Assembly (NCBI RefSeq): GCF_000003815.2
Contig: NC_049983.1
Location: 11,976,283-12,040,282 of the forward strand
Length of the DNA: 64,000 nt
From: Branchiostoma floridae
Taxonomy: Eukaryota > Chordata > Leptocardii > Amphioxiformes > Branchiostomatidae
Direction of reading: 5' to 3'
Shown: in pieces, positions 1-64,000 of the stretch
Layout: each line of letters begins with the position of its first letter
How positions within the stretch are numbered: position 1 is the stretch's first letter
Program-made: the position numbers and the translations under genes
Notes under the pieces: generated by a model
Told to the model about the DNA's origin: nothing
The model's database searches: none
What the model saw: only the letters and a program-made list of their open reading frames with translations

Positions 1-600
1 ATTTTTGTCAAAAAACTTCTGACGAGGATAACTCAAGAAGGGAACAACGGATTTTCATGATTTTTGGTATGTAGGTACCTTTGACAATGTTGTACAAGAT
101 AAAATACTAATTATGCAAAATAGAAGTACATTTGCATAATTAATGAGAATATTCTATCATAGCAGTTTTTTCAATGTATCTCTTGTCCCGGACGTGATAT
201 GGTCTTGACATTTAGGTGGTAGATAGCTTTTAGCGTCATGACAAAGTGGCGTAAGTTTCAGTCCCCCTAACATTTAATTGTGGAACTGCAGGGGCGTTTT
301 TGTCAAGACATTCCAAAGAGGATAACTGCAGAAAGGAACGACAGATTGCCTGCATTTTAGGTATACATGTAGCTTGGGCAAAGATCTTCATAATGATATG
401 CATTTTATGCAAATGAGGACTTAATTTGCATAATTAATGAGGAAATTGTATAATTCCATTGTTTGCAATAACTGGACTTCGATAAATGGAACACTTGTTA
501 ATTATAATCGGTGGAATATATGCAGGTATCAAATAAGCAAATGAGGAACTTCTTTGCATAATTTCTGCAAAAATTGCAAAACAACTTAATGATTAATGAT
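1..600. repeat. Diverged AT-rich tandem repeat, two units
   Basis: Two related blocks (about 1-270 and 271-560) share the order: tttttgtcaa, gaggataact, agaa.gaac.acg, a tatg/tacatgta segment, then an ATTTGCATAATTAATGAG-like block. The octamer-like ATTTGCATAAT motif occurs several times between 100 and 580. No coding signal is seen. This looks like old non-coding repeat DNA; the family was not identified. Confidence 0.5.
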
Positions 601-884
601 CTGAATTGGGAATTTTACTTGTGACATGTGTACTGTACGTTATTCAATGATGAACAACACCATGCATAAATCATGTTAATGTTAAGTCATTTGCATGAAA
701 TTAACAAAAGCTCTAAATTTTCATGGAGGTATGAGGTCGCCGAACTCTAGTTCTGTTTTGTTCTGCTGACTGGCGTCCTTGACTTGCTGACATGATTGGT
801 GTTATCATGTTAACAACGGCCAAGACAGTACAGCGGTCATCAAATCGCTCTCAAGAACTGTGGAAACCTGGGAGTTAGGTACTG

Positions 885-1975
885 ATACAACTGTTTTGAA
901 CCTTACTGACTCAAATAAATTGATTAAATGATGCCAGCAACTGAATCTGGTATCATTCAACGATTGATTTCTTATGATACGAGTCAATGAAATAAAATAA
1001 CCAAGGACATTATACGTTATAAAAGAACAACAGAGAGCGATGACTCAAGTTTCCAACCTATTTTGGAAACTTGCCCTACACCTTCACCAACATTTTCTCA
1101 TTGCCTATGCAAGTTTGCATTAGTGTGCACTATTATGTGTAACGATGTTGACATAAACCGAACTTATAGCCGTCAATAACTTTTCATCAATTACCCCGTT
1201 CGCAACTCGTTTATACTACGCAAATAAGGCCCAAATGATAAGTATTGTATCTACACATATTGTTATAAGACTGGTCTAATACCTGAACAATGCACAGCAG
1301 AGATCAGAGTGGAATCACAGACACATCAATCTTTAGTTCCGGCACCTTTATTGTGCTCTTCCTCACAGAAACTGTGAAATCATTTTCCAAAGTACAGTGT
1401 AATGACAAGTGCAGTGTACTTAACATATCTGGAGTTGGTTACATGTCAATGAGATCATCAAGTTACACAATTTTGATTACAATTGGGGAGCTTTAGGGTA
1501 GTAGCACACTGTGGGGTAGTAGTAAATACATTCTTCTTCAAAACATGCATATGTGTCATAAATAGTACTGCACAGATCCAGTACTGCATGGTGCCATGAG
1601 AAGAAACACTTTACTTCTGCCAATCAACCCCAATGTGGAGTAAGACAAGAAGCCTTATACTTCTAGATTATGCATAAAACTATCAAAACAGGTTTTACTT
1701 CATTTTATGCTATTAGGATGTCCTTTGTCTCCACAGAAATTACCCAGATTCACCAAAAAGCAAGATAGAATATATTTAAGTATTAGGAGTAAAATTAGTT
1801 TCTAAGTCAGTTTAAAAATCATGCCCAAAGTCTAGATATTACCCTAAAATCTACATCCACATCAACAATAGCATAGTTACACACATCTTGTATATTCCAT
1901 ATAGTAATATCAGAACTACTCTGTAGCTCGTATTCACATCATTAGAGTCGGATCACACCATAAAAAATGGATCAC
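885..1975. repeat. Diverged direct duplication, copy 1
   Basis: This block matches 7140-9580 in the same orientation. Shared landmarks are the stretch ending in ttattgtgctcttcctcac (about 1348 and 7882), gttggttacatgtca (about 1435 and 7960), the segment around 1538-1660 (again at about 9150-9260), and actactctgtagctc (1914 and 9518). Copy 1 lacks about 1.1 kb present in copy 2. It lies downstream of the IRG stop codon, so it may form part of that gene's 3' region. No protein-coding potential is seen. Confidence 0.75.
1347..1352 (-). other. Candidate polyadenylation signal (AATAAA, minus strand)
   Basis: The hexamer TTTATT on the plus strand is AATAAA on the minus strand. It lies about 0.9 kb downstream of the IRG stop and is duplicated at 7881-7886 in the second repeat copy. 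Use as a poly(A) signal is inferred only. Confidence 0.3.
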
Positions 1976-2268
1976 ACCATCGGAAAACTATACTATAGGA
2001 ATTGCTGAAAAGCAAAGCTCGTTGTTTCATGACGTTGACATGAATGTTCAACAAGTAGTAACATCTCTTATGCTCTTTTAACATACTGATTAACATAAAA
2101 TGCGACACAGATTAGTATGTTTTCTTCGGTTTGTGCTCTAGCATAAAATATATTCCTAATGCCTTTCTTCCTACAGAGAAATCACGGTTTAGTCTCTTAA
2201 GCTTGTCAACAAGATGACGAATCAGTCAAATCCCAAGAGATAAGTTACAGTGGAGACTGTAGTTAAAG

Positions 2269-2660
2269 CTAACGCTGGAAAGCAAGATCGTACAAACCAA
2301 GCGCACACTCCTCCTGCTGTTCTATGACAAGACAAAGAGCCTTCCAGGCGATGCCAAAAGAGGCGGGAGCCGTCACTAGACCACCGACAAAGGGGATTAC
2401 AGTGTCTATGGCAACATCCACCGCAATGGCTGCCGCAAGAACTCCACCTGCTCCCGCTACAACAAGGGCCTGTTTAAGATTTTGCCGATTGATATCGCCT
2501 TGGAAGAACTGTGTGATCTTCTTGACAAGAGACAGCCTGTCATCCACGAAGCGCTGTAACTCCGTCACGTCCTTGCCTGTCAGGGTAGCCAGGTTACGCA
2601 CGGAATCCTCGTTAAGACCGAAACCTCTTTTGAACAGCATCACCGTTGTGATCACAATAC
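2269..2660 (-). CDS. IRG terminal exon (C-terminal helical domain)
   Basis: An open frame of 129 codons ends in FQR-stop. It includes FGLNEDSVRNLA, matching the FGLD..SL..LA region of IRG C-terminal domains, and a hydrophobic Gly/Ala/Val/Ile stretch (VVAGAGGVLAAAIAVDVAI) that could contact membrane. The acceptor is read as tacatttaag|GT. The ATG codon inside (MLFKRGFG) is not a start, because the frame must be entered from the G-domain exon. Confidence 0.75.
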
Positions 2661-5247
2661 CTTAAATGTATGACAAACGGTACATTCCTTCATCATCAAT
2701 TTCATACATCAAGAAAAAAATCGCAGGGCATAAGCAATATCCTCTTTCTGACGGTGACATTTTCTACCGTTGTGGATCCTCTCTTTGCTCCTAGGCAATG
2801 AATTGTAGATTATATGCTTAGCAAACTTACTTCATCATCCAAGCTGGACGTTTGGCCACGTCATGAATCACATAACGTAAATTACTTTTTGCGTGTCCCA
2901 CTACTACCTAAGGAGGGGAAGCTAGGATTTACGCTCTTAAAAAATAGGACCCTCATCGATATTACAGTTGCATTGATTCATCTGTCCCTTTGTATATCTC
3001 TGCTAGTTAATTTTTTTGTTAGATGGCGGCAATGGTATAAGTAAGTTCTTAACTTTAGTGCGTCCTCATCTTGTTTGTATTTGTTTATTTCTGTTTGCTC
3101 AATAAGAAAAAAAGAAAACCGTCTCATTTACTTAGGCAAGTTAGCTAACTGAACGTTTGGCAAGTATTCGAGTTAGCTTCGCAAACAGGGTTCCCTATTC
3201 GACNNNNNNNNNNNNNNNNNNNNNNNNNNNNNNNNNNNNNNNNNNNNNNNNNNNNNNNNNNNNNNNNNNNNNNNNNNNNNNNNNNNNNNNNNNNNNNNNN
3301 NNNCAGATCGTGATGAATAGCATCTGCTGTGGGATGTTCAGCTGCTTTAACATAGCTTCCTTCAGGGCAGTGGCATCCCAGCGGCCGCGCTGAATGTTCT
3401 CCACTATGCCACTGATGATGAAGACATCCTCAGGGGCTACGCGCCCATATCCCATCGTCTCCAGTTTGGTGACGTAGTCCTGCCGATGGAACTGAAGGAG
3501 TCGTTCTTCACCTTCCTCCTGCCCCCCAGCGAAGTAGGTCTTGTCGTCACGTCGTTTGTTTGCGACATCCTGGTCGAACTTGGAGCGGACGAACAACACC
3601 TTTTTTCCAATTTCTCTGGCCTTTGCTGCGATCCACACGGCGTTGTCGTGGACACGGTCACTTGTGAAGACGAGGAAAACATTGCATTCCCTCATCTTTT
3701 CGCCAAATTTTCTTGTGTATTCTTTCATATCAAATTTGGCAGATCGTCGACGTCCGCCGTCCTCTAGTTTGAAGAGAGCCCCTGGAAAGTCTACCAGGAT
3801 GACGTGGTCGTGTTCGGGATGAGGGTACTCTGCGGTGTCTGCCGTGGTCTCGATGGTGTCAACCGCTGCTGCCCCCGGGTCGCCAGCCTCCAGCCCCCGG
3901 AAGGAGTTGATGAAGGTGGATTTTCCCGCACCCGTGACACCGACGATGCCAATGCGGACGTACGCTTGCCCCATCCATGCTTCCTCATCAACGTGTTGCC
4001 CAACCTCCTCGTGGAGGGTTTGTATCATCTCTGCTGAAGATTGATCATTCGCATTCTTGACCTTGTCGGCAAACATGCGCAATTTCTCCTGCTCCTCGGG
4101 ACCAAGGTCGTCTTTTTTAATCTCCACACTGTATTAAGGAAGAAACATTTGAGGGTTGAGTTCGAAAATCGTAAACTTCGCCTATCCAGAGTGTGGTCAT
4201 TGTGTGTAACATTTCCAACCATATGGCTTCCACATGAGAATTTGAACCTCGAAACATCGCAATTTCGTTGAACTGGCCTGTTTCCACCATATAATTACGC
4301 AATCGGCTTCGCCCTGAAGGTGTCGCCAAAATTCACTTAAAAATCAGTATGTTTCAAAGAAAAATATTTTCTTTCGCGGCTAGATCATCTTTATGCATAT
4401 GGTAAATACATGTATGATATGTATGATAACAAGGCAAAATATTTACATGTAGACGATAAAAGGTGAATTTGTATCTGTATGATGAAATCGTTGATGAAGA
4501 TATGAGTGAAACATGAAATACTCATAGCTTTTGAAAATGTTTGATTTGAACAAATTTGCACAAATGCTGCAACTGAATCATCAACATGTTCGCTGAATAC
4601 TACTTCATTTGCCCCTGACCCACACCATCCGTTATCCAGAACATAAGTTATATATCTAGTAAGTACATGTGATTTTAGTGGTCTCTGTCGTTAATTATCG
4701 GAGATATAACCACCTCATTCGAGGATAATACCAATCAGTTTGGCATGCCAAAAACTCGCCTGAGAAACATGTATTTACTTTGCAATGGCTTGTTTTTAGT
4801 TTCACAGGTTGGGTAATTCCCCATACCTTGTTCCGCTTTCAGTTTTAAAATAGTCCTTTATAATGGCGCAGTTTCACATGTTGAGTCATCCTGATACTTG
4901 TTCCGCTTTCACTTTCAATGGTTATGTGTTAAATAGGGTGCGTTATGTGCACTTTTCCCTGCTTCAGCTGTAAGGATGGTTCATTTTTTGTTTGTTTTGA
5001 GGTTAGGATCTTATCCTGCGACAACCTGAAATTGGTTCGCGGGCAACCCAGCTTTTGACTAAGGTTGCCCACTAAGCAATCAGGCTATAAAGTATTTCGA
5101 ACCCTGCGTATTCACTATACCAGTACGATGACATAATGGTTACAATACTAGTATTCACCGTCCATCTGCAGATGTGGTCATAACTTCTGTCTGGTCAGAA
5201 TCTGGACTTCCTTGGGGTTCACAGGATTTGGACTGGTTGACTCCCAT
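2269..5247 (-). CDS. Immunity-related GTPase (IRG, p47-like), three exons with an assembly gap
   Basis: IRG proteins are large GTP-binding proteins of cell-autonomous immunity that act on vacuolar and other membranes in vertebrates. Exons: 5159-5247 (starts MGVNQSKS), about 3304-4128 (G domain) and 2269-2660 (helical C-terminus). Exon 1 ends with two bases (CG) and exon 2 supplies T, so they join in frame as R-V-E-I-K-K. The G domain shows the P-loop GVTGAGKS, a DFPG G3 motif, and RSKFD where IRGs usually carry TKVD. The N-terminal MG...S pattern fits N-myristoylation, as in some mouse IRGs. Exons read here total about 433 codons, but roughly 40-50 residues of the linker and helical region expected from mouse IRG organisation are absent and probably fall in the N gap at 3204-3303. 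The reading frame is otherwise open. Its function in this animal is inferred from family. Confidence 0.85.
3204..3303. other. Assembly gap (100 N)
   Basis: Exactly 100 N, a common placeholder for a gap of unknown length. On its 5' side in gene sense the IRG G-domain frame runs in as ...QQMLFITI. On the other side the same frame meets TAG within two codons, so the gap hides the exon end, an intron boundary and probably a short coding segment. Confidence 0.95.
3304..4128 (-). CDS. IRG G-domain exon (3' end lost in gap)
   Basis: The exon opens after an aatacag acceptor with T-GTG-GAG-ATT. It encodes a predicted N-terminal helix, then GVTGAGKSTFINSFRG (P-loop), a T-rich switch I region (DTIETTADTAEYPHP), VDFPG (G3), VFLVFTSDRVHDNAVWIA, and VLFVRSKFDQD (G4 variant). 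The last readable residues (LKQLNIPQQMLFITI) correspond to the end of the IRG G domain. Non-canonical codons at the 5' edge confirm that translation starts in an upstream exon. Confidence 0.88.
5159..5247 (-). CDS. IRG first coding exon with myristoylation-type start
   Basis: The ATG has a strong context (acaATGG) and encodes MGVNQSKS..., 29 codons plus two bases, before a GACG|GTGAAT donor. An in-frame upstream ATG at 5341-5343 would add a hydrophobic stretch (CSLILVVLLALLTG) but has a weak context; starting there would destroy the N-terminal glycine. I prefer the MG start. Confidence 0.72.
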
Positions 5248-5390
5248 TGTTTCCAACTTCCCTGTAAGCAACGCCAGTAAAACAACTAGTATCAATGAAC
5301 ATACACTACAAAGGTGAACTGAAGCCGTTAAGTTATACCACATGTACAAGCACTGTGTCCACGTTACATGACATGAACATTTCTTGTAGG

Positions 5391-5399
5391 CTATTTATA
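5391..5399 (-). promoter_or_regulatory. Candidate TATA box of the IRG gene
   Basis: The minus strand reads TATAAATAG about 145 bp upstream of the preferred IRG ATG. A start site 25-35 bp downstream would give a 5' UTR of roughly 110-120 nt. Confidence 0.45.
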
Positions 5400-5505
5400 A
5401 ACATAACTTATAATACGCGGCTTATAACTCATACATATTAAGGCATCAATAGGTACAAAATCAAATTGCGGAACAATTCAGAAACAAAGACGCTCGTGCT
5501 GGTAT

Positions 5506-5547
5506 CACGAAAATGAAAGCGCCACGATAGTGTCACGAAGGTGAAAG
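5506..5547. promoter_or_regulatory. Two ISRE/IRF-like direct repeats upstream of the IRG gene
   Basis: CACGAAAATGAAAG (5506-5519) and CACGAAGGTGAAAG (5534-5547) form a direct repeat with 28-bp spacing. The first contains GAAAATGAAA, matching the IRF/ISRE core GAAANNGAAA; the second is a one-base variant of the core. They lie about 110-155 bp upstream of the TATA box, a layout typical of interferon-type promoters in vertebrates. Binding is inferred. Confidence 0.4.
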
Positions 5548-7139
5548 TAGACATAATCGTTATTCTTTTCCAACACTATTGAATAGTGCAGTACAGGGGC
5601 CATTTCATTAGTTTGAGTCAGATACAACATTTCAATCAAGTGTATGGTTGCAGAAACGAGCAGAAACCACACATCCCCGTAAAGATTTGTGTCAGGACGT
5701 CGGTGTGACTGGACAACCCAGCCGCCGCCGTCTACCTGCGGAACTAGTTTGTTATATAAAAGACGGTATAAAATACGGTATGACAATCTAGAGATCCACG
5801 TACGAGTACACCATGGCAAGACATTGCAAAACAGATTCAGAAAAGAGAGTCTGAACCAACCTTTCTCAAAGCTATGCCAACGCAACAGACCACCTTGCAC
5901 AATGAGTCAGTTGTTTGTCACGGTGAGGGGAGGTGTAGTGTAAAAGTTGTCCTATTGGCTGGTATTTTTACCTGGGGATTTTTTTATAATAGCAGTGAAT
6001 TTCCCATGACAGAGGGCATGGTGGCCTTAAACAGTGTGGATCACAGATTTACTAGGCTCAAATACATATATCCCATCCCACTGAAATAGCCGACCTGTCT
6101 GTTCATGACCTTTTAGCTTCAGGTACATGCGTCATCAAAGAGTTCGTGTAGACAAATTACCGCGGCCCTTCACCAGGGCATTATTCTGTTTCTGTACTTG
6201 GTAACTAAAACCGCCTAACTTATTTCCCATCGCCCGTCACATGTGGGAAATGATGCGTTAACGCTTACCCTCGCCCGACAAGTTCAACAAAAACAAGCTA
6301 CGTGATTGGCTATATAGAAGTATGACCTGTAACCTGTAGGTGCGTTGGGACAGGTATGTTCATTCCACATCCGATTGACATATAACGTCAGCAACAAAAC
6401 CAGCCATGGCTTAACTTCACACAAACAAACCTTGCATATAGTGTAAAAAGTGACCATCGGAACGTTTCTGCGTCACGTCGAATGGGTATGTAAAAAAAGA
6501 ATCCGAAGTTGACTTTTTCTTTACGATATAGTCGAAGAAACGGAAAATATGTGTCATTTCGTGTAACATGTTCATTTTTATGCTGCTTTTACCAATTTCA
6601 AATGCGAACTTTCATATTTCATGGTTATCGCTCAACTTTCCACTGCCAGAAATGAACTTTCCTGCGTTTTTGTCATTACAGGCAACAAAGCACCACAAAA
6701 TGCTCGGAACGACTTTGCTTTCGCTCAAGCTCTGGAAGTATTTGTTGCGTGCCAGTAACAAAAGGGATAATGGGATACTAACCCGTTACATTGCAACGGC
6801 TGAGGAATGCGTGTTCATCGTTTCATGTCGACATGTCACCGATAAATTTAAAGGTGAGTTTGCTCTTCAGTTGCACCAATTTAAGACAGAACCCTAGAAT
6901 GTGAAATGTTACTGATCTGTGACCTGTCGGAAGGTTTTTGAATTTGGAAAGAATTTGATCAGCCTCCGTATCTATGTACGCGAGGTTCATGTATGCCCTA
7001 AACATCGCTGTTGCAATTTCATTTTGTTCCGATGAATGGCGTGCTTGACAGGTTGACCTGACAGCCTTGCACCAAAAGTAGGAAAACTTGGGAACATAAA
7101 ATATTGCTACAGTTGTTTCAGATCTGGCCATAACTTAAG
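5548..7139. other. Intergenic DNA, nothing recognised
   Basis: Between the IRG promoter region and the second repeat copy. Several short open frames occur on both strands, but none has recognisable motifs, splice context or sequence bias. TTTCCCA and AACTTTC words recur without clear structure. Confidence 0.4.
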
Positions 7140-9580
7140 TTTTGAACCTTATTGAGTTCAGATAAATCGAATGAATTGATTACATTTACATTATTCCAGC
7201 AACTGATACTGACATTATTTAAAGGCCAACGTTAGTAACTTAAGATAACATTATAAACTATGTTGCTATTATGATGGAATAACAGAGACCATGGAAATCA
7301 AAATTTCCTATTTTCTTATAGGATACTAGTACATGTCAACATCATCATAATCCTATAGTCCTAGTACATGTACACGTATAAAAAAAACAGTACTCTTAAG
7401 TGTTGTAAGGTTGGCTTCCAGATAACATTATAACAAAAGTTGCCATTTTCTCATCAACTATGTAGCTTTGCCTTAATTGCATAATTTTCATTTAACGATG
7501 CTGACCTGAACCTTACTTATAGCTGTCAAAAACTTCGAATTCCCATCACTTTTCATTCTCACTGATTGTGCAAACAAGGCCAACAGACCTTCCAACACAC
7601 TACGCTTCCTTCGCCAAGACGATTATGTTTCAACAGCGTTCGTGTAGCTGTTAGTGACCAAGATAACTCGTGAATACCTGGATGGGTGGTTATGATATTC
7701 AATATGTTGGTAGGTCTTAATGAGACCTAAAACGTACTAGCTTTTGGGCCCCCCTAGCCATATTCTCAGTTCAATGATAAACATTGTATCTGCATGTATT
7801 GCTATAAGACTTATAAAATCCTTAGATTGTACACAGTAGACATCAGAATGGAGACGTAAACACATCAACCTTAGTTCACTTTTATTGTGCTCTTCCTCAC
7901 AGAAACTGTGAAATGTTTCCAAAGTAATGACAAGTGCAGTGTACTGAACCTACAAAAGTTGGTTACATGTCAGTGAGATCAGCAAGCTACACAATTCAAT
8001 TACTACTAAAATGTGAAACCGAAACAAACAAAAATTCTAAATAACCAGGGAAATGAAAGGTTTACTAAGGGTAGATTTTTTGTAGTTGGTTTGATCAACA
8101 GTAATTAAGTTAATAAATTGTTACGCTGGTGAGGTAAAAAATTTACGCAATTAGTGAGTGTTACATGAAAAAGTGAAACATATAAAATTGCAAATAATCT
8201 AAGAAATTAGAATTTTCTAAATTTTTTTTCACAGTTTTCCACTTGACAACATGAATCAATAGAACTACAACATTTAAGAATGTTCATCACTTTGTACATT
8301 TTAAACTTATGACAATTATTTCCTTACCAGAGCAGGGATGTTATACATACTAATGTAACAAACTGTATGTTTGCTGTATTGACCAACAGAATATTCAACT
8401 TGTCAGAGACAGTCTTTGATTAAGAGATAGCAGAAATGGAACATTACTTATAAAAACTGTAAATTATGATCATACTCCTTGACAGTTCTCAAGCCATTAA
8501 GTAAAACCAGTATAAGTATACCAGTGATCTGACTTGTCAAGTAGTTCCCTTCCTCTGTGGCCAGTCATGTTCAAACCAAATATCAAGTTAGTTAGTTAGT
8601 TGCCAATAACAGTGATTTTTTCCAGTTGTTTGACAAGTACTGTATATACAATTCTACAAAAATACTGCTCTACGGATCACCTATTTATACGTGGAAGTTC
8701 TACTAGCTTTTGTTCATCTAGACTTTCTACAGTTTCTTGCTAAGACGAGCACCTATTCAGTAAATGCTATTTACAAGCAGGGTTTCCATGGCTGTTACAT
8801 GTACATCCATCGCAGACCTCATATCTTAAGATTTCTTAAGGATGCAACAAGTTCACCTTGTGTATTCATAATTCTCATACAACACAGATCTGTACACCAA
8901 CTACTTTTTAGACTTCCCTTTGCATTGCTCAGACACATCTGACATACAACAATGGGTTTTGTACATGTCAATCAGCAAGTTGGACTTGCCTACTATCCAC
9001 ATTAAATGATCACAGTTACTCCCTTTACTGGAGTGGACTGGTCATAAATAATGTTGTACAAAGTTTCATCTAATACCAGTTTATCCCAGGGATGGACAAC
9101 TGGTGAGTGTTACTGTAATGTAACAACATACTGTGTGCATGTGGCATTTCCACTTCTTCAAAACATGCATATGTGTCATAGATAGTACTGCACAGATCCA
9201 GTACTGCATGGTGTTATGAGAAGAAACACTTTACTTCTGCCAACCAACCCCAATGTGGAGTAACATAAGAAGGCTGATATTTCTGGATAATGCATAAAAG
9301 GACCAAAATTACATGATATTAGGATCTCATCATTCACCACAGATTACCCATGTTCACCCCAAATAGGCTAAAATATCTTCATGTTTTAACAATAGAAATA
9401 GTTTCAAAGATTTTAGAAATCATACCAAAAGTCTAGAGATTACCCTAGAATCTACATCCACATCAACAACAGCATAGTTACACACATTGGCTGTATATTT
9501 TATATAGTAATATCAGAACTACTCTGTAGCTCATATGCATCTCCCACTGTATTTACATCAAGAGTCGGATCACACCACTC
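7140..9580. repeat. Diverged direct duplication, copy 2 (with about 1.1 kb extra)
   Basis: Same order of landmarks as 885-1975, with about 8015-9148 present only here. It sits downstream of the MiT/TFE stop codon and would be part of a long 3' UTR if the AATAAA at 7881-7886 (minus) is used. No coding content is seen. Confidence 0.75.
7881..7886 (-). other. Candidate polyadenylation signal (AATAAA, minus strand)
   Basis: The hexamer is followed in minus sense by AAGTGAACTAAGG. It is about 2.2 kb downstream of the MiT/TFE stop and is conserved in the duplicate at 1347-1352. A shorter 3' UTR ending elsewhere is possible. Confidence 0.3.
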
Positions 9581-10073
9581 CATATAATCACATCAAACAT
9601 TTCAATATTCTCATCGCCTCAATACCAACACTTCACTCAGTCAGACATCTAGCCATGTCTGCCACAATCTGTTATCTTCCACTTTCAATCATATATATAC
9701 AACAACATTTGTTAACCTCTAGCATTCTAAGTTCCCAGGTAACCAGTACAAATGTGGTGCAATCTGCCACCTGTAGAATGCTCAGGGTTATACCTGCTGT
9801 CTGTTTTGAGATGGAAAGTTTGTCAACAGTGTTGCATGTCCTGTCATTCACCAACTCAAAGTCAGCTTGTGGCCCATTGTGTTGTTGTCCATTCTTGATT
9901 TTCCCAAATCACCATCTTTTTCCTCTATCGCATGATTCTATGAAGTGTCATTCTTGTACACCTGGTAGTATTATTCAATGCTAATGTCTAGTGTAGTCAC
10001 AAAATATCAGTAGTCCTAGTGGTTTGCCTTTTTAAGCCTGTAGTTCCAGTATGATTTGATAGATGGCTCATTG

Positions 10074-10373
10074 TCATTGGAGCTGCAGGAGATCAGGATG
10101 GTCTTCCATACTGTTGATGCTGCTGCGTCGGCTGCCGTCAGGAGACACTGTGGCCGACAACATGGGGTCTCCGCCCGGGCCTTCGTCCATCATGTCCTCT
10201 AACGTGATTGTGATGGCTGGAGCCGGGGCTTCGGATGGTGAGACTGCACCTCCCCCCTCAGCCAACAGGAGGCCCTCGTGTCTCATGAACTGTTCGGTGA
10301 TTTGTGACGTGGAGGTGTCGTTGGTGAGGGGCGTCGTCGGGATGCTGTGGGCACGACAGTGCATCTCCAACTC
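10074..10373 (-). CDS. Mitf: MiT/TFE exon 7: end of zipper and C-terminal tail
   Basis: Acceptor tttccag|GAG. It encodes ELEMHCRAH (directly continuing RIQ from exon 6), a Thr/Ser/Pro-rich linker, an acidic LEDMMDEG motif comparable to LEDILMDD of MITF, then [17 protein letters not shown] and the stop. The serine cluster is the conserved C-terminal regulatory motif of the family. It is 100 codons including the stop. Confidence 0.93.
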   Translation of the reverse strand, partial: ELEMHCRAHSIPTTPLTNDTSTSQITEQFMRHEGLLLAEGGGAVSPSEAPAPAITITLEDMMDEGPGGDPMLSATVSPDGSRRSSINSMEDHPDLLQLQ

Positions 10374-13300
10374 CTGGAAAGAGTGACACAAACAACAGAG
10401 TTGATATATAACTGTACAGCAGCTAAATGTAGATTATCAAAATGCTATTGGTCTTGACTTTATTTGGACCCACAATTAGCTTGGTCAACAGACAGTGTAG
10501 CTATACTATGGTACAACCTACAATGTATTCATAATTCTGTCAAAAAACAGGCTATATGAACAATCTTTATTATACTTTATTATATATATTAACACTTTTT
10601 CTGATAAACATTACCTTTACAGTTGTTGCAACTAGTATTAGAGATCGTCTGTTTGTTTACCTGTATTCTGAGCAACATTTTCCTGTTCATCTGCTCCATC
10701 TGTTTCTGCCTCTCCTCCATGTGCCTCATACGCTCGTGTTCCTTCTTCAGCCGCCTGATGTAGTCCACAGAGGCCTTCAGGATCGTGCCCTTATTCCAGC
10801 GCATGTCACTAATAAAACAAATTGCAGAAGATTGTCAACACCAGCAATAACTTTTATATCTTTTTTCATTCCGAAGAAAACCTGCAAGGTACAAATGTAC
10901 TTTTAAAAATATTTGATTCTACCATTAATATCCTGCCTTGATTTCTAGTAATTTTTTCAGGGAATGTCTTCTTTGGATGGTCCAGAGACTATACAATCAG
11001 CCATTTCATGAGAATATTGGCATATCTCTAACTTCCATTTCTTTCATTGTCCACAGATGTGCGTGAAGATGTGTGTGTTGACCTGAGTCTCATAGGAATA
11101 GAAACTGAGTACTTTCACAAAAACTGTATACTAACTACTGACTATAGGACACTTGTATGTTGGCTTAAAACAGCAGGTATGATACTTACGGGTCTGCTGT
11201 CTTTGGCAGCAGAGTTCCCAGCTCCTTGATTCGGTCATTGATGTTAAATCTTCTCCGTCTCTCAACTGGAATGATGATAATATTGTTTGGTTCTCAAAAG
11301 ACTTCAAACTCCAGATAAAACTTGCTGGTAATATACACTGTTTCCTTACTCTATCAGTGTTCCATAGAATTTTAAATGAGAGGTACCTTTCATCTTTGAG
11401 AGGGATGTATTCACCAAAACAAAAAAATTCAGAACACTGATAGATATGATATATACTGAAAGGGCCAACCTTACCCCCAATGCCTTAGCTTACACCTGTT
11501 AAACTATCACCAGTTTAATATGATTACAGTAATGTGGGGCACCATGAATACACCAGGCCTTCACCAGTTAGTTGGCAGAAACACAGGGTTAACAATGGCC
11601 TTCAGCCACAAGGGCCACAGCCTTTCTGTTGACATTGTATGCTTGTGTAGAGGGACAGAAAGACGGAGACATGAAGACAGAGCAGTGGGAGAGAAAATCT
11701 TATACCAATGTGGCATGTCTCCACTGTATAACAAGGACATGATTAGGCAGGCAGGTAGGCAGGATTAGAGACATTTTTTTGTTATTCGAAAGAAAGAATA
11801 CCTTGGTGCCTTTGATACTCTTATGTCTTTCTTTTTAATTTTAGCATAGAAAGGAACAAAGCTGAAAATGAATGACATGATGTTGGGGAAAGATACAGCC
11901 AGGGGTGAGAGGGACTAGCAGGGCTGTGAAAAGAGAACATGACCTACAGTTGACTCTGTTGTAAGGGTAGCCATAGTCAGGGAGGGTAATTGGACAATAG
12001 GAGGGGGGTGATAAGCCAAGGTAGGAGGGATTAATTATGAACTGAAGACAGGTTAGTAAGAAGGCTGATTAAACAGTTTCTGAAACTGTGACAGCAAAAC
12101 ATTACAGGTTTATGGAACAAGGAATGAAAAGAAATGAAAGGAAAAAAACGCAGGAGTGAGAGGTGGTTTGAAGATGAAGGGATGGGCTGATGAAAGACAA
12201 GAAGTAGATGGAGAAGGATCAGGATAGAAGGTTGGATCAGGGTAGAAGGATGGAATCAGGGAGTGTGAGTATGGAAGGATGGTCTGCATACTTATGTTGT
12301 GGTTGTCTTTCTTCTGCCTGTCCTTGGCCAGAGCCATGGCCTGTTCAGGTACCCCACCTATCCACCCCACCATCTCAGAATAGCCCCACTCATCTGCAAT
12401 GGAAGGAAAGGTTGGCCCATGTCAAATAACACACCTCCATCCCCCCTTCTAGCACCATCCTTGAGATGTAGACATCAACATGATTCTACTACAACAAGTG
12501 AGGACATACAAGACATTCTCCCTATCTATCTCCTTTTCCATTGTTATATAATACATAAATGCATACACATCTGGGAAGTCAAAAAGTGAATGATATTCAA
12601 CGATAATGAGGAGTGAAAAATTCTGTAGACAGTTGGAAATTTCAAAGAGTAAGAAATGGAAAGAAAGAGAACATATTCTGACAGCACTTTCTTGAATTAT
12701 TACTTTCTAATACATGATTCTAAAACCTGAATTCATTACCATGCTCATAATACTTACTTAACAAAAAAATTATCAACTCTGAAAGCTAATTTGTGATTTA
12801 GCTGAAAATCAGACATTGATCAAAGTTTTTTCCCCAAAGAGTCTTGAATTATGACTGTAACAGCTGTGTCTACATGGTACTTACTCATGTTATGGTTGTC
12901 CTTCTTCTGTCTGTCCTTTGCCAGAGCCTTCAGCTCACTCTCGCTCATCTGTACCGGCTCCTTCTTGATGTTGGTGAGGTCAGCGGGACAGGACGCCGAT
13001 GTGTTGGCGGTGACCATCGGGGTGAGGGAACCCACCGTACCGAACCCATCCAGCAGGCTGGACGTGAGCGGCATCTACAGAACAAACAGAACCAATCAGG
13101 ACATGTTATGAGATGTTGTAGGTGTCATCACATTTGTCTTCTTTAACCTTACCATTATGTCAGGTTATATAAGAAATATTTCTTGACTTGGCCTGGTATG
13201 TAACGGTGACAGCATCAAGAGAAATGAAGGCAACACTACGGGTAATTACCTTTAGCTTCTGAGAAAAATCAATAATTCTAAATAAGGCCACACCGATTTA

Positions 13301-16300
13301 ATTTCTTGATTCACGGATTCGCTCGCTCCTATTTTTTGGAAAATAAAATAAAAATGAAAATTACCACTTAGCAAATTTTCACCATTAATGAAACCATTCA
13401 CCAACTTTCTTGTGTAGCAAATTGGGCTTTATATTATAAGCTCCTTAAAGTGTGGGTACAGGTGCTGTTACTGTACAAAAATAGTGTTTTTGTACTTTTT
13501 TCAAGCTGAAAACTTTTTTCTTTATGTTTTGGATTAGCCGTTACCTTTACCCCAACAGTTTTACAATTTTTATTTTCATTTTTATTTCGCCCTCTCGCTC
13601 CATATTTTCTATGAAAAAATCCGTGAACCAAGAAATTAAATTGGTGTGACCTAAGTCACTGATTATAAGATAACAAATGGGTACTGTACAGTAGCTAATG
13701 CTTCTTATGACTGATTATTCCCATGACTGTTGGTTTATCATATCATGTATATTTCACATCCTTGAGCTGTTGACTTAAATCATTTGAGGATTATCCCATC
13801 AAAACACCTGGTTTACACACTTGTTTGAAATTCAATTGGAGCAGTATATGCATGTCAGTCACTACTGAACGAAAAATTTCTCATTATACAAATTATTACT
13901 GGTAGAAATGCAGTCTTTTGGTGCATAATCACACACTGAGTCGTGTTGTTTTCAAGCAACATATATCATGCTAGTGCTGCAGCTGTATGTACTGTTTTGC
14001 CACAGGCAATACCGACATAAAAATGTTGCACAAAGCATGGTAGCTGCAGGCAGGTGTTGATGGGACAGGACTTGGAAGACAATAAGTTATGTTTCCCTTT
14101 GTTACACCTGAGCTGGCAAACCCTGCACAAACCCTAAGATCTTGCCATGTGTCTAGCCTTACTAAATCACTTTTCTAGTTGCTAGCCTTCTCCTAGCCCC
14201 AACAGGCTGGTCAGAGAGAGGCAGCCAGACAGCAAGAGATTGTGTAACACAGGCTAGCCATGTGCCCCAATGCCTTACTTCTTGTCTTTACTGTTTGAAT
14301 GTCTGCACGTGTGCTCGCTACACGTGCTTGTCAGACTGCACCAGTGACTACACAGAACTGACTCTTACTTCATGTACTTTGTACTTTTATCGGGGTCACA
14401 GTCCCGAACACCTAAGTTCCATCCTAAATTATGGATCAATCAAACTTTCAAATCATTCTAATTTTTCTAATTTCATGTAAAATATATGGCATTTTGCTTA
14501 CTATTTTTTCCTGGAGAGGCCAAGACAATTCAAGAGCTGTAAAGTAATTATGACTTACTATCTAAATGACAGCCATCAATAAGACAATTCATTAGAGTCT
14601 GCAAATCTAAATATGAAAAGAATTGTAAACTTAGACTACTTACTTCGACAATGACTGTTGAGACATGTTTGGATATGTTGGAAGTACTATGTCTCCTGGA
14701 ACACAGGATGGCCTTGTGTACAGGCATGGTGGAAGCCTGCCTGCGTGTACTACTGGTTCAGTTTACACCTATCCCACCCCCTGTACTTTGTTCATCTTTT
14801 ATTGTTCTGCCAACAGTGTGATAACAGTGCAAACACCTGGTTGGCTGAGATCTGACAGCGGTGGGGGCGGGACTGCTATACAAACTTTGACCACTGGGTA
14901 CAAATAAAGCTGCAGAATGGATCAATCAATGGGAATGTGTGTGGAAATGTTAGTCAATTTTTTCAGCTTACACGATGTCTATTTTTGTTTCTGCTCCTAT
15001 TTATAAAATTCATTCTTGTTAACTTCTGCAATTACTTCATGATCCCCCAGGGACAGATTTGTGTCAACTTATCCACCCCTAAATTCCCATTGGTCTATTC
15101 CTGATCTGATTGTTTAAATTCACAATGTACACATCTGCTGGGGACATGGGACTTGTCTCACTTTATGATTATAAGAACACTTCAAATAAGTCTGTCATCT
15201 TTAAACAATGATGTAACTTTTATCCAAAGCTCACATTTCTGTTTTAGATACTGGATTTGCAAGTTGGTTTGAAACTTACACACAAACTGTATTTTTCACC
15301 TGTATACCATCCATGTAGCTGTCACTGGTCATAGCTGTATATGCTGTTTGCAAAACAATAATCAACTTACTCAAATTTAGTTTGTGTACATCTGGCTTGC
15401 AGAGAACAATGTAACTAGAGGGAGGCACTGGCCAACACCAGCAATTACAATCAGTCAATGAGGTTCCTTCCCTAACTTTGATGTCACTTCCAAACACTCT
15501 AACTGTAGCCCTGTTAAGTGTCTTCACTATACTGTATGTATACATCTTCTAACAGCTAACAAGAAATTTGACTTTACTTTCTTCAATCCCATGTTAACCA
15601 ACTAGATCAATTCTTTGATTTCCACGTGAAGATCCTTCACAGATATGGACATTCCATGCAAATCATGTCCTTATCTTCCCATTGGGTGGGTGCTGTGCAG
15701 TGTGTCTACTATCAGCAGGATTATGCAATCATATTGTGCAATCAACAGACAACTGTGTTTCCACACCTCTATGCGAAATACTCTGATCATCTCTCAAAAC
15801 ACTTTTTATTTCTTTTTCTATCGACAATTGCACAGCCAAACCTTATTTCTTTTTGCTTCTAAACAAGTGTGTCTACTATCAGCAGGATTATGCAGTCACA
15901 TAGTGCAATTTACAGACAACTGTGTTTCACAATGTGTGAAATACTCTGAACATCTCTCAAACACTTGTCTTTTTCTATGGACAATTACACAGCCAAAGCT
16001 CCTTTCTTTTGCTTCTACACAATCTGGCAACAATTTTGGAGCTGAAGCTTATTTCTTAGCCTGATTTAATCTCACTTATAGCAGCCTGCCCAACATTTGC
16101 TGGCCTCCGCGGGGAGGGGCCAGTTACAGCCCCGGACAGCAGAGTTTGTGTTACACAGACAACTTATTTCTCTGCTGTCCAAATCTGTTCAGCTAACCTC
16201 AGCACAACCTTTACCCTACCAAAGGTTAACGAGAACGCACTAGGTGAGGCCCCAGGCCTTCTCAATGTCTAAAGTCCTCTATGTTTGGTGCTCAACAAAT

Positions 16301-19300
16301 CCACCTTTGGACTGACATGTTTGTATGAAACATCCAACACAAACAATAAACACATATTTGTTTAGGCCTGTTCTCACAAATAACCGATCACTGCCAACTG
16401 CATATACATATATATGCACATATCTTGCACCTATTAAATAAAACAGAAAGGCTAAAACATTCTGAACTTCGATGATGATTACAGCTACACAATGTTGTTT
16501 GCTTGTTGTTGTGTAAAGATTAGACATGTTTGTGTGTGATGTTGTGAAAGTGTTACTCACCGTGGATGAGATCTGCTGCATGGGAGCGTCCAGGAAGTTG
16601 AAACTGTCGTCGAAGCTGGACTCCAGGCTGATGATGTCATCAATAACATCGTCCATCTACAGGGCACACATCGAAAACACAATTGTCAGATACAGACAGT
16701 CTCATCACACATATTGATTCATCATCAAATAAACTCTGCTTAAAGATGCTACAATATTTGCCTATTTTAGTATTTACCTAACTTGAAGCTTTTCCGCTGG
16801 AACATAGAGAAGCTAATATGATACTTGATTTTCCCCGCTAGGTGTCACCTTGCCAGGAGGTGACATTGGGAACAATCACACTCACCACAATTAATACTGT
16901 ATCCTCACTGATGTTCTTCACAACCAACTATCTTCTGGTACAGAATTTGCTGATCTACTTTAGATTCTGAGAGGCGAGTTTGCTTATTTTCTGCTAGGTA
17001 AATCACTATGATAGAGATAACAACAATCTAATCAGAGCTGCTGACAGCTGCTCATCAGTCAACCCTGGCAGCAACAAAGTCCTGCTTACCTCAGAGTAGC
17101 ATGTCTTCATATCACACAGATGATACAAAAGCACATCAACATGACAAAATTTAGAGATAGGAGGCTAATATAACAACAGAAGGCCCTGAGATCTTTACAA
17201 TCTATGCTGTGGTTGTTTCTACGAGCGTTCAAACCTGGCACAAATAACAACTCAAGAGTATTAGACGCACAGGCCAGTTAAAGTTGATAGTGCATGCCTA
17301 GCACATTTTCGTACTTGATATGAGATACACTACACTCTATTACTTGCCAACCAGTGAAAACATGCATGTCAGTGGCCTTGAAGATCATCTGCGCATCTGA
17401 ATATCATTTGTGTAAAATGAGTACCAACAAGGCAGCTAAAATTTCATCACAAAGTAAATCATTGTTGCTATCTTTTTGATCAGCATTTTGCAACACGTCC
17501 ATAAAGCTCCCAAAACAGATTTGAGTATGATGATATTTAAAATGTGTCCAGTTAGATGACATATAGCCTGATAAGGGGAGGTTTCTATTTGTGTGAGGCC
17601 ACCTGTGACCATTACAGCGATGTAAACAACTTTGTCCTTGAGCACATGTCCTGGTCACCTCTAGCTACACCCTTACTACAATATTATCTCTCGTGAATCA
17701 TAGCTAACCTCTTCCATGTACACTAGACAGATAGCCTAATTATAAGCATGGCAAAATATGGCAGGTTCAATGACACAGTAGTCTGAGTAAAAGACATTGA
17801 AGGTTTTACAAGCAACTAACTTTTTACCAATATTTCATAAGTTACAGTAATTTTCACATTATTTTAGTACTTAGATCAATATGAAGGTTTTACAAGCAAC
17901 TAACTTTTTACCAATCTTTCATAACTTACAGTAATTTTCACATTCTCTTATACTAAGATCAATATCAAGAGCTGGTACAATTGAATTTATAACACCTTGT
18001 CCCATGAAGTAACAAAAAGATCTTCCAAACCTGGCCATAATTGCAGATATGCTCCACTACCTTGTTGAGAAATGCTGCTCTGGCTGTTCCATAATATCTT
18101 TCATCCATTCTTATGATTCTATCAGGATCAGGTTGTGGTAACTGCTGGGTCTTCAGTTTTGGACCTATGTGTATGACTGACTGGCTCTGGGCAAGCAGCA
18201 GCCTAGACTGACACCTGTTTTCAAGATACCATAACACTTGCTGTCCATCAACAGACAACCAAGTCACCTACTGTTCACAGACAAACATGTTGCACGTATT
18301 TACATAAATTACAGCAAGTAGAATTGCTAGAAAACCAAGACAGGAAAAAATACAACCAGAATAAAAGAATTCAAAGTCAGAAGGCAAGGGTCAGCAGCAG
18401 TATGTATCCAACAAATGTCCAAAGGATAAAATAGACCTCTATCCATTTTGTCCACTTGGATGCCCCAGAACCCATTAAGCCATTAGTGTTAACCTTGAAC
18501 AGTAAAGGACTTGTGGGATATATTCAAATTGCAGTTTCACATTATGCATCCCTTGCTATTGAAATTTTGCCACCATGAAAAGAAAGTGAATGACAGTTTT
18601 ATTTGGCCTCTTGTCTGTTCAAAGTTTGTCTACAACGTCTGCCAAGCTTAATTGTTTCCTCAACCAATTGCTTAATTTACAATAACAAAGGCTTAATTTT
18701 CATTGTTTGGCATCATTTGCCTAATCCCAGAACAAAAATAAAATTTTCTGTCTTGTTAAAGGAAGCGATTCCCAAGTTGATAACAAACAATATACATATA
18801 TTCATATTTCTTTTTTCATTAATATTATAATAGCAATCAATCTTTGGTAGACGAGTAATTCTACTAGCAGCCTATAACATAGTTTGTCCACACAGAATGG
18901 CTAGTTGCTTGAAATGCTGTCCATATGGCATTCAAATACATATAACATCAAAACCAAGGGTAAACAGGTCTCCTGATATATTTTGTCACCCAACTCATTT
19001 ACCATGGAACTATGCAATTATCTCTTGTATCTTATAATAAAGGAGCCTTATTGCTGTTAAAAATGTCTAACCTAAAGAACTCTGGTACTTTCAAAAGGTG
19101 TGTTATCAAACAAGAAAATAAAATGTTTGTCATTTTACCTAAAGGGAATTCCATATGTTAGATACAATGTACAACATGACAAAATATCCCTTTAAAACAA
19201 TCCAATTTTGAGAATAGAGTAGCAAGGTGGCCCTTTTTTGCACATGTTTGTACATTAAGCAACGTACCTCAAGTTTGAGGTGAAGCAAATGAAATGGCTG

Positions 19301-22300
19301 CATTTTCTTTTATTAGAGACCTCATGCTTTGCTACCTACAGTCACAGATACATATTAGACAGTATAAACATCTCTGCCCTTCAGGAAATGTCACAATGTC
19401 CTCTACAAGCCCTTGAACTCCTGACTGTAGAAACTCAAAATTTTCAACCATACAACTTATCATAAGACCTGAGGCCAAGAGATTGATTATCAGTAAATGC
19501 TTCATTCCCATTGATATCATTTGAATAAGGTCCAATATCATTTACAAACAGATGAAAGTAACAAGCTGACATTTGTGACTTAAAACATCCACTTGAAAAT
19601 ACTCTAAACACCATCTTAGACACTAATGGGGCCGTTTAAGTGGCATGTTGGGGCTCCATATGTTAGGAATTTAGATGTTTGAAAGAAAAAATAAAATAAT
19701 ATTTGTTTTGACAGTCAAGAGTCTACACATCTGATATTTGCACCAATACACTACTATTTCCCTTACTAGCAACTAAAATCATGCATGCTCAACTATACTT
19801 CGATGACAATCCTCAATTTATACTCTCATCTGATACATCCAGGATTCTGATCCATAACCATCATCATCATGCAGCAACAGAATATAATGTATAACCTACA
19901 GCATGACACAAGAACGAAGCACACTCCACATCCCTACCTTCTTCAGACAGAACTCCACACCGTTCTTCTGCATGTCATACTCTTGTAAGATGCTAAGCCT
20001 GATCCACTTTCTGTTTTCCTCGTCAATGGGAATCTCTTCCATTTTTTTCTCCAACCAAAAGGAAGCTGTGGTGCTCACACAAATAGATACGGTAGAATGT
20101 GGCTTTCTGTAAGCCGGGCACCCCGTTTTTACTACGCATCCTGCAGGGATTGGCCGCCCTAATCTAGTCATGATCAGATGACCTTCATCCCTTTGCTAGG
20201 TCGTTGTCGTGGCGATCCATCTACCATTAGTAGGGTAATCTAGCTGCTCTGTCCAATGGATGGATGGCTCGCAGACACGCCCACTGGCACCCAAGGGACA
20301 TGTGTCCAAAAGACTCATGTGGGCATGAGGAGAGGCATACCTACCATATCATAAACAGGAATAAGGGCAAGTGAATGGAAAGGACAGGAAAGTTTCCACT
20401 GAGAACCGTGAAGGTTATGTCGGGTGAAAAACCCTCGAAAGGTTACCCAAGTTTAAACATAGTTTCCTCTCCAGCAGTAACCTTCTCCTCAAAATCAATA
20501 GACATTGAGGACAAACTTATCTACTCCCTCCTTAATATTCCTTAAAAACAACAGTTTAAATATCTAAATCTTAGACAATGTCTCAGAAGAGAAAATTGCT
20601 TCTCTAAAAAAACCCAAGTAAACAACCCTCAACAACTAACAGTGAAAAGAACTGAATCTTTGTAAAAGGGGAGGTATTTAAGTTAAAGCTTTTGAATTTG
20701 TAGAACATTGGGTGGACAATTAACCAACTAAATGCTTCAAGTTCAATAAACTCTCACAAATTCTTTTGTTATATTTGGTCAATCAACCATATAAATGTGT
20801 TGTTTGCTTGCATTGCTTTGAGTGAAAATAACTTTTGAATGAAAATAGCCCTATGTATATAGGTCTGCATAGCTTGAAGGGTAACGACTTCAACCAAGCC
20901 TTTGACTCTGAAAGTTATCTCCTACGATTGGCTATGATGTGGCTTTGGCCTTATGCTTATGCTTATGGATTAGACAAATTGTTCTTGGATCAAGACCATA
21001 CCAATGTTATCCACTTGGTCCCTTGCTAAACAACATTGACTAAAGAATGGAACATTTCATGGAGTATTTTCTAGAACAAATACATGGAGAAAATGTATGG
21101 TAGTTCTTGCACTGATTTCCTCTTGAACTCTCATTTCATGTGACATAAATATGTTTTTTTCACTCCTTTGTCAATCCTTCCGTTGAAAAATCTGGATAAG
21201 ATAAGCACTGACTGTATATGGCTTAATTAAAACTCGGTTAGGATACAAGAAAAAAATACCAAAGGGCTACGACCTGGCATAACCTCTACATGAATGGAAA
21301 CATTTTGAACATTAATATGTGATACGCATATGGCAGACAATAATGAGTGTCCTTGTTCCATACAAGAGGGGACCAATTGCCAAAAGTCTGCCTTTCCAAG
21401 TGAAAAATCAGCTCCCATTTGTTTCTGGCATGATCAATATTTAATCGCTGAAAGTCAGGGGTTACATTGGACATTGGTCCTGGCAGCCACTGAGCTGGAA
21501 ACAACACGAGTTTTCCACCCTAGGTAATTTTCCTGATGGGTAAGTATTCCTGATCCTATGACGCACATTCCTCTACACCCACGTTTGACGAAGAGAGCGT
21601 AATAGCTTCAGAAGATGTGGTCGAGTTGTAGGCTATTCCACTTATTGCAGGAGACTTCTTTGAAAAAGATCTGGGCATACAAGCAACTTCTGCATATACC
21701 AAACATTAAATTTGGAAAAATACATTTCTGAAAACCAATATGCCAAAGAGTTGTAATTTTGCTCAGTAGTACATTCAGACTTCTTGATATGCATGACTGC
21801 ATACATTTAGGTTCAAAAAAAGTGGGGCGATTCGGGGAGAGTTTCATAACAACAGCTACGATACATATATCAGAACAGGTGACCTACCTTTCTTTGGGGC
21901 CTTTTGACAACCTTTAATAACATTGGAGGGTGGCGCTTCTTGACCACACCATTGGACCATATGTTTCTGCTTCCATAAGTTTTGCGGAGTGTATATTCCC
22001 CTGTATGAGATGGACTCTCTGTTGCTACTTTCTTTTTACCTCCACTTCCCGTAGCAATGTTAAGGCCTATAAGTATGTGGTTCTTTGCTTCCCTCACTTC
22101 ATGATGCATTTCTGCCTCACTCCTCCTACCGCCATTCTTTCCTGCTGCCATAGGATCAACTACTCTTTTCTTTGCTGAATTTGACGAGTCAATTTTACAA
22201 GTGCCACAAGCACACTGTAATCTACCTTCTGAATGTGACATCGCTCTAGAGACAGATCTTAATATCTAGCAAATGAGCTGGTGACTTTTCTGGGAAAAAG

Positions 22301-25300
22301 TCATATCATTTTCCCATACCGTTGAAAAGTGTACAAACTAATAGGTAGAAAAATAATACCCACCAAATTAAAAATACATCCTGCCTGATTTGCAAAACTA
22401 ACTCTTCCATGACTTTCCCATCTGGACTAGTACTACTACTATGACTACTACTACTGCTACTACTACTACTACTACTACTATGATAACTAAAGAGTGTATA
22501 CTATGTGATTCTTGTGTATGTGTATCTGTATTCCAGCTTACAATCTTCCAGTATACTACACCACTGATCTCTACTTATATATAGAAAACTATTATTTTCT
22601 GAGTACACATTATTTTTCTAATTTGTCATGACTTTCAAATACAACAATCGATCTAGTATATATCCCTTCCCTCATGAAAGACTTTCAAGGACAAATGTAT
22701 TAACCTCGTATAGCCATGAAGGAAGAATGGAATTACAGAGATGTCATATCTCAGTGTGAAAATGTGAAAGGTATTGATTTTTGCAGCTGCATTCAGGACA
22801 CCTTAAGGTTAAATCAAGCATTATAATCCTGACTTCATATAGGTGGTAATTTTCCCACGCGTCCTAGGCTAACTAGAGAAGGAGTAAGCTAGACGTATTA
22901 TCAAAAAGGTACAGAGGGTATGTGAAGTGAACCTATTCTCTCTTCTTCAGGCAATACATCATGACTTGTCAGTTATATATGTTCGTATTCAAACCAATCT
23001 GTCATACCTTGTCACTTGTGTCGTGTTGAATTTGATATGCACAGTACACACACACTGCCTGTCCCTACTGGAAAACCTATTGGCCCTTCTTCAAATTCAT
23101 GCTTTTATCATAATCAAAAAGACAGCAGAATACACAGTAAGGAGCAGTTCAAGATCATGTCTTTACAGTTCGAAGACCAGGTAACAGTAAATATCAATGT
23201 TCAATGTTATAATGTCAATATCACCTAAAATATTATTTGGACTATATAAAACTGAAGTTTCTTGCTGTTTAGTGGTTGTTTTCCTGCCACAACCTGCACC
23301 CCCTGAACAATCCTACTTAGCAAAATTAATGATCAAACTATCACTTATTAAATCATACTATAGCTGCAATGTTCTTGCCAATGTGAAAATCAAATACAAC
23401 AGCCTTACTATTTGCAACCTAACTAATTCAGTACCCTCTTAATTATGATTTATTAAATGTTTACCAATATAAAGTTCCGGGTAGTTTGTGCTCTTCTATA
23501 AAAGGTTTCGTTAGGATCGTTGTGCATGCAAAACAGGTACTGGCTAAGGTGCCAGAACTTCCCTGTTGTGATATTGGAGATCAGATGGAGAAATCCGATA
23601 TATGGGCGATTTTACGTTTGACGTCATTATAGTATCCGCCTTTGCAAAGCACCAGGACAAATTGCAAGGTCATACGCGGGAAAATCTCAGTGCCTATACT
23701 GAGGCAACTCAGCACGATAACAAGGAATAGAATTATGCAGGAAATATGCTAATGCAAATATAAATGTACACATGCATTTGGATCTATGTGCTGAACATCA
23801 GTATTCTGGCTTATGACTTCATAACCATACATGGAAGCTTGTAGAATTAAAGCAAATCTACCACGAACCCTTGGCCCTTGCATGAGAAAACTGAGTTATG
23901 TCCTGTTTTATGGTTTCAGAAACAAATGAAGATCATACTCTGTAAGCTATAGGACGTCACCCTTATACATCAACATCTATTGAGAACGAGAAAGAATGCA
24001 TTGCCAAGTGTTCTTCCAAACAATAGAAAAAGAAGAGTTGTAGCAACATTGCTAATTTGCTACTGTGCATACAGCTTGACTCACAGTCCATGAATCGGAA
24101 AAGATTCAGATGTCTTCATGGTATTAAATGCTACATCAAAGGACTACAAATATTTCAAGATATTTTTCCACAATTTCACACGTGTAAATCACAAGCCTAA
24201 CAGAAGTATTGAGACTATCTTCTTAGCTGAAAGGTCTCTATGTGTAGCTGTACATACAGAAAAAAGCCAAAGCCTCACCTCTGACCCCGTAGCGCCGGAT
24301 CCGCTGAGCAGACTCATGGGACTGTCGGGCGGGAAGTCTCCGGGAGGTTTGGTCGGTGACGGAACAGAGTTAGTGGTCGTCTGGGTGACGGTGATGGTGG
24401 GTGACGCTGCCTGGATGGGCATGCCGCCGCCGGTGGGTGCAGACCGAGCGGTGCTGGTCTCCTGTAGGTACTCCTGCACCTGGCGCCGCTGGTTCTGCTG
24501 GATGTGGTACCTGGTGGGGTGGGCCAGCTTCGTCTCCACCTGTACAACAACAAAACTCAATGTCACTTGACTTGACTCGATTTTATTCTGATCCACAATT
24601 AGTTTGACATCTCTGTTAGCTATTCATCCTGCGGTCCTCCACATGAAATACATGAATTGAATATCACACAACGGAAGTCACTCCTGTACTTCAGCAGTCT
24701 GTATATTGTCATGCCAATATTGCTTCATTTCATTCAACATACATGAACATATAGCTTCTACAAAGAGACAACTATAATAAAAAGTCATCCTGAAGACATC
24801 ACTACAAGTTTCTCTGCTTTCATACCATATTTGGGTTTAAGCTAGATGATAGGCATGACTTAGCCAACAAGGCTGCTGAAGAAAAAAATCATAATAAGTA
24901 CTTTAAACACTTTCCAAGGCTGATATCATAATAACAAGGGGCACATTGCTTTTTGAAGCCGTGAAGGAGAGGCGAGCGTTGTAAATTCAGGTTCAGAAAT
25001 ACAGCAGCAATCTTATTTGACCAGACTGAAGAAACTCTAATCCCCACCATATCAGAGCTGCCAGGAATGGCTTCAGTAATGGCTGACTGATGGACCTTCC
25101 TTACCAGAATGACAAAATCTTTACCCGAATGTTGGATGCCTTCTGGCCCGATGGGTACATAATCATTTGTCACTGCTGCTGGTTATAGCTGCTTCACATT
25201 TGTAACTCCGAAATTTTCAATGTGATGAACTTAACGGCATGTTATGTTCTAAAACGACCAGAGAGAAATGAAACTCAAGGTGAAACATACATTTGACTTT

Positions 25301-28300
25301 GCTCATTCAAGTAACAGTGAAATGACCAAAATACTAACAACCAAGACAGAAGACTGACTAACTTATTCAACCCTTGATGACAAGTATACTAATCTTTGTA
25401 AAAAAATTTAAAAAAAAGATTCTTTGAAGAAACTATGAGAAAGACATGATTGACAGACTCCCTTTTACCTGAGCAGCCAGATGAGCGGAGTAAGCATCAA
25501 ACCACCAGGGCTCTGGCAAGTAAGGCCCCTCCATCCCGGTACTCTCACCAGTGTACTTCATTTGAGAAAGTTCTAGTACTGACCACTGCCTGACAGAGAA
25601 CCTTCCTTCGTACCAACCCACCGCAGAATGAGGAAACTCGGGATGGGCCGTCATATTTCAATAAAACTGTCGGTCAATATTTGAACTGACAGTCCGGCAC
25701 GTCAAAGCGACAGAAATGTAATGACCACAAGAGGAAAGTTTCCCAGAGGATAGTCCTTGACACAAGTGAGGTTCAGACGCTCTTTCTCATGCCGTTTCTC
25801 ACGATGTAACGTGTCAGGAAATCATGAATTTTCAACAGCTTGAATTTGAATGCATATCATTGCATATCTGGGAAGGGTGGATCTGAGTACCACTTGCCTT
25901 CTCACACTTCTAATGATGACTGATATTGGGAAAAACCCACAGTCGTTCTATTTACAGACCCCAGGAACCAATCAGCCGCTTCCTGTCAACGATAATCCCA
26001 TGATGCATTGCTATCTACTTTTTGAAAGCGCCAGATGGGATTACTGTAGATTAAATCAATGCAGCAGCTCTTTGTGAAGTTTGAATGTTCCCACATTTCT
26101 ACACAATGCCAAACTTCTGGGAAAAACCTACAGGAAAACATTTGCCATTTGCAAGCTGACCAATCAGATGGCATGTTCTAAGACCTTTCCTTTTACTTCT
26201 GACCCCAGGGCAATCCATTGTCTGTGACAGAACTGCAGCATGCTTGCAAGATATTGCACATCCAGTATAGTGAACTCAGGGCATTATTGCTGCTTACATT
26301 TGTTTCAACCATACTTTTTTTTCATGTCCAAAGATTGTATTTCTATCACCTTTTTTTCAATTTGATTGTTCCTAGTTTTAGTTTGACATTGATGGTTGTC
26401 ATCCTCAAGCCTCTGGCCCTAAAAGCATAACCAACAGCCAGGAGAATTTACTCTAATATATCTAGAGGTACACTTACCACAATAAGAAAATAAAGTATTA
26501 CAACCAATACAAATTACCTCTTACCATAAGTTACAATCAAGCTCTTTCAATCTATACTACCGGTATGGCTAGTGTAGGATACAATTTTCCATTGGCTACT
26601 TCAATTTTAAAAGATGAGTAATACAACTGTAAAGGGTAATTGATCACAACAGGCATCATCTTATTCCTAGATGGTTAACACAGTATGGTGGGAAAGGACT
26701 TGGAATCTTTACCCAAGCCTGTGTGGTCACTCGGGGTTGTCTTACCTCAAACAGATGGCAAAGGGAAGTTTTTAAAAGAAGCAACCCTATTTACACTTCT
26801 CACAATCAAAGACCTTGTCTACAACAGTTTCTCTTTTGCCTTTCAGTCCTCAAGTATCCCTTACAAATCAATAGGACAGTGGAGGACTTGTCACTTCTAG
26901 ACAAGGACAGTTGCAGTGATTTGCATTTGAAAGTGAATGACTATCAAAGTAATTTCTCAGTGTTTCTTCACTTGTAAATTTGATCAAGAGAGAGGGGGAG
27001 ATCACTCAATTACATGTAATTAGCCAGTCTCAAGGGAGGGACATAAAAATGTTCATCATGATACACAAAACCATATGAACTGCCCAAACTGCATTGAATT
27101 TCTTCGAGTAAATGTATGCTGCCATGCAGCTGATGTAACCATCATTCCATCAGAAAGCAGATACACGTTATGCATAGTTCTGGTTTATTATTCAGGTACA
27201 TTTTTTCAATCTTATTTTCTTTCATATCAAGATAATGAACTTGCTACAGGTCAATAAAATGAAAATAAAACAGATAATGCAACAAAGGATGACAGAAGAA
27301 TCATCTGAAGACAAGCTTGAGGTATCTTACATGCCCGTAGCCAGGATTTTGTTTGGGGGGGTTCTTTTTAAATTAGTACTTGTGGGACCATCGAGCGCCG
27401 CAGGCGCGAGACTCACGCCAAAGGCGTGAGCTGCCTAGGGGGGTCCGGGATGCTCCCCCGGAAAAGTTTAAAGATATTGACCCTCTGAAACGCCATTTCC
27501 TGCATTTTGACGGGCAAAATTTGCTAAGTTTAATAGAATTTCTATCAAAATACACAAGGCTTTTGGCATAAGTCTTTGAGGCAGTTATTTTCACCATGTC
27601 TAACACCAAAGGCGCGAGTCATCGCAATGGACTGAATGGAGGTCCGGGGAAATTTTGAAATCTGGACCCTCTGAAAAGCCATTTCCTGCACTTTCTTGGG
27701 AAAATTTTGCTGATAGACTCACTAAGATCGAATGAAATGTCTACAAGTAAAAAATGGAAATCAGTCATGCCTTTGAAACAAAATCTTGGACATGAAAAAG
27801 AGGACCTTCATGCATGAAAGAGCGGACCTTTCCAGCGCGTGGGGGGTTCTTCCGAACCCCCCCTGGCTACGGGCATGTCCTAAGACATTAGTGACTTTGA
27901 CAGAACTATTATCAGTTACTTTTTAGGCAAGCAGTAGACATTGATGGCTCCTTTATCTGGCCTCTCTTGACCTGATGGCAGCTGCCATTTGTCAGCCTGA
28001 GACAATCTGCAAACACTTCAGCTTGAGAACTCCACCCGAATGCGACAGACAGGTCCTGGGCTATGGGAACTTCCAGGCTATATCTACACTTGAGAGTGTG
28101 CCTGCAGATCCCATAGCTGCTATTGGACAGAAGGGATGCTTCCAGCATGTGTATGCTGGCTTGCCTGTGGAATGAATACTGACCACACAAAGATTGACAA
28201 GAGAGCTAGTCAGTGCAATATCATACCATAGTGCAACAATGGTAAACTATCTCTTTTATCCATTGTCAAGGTCCTTCGGTAATCCATTTTGTCCTTCGGT

Positions 28301-31300
28301 AATCTATTTTGACAAGGGATCTATCTGTTAAGATTCAATTTGACAATTTGTGTTTTCCATCTGATCTGTTTTTTTCACTGAAGGTACTTTCTGATATGCG
28401 ATTCAGAAACAAGAAGTATAGCTAATGAATGACCTGTGCTGCTTCTCTTCAGTTGCTAACTAGATTTCCACCTTTAAAGAATTCGACAGTCCTTTACAAC
28501 TCATCCTCACCTTGAGAATCTGCGCAGGAACCTCTGTGGTGGTGGGGAGGGAGTGAGGAACGTTGATGGCGGAGGCCTGTGATGAGTTGATCTTCACGGC
28601 GGACGACTGTTGAACCTGAACGATCCGGTCGCGCCGCTCCTGCTCCTGCATCTGCTCCCGCATCAGCTGCATCTTCAGCGCCGTGCGGCTCGACATCGTG
28701 CTGGTTTTGAAGGTAGGCTTCCCACTGCAACAAGAGTTAGGTATGATTAAACAACAACAACAAGACATAAACATTGCACTGGTTTTGAAGGTAGGCTTTC
28801 CACTGCAACAAGAGTTAGGTATGATTAAACAGCAACAACAAGACATAAATATTGTGCTGGTTTTGAAGGTAGGCTTCCCACTGCAACAAGAGTTAGGTAT
28901 GATTAAACAGCAACAACAAGACATAAACATTGCACTGGTTTTGAAGGTAGGCTTTCCACTGCAACAAGAGTTAGGTATGATTAAACAGCAACAACAAGAC
29001 ATAAACACTGCGCTGGTTTTGAAGGTAGGCTTCCCGCTTTAATAAGAGTTAGGTATTATTAAACAGCAACAAGACATAAACATTGCACTGATTTTGAAGG
29101 TAGGCTTCCCACTGCAACAAGAGTTAGGTATGATTAAACAACAACAACAAGACATAAACATTGTGCTGGTTTTGAAGGTAGGCTTCCCACTGCAACAAGA
29201 GTTAGGTATGATTAAACAACAATAACAAGACATAAAAACATCATTCATTAGACTTCTTTTAGAGCAAAATGGACTCTCAAATCTTTTCCCTTTCCATGAC
29301 ACCTAATGCTGTCTTTGCTCTTTTACCATTTAGTATAATTTTGCAGTCATTTAGCAGAAAAATTAGTTAGATGACAGGTAAGTCCCAGACAGGGAGATTG
29401 TGTAATACCCGTCACATTTGGCGAAAATCGATCGGACGACAATTCTGCGGCAATTGCCCGAGCATCGCTTATAATACATGTAATAACTTTATTGCACAAC
29501 AATTGTGCAAGGTACAAAGTATGACTTATATGTGACAGGGACCGTTTTCAGGTGAAAAATAAGCGCAGCCCTCTGTCGATCTTAAATATGGCCGATCTTC
29601 CATCGATGCGCCCGAAGATTGTGGATAATGTGACAGGCGTATAAGCCCTTTCTCTATGACAGAGATTCTGTCAACTATGTATAGACAATCATGATTGAAT
29701 GCTAAAGCGATTTGCATGATGACGACTCTGTATGCTGGCATATTACATTTCCTTCAATCATCAAATCATCATTTTTCTACATTTGACAATAAAAGTGTGA
29801 TGAAGTCTTGAAATGTCTTCCTAGACTCCCACTGTGTCATCCACTTAGACCACAACTCATTTTCTTATTGTCAAGCATGGGACAAATGGTGCGGAAGACA
29901 TGCTTTCTGTGGTGTTTACAATTCAAAAAGAAAGTTCTTCTAGAGCTCGAGGTCTCGCTTGTTTGCCAAGATGATGACCCACTAATTGACAAATTTTCAT
30001 AGACTGGGTAATCCTTCCCTGTGATTGGGACAGCTTGTACATAGACCATGGAGCATGAATACATAAGCTTATAGACAAAGCAAAAAATACTCCAAACACT
30101 CTTCTTAGTATTATTTATTGCAAAAGTTTCAAGTTAAGTATTGGATACATTTAACAGTAGAATGGGTTGATATATTATGAGCTTCAGGGCCGTGAGACTA
30201 GTTATACGAAAAACCTGTTTTCCACAGCAAATTTATTGACATATTCTACAAATGAGACATGAAATAAATGTTAAATTGTATGTTTTAAAATGACCCAAGG
30301 ACAGCCTAGAATGACCCTGCTATTACTGAACTATGTATGTGCCTGCAGGTGTACAGGTGGCCATTTGGTACCCCAGGATTCAGGAATTCTTTTCTGTCTA
30401 CATGTATATTATGACATTAAATTGTACTATTTGTAGATGAGTTTCCATGTATCATTAGCACTACATGCAGAAGATTACAGTATATCAATCAGTTTTAAGG
30501 GCAGCACAAGACTATTTCGCATGCCAATTGTTCGCACATCAGTTAGACTTTGGTCAACTCCCATTGTATCTTTGCTAGGCCCACTGTTAGCAAGTGCTAT
30601 TATCATTAAACATTGAGCCAGCGGTTACCACTACATTTTGTATGGATGGTACCCATGCTAAATCTACCTATGGATAAAGATGTCAAAGCAAAATTAACAC
30701 CTGATAATGATTGTACCACCAGTAAGCGACAATCACAATGGAATATTTTAGACAGATTTACAACTTGTCTCTGCAATTACCTCAATTGCTGTACCCTAGA
30801 AAGACTACATTAGGTGAAGTTACCTTATTCTTATGCTTACTTAGAATTGAAGAATGTGGCACTGGTATGTTCATAGTGATAAACATACATGGCTAAGGGC
30901 ACTGCATAGTCTTTTGGCTGAAGCACATAGCAAGAAATACACACCAGAATAAAATTTACACCTGCAGTGGACCTGCTGGTTTCTCCAGAAAATATATGTA
31001 GACCCCCAACAGGGAGTGGCCTTTCACCAACTTTGTCAGAAAAACTGACCACATACTTTCACTTATTCACATTCTCCATAAAATTAATAATTGAACCCAT
31101 TTCAGGTCAGCCATGGTCAGTTCTTTCCCCTTAGAATAGTGTAATATACTTACGTGAATCAAAATACAGATTTGGACAGACAAGGTGCATGCTTTAACTT
31201 GGTTTAAGCACATCTTCTTTGACTAGATACACTGCCCACGAGAAGTAACTACTAAAGAAGCAAGAAAGATGAAATCAGTTGGGATGATATAGAAGAGATG

Positions 31301-32376
31301 AAAAAGATATTCTGGGTTCATCAACATAAACATTTTTGCCCCCCGTCAGTATGTACTGTACTGAAGCAGGCAGTCAGTTCTCTTTTCCCTCCCACAGTCA
31401 CAGGTTACTTTTCACATATGCATAGCAGCACTCATTTCCACCTCAAGACAACCAAATAAGTGTAAATGACACATACCGGTACCAAAGTCCACAATGATTG
31501 TAAAACCGCTCCATTTTAGCTGCACCGAGGAGCTCTCCTGTCAGTTGCTCAAACTCCGAGTCAAACTGACCCACTCACCAGGTGGAAAGGGGTCACATAG
31601 CCCCAAGCCAGGAAGAGACACTACCATTTGGCACTTCTTTACCAACCAAATCACCCTTAGTTAGTATATAATCACATCATTAACCTACACAAGGCAGGTG
31701 GTCTAGAAAAAGTACAAAGATTAGAACGTTTAAAGGATTCTTTTTTTAAGCTCCTTATTAGTAATACTAATAGTCTAAGGCACTACAGTGCCTTGTCAGC
31801 AGTATTTTGTAACACATATTAGGATGCCAAGGGATAGAAAATTAATGTTGCATTATTATTTCGCTATTATATCGCGATATTGACAAAATATGACCCTACT
31901 AGGAAGCCAAAATCTAAGCCACTTTATCCTCCTATGCCACCCATACATCCCGAAATGAGCTGGACAAAAAATATATTGAAAAAAATCTGTAAATACAATT
32001 TCCTCACTAATAATGCAAATAAAACTAATAATCCAAAAATTTTTGGTGCACCCAATTTTTTTAAGCTGGGTGTACCCGTGCACCTAATCCCCAAATTGTA
32101 TTTCGAGCCCTGTCCACTAGTCCCTTCTTGCATAACCACAGTATCCTCTTTCATAACATAACAACACCCACAACATACCAGATCTATCTACTAGTACCAC
32201 TCATAAAATTTTGTGACCATATATTCTTTATTACGAAAGATAAAAAACTACTGCAATACTATAAGAAGCTACGAGGGGGTCCAAAATCTATATTTTGTAC
32301 ACACCATTAAATACTGGTATCAAGACAATCCATCCAGGCCTTCTTGATAAGGTATCATGCTGACTGAGATACACAG

Positions 32377-32463
<87 letters not shown>

Positions 32464-35400
32464 AACAAATACAAACACAGCTGCCTTAAACATATCTTCC
32501 ATGTTTAAAGGAGGTAATGACGCAGCAACAGAAATATGTAATGTTGTAAAACAATGATATTTATGTTTTCATCATTCAGATGTCATAACAAAAATTTGAT
32601 GTCCCTTGGCAGCAGTTGACCCAAATAAGGTGGGTTTGGCAGGTTTTTGCTAGGGGCGGTTGAATTACCGGAAACACAGCTTTTTTTAAGACTACTTCTT
32701 CTTAAACATCTTCAATTGAGGTAAAGCAATACGCTTTTTTTTTCAAATAGCTCAAAGTACAAAGTAGCTTTGCTGCAGATTGGGTTTTCAGCCAGGCACA
32801 CCAGGTCACCTCTACTCTTCTCAATAATTGTGTATACAGTAGAAGCCGCTTAATTGCACGGCCCATTTGCCAGTAAATTTTGTGCAATTATCCGGCTGGT
32901 GCAATAATGCGAAGTTATCTAGCTGGGCCGCATTGTTTGGGGATTTGGGGATTCCGTGCAGTTAATAGAAGTGTGCGTTAATCCGGTGTGCAATTAACTG
33001 GCTTCTACTGTACTATGCAGAGGTTTGACACCTGAGTATAACAGCTGAAATGCTGCCCCCTATCGGTACTGCAGATAACATGTCATTCTCTTGCACATAA
33101 CCGCTAGATTCAGCGTGAGCTGATGAATCTAACATTTTCAGCAATCGAGGCTGTGTTATATTTTGGAAGAATTTTTTTTAGTCCAGGCACATTCAAACAA
33201 GTTAACTATGGGTGAAAAATAATGGAAAAGTATCGGTAACTTATCAATTTGTTTGGTTGATGGTTTATTTCTGTGTTTTCATAGAAAATTTATGGGATTG
33301 AGTGTCTGCGTGAGTGTGTGCGTGTGCACGTGTGTGCTGCTGTTCTGTTCTTCCGATAATGTCCATCTGCCGAGGAATCGGCAATTACTGACATGTTTGC
33401 CAGATATGAAACAGAGCTGACTTGGTCCATTTATTTCTTCCAAGTAAATTGACAACAAAATGGAGTTCTGAGGCTCAAAATCTAGGTTGCACCCTGTGCA
33501 ACCTGAGTTTAGCAAAAAGTTGCACCAAGCAAAAAGTGGTTGCAATGTGGGTATTTTGCATGCTGTTAAGTGTGTGCACTTATCATTTCTTTGAAAATAA
33601 CAGTTTAGCAATGTGATTTTGATGACCTAATACCTCCTTGAAATAGATTTTATGCAAATTATTTGTTTTCCATCATCAACATCTATCCACATACCAAAAA
33701 TCATGAAAAGTCATCATTTCTTTCTGGAGTTAACGTTTATAATCCTCTTTGGAAATTCTTGACCAAATGCTCCTTCAAAAAACATATGTCACTTCCTACC
33801 GAGGACAAACGTGCAGTACCAAGGAAAGTCGTTAGGCGGTCAAACCCTACCAATACAGCAAATATGAAGACTACATAATAACTTTATTGCAAGATCATGC
33901 CGTGGGCTAATTGCAAAGTAAGACAGTGGTATACAGAACATGAACATGTCACATATGTGGTATACAGACTATGAAACCAATCTATCCCGCTGCTGCTCAT
34001 CTGATCATCATCATCATCCTTACTGCTCAGCCCGTAGAAAAGCAGGATACTAGCAGCTGCACAATGACCAATGTTAGTGCAAACCAAGGGAAGGAATGGA
34101 GAATAATGAGGACATGTACCAAAACAGGACATGTGAAATTTAAAGGGGCATTCCACTCCAGAAGGGAGTCTTGTTTTCCAATAGATAATGTGGCAATGAA
34201 TACATAATCAGCCGAATTCTGTGGAATTCACCATGGGATGAATTACGTGATGTGTACAATAATGACACTCACTAAACCCATGCAGACCCTACCCATGCAT
34301 CCCCTATACGCATAGACACTGTGTTTATCGTACATATTTTCGAAATAAATGAGGTACGCTAAGCATACCGAGAAGGCAAATTGCTCATAAGATAGCAAAG
34401 AATACAAGAACAAGACGAGTTTCTAAGCGAACCTGAAATTAGTTTTGTAACCTTACCTAAAAGTTTTGCATTATTCAGCCATAGGATTAATTCAATTAGA
34501 GGGTACTTGGGGAGTTTAGTAGAAGACTGAATGCTTTTGAGCTTGTGGAGCAACTGGGTACTTTATTGTATAATGTGAAGTAGTGACTAGTATGTAGTTA
34601 TCACTTCCTAAAATTAATATCTATCGGAAAATAACACTCCCATGTGGAGTGGAATGCCCCTTTAAGTGGTGTTCAAATTCTACAATACAAAGGACGGGGG
34701 AGGGGGGCAGCTTGGAGAATCTTGTTGACTGAAAGACAAACACTACAGAAAATATACTACCTTAATGAATTTTAGTTTTATTTTTCATGGAGGTTATCCC
34801 CATGGACTGAAAATAACGTACTGTTGGCTTAATTTGCAGAAAAGAACAAATTATGAAAGACTACATATTTGATGCAAACCTCAACTGAAAATCTCAACGT
34901 TAGCATGTAGAAAAAAACTGCTGTACAAAATTGGAATTTGGTGACAACTTTGGAATCTTAGCCACAGTTTATTCGTTTGTGAAACTTAAAAATCGTGATA
35001 TCGTGTCAACTGCTATAATATACACAATTGTTTATGGGTGGCATGGCAGAAATCAAAGAGAAAGAGGAAGTGACCACTGTTTCGTGACTTCTCCTTCCTA
35101 ACAGTTGAGTTAAAGAATAAATGTTAACAAGAACGTTTAAGTACTGCATATACCATGCATTCAGATAATAAGATGAAGGAGAGGTGGACAAGGCAGTGTG
35201 AGGTAAACATGGACATGTGGGAGGGGAGGGGGAGGGCTGTTGTGAAGTCCACCTGCCACCATGTCCCAGTTGGGACGTCCCAAAAGGAAATAGACGACTC
35301 GTGTTGTTTGATCATCCGTTATAGGAGGTGTATCATCTATAACTGGAAGCAAATTCACCGCGCTATGATCCTCTTCGCCAGTTCTGTGCTGTTTTACCCC

Positions 35401-35609
35401 TGCCATACCCTCCCCCCAACAAAGAAGTCATATGATCACAATGCATTGCAACATACACGAAACCACAAACATTGCACTGCGTACCTTGGCTGGACTTGCC
35501 GACTCTTCAATTCGTGAAACACCGAGTCCTGCCCCGACTTACTAAGATCTGGAAGATCCCCTTCGTTTTTGAGATCAAAGCTCAGATCAACACCTGACTC
35601 GTCTTGCAT
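10074..35609 (-). CDS. Mitf: MiT/TFE-family bHLH-leucine zipper transcription factor, eight-exon main form
   Basis: MiT/TFE factors (MITF, TFEB, TFE3, TFEC) bind E-box/M-box DNA as dimers, control lysosome and pigment-cell genes, and are held in the cytoplasm by Rag-mTORC1 signalling. Exons: 35485-35609, 28511-28700, 24279-24539, 16561-16656, 12885-13074, 11190-11265, 10661-10808, 10074-10373. All seven junctions keep phase, giving 461 codons plus stop. Domains in order: MQDESG start like MITF-A; Rag-binding type helix ([16 protein letters not shown]); [15 protein letters not shown] region; a PDSPM ERK-type site; acidic activation segment ([13 protein letters not shown]); the SCPADL phosphosite region and an IKKE SUMO consensus; basic region and HLH ([34 protein letters not shown]); leucine zipper; and the serine-rich tail [11 protein letters not shown]. 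It is somewhat shorter than human MITF-A. It is probably the sole, pre-duplication MiT gene of this genome, but that cannot be tested here. Confidence 0.95.
10661..10808 (-). CDS. Mitf: MiT/TFE exon 6: helix 2 and leucine zipper
   Basis: Acceptor attag|T completes the proline codon of exon 5. It encodes [21 protein letters not shown] and a zipper-like coiled coil rich in E/R/Q/M, ending MLLRIQ before a gtaaac donor. [15 protein letters not shown] is nearly invariant in MiT/TFE proteins. Confidence 0.95.
11190..11265 (-). CDS. Mitf: MiT/TFE exon 5: end of basic region, helix 1 and loop
   Basis: A 76-nt exon between attccag|TT and CC|gtaagt. It encodes (I)[25 protein letters not shown]. The ERRRRF arginines contact DNA in this family. 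Both boundaries split codons that are restored by the flanking exons. Confidence 0.95.
12292..12393 (-). CDS. Mitf: Duplicated basic-region exon of MiT/TFE (candidate alternative exon)
   Basis: A 102-nt open block flanked by a strong acceptor (ctttccttccattgcag|AT) and a donor A|GTATGC. Its 3' part encodes [14 protein letters not shown], against [14 protein letters not shown] in exon 4. Over these 14 codons five bases differ; four changes are synonymous third-position changes and one is Met to Ile, a pattern of coding constraint. The phase is 1 at both ends, so it can be inserted after exon 4 without a frameshift. The 5' part ([17 protein letters not shown]) has no counterpart in exon 4. It also holds an ATG in good context (GGCCATGG) that could start a short form. 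Transcription is unproven. Confidence 0.6.
12885..13074 (-). CDS. Mitf: MiT/TFE exon 4: phosphosite region and basic region start
   Basis: A 190-nt exon between ttctgtag|ATG and ATGA|gtaagt. It encodes ...[45 protein letters not shown] corresponds to the 14-3-3/mTORC1-site region of TFEB and MITF, and IKKE fits a SUMO consensus. It appears to combine what are two exons (5 and 6) in vertebrate MITF. An internal GAGA|GTGAGC (cut between 12939 and 12938) is a phase-1 GT that could act as an alternative donor. Confidence 0.93.
13285..13652. mobile_element. Foldback/MITE-like element with terminal inverted repeats
   Basis: The left end AGGCCACACCGATTTAATT and the right end AATTAAATTGGTGTGACCT are imperfect inverted repeats that continue inward through the TTCTTG.TTCACGGATT region. 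The interior is AT-rich without an ORF of interest. It lies in the MiT intron between exons 3 and 4. Confidence 0.7.
13653..16560. other. MiT/TFE intron between exons 3 and 4
   Basis: Non-coding intronic DNA. It holds the tandem duplication at 15700-16025. No other gene or RNA was recognised. Confidence 0.6.
15700..16025. repeat. Tandem duplication, two units of about 167 bp
   Basis: GTGTGTCTACTATCAGCAGG begins at 15700 and again at 15867. The following text (GACAACTGTGTTTC..., AAATACTCTGA.CATCTCTC, CAATT.CACAGCCAAA) repeats in the same order with substitutions and small gaps. Confidence 0.8.
16561..16656 (-). CDS. Mitf: MiT/TFE exon 3: acidic activation domain
   Basis: 96 nt, phase 0 at both ends, between ccctgtag|ATG and ACG|gtgagt. 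It encodes [20 protein letters not shown]..., the conserved [12 protein letters not shown] activation segment known in MITF as a p300/CBP contact. Confidence 0.95.
17798..17965. repeat. Tandem duplication, two units of 84 bp
   Basis: TGAAGGTTTTACAAGCAACT starts at 17798 and 17882. The rest of the unit (aactttttaccaat, ttacagtaattttcacatt, agatcaatat) repeats with few changes. Confidence 0.85.
18031..18207 (-). CDS. Unidentified nested exon 3
   Basis: 59 codons, phase 0/0, encoding [18 protein letters not shown]... and [20 protein letters not shown]. The composition looks protein-like. The donor is the unusual gtttgg, so the 3' edge is uncertain. Confidence 0.4.
18031..22241 (-). CDS. Unidentified exons inside MiT/TFE intron 2, same strand (nested gene or alternative MiT 5' end)
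   Basis: Three open blocks join at phase 0: 21888-22241 (118 codons from an ATG, donor AAG|gtaggt), 19938-20048 (37 codons, acceptor ggttggag, donor AAG|gtaggg) and 18031-18207 (59 codons, acceptor gtgtcag, weaker donor CAG|gtttgg). Residues include a Cys-rich start (CACGTCK), a basic middle ([20 protein letters not shown]), [20 protein letters not shown], and [22 protein letters not shown] recognise no family. No terminal exon with a stop was found with confidence; a stretch near 17404-17520 ([23 protein letters not shown], then a stop) is one candidate. Because MiT exon 3 also starts at phase 0, these exons could instead be an alternative 5' part of MiT. Confidence 0.45.
19938..20048 (-). 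CDS. Unidentified nested exon 2
   Basis: 37 codons, [20 protein letters not shown] through GVEFCLKK, ending at a good AAG|gtaggg donor. The acceptor is ambiguous: ggttggag at phase 0, or a caccacag 19 bases upstream in another phase. Confidence 0.5.
21888..22241 (-). CDS. Unidentified nested exon 1 with ATG start
   Basis: 118 codons beginning [16 protein letters not shown], rich in Lys, Arg, Gly and Ser, ending VVKRPQRK at AAG|gtaggt. An in-frame TAG lies 21 bases upstream of the ATG, so the start is fixed unless a splice acceptor (tttgctag) lies there. Confidence 0.5.
22430..22481. repeat. Trinucleotide microsatellite (ACT)n, imperfect
   Basis: A run of ACT/CTA triplets interrupted by ATG and CTG units, in intronic DNA. 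Confidence 0.95.
22482..24278. other. MiT/TFE intron 2, 5' part
   Basis: Intronic DNA upstream of the unidentified nested exon 1 in minus sense. It would contain that exon's promoter if the nested gene is independent. No clear motif was seen. Confidence 0.4.
24279..24539 (-). CDS. Mitf: MiT/TFE exon 2: N-terminal conserved region and ERK-type site
   Basis: 87 codons at phase 0/0 between ttgtacag|GTG and GAG|gtgagg. It begins [20 protein letters not shown], matching [20 protein letters not shown] of MITF. Later [11 protein letters not shown] matches the APNSPMAML ERK phosphosite (Ser73 of MITF-M). Confidence 0.95.
25469..25654 (-). CDS. Mitf: Candidate alternative first exon of MiT/TFE (M-type)
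   Basis: 62 codons from ATG ([19 protein letters not shown] ... SAHLAAQ) end at CAG|gtaaaa in phase 0, the phase needed by exon 2, giving ...[11 protein letters not shown]. Vertebrate MITF-M likewise uses a short first exon ending in Gln just before the VQTHLENP exon. Such an isoform would lack the Rag-binding helix of exon 1B. It shares no clear similarity with the vertebrate M peptide, so the parallel may be positional only. Confidence 0.55.
25655..28510. other. Intron between MiT exons 1B and the candidate alternative first exon
   Basis: Non-coding, apart from the transposon-like element at 27329-27878. The first few hundred bases above 25655 would hold the promoter of the candidate alternative first exon. 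No TATA box was evident. Confidence 0.4.
27329..27878. mobile_element. Non-autonomous DNA transposon with 17-bp terminal inverted repeats
   Basis: The left end ACATGCCCGTAGCCAGG is the exact inverse of the right end CCTGGCTACGGGCATGT. A G-run follows the left end and a C-run precedes the right end. Inside, a segment of about 60 bp (GACCCTCTGAAA.GCCATTTCCTGCA) is repeated at about 27479 and 27664. No transposase frame is present. The family was not determined. Confidence 0.85.
28511..28700 (-). CDS. Mitf: MiT/TFE exon 1B: Rag-binding helix
   Basis: 190 nt between tcaaaaccag|C and CTCAAG|gtgagg. It encodes (S)[18 protein letters not shown]..., matching the [20 protein letters not shown] block of MITF-A and LRMQLMREQ of TFEB, the segment known to bind Rag GTPases for lysosomal recruitment. 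It ends ...VPAQILK, like VPMEVLK of MITF. Its acceptor lies inside the first unit of the 78-bp minisatellite. Confidence 0.93.
28697..29236. repeat. Minisatellite, about seven 78-bp units, carrying the exon 1B acceptor
   Basis: Units start (GCACTGG/GTGCTGG) at about 28698, 28776, 28854, 28932, 29010, 29085 and 29163. The period is 78 bp except one 75-bp unit. Each contains TTTTGAAGGTAGGCTT, CCACTGCAACAAGAGTTAGG and an AACAACAAC run. On the minus strand each unit repeats TTCAAAACCAG, the acceptor used by MiT exon 1B. 78 is a multiple of three and the exon frame stays open through at least four units. This is not a CRISPR array: there are no unique spacers. Confidence 0.95.
29237..32033. other. 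MiT/TFE intron 1, distal part
   Basis: AT-rich intronic DNA with one possible short inverted-repeat element at 29408-29640. No exon or RNA gene was recognised. Confidence 0.5.
29408..29640. mobile_element. Possible MITE with CCYGTCACATT ends
   Basis: The left end CCCGTCACATTTGGCG and the right end, read inward, CCTGTCACATTATCC are short imperfect inverted repeats bracketing about 233 bp with several CGATCG-like words. Ends and family are uncertain. Confidence 0.35.
32034..32112 (-). mobile_element. Truncated copy of the CAGGGCTCGAAAT element
   Basis: Read on the minus strand it starts CAGGGCTCGAAATACAATTT and continues with GGGGATTAGGTGCAC and GTGCACC words, following the left half of the complete element at 62367-62737. 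The other half is missing. Confidence 0.7.
32378..32462. repeat. (CA)n dinucleotide microsatellite
   Basis: About 85 bp of uninterrupted CA/AC repeats in MiT intron 1. Confidence 0.99.
32837..33010. mobile_element. Tc1/mariner-pogo-like MITE, full copy, 174 bp
   Basis: The ends CAGTAGAAGCCG and CTGGCTTCTACTG are inverted repeats, flanked on both sides by TA, as expected for a TA target duplication. A second 174-bp copy with the same ends lies at 62033-62206 and a 3' fragment at 58981-59035. Interior words TGCAATTA and TCCGTGCAGTTAA are shared. No coding capacity. Confidence 0.85.
33011..35484. other. MiT/TFE intron 1, proximal part
   Basis: Intronic DNA with a GT-rich stretch near 33300-33340 and the inverted-repeat element at 34139-34665. 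Nothing else was recognised. Confidence 0.5.
34139..34665. mobile_element. MITE-like element with GGGGCATTCCACTCC ends
   Basis: The left end TTTAAAGGGGCATTCCACTC is mirrored by the right end GAGTGGAATGCCCCTTTAA. The element is about 527 bp. No transposase is present. Confidence 0.75.
35485..35609 (-). CDS. Mitf: MiT/TFE exon 1A: MITF-A-type first coding exon
   Basis: ATG at 35607-35609. It encodes [20 protein letters not shown]...[11 protein letters not shown] and ends AG|gtacgc (phase 2). Exon 1B supplies the missing base. Human MITF-A begins MQSESG and contains YYELKSQPL at the same place. An in-frame extension upstream exists but has no ATG. Confidence 0.9.
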
Positions 35610-35900
35610 CTGAAATCCTTCTTTACGTGAATTTTGAACCAAATGTTTTCACTTCCTCCCACTCCCCTTGTAACTCTATATGCCGACTCTGCTACCTTAT
35701 TTTTCCATGCTTGGGAGGAACGAAAATTCTTTCCGTTGATTGGTGTATTTGTACCACGTGGCTTAGAAACGTCATCTAATCAGAAGCGATGATTGGTACA
35801 TTTAGAGTCACAGGACTTCCTGTGTGGTGACGTTTCTAGTCCGAAATAGGCATGTGACGTAAATTTGGCGGGAGTTGCGACTACTGGACGATGAACTTTT
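35610..35900 (-). promoter_or_regulatory. Candidate promoter of MiT/TFE exon 1A
   Basis: In minus sense this region holds a CACGTG E-box at 35755-35760, two CCAAT boxes (plus-strand ATTGG near 35738 and 35793), a TGACGT CRE-like core near 35857 and an E2F-like TTTGGCGGG (plus strand) near 35865. No TATA box was seen. The CACGTG could permit autoregulation by MiT/TFE or USF-type factors. Confidence 0.4.
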
Positions 35901-37899
35901 GTATTTCGTCAGAGCTCTATTGTTCATGAAGCATATCCATTTTTATAGCCCAAGCAGATTTGAGTTCGTACCGACAATGTCGTAACACGGATTTTCGTTT
36001 TTATTGGGAGAGAAAGAAAGAGACTATAAATAGGTATGACGACAGACTAGGGGAGGTCCGTGCCCTGTACCACCCGGACCTGGGGTCAGGCTGATACGTC
36101 ATGGACGTACCCTGCGATCAATGGAGCAAACAGGTGGAGCCAATTTCGATGCGCAGCTGCAAACGAATATGAGAATACTACCGTTAGTACTGCATAACAA
36201 AGGATAGAAGGAGTGAGGCCAACGAATATAGAATGATGATGAATTCAAATGTTTTGCAATACACGGCTTTCTGCTTTTTGGTCATCGATGCATTCGCGTC
36301 GCATCACTTCAGATCCAAAGACTTGTCATCAATTCGCTGCAATTGCCATTTTTAATTGTTAATCTTATATTGTTCAAGCAGAGTTCACACTGTCTTGCTT
36401 TCACTATCACAAGGCTGTAACGTTATACATATACCATCCAAGCAGAGGTTTAAGCATAACCTCCAGCCAAACTGGCTCCAAAAAAGAAAACCAACAGAAA
36501 AACAGAAAGAAAAAAGAGAGAAAAAAGACTTCGAAAACAAGCCGGAGCCTAAAGTGGGTATCGCAAAAACCGGCGCATGCCCAGTGAGATACATCTGCTT
36601 GGACACTCTTTAGAGAGTGGTCTGCTGGTTTGCTACTCTGGCTACGCTTTGTTTCATAAACCTGTTTCGGTGCGACACCTTGCGGATGGCGCTTGAAATA
36701 TAACCAGTGCTGGTTGATTGGTTGATAAAGGCATATGGTATTGAAGGGCAGGTCGTGGGTGGTATGCTGGTTGGAGAGTGTAGGGGTCCTTTCCGGTGTC
36801 CAATGGTCGTACACCTTGCTGGGGAGCTACGTATACTGAAAAGGCGACGTGCTTCGACTTGGTAGAGGATGACCACTCCGCTTAAAAGTCAGGTTATAGG
36901 GCCATGCGCTATCTGGAGGATGTCCAAGACGTTCCACGATATATTAAAATCGACCATGAAGTCAAGTGTTTGTTTAGCTTATGATCAAAGGCTCATCTAC
37001 GCCTACGCCAGGTAACGTTGCCCACACTAGCTAGGTTGAGGATTCTTGAGCCCTCCTTGGGGTCAAGTGCCCTCCAATAAGTGCACGTGTGTCTCTTTGA
37101 TTTCATCATACAATCATGTGATCAAATTTATAGCCTCCTTCGCAGACTTCTTAGAGTGCTAACGTTTTTTGGGGGGGAGGGGGGGGGGGTATCGGTCATG
37201 ATTTTACAGGCTACTCCAAGGAAACTATCTCTCCCGGCATTAGAGTACCTAGCCCATGTGTTTGAACTTCGCGAATCGGCGCTCTCACATAAATAAACAC
37301 CGGAGCTAGTGCGTACTCTGAGAAGTCAGCGAAGGAGGCTACCAAACGCACTCGGTAACGCCAAGGACGTTATATCAGATATCGTCCTTGGTAACGCGAA
37401 GTCGTATTGCACAGCATTTCACTTAGCTTGCTGAGATATTGACAATTTTGGTTCGCCATGAACACCGGTCTGTGTGTGTATATCCTGCATACCTTTACTG
37501 CCATTATCATCAAGTACCTGATGGGAGCACACATACTACGCCTTTTCGCTTCATATTTTCTACTTACTTATTTTTCTTTCCTATGACGATTTCCTTTATC
37601 AACCGTATAGAATAAAAATGATTCTATGATGTGAAAACAGCAGTGAGTGCCAGCGACATTTTAACAGCAATGTCTGGTTGCGTTGTAAACGTGTGTAGTT
37701 AAAGCTCGAGCGGCATAACAACTTTAATAAATTATATGGCATTTTCTAATTAACAACTTCTTGCATGACTGACTATAGGTTATACCTTACTTATAACGCT
37801 AAATAATAACAATGGTCGACCACACAGTTTGATGTATATACAAAAAACAATTCCGCCAGAACTCCGACTGATTTATTGAAAGTCACTGTTGACACTCAC
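35901..37899. other. Upstream of MiT exon 1A, mostly unremarkable
   Basis: This holds a G-run (37171-37189, about 18 G with one A) that could form a G-quadruplex on the plus strand. No gene was recognised. Confidence 0.4.
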
Positions 37900-38069
37900 G
37901 TGTTGTGTTGGAACAGGTCAACCTTCTTCCCGTCTAGCAGGGACGACAGCAGCGAGTTGGCGCCTGCTTCAGTCTTGCCCCCGGGGACGGAATCACCCCC
38001 TCCTCCGCAACATGCTTGCTTTTCCTCCGGCTCTGCCTTCACTTTTACCCCGAACGGTAGTTTCACCAT
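37900..38069 (-). CDS. Candidate distal first coding exon, possibly of MiT/TFE
   Basis: An ATG-initiated block of 56 codons plus two bases (MVKLPFGVKVKAEPEEK ... SLLSSLLDGKKVDLFQHN) ends at an excellent AC|gtgagt donor. Phase 2 is what MiT exon 1B needs, giving ...[13 protein letters not shown] content and codon order look coding. It resembles no MITF first exon that I recognise and could belong to another gene whose later exons I did not find. Confidence 0.5.
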
Positions 38070-39994
38070 CACGGTATCTTGGTCGGCGTGTCTTTAGTGC
38101 AATATCATGCAAGGAGGACTTAGAAAAACAAGTTGGGGTCCAAAGTTTCGTCTGGAGTTATTTATAAAGGCGCCGGAACTTTCATTGCTTGTTTTCAAGG
38201 TGCAGGTGGATAAGGTGGGGGCGTGTCTGTTTACCTTTATCACATGCCGTAGGTTACGTTACACGAACAAATTATTGCAACAGCCTGAACAGGTCCGGCA
38301 CCACGATTCAGATACTCCAAAACATTTGGCACCGGCTCAGGATTAAGCAAGAGTGTCCATATAAAACTCTAAAAGATGAACCGGATGAAAACGGGCCAGA
38401 CAGTAGATTGCAGGCTTCCTCTGTGTGACCTATTAGATCATAGATTCGTCCACAGATGTAGTTCAAATCCAACCCAGCCAACGAGCGTCAATGGAGCCTT
38501 CGAACAATGGAATCTGATCACGTGTATACAGTCAGTGAAAATTCCATAGCTTTACGACTTACAGCAGCTCGTATTTCATACTATTGAAATGCCAATACAA
38601 CGTTACGTGACCGTAGACACCTTGAACTAAGCTACCCAACATCAGAACACTGGACGTTCACTCGGACGTCCATTCGGACGTTGCACGGATTGGGTCAATA
38701 CAGACAGAGTCATCTCCAAGCAGACGTTGGAGGGATAAGTCGATTGATCGAATGAAACGGAGCTGTAAGAAAACGTTTCAACCTTTCCTTCCTGTCAGGC
38801 TGGAGGATAGGACGAGGGGCGTTTCTAAATATTGGCCATGAGAAGTTACCGGAAGGTCAACGCAGAGGATGATTATGTTCTTGACGTCTGAAATATTTGC
38901 GTCTGGAACATTTTAATGCTCGAGATCAGAGGTACGAAAAGACACGTGACATGTGCATGAAGAATAGCTCTTTTTAGATTTTATTGAGCATATATTTTGT
39001 GCTTCAAATCCAATATGATGTTCGCAGATTGCCCTTTTCTTTAATTGAGGACATACAGGTGTGTTCTTACGGTGCATTTGGCTTTTTATGAGCATAAGGA
39101 GCAGTATGTGGAAATACTTGCATACTAAACTTGCACATGCTTTGTAGTCGAACGTGATAAAGCTAGTGCAAGATAGCAAAGCATATCTACAAGTTTCTGG
39201 CTGCCCTTGAATAGACAATGAGCTTTGTTTAGTTTGCAAGTAATGGCATACAGTCAACGCATCGGCAGGAAATGTCAATAAGCGCATGATCGTACTGTTT
39301 ATTTAATTCGCCTGACGCCAAATTCCTACACAACATCGCACGAGTGGCCGGAGTGCGTACTGAGATTGCTCACAGTTGTGTCCGGCCGTGTCAGCCAATT
39401 AGCAACCTTGGCAATATGTAGGTTCAAACAGCATTGAGGAAGTACAGTCTCACGGGTAACGTCTTATCTTCTATGCCAGCATGTCCTCCTTCTACAAGAT
39501 TTTCACCATCTAATAAGAAATGGAAGATGTTGGTAGCCCATGACTAGCTTGCTCATTGTTGTTGCTACTTGCGTGTGGTCTTATTTAGGGTACCATGAAA
39601 GAACATGGTTAACCCGATCAGTCGCTAACTGACAAAACAAATACTTATTAATAAGTCGCTGTTGCAGCACATTTCGTCAGCCTTGAACTCGCTGATGCCA
39701 GCTGGAGGTCAATGACCTGATACTGGCATCACATTTTGTAGACTAACACCAATTTGATGGTACATATACCAAAACCTTTACTGTCAGTCTTTTTGCCTTT
39801 TTAAGTCTAAGTTTGTTTTTACTTTTAGACCAAAGAAAATTGCAGCGAACGTCCTCTAGCGTATCCGCAATCAATTGCAGTGTCGAGCGTCTGTCGTCGG
39901 AGAAAAAGGTAACGTTAAGTTAAGGAAGTTCCTCAGTTCGCTTTCTTGTTTTTTGCGCGGTTGTCAAGAACATATTACTGCCTTGAAAATACCA
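38070..39994. other. Intergenic DNA between the candidate first exon and the glycine-zipper gene
   Basis: No gene was recognised. CACGTG E-boxes occur near 38519 and 38943, the second as CACGTGAC (CLEAR/M-box-like). Confidence 0.4.
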
Positions 39995-40890
39995 TCAGCT
40001 TTCTCCGGAAGTCTCTGCCGCGGTCACCTGTGCTGTATCTAAGGGCCCACTGTCAATGGTTGCCATCTTTCCTAGGCCTTCTACTGGTTTCGTTTCCTCT
40101 ACACCCTTTCGCAACTTCCATTTTTGCCCATCTTTCATCAGGAACTCTGGGGCCACATCCGCGGCCACGTACCCGGCTCCCTTCCCGATCATGTTGCCGA
40201 TGACGCCACCGATGACCGCCCCTAGAACCGGGACGGGAATCGCCATCTGTCCCAGCGTGGCACCTGCCACGGTCCCGCCTCCGGAGAACACCCCCTTCGT
40301 TGCGTGCTTCGCCATCTCTCCTGCAAACTGTCCACCTGACAGCTTCTCCTCACGCAGCTTCTTGACAGAACCAGCCGTGCGTCTGGCGAAGGTCACCCCC
40401 TCGAAGGCGGCAGTGAGCCCGATTCCCGCCGCGGCACTCGCGCTACCTGCCTGCTTCTTTATCAGTTCTTTTCCAACAGCCTTCACGGTGACAAATGTTC
40501 CCTCACCTGCTATGATCTTGATTTTCTCTTTTGCACCACTCCCAGTAATAGTCTTCTTTTTGGGTTCCTCCTTTTCCAGTATCCAGTTGCCTTCTTCTTC
40601 GATACATTTTGGGTATTTTGCTTGTTCAGTTGAGCATTGAATGATGGAATCTATAGACCTTTCGTACAATGGTGAAGCACAAACCGTTTTCGGTGTCTGA
40701 CTCTGTCCGGTGTCACTGTGGACAGATTCCTGATCTTGGTCTTCTCCTGTAGTTCTGAGGTTTGCCGCCAGGATGAAGGACCATGCAGGTGGTACTGAAG
40801 ACATGACGTTGAGCCCGGCGACTACAGGATTGGTGCTGTCCAGCAGGACGAGGCAGTGTCTCCGGACATAGTCCTGTACTGGTCGGATAT
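39995..40890 (-). CDS. Glycine-zipper gene, exon 4
   Basis: 298 codons including the stop, from ctgtgtttcag|AT. It carries VQDYVRRHCLVLLDS, then EKEEPKKKTITGSGAKEKIK, and a Gly/Ala-rich zone of about 90 residues with repeated GxxxG spacing. It ends ...VTAAETSGES-stop. The antisense strand is also open over 194 codons, which reflects GC bias, not a gene. Confidence 0.75.
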
Positions 40891-42337
40891 CTGAAACACA
40901 GTAAAATAAACAACACAGTAACATGCTATTAAAGCTGTAACGGTCCTTATCAAGTTCACAAAGTCTGTAGTTATCAGTTTCTGTCGTTCCAAACGGCATA
41001 AAAAGGATGATACAGTGAATGCCTATAAGTTAAATGGGATTTATCATCGCGGTGGGGAGAAAATGGAGTGTGACGGTTACACGTTCCCGTTGACGCTATA
41101 GTCACATACTGTACAGAAATGGAAACACAGCTTTTAAGTTCGCGGTGATGTGTGAGCACGAAACCATCGCAAAAAGAATTACCTGATTGAAGATTATCGT
41201 CATAGATCATCTGTAAGAAACACGTGCAGAGATCCTGTAGGCATATACAGCTCCTCAGCACAATAGTCTCCACACCCAGACACCTCAGTAGCTCCTCAGA
41301 CACAAGTGTCTTCTGTAGCATCCTATCTAGCCGGCCAGTTTGATGAGCACTCCATAATCGATGCAGAGCCTCCACGAACTCGGGAACAACTTCAAGGACA
41401 ACGTCTTTGTCTACGGTCAAGTTCAACACAAGTAGGCCGTTGTATTGAAAGCGGTAGACCACATCGTCCAAGTCCGGCAAGCTCTCGGCAAAGTCATCGA
41501 GCATGAGGTCTGTCGGTGCTGGAGCCAGGCTATCGTCATCCAGCTGTCGGTATGCAGACACTGTGATCTGTAGAACTGAATATAAACTTGACATTTAGGT
41601 TTGTCAATGATGGTTTCAAAATAACTTTAGGACAACAATCATAAGATACCGTTTAACTGTTGATTCATTACTCCATGTGCTGATCTCTGTATGACAAGTT
41701 TGGTTTGAAAGATAACAAAATCAGTTGTTTCAACCCACCTGCTGGTTTCCTTGACGAGATGTTGATGTCATCCTGACACTGGTAATTCTTCGTTGAAAAC
41801 ATTCCGCCACAATAGTCATATTCTCCGCTATCCTCGGAGGGAGGGTTTCTTCTAGACCTGCTTCCCACAGTACCCGACATAAGGAGATTTTCACCTAGAA
41901 TGAATCGTAACGTTATGTTTGGTACAGGTAAGCATGAGATGGTGATTGAACTTTCTCCGGAGATGTCGCTTGGTCAGCTCGGGAGGGCTCAGACTCCTTG
42001 TCTTTTCGTTCGTAGAAATTCCTCCAGCTGTTGCAAATCGATCTTCAAAACTGATAAAGCATGCAAAAGAAGCACATCTGTAAAAGTAGTCGTTCTTTAC
42101 AATTCCTACAACACTACGATGATGGCATCACTGGTATGTCAAAAACGATCACTGAGCTAGAACCGTTGTTACGATTTAATATCCAAACATCTGCTTGAGG
42201 ACTATTCTGAAATATGCCATCCTAGCATCCTGGATGAATGGGAGCAATAAACCAGTACAAAAGCTGCATGTCTCTCAAAACTAATCCTTACCTTCGGCAC
42301 CGGCCTTCGCTCCTTCCGACTTCCTCGCTGCTCTCAT
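39995..42337 (-). CDS. Uncharacterised protein with C-terminal glycine-zipper region, four exons
   Basis: Exons 42292-42337, 41739-41894, 41183-41575 and 39995-40890 join in phase to 497 codons including the stop. The N-terminal 65 residues are polar (MRAARKSEGAKAGAEG..., SRSRRNPPSEDSGEYDY). Exon 3 encodes a helical, Leu/Asp-rich segment (DLMLDDFAESLPDLDDVVYRF..., EVVPEFVEALHRLWSAHQTG). The last exon has a conserved-looking VQDYVRRHCLVLLDS block, a linker, a basic stretch, then Gly/Ala repeats (GGGTVAGATLGQ, PVPVLGAVIGGVIGNMIGKG) typical of glycine-zipper helices that pack in or against membranes, and a soluble tail. I cannot name the family. First-exon choice is the least certain part; an internal ATG at 41878-41880 would give 476 residues. 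Confidence 0.7.
41183..41575 (-). CDS. Glycine-zipper gene, exon 3
   Basis: 393 nt; acceptor tttatattcag|TT (a second AG six bases downstream is out of frame with the previous exon), donor CAATCAG|gtaatt (phase 1). It encodes VSAYRQLDDDSLAPAPTDL and amphipathic helices, with a Cys cluster near the end (CLGVETIVLRSCICLQDLC). Confidence 0.72.
41739..41894 (-). CDS. Glycine-zipper gene, exon 2
   Basis: From cattctag|GTGAAAATC to CAG|gtgggt. It encodes ENLLMSGTVGSRSRRNPPSE...NISSRKPA and is Ser/Arg/Asp-rich and probably disordered. It could be the first coding exon if the ATG at 41878-41880 is used. Confidence 0.62.
42292..42337 (-). CDS. Glycine-zipper gene, putative exon 1
   Basis: MRAARKSEGAKAGAE plus one base before GAAG|gtaagg; the phase matches exon 2. 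The frame is also open upstream as VYVFNGLPDGVAATTVPA, so this may be an internal exon with a further 5' exon not found. Confidence 0.45.
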
Positions 42338-45120
42338 TGCGGGGACAGTTGTGGCCGCCACTCCGTCTGGGAGTCCGTTAAACACGTAGACCACTTACAC
42401 CTTGTTACACGTCAAGTCATCTGAAGGTTGGACCGGGTCCAGTCATACCAACTCACAAACTGCAATCAGGAAGATTACATCCACTTTCTGCATACATCTA
42501 TGTGGGCGCATGGTGCACAGCCTATTCATCTTTACAGTATGCAATACGTCTGTAACTTGGACTGCCTTGTTTTTCTTTTCACCCACATGGCAAGTTTGGC
42601 CTGTCAGCGCCCCGATCGATGCAGGACGCTTCGATTTCATTAGTGTAAAAGCTTTGCGGACTAAACTCAACACTCAGCAGCTGGTGGGTTTTCGTTTATT
42701 AGAAGCGGCATAAACCAGAGAAACATTTATCCGCACATAATAGGACAGTTTACGTCCGGCAGTTACTGATGTAATCTTTTTGTTGGATGAAATGTGTATT
42801 CCTTGATAAGACTTTTTCATCTCAGTTTCGAAGTTGCTGGTGAACACCAGCGTAGCTGCTTTATATTTGTTATGGCCAATGAACCGGTTACAAGTTTTTC
42901 TTACACATGATGTGAAGATCACACATTCGTATTACTTTATAAATGGGGTTCTATATTTGTTTTAGCCGGTGCGTTTTTTCCTTTTTCGTTTTCTTTCTAA
43001 TGCTGTCAGCAGTCAATCAGAGCTCAGGATAGATATTAGTTATCCAGAAAATATGAGCGATTTTGACCAACAAGAGCTTACGTTAGATATCAGCCGTTCG
43101 GCAAAAATACGAGTTTCTACTCGCACTATAGAATTAGTCTAATGGTATAGCATGATTCTGTTAAGAGCTAGGTCAAATAAAAATAAGCAAGGAAGTGCTC
43201 TGTTATCATTTCTTCCGAATATTGTAGAACTACAGCAATACAATGACATGTCAGTACTTTATGTTCTTTGGTGCTACAATAAACAAGGGTCCTCGTGACT
43301 TTCACATCCACAAAACTGTAACATCTTTAATATCATCCATACTTTAATTCATTGCACCAGTACATTCTCTTAATTGATACATCAACAACTTGTCTAGATT
43401 ACGTTTACTTTCTTTTATCCATTTTGTTCTTACGCATGTATGTTGACATTGTATTTTCAACTGTTGTTTTATAATTTATGTCTTTACATAAGCATCGTGC
43501 TTGCAGCCTAATGCTCACAAAATATATGTGAATAAATAAGAATCAAGCAGATGTCGCTTTTTTACTCGCACACAATACTATAGGTTAAGTCTTGTGGTAT
43601 AGTATTGTGTGCAAGTAGCTTGACAAAAGCTACAGGGAAAACATTCTGCATTTTCGCGAGAATGTTGCCTTTTTACTTATAATATAAAATTGCCAGCAGA
43701 AAACATGGCCCACCATATGGTAACTCGTTCTTCGATGCCGTTCTTTTAATGTCTATGAAAACAAATGCCATATACAGGCGGTTTTTCGGTAACCTCACGT
43801 GAAGTTCACCTCTCATGATCAACTGCTCCCTTCGCTGAATTCGTCCTATTTGCGGCTCCTAGCGGTTTAAGCAAACATAGCAACATACTGGACCAGACAG
43901 GTCGACAAACTTTTTTTCTTAAATTGAACACCCCAACCCAAGGCTGATTTACGATCCATTCCCAGCACCGTATGTTGCATCTCAAGCCCCTCTCCTGCTC
44001 GTGGGTCTGTTGACATGTTTACTCCTCCGCGCCTGGATGATTTGCCCAGCCTCCATCCGTCTCCATTGGCGGGGTAACACAACGCCTCCTCGCCCCTGCG
44101 CCATGTGCACCCCGCCTGCCCCGCGCCAACGTGACGGACGTGAGTTTGCGCTGAAATACGAGAGACTCTTGCATAGTTGTGGTTGGAAGAGAGAGGACTG
44201 AATCAGTCAAGGATCTGGACAGCTCCGACGAAGGACACGCTGTGTAAGATGTTCACTCGGTAAAAGCATCTAGTAGTGATCGACACTTATTATAAGCAGT
44301 TCTGTCCACCGTACTGATACACAAGTATCAGCTCATACAGCTCTTCACAGTTACGTCTCGACCAAGCTGCAATGAATACGGACACCGACGAATCACGCGC
44401 CTGACTCAGAGAGATTCCTGCGGATCCCTAGGAGTGTTCTCAGTGATGCTGAATGTCTTCATCAGTACCTGCTAACTGACGGATACAGTGGTGAAGCCGC
44501 ACACAGGAGTGGTGCATGTTGTTGCTGTTGTTGTTGTGAAAGTGGAGATGACCTCTTAACAAGCTGCTCTCTTATCCTGTGTTTTGTAACGGAGGAAAGT
44601 AGTTGGGCGTTGACTCAGACAGCGTGTGTCGGTGAAGTTTTTGGAACGACCAAAACTTTCTCACGACTGGATGTGGAAGGAAAACTTTAGCAACTGTGCA
44701 ATTTTACGGCTGGCTATTCAACCGTCTGAACCGAGGAACCGTTTAAGGGAAACCATCGGAATACATAACGGAATACGGAACGTTCAAAACTCATCTGGTA
44801 ATATTACTTTAAAAGTTCTGAAGAAGTGATCAGCTTTCCCTGCCAATCAGAGCCAACCCTACCGCCGGCCGTGGACAGCGAACTTCTGCTTTCTCACATT
44901 CCTTTGTTTGATTGTTCAGGGATTCCTGCTCTATCGGATTAACCCAGATATCGAGCGGTCAGAAATCACCCAGTGGTCAGATCGAAAGGCAACACTTCTC
45001 TGTCTTGCACCACTAATATCCGTTGGAGTAACCTTGTCGTAAGAGATCAAATTGACCAGATCTAAGGTCTAGAGGAAGATCGTAAAACTTTGAAGAACAA
45101 ACTCCAACGTGAAAATCACC
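42338..45120. other. Intergenic region between glycine-zipper gene and Wnt2
   Basis: Divergent promoters of the two genes should lie here. It contains a 15-bp-arm palindrome (43568-43612) and a TCACGTGA palindrome near 43795. No gene was recognised. The last few hundred bases are likely Wnt2 5' UTR. Confidence 0.5.
43568..43612. repeat. Short inverted repeat, 15-bp perfect arms
   Basis: GCACACAATACTATA (43568-43582) pairs with TATAGTATTGTGTGC (43598-43612) across a 15-base loop. A related CTCGCACTATAGAATTAGTCTA segment occurs near 43120. Probably a MITE end or foldback. Confidence 0.7.
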
Positions 45121-45197
45121 ATGCGGGCGGAGGAGATGGTTGTGTGTGTCCTACTGCTGGCCACGTTCTGTATATCTACGGTGGACACGAGTTGGTG
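45121..45197 (+). CDS. Wnt2: Wnt2 exon 1: signal peptide
   Basis: [17 protein letters not shown]...DTSW, ending TG|gtaagt in phase 2. The context accATGC is adequate. A second in-frame ATG (codon 6) could also serve. Confidence 0.9.
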
Positions 45198-48100
45198 GTA
45201 AGTTCTTTCTTTGATTCTTTCTTCCCACGTTGATGTTCCAGGATTCCACCATACGGAGCCTGGTGTTGGTCAGTGGTGTGTGTTTTGTCAATGGCCAAAA
45301 GCGTACACTGATAAACATGTTAGTTGACAACATCTGACCGTTTCGTACATGTTTTGGTTTGGCGTTTGTTGTGATCTACTTTTGTTAAGACGCAGTCGTC
45401 CCCTGGGTTCCGATGACTAGGTTTTGGTACGGATGTGCCGTGAGTCATCTTGTAATTTCTTGAGAGACGGAGAGAGCGAAATCAGAAATATGTTACAGAC
45501 CGTTTCTTTGTGACTTATCTAAGTTCTTCAAACGTTTGCGCAAACTTAAGGTCAGTTCTAGGCATACCATGCTCTTCGGAAAACACTATTTTCCACAGCT
45601 TTCTAAGTTTACTGCGCCTAGAATAAAGGGCATAGCATCATACATAACATACATACGTTACAAGAAAACTAAATCTTAAGTGTAGGATTAAAGTCTAATG
45701 GTAGAATGGTGACTGACTTAGAGACCGAGATAGAGTCTAGCAGTAACATATCGTTTTCCAGCATAAGTGGGCATTTTGGCTTTCTCTTTCCTCGCCACCT
45801 TTTCTGGCAGTTTGGGTCAACATCTCCTTAGCAATGCCAAACACGCGGGGAATCCTGCCCTGGAAGTTTCGTTTGTGTGCGAACTAGTGAGACAAGAACA
45901 TCAGATTGGCAGGGCAGGGCCCCAGATTAATTAGCGATTTGTTACACGATCTCTCAATCAACCAATTAGTGCGATTGATAAACAATGGGCACTAACGCTA
46001 GTGTCATAGGGCAAAACAGGCGACCAAATAGGGAATGATATGTTCACACACTGGGTTTTGTCCATATGAAGAACTATTGAACCTGCATACAGTTTGAGTT
46101 AGCGGTTTGTTCTTAGGACAAAGCTTCGCAAAGATGTTGATACACGGGAATGTATAAATGTCACTTTTCTTTTGATTTTGTTTCTGATCTGCAATATCTG
46201 TGATAGCCGGTGTATATGCTATATGCATGTACTTAGTATTTGTTGTTCTTCTCGCTACATTTAAGAAGTCCCATGTGTCAGATTCGGTATTCGAGTACTC
46301 TTTCGAACATGGTAGACTGAGTGGAAATATTTCTTTATATACCAAACAACCATATCAGAAACAATGTACTACAGGCTCTGATTTAATTTTCAGATACTAG
46401 TACTCGTTTTCGTACAATATAAAACAGTCCTGGAGACCCTCTTTATCTTATAATGTGACTTTGCGATCCGGGCTGGCCAATGTGACGTCCCGTCCTGTCA
46501 CGTCTTAGGCTCTGAAGACAAGAACGGGACGGGTGGGATAAAGGAGGAGACAAGCTGTCAGGGAGTTCTCCAGGTCCGCAAGCTGAACAAATATCTCGTT
46601 TGTACCACAAACAACTTCAGGACCGCATAAACTTCTACCCTTAACGCTTAGCAAACCACAGGCCCCCCGCTGCACGGGCACTTGGTCCGCTTGTCTTTGG
46701 CTAAAGATACAAAGTAGCTGTCTGAAGTGAACTACTTCAGTCAATTAGGCGTCTCCCGATGTTGATAATCCTATGTTAAGTGGAAGACAAGTAGCGACGT
46801 TTTAGCCCTCTTGCTATTGTCTATAAGCTGTTGACCTACTAGCTCTTTTCATTATAGAAGACAAAATGCTTCTGGGGGTATCCACGTACACGTTTCGTTT
46901 CCTTTATTACTAGTACTAGTATGATGTCGACGGTCTACACTGTCATGTATTATCATTGGATTTCAACGGGTGCGCCCTGAGAACTGCACTGATGATATTT
47001 TGTGTGAATGTGCTTTTTCCTGTTGCCGTTGTCCTTATGTAAACGCTAACAAGGATTACATAACTTTAATAAACGAATATATCAAGGACAACACAGAATA
47101 TGTATTTTGCCATACACATCAATATTTCAGTTCTAAGAAACTTTCCTGCAATGATTAGCTTCTGTCTAAAGATCAAGTTACTGAGATAGCGGTTGTCAAC
47201 CGAGTTGTCTGGCGTCCAGGCGCTTACAATGCGATTTGAGGAGTCTCAAATTTTGGGCATAATTTTAGTTATACATAATATGCTACCATAATAATGATCA
47301 ATGTGGCACAACTTTCCTCACTGCTATGGCTTGAGTAGCTTAAATCTCCACCATGGCACCATGGTCCCTGAAGCCAGGACAGACATAGGAAAGCCTGGTT
47401 TATCGGTAAGTCTCATCTATCCACTAATGGAGTTACTGGTCGTGACATGATGTAATCTTCTGCATCATCTCGTGCAGTGTGGTAGACTGACTCCCACACC
47501 GCGCAGCCGACTAGTAATCCTTCTCCCATCACCTCTGTCATCAGGTTCTTAAGCAGGCTGGACATCAACGTGCTCGGTGCCCGCACCATCTGTGACAACA
47601 TCCCTGGCCTGGTTCCCAAGCAGCGCCACATCTGCCAGACCCACCCCGATGTCATGGTGTCCATCGCGCGCGGGGCCGAGCTCGGCGTGCGGGAGTGCCA
47701 GCACCAGTTCCGCGGGGACCGCTGGAACTGCTCCACGGTGGACAGGGACGCAACAGTCTTCGGCAAGGTGATGGACAAAAGTGAGTACGAGAGACAGAAG
47801 CTTGTATGCCCTGGTCTTCAGGTTGGAGATTAGCAGTCAATGAAAAAGTGCAAGGGTCAAGTCTAGTTTACGTGACAAGGATGCTTTTAGCACCGTGGCG
47901 TTGATACGTGCAAGAATGTAAGGATGACTCTTCAACAGTCTCTGAAAGAGGCTAGGGCAGGTATACTGAGAAACATATAACTCATTCACTGTCATGTTGT
48001 TTTGGAAACAACTCTGAGGGTCATTTGAGCCATTAAACAGGAAAAAGGGGATTTATTGGATTGTTTTATTATCCTTAACATTACCACACAAGACACATTC

Positions 48101-51100
48101 GGCTGGTGTCCAAATACGTGACATTTAGCTTGCTCCAGATGTGCCACCTACATAAACTAGGAACAATGTTGTACGTTTTGTACACGCACCAAACTATTAA
48201 ACACCAGCGTGTGCGGCCGGCACCTTTTGGTTCGGCCAACATCAAACTTTCACCGGCACCAATCTATAAGACATTCCGCGAAGTAATACAAACACATATG
48301 TGCAGCCCAAATGCCAAATCATCTTGTCGACATGGCAACGGGGTAGGCCTCAAAAGGCAGTGCCGAAGAGATAGAATGAGTTGAAATGTTTTGGAAGCAA
48401 AAAGTCACTCTGCACCCCCGGATGGGTGTACCCCTCCCATGTACAAGGTTAAGATAAACTTCACCATGGGTCAGTAAGTTTTCCACAGGGGTATTTCTTC
48501 ACGTGCCACAGTGCTTGTCATCATTTTCTTGGCAACCCAAAACGATGCATTGGTCAAAAATGTACCACTCTAGTTACAGCACGCGCGGTGTAATAGGTAA
48601 CATAATGCATTACCTGTAGATCAAGGTTTAACTACTCACGTCACGATTTGCCCTATAAAGTATATGTTTACACACGATACAGAATTTGGCCCCCAACAGG
48701 TGACCTAAAGATCTCACAACTGGCAGCTCGAGCTTATTGTAGATGATTCAGTCGAGGCCCGAATGAATCATTTACAAATTGAATGAGATTTCGAGGTAAC
48801 TGTTTTACCTTGGACAACGACTGGGTCAAATTATCACGGAAGCTCATCTGTGTTGGTAGTAATCATAGTACATGTACAATGCTAAACTTGTTTCCATCAC
48901 TACGGTGTACTTGGATCAAATAGTAAACAACCACTGTCACTAATGACCAATCACCTCAGAACGTGAACGCGCGATAGTTACAGACATGTGACCAATGTTC
49001 AGCTCGTCTCCAGAGGCTGTCCGTGGTGATCCTTGACCTGATTCTTCATGATGTCCTGCAAGTGGTACCCAGAGTTAACGGTCCCACCATGTACAACATG
49101 AACATGTACACGTGTTCTTGGCTTATGTGTAGCGAACAGCATCGACACACGCAGCGAAAACGTGCGAAATCTGTGGTACCTCGGATGTAGGAGGATTAGC
49201 AGGTGAATTTCCTAAGGTCTTCATTTAATCCCTTGATGACTACAGCAACCATCTGGACTAATCGGTAGCTTAATAGCATCGGTTTTAAGGCTCCTAAGTA
49301 GTATGCAAAGCTGTGAAACCGCTCGATCAGTGATTTGAATCATCGAAAAAAGGGCGAGGCAAAAAGACCGAAAACTGTCTCATCATACATGGACGTTTCA
49401 TATTCAACTTCAGCTAATGATTCGAATTTCGATTAGGCCGCATTAATTGGTCCTCAGTTACGATGCAACGATGCAAGAACTGACTGAATGAGTACAATCT
49501 GACTGGGCAATCTTTGGGTAATATGCGAATGAATGAATACTAGTGCATTGTAGTTTCGTATGTTAGACATTTTCCTCAGCACGAATATGATGGGAATTGT
49601 TCTGCAGCAGTGATGGGAAAAGCTGCCTGTGTATGTAAAATCGGTTTGACCCAGAGGGCGTGGTGACAGCTTATAGACAAAGGCTAATCCCCCTGGCTTA
49701 CAGGATACTAACAGTGGCTAAATCTCAGGCCAAGTATTCACTAAAACTAATTCAAAGAACAATGTGACTGTCGTCTTTGAAATAAACGGAATTTAAAGCT
49801 TTTGGTCGATATAGAGTCAAGGATGGGTCGTCACTCATCCTTTTTTTCTTTAATCAGTATCTAGGTATTGGCTGTCACCCCTTAAGCCCCCTTCACACGA
49901 GAGCACGAATGAGCCGGAATGCCGTCGGAATAAAAATTATTTTCTATTCGTGGCAATTCTTGGCAATTCGTGCTGTAATCTAAACATTCGTACTGCATTC
50001 CAGATATACGTCCCCGTTCTTCTGGCTGGCTCGAAAGTTTTTGACATGTCAAAAACCGTCGAGATGCATTCGAAGTGGAGAAATATCGAATGGCATTCAT
50101 AGTGGATTCTAAGTGTATTCTAACTATTCTAACTACAGTCTGGCCGCATTCTACGGCATTCCAACATTAGTCGAAACATTCTTATCTCATTCGATGGAGA
50201 ACCGAAACGGCAAGCCATCTCGAATCCTGCCAGAATGTGGCCGAAAGAATATCTCGAATGCAGTGAGAATGTCTAGAATACACTACGAATTCACAGGAAT
50301 AGAAAAGGATTTTCATTCTTACAGCATTCTAGCTCATTCCTTCTCGTGTGAAGGGGATTTAAGGCCCATTTGGAATACCCACTCGGAATGGCACCGAATG
50401 CGGCAAGAATTTTGCAAAGTCTTCATACTGGCTAGTTCGGCTTGATTCCAGCTAATTCGATTTCCGTGTGAAGGCCCTATTAGTGGTGCCGTACTTGTTG
50501 TTTACGCTACTTGATAGGTGATACCTACTCCAAAATATTACAAGGTTTCTTCATTTATCTAATTTTTTTACTGTCATATTACATTGCACGGCATGAGAAT
50601 CAACAGTGAAATGACTATGACAAAATTATGTACGGATACGGATATGCCGCTAGTGACGCTGAAAAACAGTTATGTATGTCACTCTTAACGTCCGGAAGTA
50701 AGTATCCGATTTTTATCCAGTTGTAGATATTGAATTGCGTTCAAATATGGCAATAATGTGGAAGTATACAAGTTATGAGGAAATTCGTCAAAATCAAACC
50801 AGACTGGATCGAAATTGTCGTAATCCCGTGCAATGAACTGACATCCAGCTGTACTTCTTTAAAAAATACAGACACATATATTACTTTCTTGGGTTAAACA
50901 TTGTAATTTTCGAAACAGCTTAAGTACAACTTCGGTATAAATTTCAGCAGCAGCCTGTCACTGACGACGGTCATTACTCAAGGTTAGAACAACCGCGGCT
51001 GTGCTTGGTTGCACTTTTAACTACATGTATACAGAGCAATAAAACGTACTGTTCCTCTCCGGGCAACACATGTATTACCATGTAGGAACAGTTGAATGAA

Positions 51101-54100
51101 GTACGAAACCCTTACTGACGATTGCCCCCATTATAGTATTAGTTTGCAATGCTGAAAGGACCATGTTAAAAAGCTATCTATCTAAAGCCAACATCTGGAC
51201 AAGAATTGGAGTGTTTAAAGACAGATGACTATAGACTTTGACACCCTAAACCCATTTTCGCGAGTGTTTCATCAGTAGTACTACAGTGCGAGTGCTTTGG
51301 CGCTGTGGTTCTGGCGAGAAGCCAGTGTGCTGCCGTCCAAGTTCTGGAAGTCCTGAAGGTACTGGAAGCCCATCTCGGTTGATGAATAGCTCGTGGCGCA
51401 GGTTCTGTGGTACAGCAACACGGTCAACATGTCCCCGCTCTGACCCCCGGCCGGCCCGGCCTGCATCTGTCAACAGCCGCGGTAAGGGTGCGCTTCGGGC
51501 AGAGCGTTGGGCAGCCCTGGCGGTAGTGCCGTCTTTCTTGTGCCAAACCATTCCTGTCTATCCCGACATGGGATAGGCCATTCGATATATACAACGCCGT
51601 TCTTTGGAGCATCTTTGTGATAGTGAATTTTAGACTCGAAATTGAAGCTGCAAGTTGGTCTGGTGCTGAATTGCAACTTTTCAGATCGGTAGGACATTGG
51701 GCCAGATTTCTGCGCTGTCTCGGATACATTATCATTGAGAAAACACACTGAGACAAGATTTGAGAGGATATAATATTTTACACATCAACGAGACATTTCC
51801 ATCTATGCCATGTGACAGTTTTATGGGTGCCTTTCTGCAGGTAGCCGTGAGGCAGCGTTCGTGTACGCAGTCTCAGCCGCCGGAGTCATGTTCTCCATCA
51901 CCCGCTCCTGCAGCCTGGGCGAACTGCTGGACTGCGCATGCGACCCCAAGAAGCGGGGATTCAGCGAGGACTCCATGGTCAGTCCATTTGTTAACGTTAT
52001 CAAACATTGTCTCTCTTTTCCCTATCACATATTGTTACCATCCTTAACCGTGCCATACAATATCTTCCCGATCGATTCTATGTTGTTAATCAACTTTAAT
52101 CAAATGATCATATGATTGACCAGGTTCCACGAATCGTTAGGATAGAACAAGGAGGTTAAAAATCAAGGATAGAACAACTTAACACGTAAAACTTTTTGAT
52201 AAGCGATGTCTCCCTTGAAGAGTTTGAGAAGCATCTGAGTCTAGGTCTAGGCTTTGTATATAACTTTGTAAACACCGGGATCAAGCTAGATTATGGCGCC
52301 ATAACTTATAGTCCCTCATTGACTTAACGAGTAGCCGGTTGAACGTTTAATACCTAATCCTCTTCGCTCCCTTTGGTGGAGCATAAGACACTGACTTCCT
52401 CCAGTCCTTCCTATCTTGGGGCATCCATCTAACTTAGCTTCGTGCCAGGTCTTTCGTCCTGCCTTCATCTCCCCTTCTACAGTCTTCCCCCAGCTCCCTA
52501 GAGGCCTGCCTCTGATCCGTTTTCCTTGAACGTTTAGTACCAGGTCTATATCCCTAAATTGGTAATTGCTGTATTCCAGGGTGAGTTCGAGTGGGGAGGC
52601 TGCAGCGACAACGTCAAGTTTGGGGAAGGCTTCACGAGGAAGTTCGTGGATGCGAGGGACCGGAGCCAGAGGGACGCCCGAGCGGTCATGAACATGCATA
52701 ACAACAGGGCAGGGAGGAGGGTGGGTACGTTTTGCCTCACTACATCGTCAGGACTTCACTCAAGTCTCAGGAGATTCTAGCTGATGCGGCAACCGTCTTT
52801 AACAAACCGCTGGTTCATTATGCTTGCAGGTCATGTATGACCATCCCGCAGGCTATATGCCGATATCTAAGGGGGCCTACTGAACAGTTTAGCCGATGAT
52901 TTGTGGATCTAGTTTTAGACACGATCTATCAGAGTTGTCCACTGGTGTTGAAACCTCGCGTGCAACACATGGCTCTTATAACCACCTGTAATCTTGGTTT
53001 TTCATCCGTATATCCTGTTGTGTACAGGGCGTTGCTAAGAACATGAAGATGGAGTGTAAGTGTCATGGAGTGAGCGGGTCCTGCACTCTCCGCACCTGCT
53101 GGAGGGCAATGGCGCATTTCAGGTACGGTCACCGGCACACTCAATAACTCTTCCATTAGTATTACAGTCACATCTCTTATCATCTTTCTTATCATCTCTG
53201 TCTTTAAAATAATTCCATACATGAGTTCCACTTTGAATTCTATACACCTGTCAGGAAGGTGACGGATTACCTGAAGCGGCGGTATGACGGGGCGGTCGAG
53301 GTGACCATGAACCAGGACGGCACCAGACTCATCGTGTCCGACAGGAACCACAAGACTCCCACCAAGTCCGACCTGGTCTACTTTGAAACTTCCCCGGACT
53401 ACTGCCTAGCTGACGATGATACAGGTACATCCTGACGAACTTTTGAATAAAGCTAGGGAGGCAGAAAAAAAATCAACATTCAGAGTTCACAGCTGTGCAA
53501 AAATATATGTAATCTTCCACCTGATGCTGTAAATCCATTTAAGTCCAGGGGGATTAAGTTTCGCGGTAGCAAGACAATGGAGTGTTTGCGGTGGTTTTAA
53601 GTTCGCGGTAGCGCCATATTCTCTAGTAACACACATTTGTAGATCTTTGTACTGTAATGGAAATATTCGCGGTGGTTTTGAATTCGCGGTAAAGCGGCTA
53701 CTGCGAAAATTGCAAACATAAAACCAACGCGAACATTTCTGCAGTATTGGGTGGGAAGATCTTGAAGTTTACCTGCCTTGTCTTTTGACAGCAAGATGGG
53801 CATGATCAGCTGTCAGAAAAGTAGTAGTGTATGTCATCCCTCACCAATTCGACGGACGTAGCTGTTGACATTTCATGATCACCATACATGTGCATTTTGG
53901 CTGTAAAAATGCCGCATGAACGTGGCCATGTTTAATACCAATAGGTTTTATCATCCCCTTTGATTGCCTATTACCTATTGTTTGAATTTTTGTATATCTG
54001 CATGCAAAAGTTCATGAACACCAAGATAAAATCTATCCTGGCACTCACTCAGTCACTGGCTCTCTTCCGAACAGGTTCCCTTGGTACGGTGGGTCGGCAG

Positions 54101-54445
54101 TGCAACCGGTCGTCCCTCGGAACTGACGGGTGTGACATCATGTGCTGTGGTCGGGGCTATGACACCACCAGGGTGAAAAGGTCGCGAAAGTGTGAGTGCA
54201 AGTTCCACTGGTGTTGCTTTGTCCGATGTAAGGAATGCTCCGAAATCATCGACGTCTTCACGTGCAAGGGACCCAGTAACGAATTTGTCACGCCCAATCA
54301 GAGGCAAATCAACATTCCAACGTCAAGAGTTATCGACCAATCAGATAACATCTTCCATGGTTCTTTTCATGGTCCAGGCCAATCGAAGGCGAGCAATGCG
54401 TTGGCAATACCTCGCATCAGCCAATCACAGCATGAGGACACGTGA
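45121..54445 (+). CDS. Wnt2: Wnt2 secreted signalling ligand, seven exons
   Basis: Wnt proteins are secreted, lipid-modified ligands that signal through Frizzled/LRP receptors. Exons: 45121-45197, 47545-47780, 51841-51977, 52580-52720, 53028-53122, 53255-53424, 54075-54445. All junctions keep phase: 408 codons plus stop. The signal peptide core is [10 protein letters not shown]. Wnt2-type landmarks are SWW after the signal peptide, [61 protein letters not shown] (with the Ser acylated by Porcupine), [16 protein letters not shown] and [13 protein letters not shown]. Human WNT2 has 360 residues; this protein is longer because of a C-terminal extension of roughly 50 residues after the last conserved Cys. 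Assignment to Wnt2 rests on the N-terminal SWW, the SREAAFVYA block and the downstream ST7 gene. Confidence 0.95.
45198..47544 (+). other. Wnt2 intron 1
   Basis: About 2.3 kb with no recognised gene, repeat family or RNA. Intron 1 of Wnt genes can hold regulatory sites, but none was identified by eye. Confidence 0.6.
47545..47780 (+). CDS. Wnt2: Wnt2 exon 2
   Basis: Encodes ...[21 protein letters not shown] through [20 protein letters not shown], ending AAAA|gtgagt in phase 1. Two in-frame acceptors 12 bases apart (tcatcag at 47544 and aagcag at 47556) are possible; the first has the better pyrimidine tract and adds FLSR, while the second gives a spacing closer to vertebrate Wnt2. Confidence 0.9.
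49881..50363. mobile_element. MITE-like element with CCCCTTCACACGAGA ends
   Basis: The left end CTTAAGCCCCCTTCACACGA and the right end TCGTGTGAAGGGGATTTAAG are inverted repeats. The interior is built of many GAATG, CATTC and AATTCG words in both directions. No ORF is present. Confidence 0.8.
50364..50480. mobile_element. Fragment related to the CTTCACACGAGA element
   Basis: Directly abuts the previous element and has the same AATTCG/GAATG interior style; it ends CCGTGTGAAGGCCCTA. It may be a nested or extended second copy. Confidence 0.55.
51841..51977 (+). CDS. Wnt2: Wnt2 exon 3
   Basis: (S)[20 protein letters not shown] through [13 protein letters not shown], between tttctgcag and ATG|gtcagt (phase 0 out). 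[15 protein letters not shown] carries three conserved cysteines. Confidence 0.93.
52580..52720 (+). CDS. Wnt2: Wnt2 exon 4
   Basis: [18 protein letters not shown] through [11 protein letters not shown], phase 0/0, between gtattccag and AGG|gtgggt. Confidence 0.94.
53028..53122 (+). CDS. Wnt2: Wnt2 exon 5: acylation site
   Basis: [20 protein letters not shown] and [11 protein letters not shown], between tgtacag and AG|gtacgg. CHGVSGSC contains the palmitoleoylated serine and the cysteines of the thumb loop. Confidence 0.95.
53255..53424 (+). CDS. Wnt2: Wnt2 exon 6
   Basis: (R)[20 protein letters not shown] through [11 protein letters not shown], between cacctgtcag and ACAG|gtacat. It is the linker between the N- and C-terminal Wnt domains. 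Confidence 0.94.
53425..54074 (+). other. Wnt2 intron 6
   Basis: Contains the TTCGCGGTGG repeat element at 53530-53745. Otherwise unremarkable. Confidence 0.6.
53530..53745. mobile_element. TTCGCGGTGGTTTT-type dispersed repeat
   Basis: The block repeats GCGGTGGTTTTAAGTTCGCGGT (about 53588-53609) and GCGGTGGTTTTGAATTCGCGGT (about 53669-53690) and ends in the inverse style (GCGAAAATTGCAAACATAAAACC, then GCGAACATTTCTGCAGTA). The ends suggest a non-autonomous DNA element. Confidence 0.65.
54075..54445 (+). CDS. Wnt2: Wnt2 exon 7: Cys-rich C-terminus with extension
   Basis: (G)[19 protein letters not shown]..., [31 protein letters not shown] and VFTCKG, the Frizzled-binding index finger. Past the last Cys a further 57 residues follow ([13 protein letters not shown] ... 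SQSQHEDT), polar and low in Cys. The TGA stop sits inside ACGTGAGT, which also matches a splice donor. Confidence 0.92.
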
Positions 54446-57385
54446 GTGACAGCAATGTGCTCTGAGGGTTGGAGAAATGAAGGAAAAAGAACTTGGTGAA
54501 CATAATCTAGCAAAATGTGTAAAATATTCCCTTGAGGTTATTTTCATATTATTTATTTCTTTTCCCTGGTCTTCATTGTGTGGTTTGACTCCTGAATTAA
54601 TTGATAACTTTTTGCATCATGTCTTAACTTTGCATCATGACTTAACAGTCACAGACAGAGAAGCAAACTTGGTTTACTTTAACATTACATCACAAACGAT
54701 AGATGAGAAGAAATATCATTAAAAACCTGCACTGGTTCCTGCTGTCAAGGTAGCAGTTCAATCAGTAAATGGGTGGCTGTAGTATTTCTACATTTTAGTT
54801 TTATCTACCTTTATACCTTTGGTAGACAAGGCTATGTGATTGGTCTATTATAAGCTTGAAACACATTTAATGTCATACTACACCATAACAGCAGTCTACT
54901 TTTCATCAAGACGGACGGAAGCAAGGTAATCAAATTTGTGTATATTGTGTTTTTGAATGGAGGTATCTACCCAGAGTTGGGATGTTCCTGGGAAAGGTGT
55001 GAAATGTTATAATAACAAAAATAATGACCTAAGCAAGTTTAATCTAACTGCCTCATCATTACACATATAACTTTACAATAATGTAACCCCAAGTAGTGCT
55101 TGGTCATATGTACAACTGCTGTTAACATTCTATAATATGTTGAGTTCTTTAGGGCAGACGGTATGGATTGTGTGGAGAGACTTTAGCAAGACATGGGTGT
55201 GTAAATAGTGATTTTCTTGCAGTCATTACTGAACCATTTCTTCCTACTTGTGTTGAATGAATACAGTCATACTTACCTTTAAACGAGATGTGAAAATGTT
55301 TTGATGCCCTCAAGTTTTTGTTATGCCATCTATGGCCATCATATAGTGAGAAATACTAAGTAACAAGCAGCTACTTCCACTCCATAACTAGATGGTCAAC
55401 ATATAACTAATGCCACAAAAGCATGACAAGGTAACAACATTCACACTTGCATTGATTTGGGCTTCTTCCCAAGACAGATGGGCAGGGATATGCAACAATA
55501 GTCACATCCCAATAACCAACTGCCACAAAATGAGATAAGCACCTCGTAAAGCTGCAGCAAAATGAGAATATGTCATCATTCTAGCGAAACTGTTCCATAA
55601 GCAAATGCTGTTAACTCTCCCATCACGAAAATCGCTATCAAAATTTGTTGCTTCTTTTCTGCACTTTTGGGACCTCTGGTAACAGATGTTATCTGTAAAA
55701 TAATGTACTAGTATCTCTCAATGTAGCCTGTAATAATAAAGAGGTCAAAATTATTTTCAAGCATCAATCATCACAACAATGATAATTCATGGATGTCCAC
55801 TGGACAACCTGTTTATTGAGTGATCCATCTCCATCCCATATTCCACATCTCCCATATCGCTACACAACAGTTTTATTCTCCACCATGAGCATGTGAAGGG
55901 AGAGACAATCTACACATCACGACCCACGGGACGATCAGTAAACAAGACATCTTCATAATATCAAATAAGCTGGAAGTTTGTCTCTGGTAAATCTGGGGTG
56001 CCTTGCACGCTTTCACTTGATTCAAACGTTATGATACCAACACTGAAACTTGTCTTCTTTCTTGGCCCATCGACCAATAAAACAAAAGTTGGTTCTTTCT
56101 GTTGAAGACTCACTGGTACTTTCCATCAGTCTCCATAAACCAATAATTCTATATAAGTCACATTTTTGTAGTTCCCTGTTTTCTATTGTGAACTGCCATA
56201 CATGATCTATACTGGGTATAGATAACTGGCACACTAGAAACAGTAATGGTATGTCTTCCTCTGTAGCCCAGTCGGAGCACATCACTATCCAGGTCTGAAA
56301 ACATTGATTCCTTCTACAACTCACAGCTGCCAATCACAGAACTAAAACATCACTTCCATCTAATATGTAGATTTAACAAGCACAAGGAAAATGGAAGCTG
56401 TAGTGCCCATTTCCATTGATATGAGCAATAAGTCTGATGTTGTACTCTCACTGAGGTATTACCTTGTTGTACATGGGTGTGCTCAGGATGCAAAATATAT
56501 AACTTAAAGTCTCCAATGTCTGCTGATAGCATGGAGAAAGGTCAGAACAGTTCCAAAAGTACTTTAAGGAGAAGGCTAAGGCTTACAAAATCTCTGAGCA
56601 GCCAGGCCACATAGCAAGGTGACAAATGAAGCTACAGAAAGTGCAGCTACATGTTCTTAAAAGTCAACTGTTTTACAAGACGTCATCACTAGTTACAGTT
56701 GAAAGCACAGCACATGACAAGAAGAACATATTTGTACTAAGCACAACATCAACTTATTTCTTAAGAGCACTGAGCACAATCATCCCAAGATTTTGGCAAG
56801 AAAAATTGTTCTCATATAATGTTGCAATATAGAATTCACAGCTACAAGATACCATACTGCTCCAGATAACCAACAGAAGGCCACTGTACTATGCAACATA
56901 ATTTATTGTAAACAGAAGAATGCTCTGCTCTGTAACAAGAGTATCAGGCAAAGGCACATGCAAGGACTCCACACTGCAAATTAACCGTTTTCTGGTGATG
57001 ACGAAGTTGTCATTCATGTGTGAGGGGACTGAGAAGCAACTGTGCCAAAGCAACACAAGAGTCATGAAGTAACCCAACAAGCTTCTGCATGTGTGAAGAA
57101 GGCTTTTCAAAAAGGCTACTGACAAATATCACGTGTACACTTGTGACCTGTATGAAGATGGCAAGCATCAGAAGTAGAGAGACTAAAGGGAACAAATTTT
57201 TGGTGTTTAATGGCAGATAATTGCTGATGTTGTAATGGCTAGTTGTGGAATCCCAGAATGTGCCAAAACCTCTCCTCTCATAAGTACGAACTTAAGAAGT
57301 TAAGCATCAAACTCCTTTATCCATGGCACTTTGTCTACTGATAGAAGAAGACGTGTTTTCAGTACTGGAGGGTGGCGTGTCTGCA
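54446..57385. other. Convergent 3' regions of Wnt2 and ST7
   Basis: This holds the 3' UTRs of both genes. Candidate poly(A) signals are ATTAAA at 54718-54723 and AATAAA at 55735-55740 for Wnt2 (plus), and AATAAA on the minus strand at 56902-56907 for ST7. No other gene was recognised. Confidence 0.5.
56902..56907 (-). other. Candidate ST7 polyadenylation signal
   Basis: TTTATT on the plus strand is AATAAA in ST7 sense, about 480 bp downstream of the ST7 stop. Confidence 0.4.
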
Positions 57386-57481
57386 TCACAGCCGAGTCAG
57401 CTGGTGCCACAGGTTGGAGGGCAGCACTCCCTCCAGCTTCTCCACCAGGAAGTTGAAGGGAGACGTGATGGTGTTCAGGAA
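57386..57481 (-). CDS. ST7: ST7 last exon
   Basis: [20 protein letters not shown] and [15 protein letters not shown], after gttcctgcag. It corresponds to the FLSTLFAPLNF...LWHQLTRI ending of vertebrate ST7. Confidence 0.94.
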   Translation of the reverse strand, partial: FLNTITSPFNFLVEKLEGVLPSNLWHQLTRL

Positions 57482-60400
57482 CTGCAGGAACAACAAACAG
57501 GCAGGCACTAAATTAGTCTGGCGCGTCAGCCACACACAGGGGGCCTGGTGTTACCCAAGGGCAAGGCACTTGGCAAACTGAATGAGGAACGTGTTAAACG
57601 TCAAACATTTAAAGGGGATCCTGGACACATCTGTGCAGGGCTTTCTCCAGATTTAAATTCTTTTCTGTAACACTCATTGTTTGGGAGCCCATGTCATTCA
57701 TTTTCCTTGTTAAATATTTCATTTTCAGCTTATTAAGACACATTTTCCAAAGCGTCCTGCCTTTAAGTTCAGATTTTCTTTTGACAGACAGGGTGACATT
57801 TTTGTCTGTCCCTACAAGTTGATTTCTGTTTCGGGACAGAGGGACTGGTCCTGGAGAGAGCCCTGCATCTTTGGAATCAAGAAGGGCTGCAGCATGCCAG
57901 AAATAGATAAATCTGAGTAGGTACAAACATGCAGTGTCATAAAGCTTGAATGTAGAGCCCCAAATTGGCAATCTCCCATCTACATGGAATCTGTTCTACA
58001 TACCACATGCAGACCAATAAACTGAAATAACCCTGAACCCTCAAAAACTGGCTTAGGCCAGAGCTGTACTCAAGGCTAAATAAAGGTTGAAAATAAAATA
58101 GCACTGATACTACACTTACAGGTTTGGCCACCATAACACGGAATCTATCCTACATACCACATACAGACCGATAAACTGAAATAGCACTGACACTACACTT
58201 ACAGTTTTGGCCACCAGACCCATGGGCTCAGGGAACTGGTGTGTGAGGAGAGCGAGCAGGGCTGTGACGGAGCACAGGCCGGCTGTGAAGAGGATGAAGA
58301 ATGGCAACTCCTTCTTAGGGTACACTGACACCTCATGGAAGGCTGCAGGAGGAGAAGCAAACCTTACATGTTGATACTCCACTCTTGTTACGTAAGCAGA
58401 CATAAAAATGAACAATGTGGTTTAAGTATCACAACAAACAAGTGAATGCAACTTTATTGAGACTATACCAAAAAAGTAGTTACTCAAGCAACTGGATATG
58501 GTTTTGGAAACAGTCAAAACCAAACCATAACCGTTTCCAAAACCATATCCAGTTGCTTGAGTAACTACTTTTTGGTGTATCTTATTACCTGGATGTCTAA
58601 CCTACATCGATGTATCGAGACTATAGTTTAACAAATAGCACTAGGTTTATCTTTATTTTCTCACCATCAATATGCAGTAAAGTAAATGACCCTTTTTCAA
58701 TATAACATATGGAAGCCAAAGAAAGCTCAACTATAGGCATCTGGTGATGGATGATAGTAATGAATCTTAGGTAATAAAGATAATGAGTCTGGCACAGAGA
58801 CTAAACACTAGGACAAAATCTACAGCAAAGATTTCTATCTTCAAATCCCCTGTTGTCTAAACAAAGTTGGAATGTCAAATTTACAATTTCCGTCAGTAGC
58901 ACAAACATATTACATTAACTACCCCTTTGCCATTTGACTCCCAAGCCTTGAGTTGTTTTGATACGTTGCATGAAAGCATGATTCCGTGCAGTTAACAGAA
59001 GTGTAATCCATAGTCTAATTAACTGGCTTCTACCGTACCTCGACATGTGCACAACAGGAGGTAAGGAGACATGGTGAGGACTTACCAGGCAGGAGCTCCC
59101 GATCTGCAGACTCCGTGCAGCTGGGGTAGGGGTAGAACAGGTGACCCTTCTCCAGAGGATAAGGGATCATCCGGAATGCTGGAGACAAGAAGAACACAGT
59201 TAGGAACACAAACATAATATCATGGCGTATCTATCAACAAGAGGATGGAAGGTCTTACAGAGTTTATTTGCCTCAAAACAATGATCCTGCCTACATTTGT
59301 TTCTTGTCTCTGGAGAGGAATAGTGATACATGTGCTGCTTGATGTCTGCCTTATTTAGCATTCTAAACAAGCCCCATCATATACTGCTTAGAGTTCTTAC
59401 ATGGAAGGAAGGATTGATATAGAGAGAACACACGATTTGACATTATGCAGTGATGTACTATCATTATTTGTAAAATATGCCAATATGAAAATATGCTGTT
59501 TAATGGGATCAGATCACGAGTCAAACCGAGCAGACTAGAAGGTTCTCTGATCAAGCAATACATATTTTACAACGCCGCAGGTATTGTAAAATTTGTATTT
59601 TACTGTCTGCATTTCTGAAAACTACCATGCAGGTCTCACTTCAGTGGACACATTTCAACTTGAGGTATAACAAAAAGCCTTCAATGATTGATATCTTAAG
59701 CCAGCAGGTATTAAATCAAAAATTATAAAAATGTTTACTTCTGTTGAAACAACATCAGTATCTTTCAGATCAGTACGAAAATATTATGGGAACTGACGGT
59801 GATGCAATGCACATGCCAGATCTGTCTCTCCTTTTTTTACATATTCTAGGTTATGACAATAGGTTCTACTCTATATTGTTGAATGGATAAGACCAAATGA
59901 CAGCATTTTAAGTACAGGTAAAAAGCAGTGTTTGACACATTTATGAACCTTACAGCCTTTTTGAATTTGCAAATCATCTCCAGGACGTTTCTTCCCAAAT
60001 TATGAATTTGCCAGACAGAGAAATAAATAATGTCTATAAAAAAGAGTAGCTAAGATAAAGGAGGAAATCACAAGTGTGCCCAGACCACACACTTGAGTCC
60101 AGATAAGGACGCTGACTGCCTCTACTTTAGATGTCAGCCTTGTTTATAGCAATGACCTGGGGATGTCCTGGGCCACATGCTCTGTAAGCCAGGGATTAAA
60201 CAAAGAAACAAACAGGAGCAGGATGAAAGGGACTGGAAACAAGTGTGAACTAAATCTGATGGCTTCTCTGGAGCCAGTTCTGCTGATTTATGTCTTCTGA
60301 GTCAGGAATTTTGTGACAGGAAATTGTGATGACTCTGTGCAATTATTTTGACGAGGCTGACTTTGCGATGAAATGATAGATACAGAAGGAATGTGACATA

Positions 60401-63400
60401 ACCATGGGCATCCAACCATGGCCATGTCAGTCTTATTTTTGAAGGAAAAAAATATCCAAACTGTCTGAATCTTTCTGATTCTTATCATTTTATAATTTTC
60501 TGCCAGAAAAAACGGTGCAGATGCAATATATGTATCTTTTCTACCATTCACTTGAGTAGCAAAACTTTCTTATATCAAAGGAATAAAACAGAAATAAGAA
60601 GTTGTGTTCCGAATGTTTCATTGAACATCAAGGATAAGGGCACAGAAAAGTAACCATTCCCTTTTCATAAATACCAAAGGAAACAAACAACATGATAGTT
60701 AACCACAAAACTTGAGTCTTGACTGGTTGTAAAGCACCTACGTCAAGAACGCAATGGCCATCTTAAATAAATGTATAAGTTTACTTATAAGGTGACTGCA
60801 TCCAGAATGACGTCTAAAGCAACAAATTTTGGCAACTTCATACAATCAAAGTGACTGTCAGGACATTTGCAAATTATAACTTAGTCTGAACAAAAGCTGA
60901 ACAAATAATATACAAACTGTCACTTCACATCAATTTATTCCAAACTCAATTCAACGTGTCCGTCAACAAACTGTCCAAACAAACTCAAACATTATTTTTT
61001 CAATGTCTGTCAGAACTGCATCTATCATTTGGAGCAACATTATGCCACACCAGCTATTCCATCCACCATGAACGAAATAGCCCACTGTTAAAGCTTAGTT
61101 TGAATCTAGCATCTTCAGAACATGCTTACAAAAACGGAAAATTTAAAAGTTAAAACTGAAAGGAACTCATCCGAACAAGAAAGCCTTCACTGAACTACTA
61201 ACCATGGCATGGTGCATCTCCTACTGCTGACTCACCATAGGGGCCTGTTTGGGAATGCCAGAGAAAATGATGTCCTGACATCAACGTATGGACCAAACCT
61301 TCTTGCTATCATAACAGAGAATCTATGTGGGCCAGGACCAGATCAGGTCATCACATAGTCTACGACTTACAGCAGACAGCCTTATAACATTACAGTATCT
61401 ATAGATATGCGGGCTGTAGATACATGTATAACCTTCTTTTGTTTTACAGTTAGAGGCTGTTCCTCATGTATCAGCCAAGTCTATAATCAACAATATTTTC
61501 TTTGAAGTAACACCATTAATGGGTTTGTCAGACTCTGTCTCTTGGCTTTCAAGCATCAAGGATTAATCTATCAAAAAAGTGCACAGAAATGTGTTAAGAA
61601 ATACAAGAAGGATGTTTCCATTGTAACAGGTACATTGTACTCACTGTTAAATGATAAACAGATCAGTTATAGACTGGTGAAACACTGTTTGAACAGAAAC
61701 TGTTTCTGATAAAATCATTTAAATTTTCATTCATGTTTCCAAATATGATCGAGTTGATTCTGGAAGCATCTATTGTTTGTACAGGGGTTATCAGAGTGGT
61801 ACTTACTGCCCTCCCAGGTGCAGTGCAGCAGGTTGAGTGCTCCATCCACTCTCTTCCAGTGTGGGAGGTGGAAGAAGGCGTATGCGATGGCCTCGCTGTC
61901 CCCTCGCTTCAGCAGGTGCTCCGGCGGGAGGATCAACGACTTGGTCTCTAGTAAGTACTGCAGAAACAACACAGCAAAATCCACGAGATTAGGGGACTTC
62001 TTTACATTCAGGTATGTTTTTTAACCATACTACAGTAGAAGCCATATAATTCTACATCACATTTGCCAGCGTTTTTCTTGCAATTATCCAGATAGTGCAA
62101 CAAAGCAAAGTCATCCAGCTGGACCACACCACCATGGGATTTGGTGATTCCATGCAATTAACAGAAGTGTGCAGTTATCTGTTGTGCAATTGACTGGCTT
62201 CTACTGTACTGTAACCCTCCAACACTTAAATGGCTGATGATACACAAGGAATCCAGCCTTCTAAAGGCCCAACATTATCTATGCTGCAATCAGTACAAAT
62301 TTGCTGATGGAGGTAACTGTAAGAACAATTTCATGGAAGCTTTGGGGCCTAGCTGGTATAATACAGCAGGGCTTGAAATTCATTTTTGGGATTAGGTGCA
62401 CTGGTGCACCCAACTTAAGAAACTGGGTGCACCAAAATTTTTTTGGGTGCACCACTTAAATTGAAGTAATAACCTAGTAATAAAACTTAGTTACAAGCTA
62501 TCAAATTCTTACAGAAGTACCATGAATAATGATGATAGACATTTTTATTATCATTTCTAACACTTAGACTCGTTAGATGTCAAGAATATGACATATACTA
62601 GTATACTTTGATATCTTTACATACACAATCTAAAAAAATATTTAGGTGCACCCTGTGCACCCACAGAAAATAATTGGGTGCACAGCTCCAATTTTGGGTG
62701 CACCTGGGTGCATATGCACCCAGTATTTCGAGCCCTGTACAGGGTAACAAGACTAGTTTGAATGATTTTTCCTGTCACCTTTAGGAGCTCTAGATAATCA
62801 GCTTTACTTCAGTGTCAATATTAAATGCACCTGATATAGTCTGAGGGTAACCACTCACTACTTATATATATCAGATACCTGACATTTAAGTGCAAAATGT
62901 AACAAGAGAATGACGAGAATTGTTGCCTCACCTTTGGCACGTGTGGGTTGAACTCCACAGCTCTGTGTATGGCTTCCACCGCGTTCATTTCTGCCGTACT
63001 CAGCCCCCGTTTGGACGCTATCTCCGGCGAGAATCTACAGGATGCAAAAGGGAAGCTTCTGGTCTAAATATAGCATAAGGGTAAACTGCTGAAGCAGGGG
63101 GTGGGCCAGGGCAACTCAGGAAAACATATGAGCATAATGGTGCATGCAAACAACATTGGATCAATAGGCATCAATTTCACTCAAACATCTACTCATTGTT
63201 GGTAACAGTTATCAGGCTAACATTAGTTATCAACATGGCAGCAAAAATTGGTGTGGTTAGACATACAACTGTCCATGTGCAAATCAAACAAATGATGTGG
63301 AAGTCCTCAATGGTGTTATCTGCTTCAAATCTCTAAAAGTAGGCCACTAGAATAATAACTCTAACACAAAGGACAGCTTGTCAAACAGGTAACACATGTA

Positions 63401-63831
63401 ATCAGTAAGGCCCCCATCTTACCAACAAATTAAGGAATTACTGTACTTTTTTTTTCAACATATCTGAAGTACTGTATCTATACACTTTGTATTAAAATGC
63501 AATGCACATACACAAAATGAAAGTGAAAGGGGAAAGATACATACAGGAGGGGAGGAAATGAAGAGTGTCTATCTTAATGCATGCAGACATTGCCTAGGGG
63601 CAGTACTTGTTTGATGTCAGACATTCAAAGTGGACGCTAAGAGAAGAGTTCTTTTGCAGCTGGACTTTTGAGGGATTCCCATAAAGTTGCCCATTAACAA
63701 CATTTCACTCTAAGGCTACAGAAAGTCTTGAGGGAGGAGGCAAGCCCCCTTAACTCACTTGTCTGCGACGGCTCGAGCCTTTAGCAGTGCTGCTGTATAA
63801 CATATGGTGGCTGACTTTGGTAGGCTGATGT
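57386..63831 (-). CDS. ST7: ST7 (suppression of tumorigenicity 7), 3' six exons
   Basis: ST7 is a conserved multi-pass membrane protein of unclear biochemical role. Exons: 63759-63831, 62932-63034, 61807-61957, 59086-59178, 58203-58342, 57386-57481. All junctions are in phase (about 218 codons). Matches to vertebrate ST7 are near-identical in blocks: [102 protein letters not shown] and the end [13 protein letters not shown] hydrophobic segment ([19 protein letters not shown]) is the last membrane span. The C-terminus is the -WHQLTR type isoform. The 5' exons lie beyond the right edge. Confidence 0.96.
57985..58202. repeat. Diverged tandem duplication at the ST7 donor site
   Basis: A block reading GGAATCT.T.CTACATACC and ATAAACTGAAAT occurs at about 57987 and again at about 58139; ACTACACTTACAG.TTTGGCCACCA occurs at about 58111 and 58193. 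The duplication copies the last codons of the ST7 exon (minus: GTGGCCAAAACT) together with its gtaagtg donor. Confidence 0.75.
58203..58342 (-). CDS. ST7: ST7 exon with last membrane span
   Basis: (A)[18 protein letters not shown] through [13 protein letters not shown], between cctcctgcag and ACT|gtaagt. Confidence 0.95.
58469..58575. repeat. Long near-perfect hairpin, arms of about 43 bp
   Basis: The left arm (58469-58511, AGTAGTTACTCAAGCAACTG and onward) is inverted at 58533-58575 with a 21-base loop. Only the A/T run length differs. Probably a MITE or the palindromic end of a transposon. Confidence 0.85.
58981..59035. mobile_element. 3' fragment of the pogo-like MITE
   Basis: ATTCCGTGCAGTTAACAGAAG to CTGGCTTCTACCG matches the right third of the copies at 32837-33010 and 62033-62206. 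The left part is missing. Confidence 0.75.
59086..59178 (-). CDS. ST7: ST7 exon
   Basis: (T)[19 protein letters not shown] and [11 protein letters not shown], between cttgtctccag and CCTG|gtaagt. Confidence 0.95.
59179..61806 (-). other. ST7 intron
   Basis: About 2.6 kb. No exon, RNA gene or clear repeat family was recognised. Confidence 0.55.
61807..61957 (-). CDS. ST7: ST7 exon
   Basis: [20 protein letters not shown] through [11 protein letters not shown], between tttctgcag and GGCA|gtaagt. Confidence 0.96.
62033..62206. mobile_element. Tc1/mariner-pogo-like MITE, full copy, 174 bp
   Basis: CAGTAGAAGCC at the left and GGCTTCTACTG at the right, TA on both sides, and the same length as the copy at 32837-33010. 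Located in an ST7 intron. Confidence 0.85.
62367..62737 (+). mobile_element. CAGGGCTTGAAAT / ATTTCGAGCCCTG inverted-repeat element
   Basis: The left end CAGGGCTTGAAATTC and the right end TATTTCGAGCCCTG are imperfect inverted repeats. Sub-terminal GGTGCAC/GTGCACC words recur at least ten times. The interior is AT-rich. The ends resemble hAT-like elements. A truncated copy is at 32034-32112. Confidence 0.8.
62932..63034 (-). CDS. ST7: ST7 exon
   Basis: (K)[19 protein letters not shown] through VEFNPHVPK, between catcctgtag and AAG|gtgagg. Confidence 0.96.
63759..63831 (-). CDS. ST7: ST7 exon (most 5' in window)
   Basis: (D)[19 protein letters not shown] and AVAD(K), between ctgccttccag and AA|gtgagt. 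The upstream exon is outside the window. Confidence 0.95.
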
Positions 63832-64000
63832 CTGGAAGGCAGGAGAGACAAAATATGGTTTTACACACAGGGGAGTGCCCTAGGATACTGCATTATATGC
63901 TACGGTTGCCCATGAAAGTCAGCATATCCCTTGTGAAACTGAAAGATCTACGCCTTGGTAAATGTTCTTTGAAAGTGCCTTTTCCTCAAACATTACTCCA

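Follow-up and report, generated by a model that had tools for sequence, protein, structure and literature searches.

Results

A MiT/TFE gene of seven coding exons

Factors of the MiT family govern pigment cells and lysosome genes. One gene of this kind lies on the minus strand of a 64,000-nt stretch of the Branchiostoma floridae genome (the window, i.e. the whole of the DNA that was analysed), and we rebuilt its coding sequence from seven exons:

28511..28696, minus strand: exon 1, coding part from the ATG, encoding N-terminal sequence matched by Pfam PF15951
24279..24539, minus strand: exon 2 of the rebuilt coding sequence
16561..16656, minus strand: exon 3 of the rebuilt coding sequence
12885..13074, minus strand: exon 4, 190 nt, entered in phase 0 and left in phase 1, holding the original copy of the core described below and an IKKE motif
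11190..11265, minus strand: exon 5, 76 nt, beginning with a split Ile codon and ending with the first two bases of a Pro codon
10661..10808, minus strand: exon 6 of the rebuilt coding sequence
10074..10373, minus strand: exon 7 of the rebuilt coding sequence, coding part up to the stop codon

Exons 4 and 5, as delimited in an initial annotation of this DNA, both hold in the translating seven-exon sequence, and so does the identity proposed there for the gene. The product passes the cut-off for the MITF/TFEB/TFEC/TFE3 N-terminal domain (PF15951, E 1.1e-35; the Pfam query held four residues, V and VSN, outside the final exon edges) and matches the HLH domain PF00010, and the best solved-structure matches of its bHLH-zipper are MITF and TFEB chains. 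A protein search of the 513-Mb assembly (431 contigs), which scores only the best candidates from a first look, returned eight matches with E up to 1. This same locus accounts for three of the eight, through its exons 4, 5 and 6, and the five matches elsewhere are weak, at 29-39% identity and E 6e-4 to 0.46. At this search sensitivity we found one MiT locus in the assembly, and we rejected a second MiT gene or a retrocopy on the same count and at the same sensitivity. Note that the protein search did not report the 14-codon duplicate described below and is therefore blind to copies as short as this one.

The window holds several further features. On the minus strand, a 78-nt tandem array (28701-29236, 6.9 copies, 91% match) stops 4 nt short of the exon 1 start codon; its unit contains the acceptor-like ...actcttgttgcag together with the bases found just before the start codon, and the CAG is kept in six of the seven units found, and exon 1 may be preceded by a series of acceptors that compete. 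An 84-nt direct repeat pair (17798-17969) lies between exons 2 and 3, and direct repeats at a spacing of ~157-167 nt (15699-16057) lie between exons 3 and 4. The intron upstream of exon 4 also carries a 35-nt inverted repeat (13285-13319 and 13618-13652, 91% complementary, 298 nt between the arms) that looks like a small MITE-kind transposon. Finally, a minus-strand open frame at 3195-4133 encodes an interferon-inducible GTPase domain (PF05049, E 1.8e-22, 3417-4133) and is cut by an assembly N run (100 N in the window).

A duplicated coding block between exons 4 and 5

The intron between exons 4 and 5 contains a second copy of the end of exon 4, and the features that concern it are the following:

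12292..12393, minus strand: candidate duplicated basic-region exon (the block), 102 nt, 34 codons, phase 1-1, starting with a split-codon Asn
12394..12411, minus strand: 3' splice acceptor of the block, cctttccttccattgcag, top-scoring of the gene's seven scored acceptors
12286..12291, minus strand: 5' splice donor of the block, GTATGC (taa/GTATGC, the slash marking the exon edge), bottom-scoring of the gene's seven scored donors
12289..12335, minus strand: 47-nt core in the block, including the first three donor bases (repeat family D4; local alignment score 69)
12882..12928, minus strand: original core, located at the 3' end of exon 4 (repeat family D4)
12933..12938, minus strand: internal donor-like GTGAGC in exon 4 (GAGA/GTGAGC, last exonic base 12939), a possible switch point to the duplicate

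Our analysis confirms what had been noticed here at first, a symmetric 102-nt block that is open in phase 1 and repeats the core of exon 4. A repeat search over the region 5000-25000 of the window (minimum length 30) returned 12289-12335 and 12882-12928 as a family of two copies, 47 nt long and 89% identical with five mismatches; the last 44 nt of the block plus the GTA of its donor match the end of exon 4. On the minus strand the block (12393-12292) is preceded by ...ccttccattgcag and followed by gtatgc. Phase 0 contains a stop, exon 4, the block and exon 5 can be joined into an open reading in frame, and the seven-exon product has no stop before its end whether the block is included or skipped. 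The local score of 69 between the cores compares with best shuffle scores (n = 200 each) of 31 and 35, which come from two somewhat smaller comparisons of sequence beside the cores and not from the core-core comparison. By repeat search and local alignment, the homology to the neighbouring exon exceeds chance, and the block has AG and GT sites with a frame that fits the neighbouring exons. We conclude that a duplicated, frame-keeping coding block is present inside an intron of the MiT gene, an observation that is now better supported than at first reading by the acceptor of the block, the frame of the whole gene and the genome search. None of the queries that matched a known protein covered the 20 residues before the core, which could be intron sequence that is open by chance.

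Five codons differ within the 14-codon core, and the original reading of these differences stands: four are silent (GCA/GCC, AGA/AGG, AAG/AAA, CAT/CAC), and the fifth, ATG/ATA, places Ile for Met. Site counting, which is rough for 14 codons, gives a dS of 0.97 and a dN of 0.029. At such a dS the duplicate may predate the separation of lancelet species and be present in others; B. floridae and B. lanceolatum are reported to have diverged about 72 million years ago (PMC6305399). The probability of at most one replaced codon from five random changes is 0.005, 0.010 and 0.016 at kappa 1, 2 and 4 (0.006-0.017 with stops excluded). If the duplicate alone were free and exon 4 held, the probability of at most one replacement would be 0.07, 0.008, 0.0008 and 0.0001 at dS 0.25, 0.4, 0.55 and 0.7. 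The test covers 14 codons in a stretch that was noticed because its protein matches, which is an ascertainment bias; with P of 0.005-0.017 from five changes only, the codon pattern suggests selection on the protein, as had been put forward.

Compared over ~490 nt downstream and ~470 nt upstream, the sequences beside the cores score 23 and 20, with a 95% shuffle level of 25 for both. Flank similarity does not rise above shuffles, and the duplication is therefore either old or small, two cases which the flank test cannot tell apart; for the same reason a duplicate of recent date, or one made by the assembly, is unlikely. Queried together with its edges, the block has one match in the 513-Mb assembly, in a search that likewise scores only the best candidates from a first look. 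An assembly or haplotype artefact is thus unlikely, given the five differences in 47 nt between the cores, the flanks that do not align above shuffles and the single assembly match, and recent gene conversion from exon 4 is unlikely with a silent distance near 1. We also rejected a local RNA hairpin governing the choice, since the fold of the block plus its splice sites has z +1.47 and 192 of 200 shuffles fold equally well or better. An alternative terminal exon is improbable: the frame does continue past the block (ORF 12110-12421), but the stretch from there to exon 5 contains two ATTAAA and no AATAAA.

Splice signals of the block

Splice sites were scored with a weight table of vertebrate-like frequencies not trained on lancelet. 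On these weights the block acceptor reaches 12.3 bits; it is second in rank among 4041 AG sites on the minus strand of the window and outscores all six remaining acceptors of the gene (11.5, 8.6, 7.9, 4.4, 3.1 and 2.3 bits). The block donor, scored with the same vertebrate-like weights, reaches 2.7 bits and ranks 656th of 4197 minus-strand GT sites, and the other six donors of the gene score 11.6, 11.2, 10.4, 7.6, 6.2 and 5.0 bits. When the weight table is left aside and AG sites are judged by pyrimidine count plus YAG, 15 of 4044 on the minus strand equal the block acceptor (itself counted), and 21 of 3756 do so on the plus strand. A strong acceptor paired with a weak donor is often how optionally included exons look, and the weak donor of the block would suit partial inclusion.

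Minus-strand acceptor-donor pairs that score at least as high as the block at both sites and lie 60-300 nt apart, at a multiple of three, occur twice in the window, and both are open in phase 1: the block itself and 58342-58154. Because the block itself set the thresholds, this number describes rarity and is no test. The second pair (58154-58342, minus strand) has a hydrophobic, membrane-like translation and is perhaps an exon of another gene.

Predicted protein products

Both of the splicing routes that had been proposed, addition of the block and a switch to it, give in-frame products, so that three in-frame products are possible in all: exon 4-exon 5, exon 4-block-exon 5, and exon 4 cut at GAGA/GTGAGC-block-exon 5. 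Relative to the first, the second is 102 nt longer and the third 48 nt longer. In both block-containing products the block's copy abuts the IERRRR of exon 5. The tandem product carries two basic segments in frame, as had been claimed, but the insert between the cores, first given as 19 residues, comes to 20 when the split-codon Asn is counted. Exon 4 cut at GAGA/GTGAGC can also be joined directly to exon 5, in frame and 54 nt shorter; this junction from 12939 drops 18 residues including the first half of the basic region, and the result is possibly a non-DNA-binding form.

In MITF numbering (ACIFPT = A187-T192, carried through the aligned MITF chain), both copies keep K201, R203, K205, K206, H209 and N210, two of which, R203 and H209, we take to be DNA contacts of MITF; the lysine equivalent to K206 is MiT-specific and stands within QKKDNHN in both. 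The sole difference between the copies is at position 211, which is Leu in MITF, Met in exon 4 and Ile in the block, and both have Asp at position 202, where MITF has Glu. With either copy the Ile212 codon keeps its first base. In published work, MITF K206 touches the backbone of the DNA and target choice shifts when this lysine is acetylated (PMC10539308), and the mi-wh mutation affects Ile212, where the effect on DNA binding varies with splice variants (PMC11508060). The Pfam HLH score is 56.3 bits with the exon 4 copy and 56.2 with the block copy, and the solved MITF chain 4ati_A is matched at 154 and 150 bits, respectively. With position 211 as the only difference, the flank and the spacing should change more than DNA recognition does. 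The initial annotation had suggested that splicing could change DNA contact or spacing; a changed flank and spacing are plausible, and a changed contact is the weaker part of that claim.

The IKKE of exon 4 aligns with the MITF K182 region, K182 being a SUMO site in MITF (PMC11467436). It lies upstream of both exon 4 donors and is kept in all forms. From IKKE to the working basic helix, the distance grows by 34 residues with the block included and by 16 if exon 4 is cut early.

Discussion

The block is best explained as a tandem-duplicated cassette exon of the lancelet MiT/TFE (MITF-TFEB-TFE3 type) gene that is optionally included, a reading to which we assign a probability of about 0.52. It is one of four readings in which the block would be spliced; taken jointly, these make splicing of the block quite likely, and the tandem-basic cassette would be the most probable spliced form.

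We infer the inclusion and the alternative use of the block, and the effect that would result, from the DNA sequence. With the block skipped, the basic region would take its N-terminal half from exon 4. With the block included, its own copy would be joined to IERRRR and act as the working basic region, and that of exon 4 would come to lie 34 residues farther upstream, separated from it by a new Gly/Trp-rich linker. DNA recognition would then be nearly unchanged, and what would be altered is the flank and the distance from the basic helix to the activation/SUMO segment, comparable to the effect of the vertebrate MITF exon 6A hexapeptide. A tentative extension, which we hold to be rather doubtful, is that the included form has two tandem basic segments, one at the HLH and the other 34 residues away from its usual place, where it would serve as an additional positively charged segment competent for DNA, import or acetylation, and that this represents a splice-controlled tuning of MiT DNA binding in the lancelet, independent of vertebrate exon 6A.

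The alternative that survives best, although we consider it unlikely, is that the block is the relic of an old partial duplication which has lost its splicing and kept its frame by luck. The block is short and its donor weak, the homology is limited to the 3' end of exon 4, and the selection test is small, all of which such a relic would share. A free copy, however, should have accumulated ~7-17 replacements at dS 0.4-1.0 (4 at dS 0.25), and one is observed; likewise, the acceptor would be expected to decay, yet that of the block is the best in the gene.

Less probable still is a mutually exclusive arrangement, in which exon 4 ends early at GAGA/GTGAGC and the block replaces the basic region, leaving a single basic region with a new N-terminal flank. 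On the vertebrate-like weights this internal donor, at 5.6 bits, is a little stronger than the normal one of exon 4 at 5.0 bits; the resulting protein stays in frame and has a normal HLH, and the site lies one codon from the position of the vertebrate exon 5/6 junction. As a donor, however, it can be a matter of chance, because its AGT GAG encodes a Ser-Glu that MITF shares, and 199 of the 4197 minus-strand GT sites (itself counted) score at least as well. Moreover, with a phase 1 end to the first copy and a symmetric block, both copies together remain in frame, and the frame alone does not enforce mutual exclusion.

Two further readings are very improbable. The block could serve as an alternative first exon, transcribed from within the intron and translated from the ATG just before ALAK into a short bHLH-zipper protein without an activation domain; it does contain two in-frame ATGs, the second at 12337 in the context CAGGCCATGG (gccATGG), and vertebrate MITF has known alternative first exons (PMC2839965), but a first exon needs no strong acceptor, and the block opens with an out-of-frame ATG. 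A constitutive exon, present in nearly all transcripts like the duplicated helix exon of vertebrate EBF (PMC2394523), would suit the strong acceptor and the symmetric phase, but hardly a donor that is the weakest of the gene, and it would leave the near-unchanged old copy in exon 4 without an explanation.

Vertebrates already tune the flank of the MiT basic region by splicing. If the optional cassette is real, the lancelet would have arrived at an independent solution through a duplicated DNA-contacting exon, which would make this junction a repeated target of regulation, and the two forms would offer a natural test of what the flank and the spacing of the basic helix do. Mitf has been reported in pigment cells of the lancelet frontal eye (PMC7417673).

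Tandem duplicated exons occur in ~10% of animal genes according to a 2002 survey, and at least some unannotated ones may be expressed (PMC9013439). Like tandem duplicated and mutually exclusive exons, the lancelet block neighbours its homologue, but its homology covers only ~45 nt at the 3' end of the exon and the frame allows both copies. In the open full-text literature we recognised no description of a duplicated basic-region exon in a MiT gene among the matches listed, a scope outside of which most subscription papers fall, and the main text of a report on human tandem duplicated exons does not mention MITF (PMC9741552). Pax6 exon 5a is also an alternative exon that alters a DNA-binding domain in chordates; it is a paired-domain insertion, not described as a duplicate, and lancelet introns were searched for it in vain (PMC4488758).

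The nearest precedent for the addition of a duplicated HLH-motif exon is helix 2 of COE/EBF (H2d-H2a), where such an exon was tandem-duplicated in a chordate transcription factor and is included beside the original (PMC2394523). The EBF duplicate concerns a helix of the dimerisation motif, whereas that of lancelet MiT concerns the DNA-contacting basic region; moreover, the EBF duplicate is reported as a vertebrate exon absent from B. floridae, with skipping unseen in gnathostomes (PMC2394523).

Vertebrate MITF exon 6A/6B (hexapeptide ACIFPT, MITF(+)/(-)) belongs to the same gene family as the lancelet block and shares with it the place upstream of ALAK and phase 1, and alternative splicing there alters the N-terminal flank of the basic region. 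The earlier remark that no such exon is known in vertebrate MiT genes therefore holds for sequence, in which there is no counterpart, but not for position and phase, in which exon 6A/6B is one; we know of no second basic-region copy in vertebrate MITF. Exon 6 of human MITF-M has two acceptors at its 5' end, and the choice between them can leave out 18 nt, c.560-577 (PMC2839965), from which it follows that the exon 5/6 junction falls after the first base of codon 187, in phase 1, just upstream of ESEARALAK. The hexapeptide confers a slightly higher DNA affinity (PMC7140685), its choice is MEK-ERK-dependent (PMC4363485), and mouse mi-sp is without it (PMC11467436). Whereas vertebrate MITF uses two acceptors of one exon to vary six residues, the lancelet has a separate 34-codon block; its exon 4 is longer, contains the original copy and has no intron at the vertebrate exon 5/6 point, and the block starts in phase 1 upstream of its ALAK, like vertebrate exon 6. 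The donors of the block and of exon 4 lie in phase 1 inside the Ile212 codon (A/TT), as presumably does the vertebrate MITF exon boundary. The end of lancelet exon 5, after the second base of its Pro codon, matches the human boundary at Pro237, which is implied by c.710+1, p.P237fs (PMC5069774). With an exon 4 that spans the junction without an intron and a block that starts like exon 6, the block resembles a separate 'exon 6' standing beside a fused one, and the duplicated piece is possibly a copy of an ancestral separate exon.
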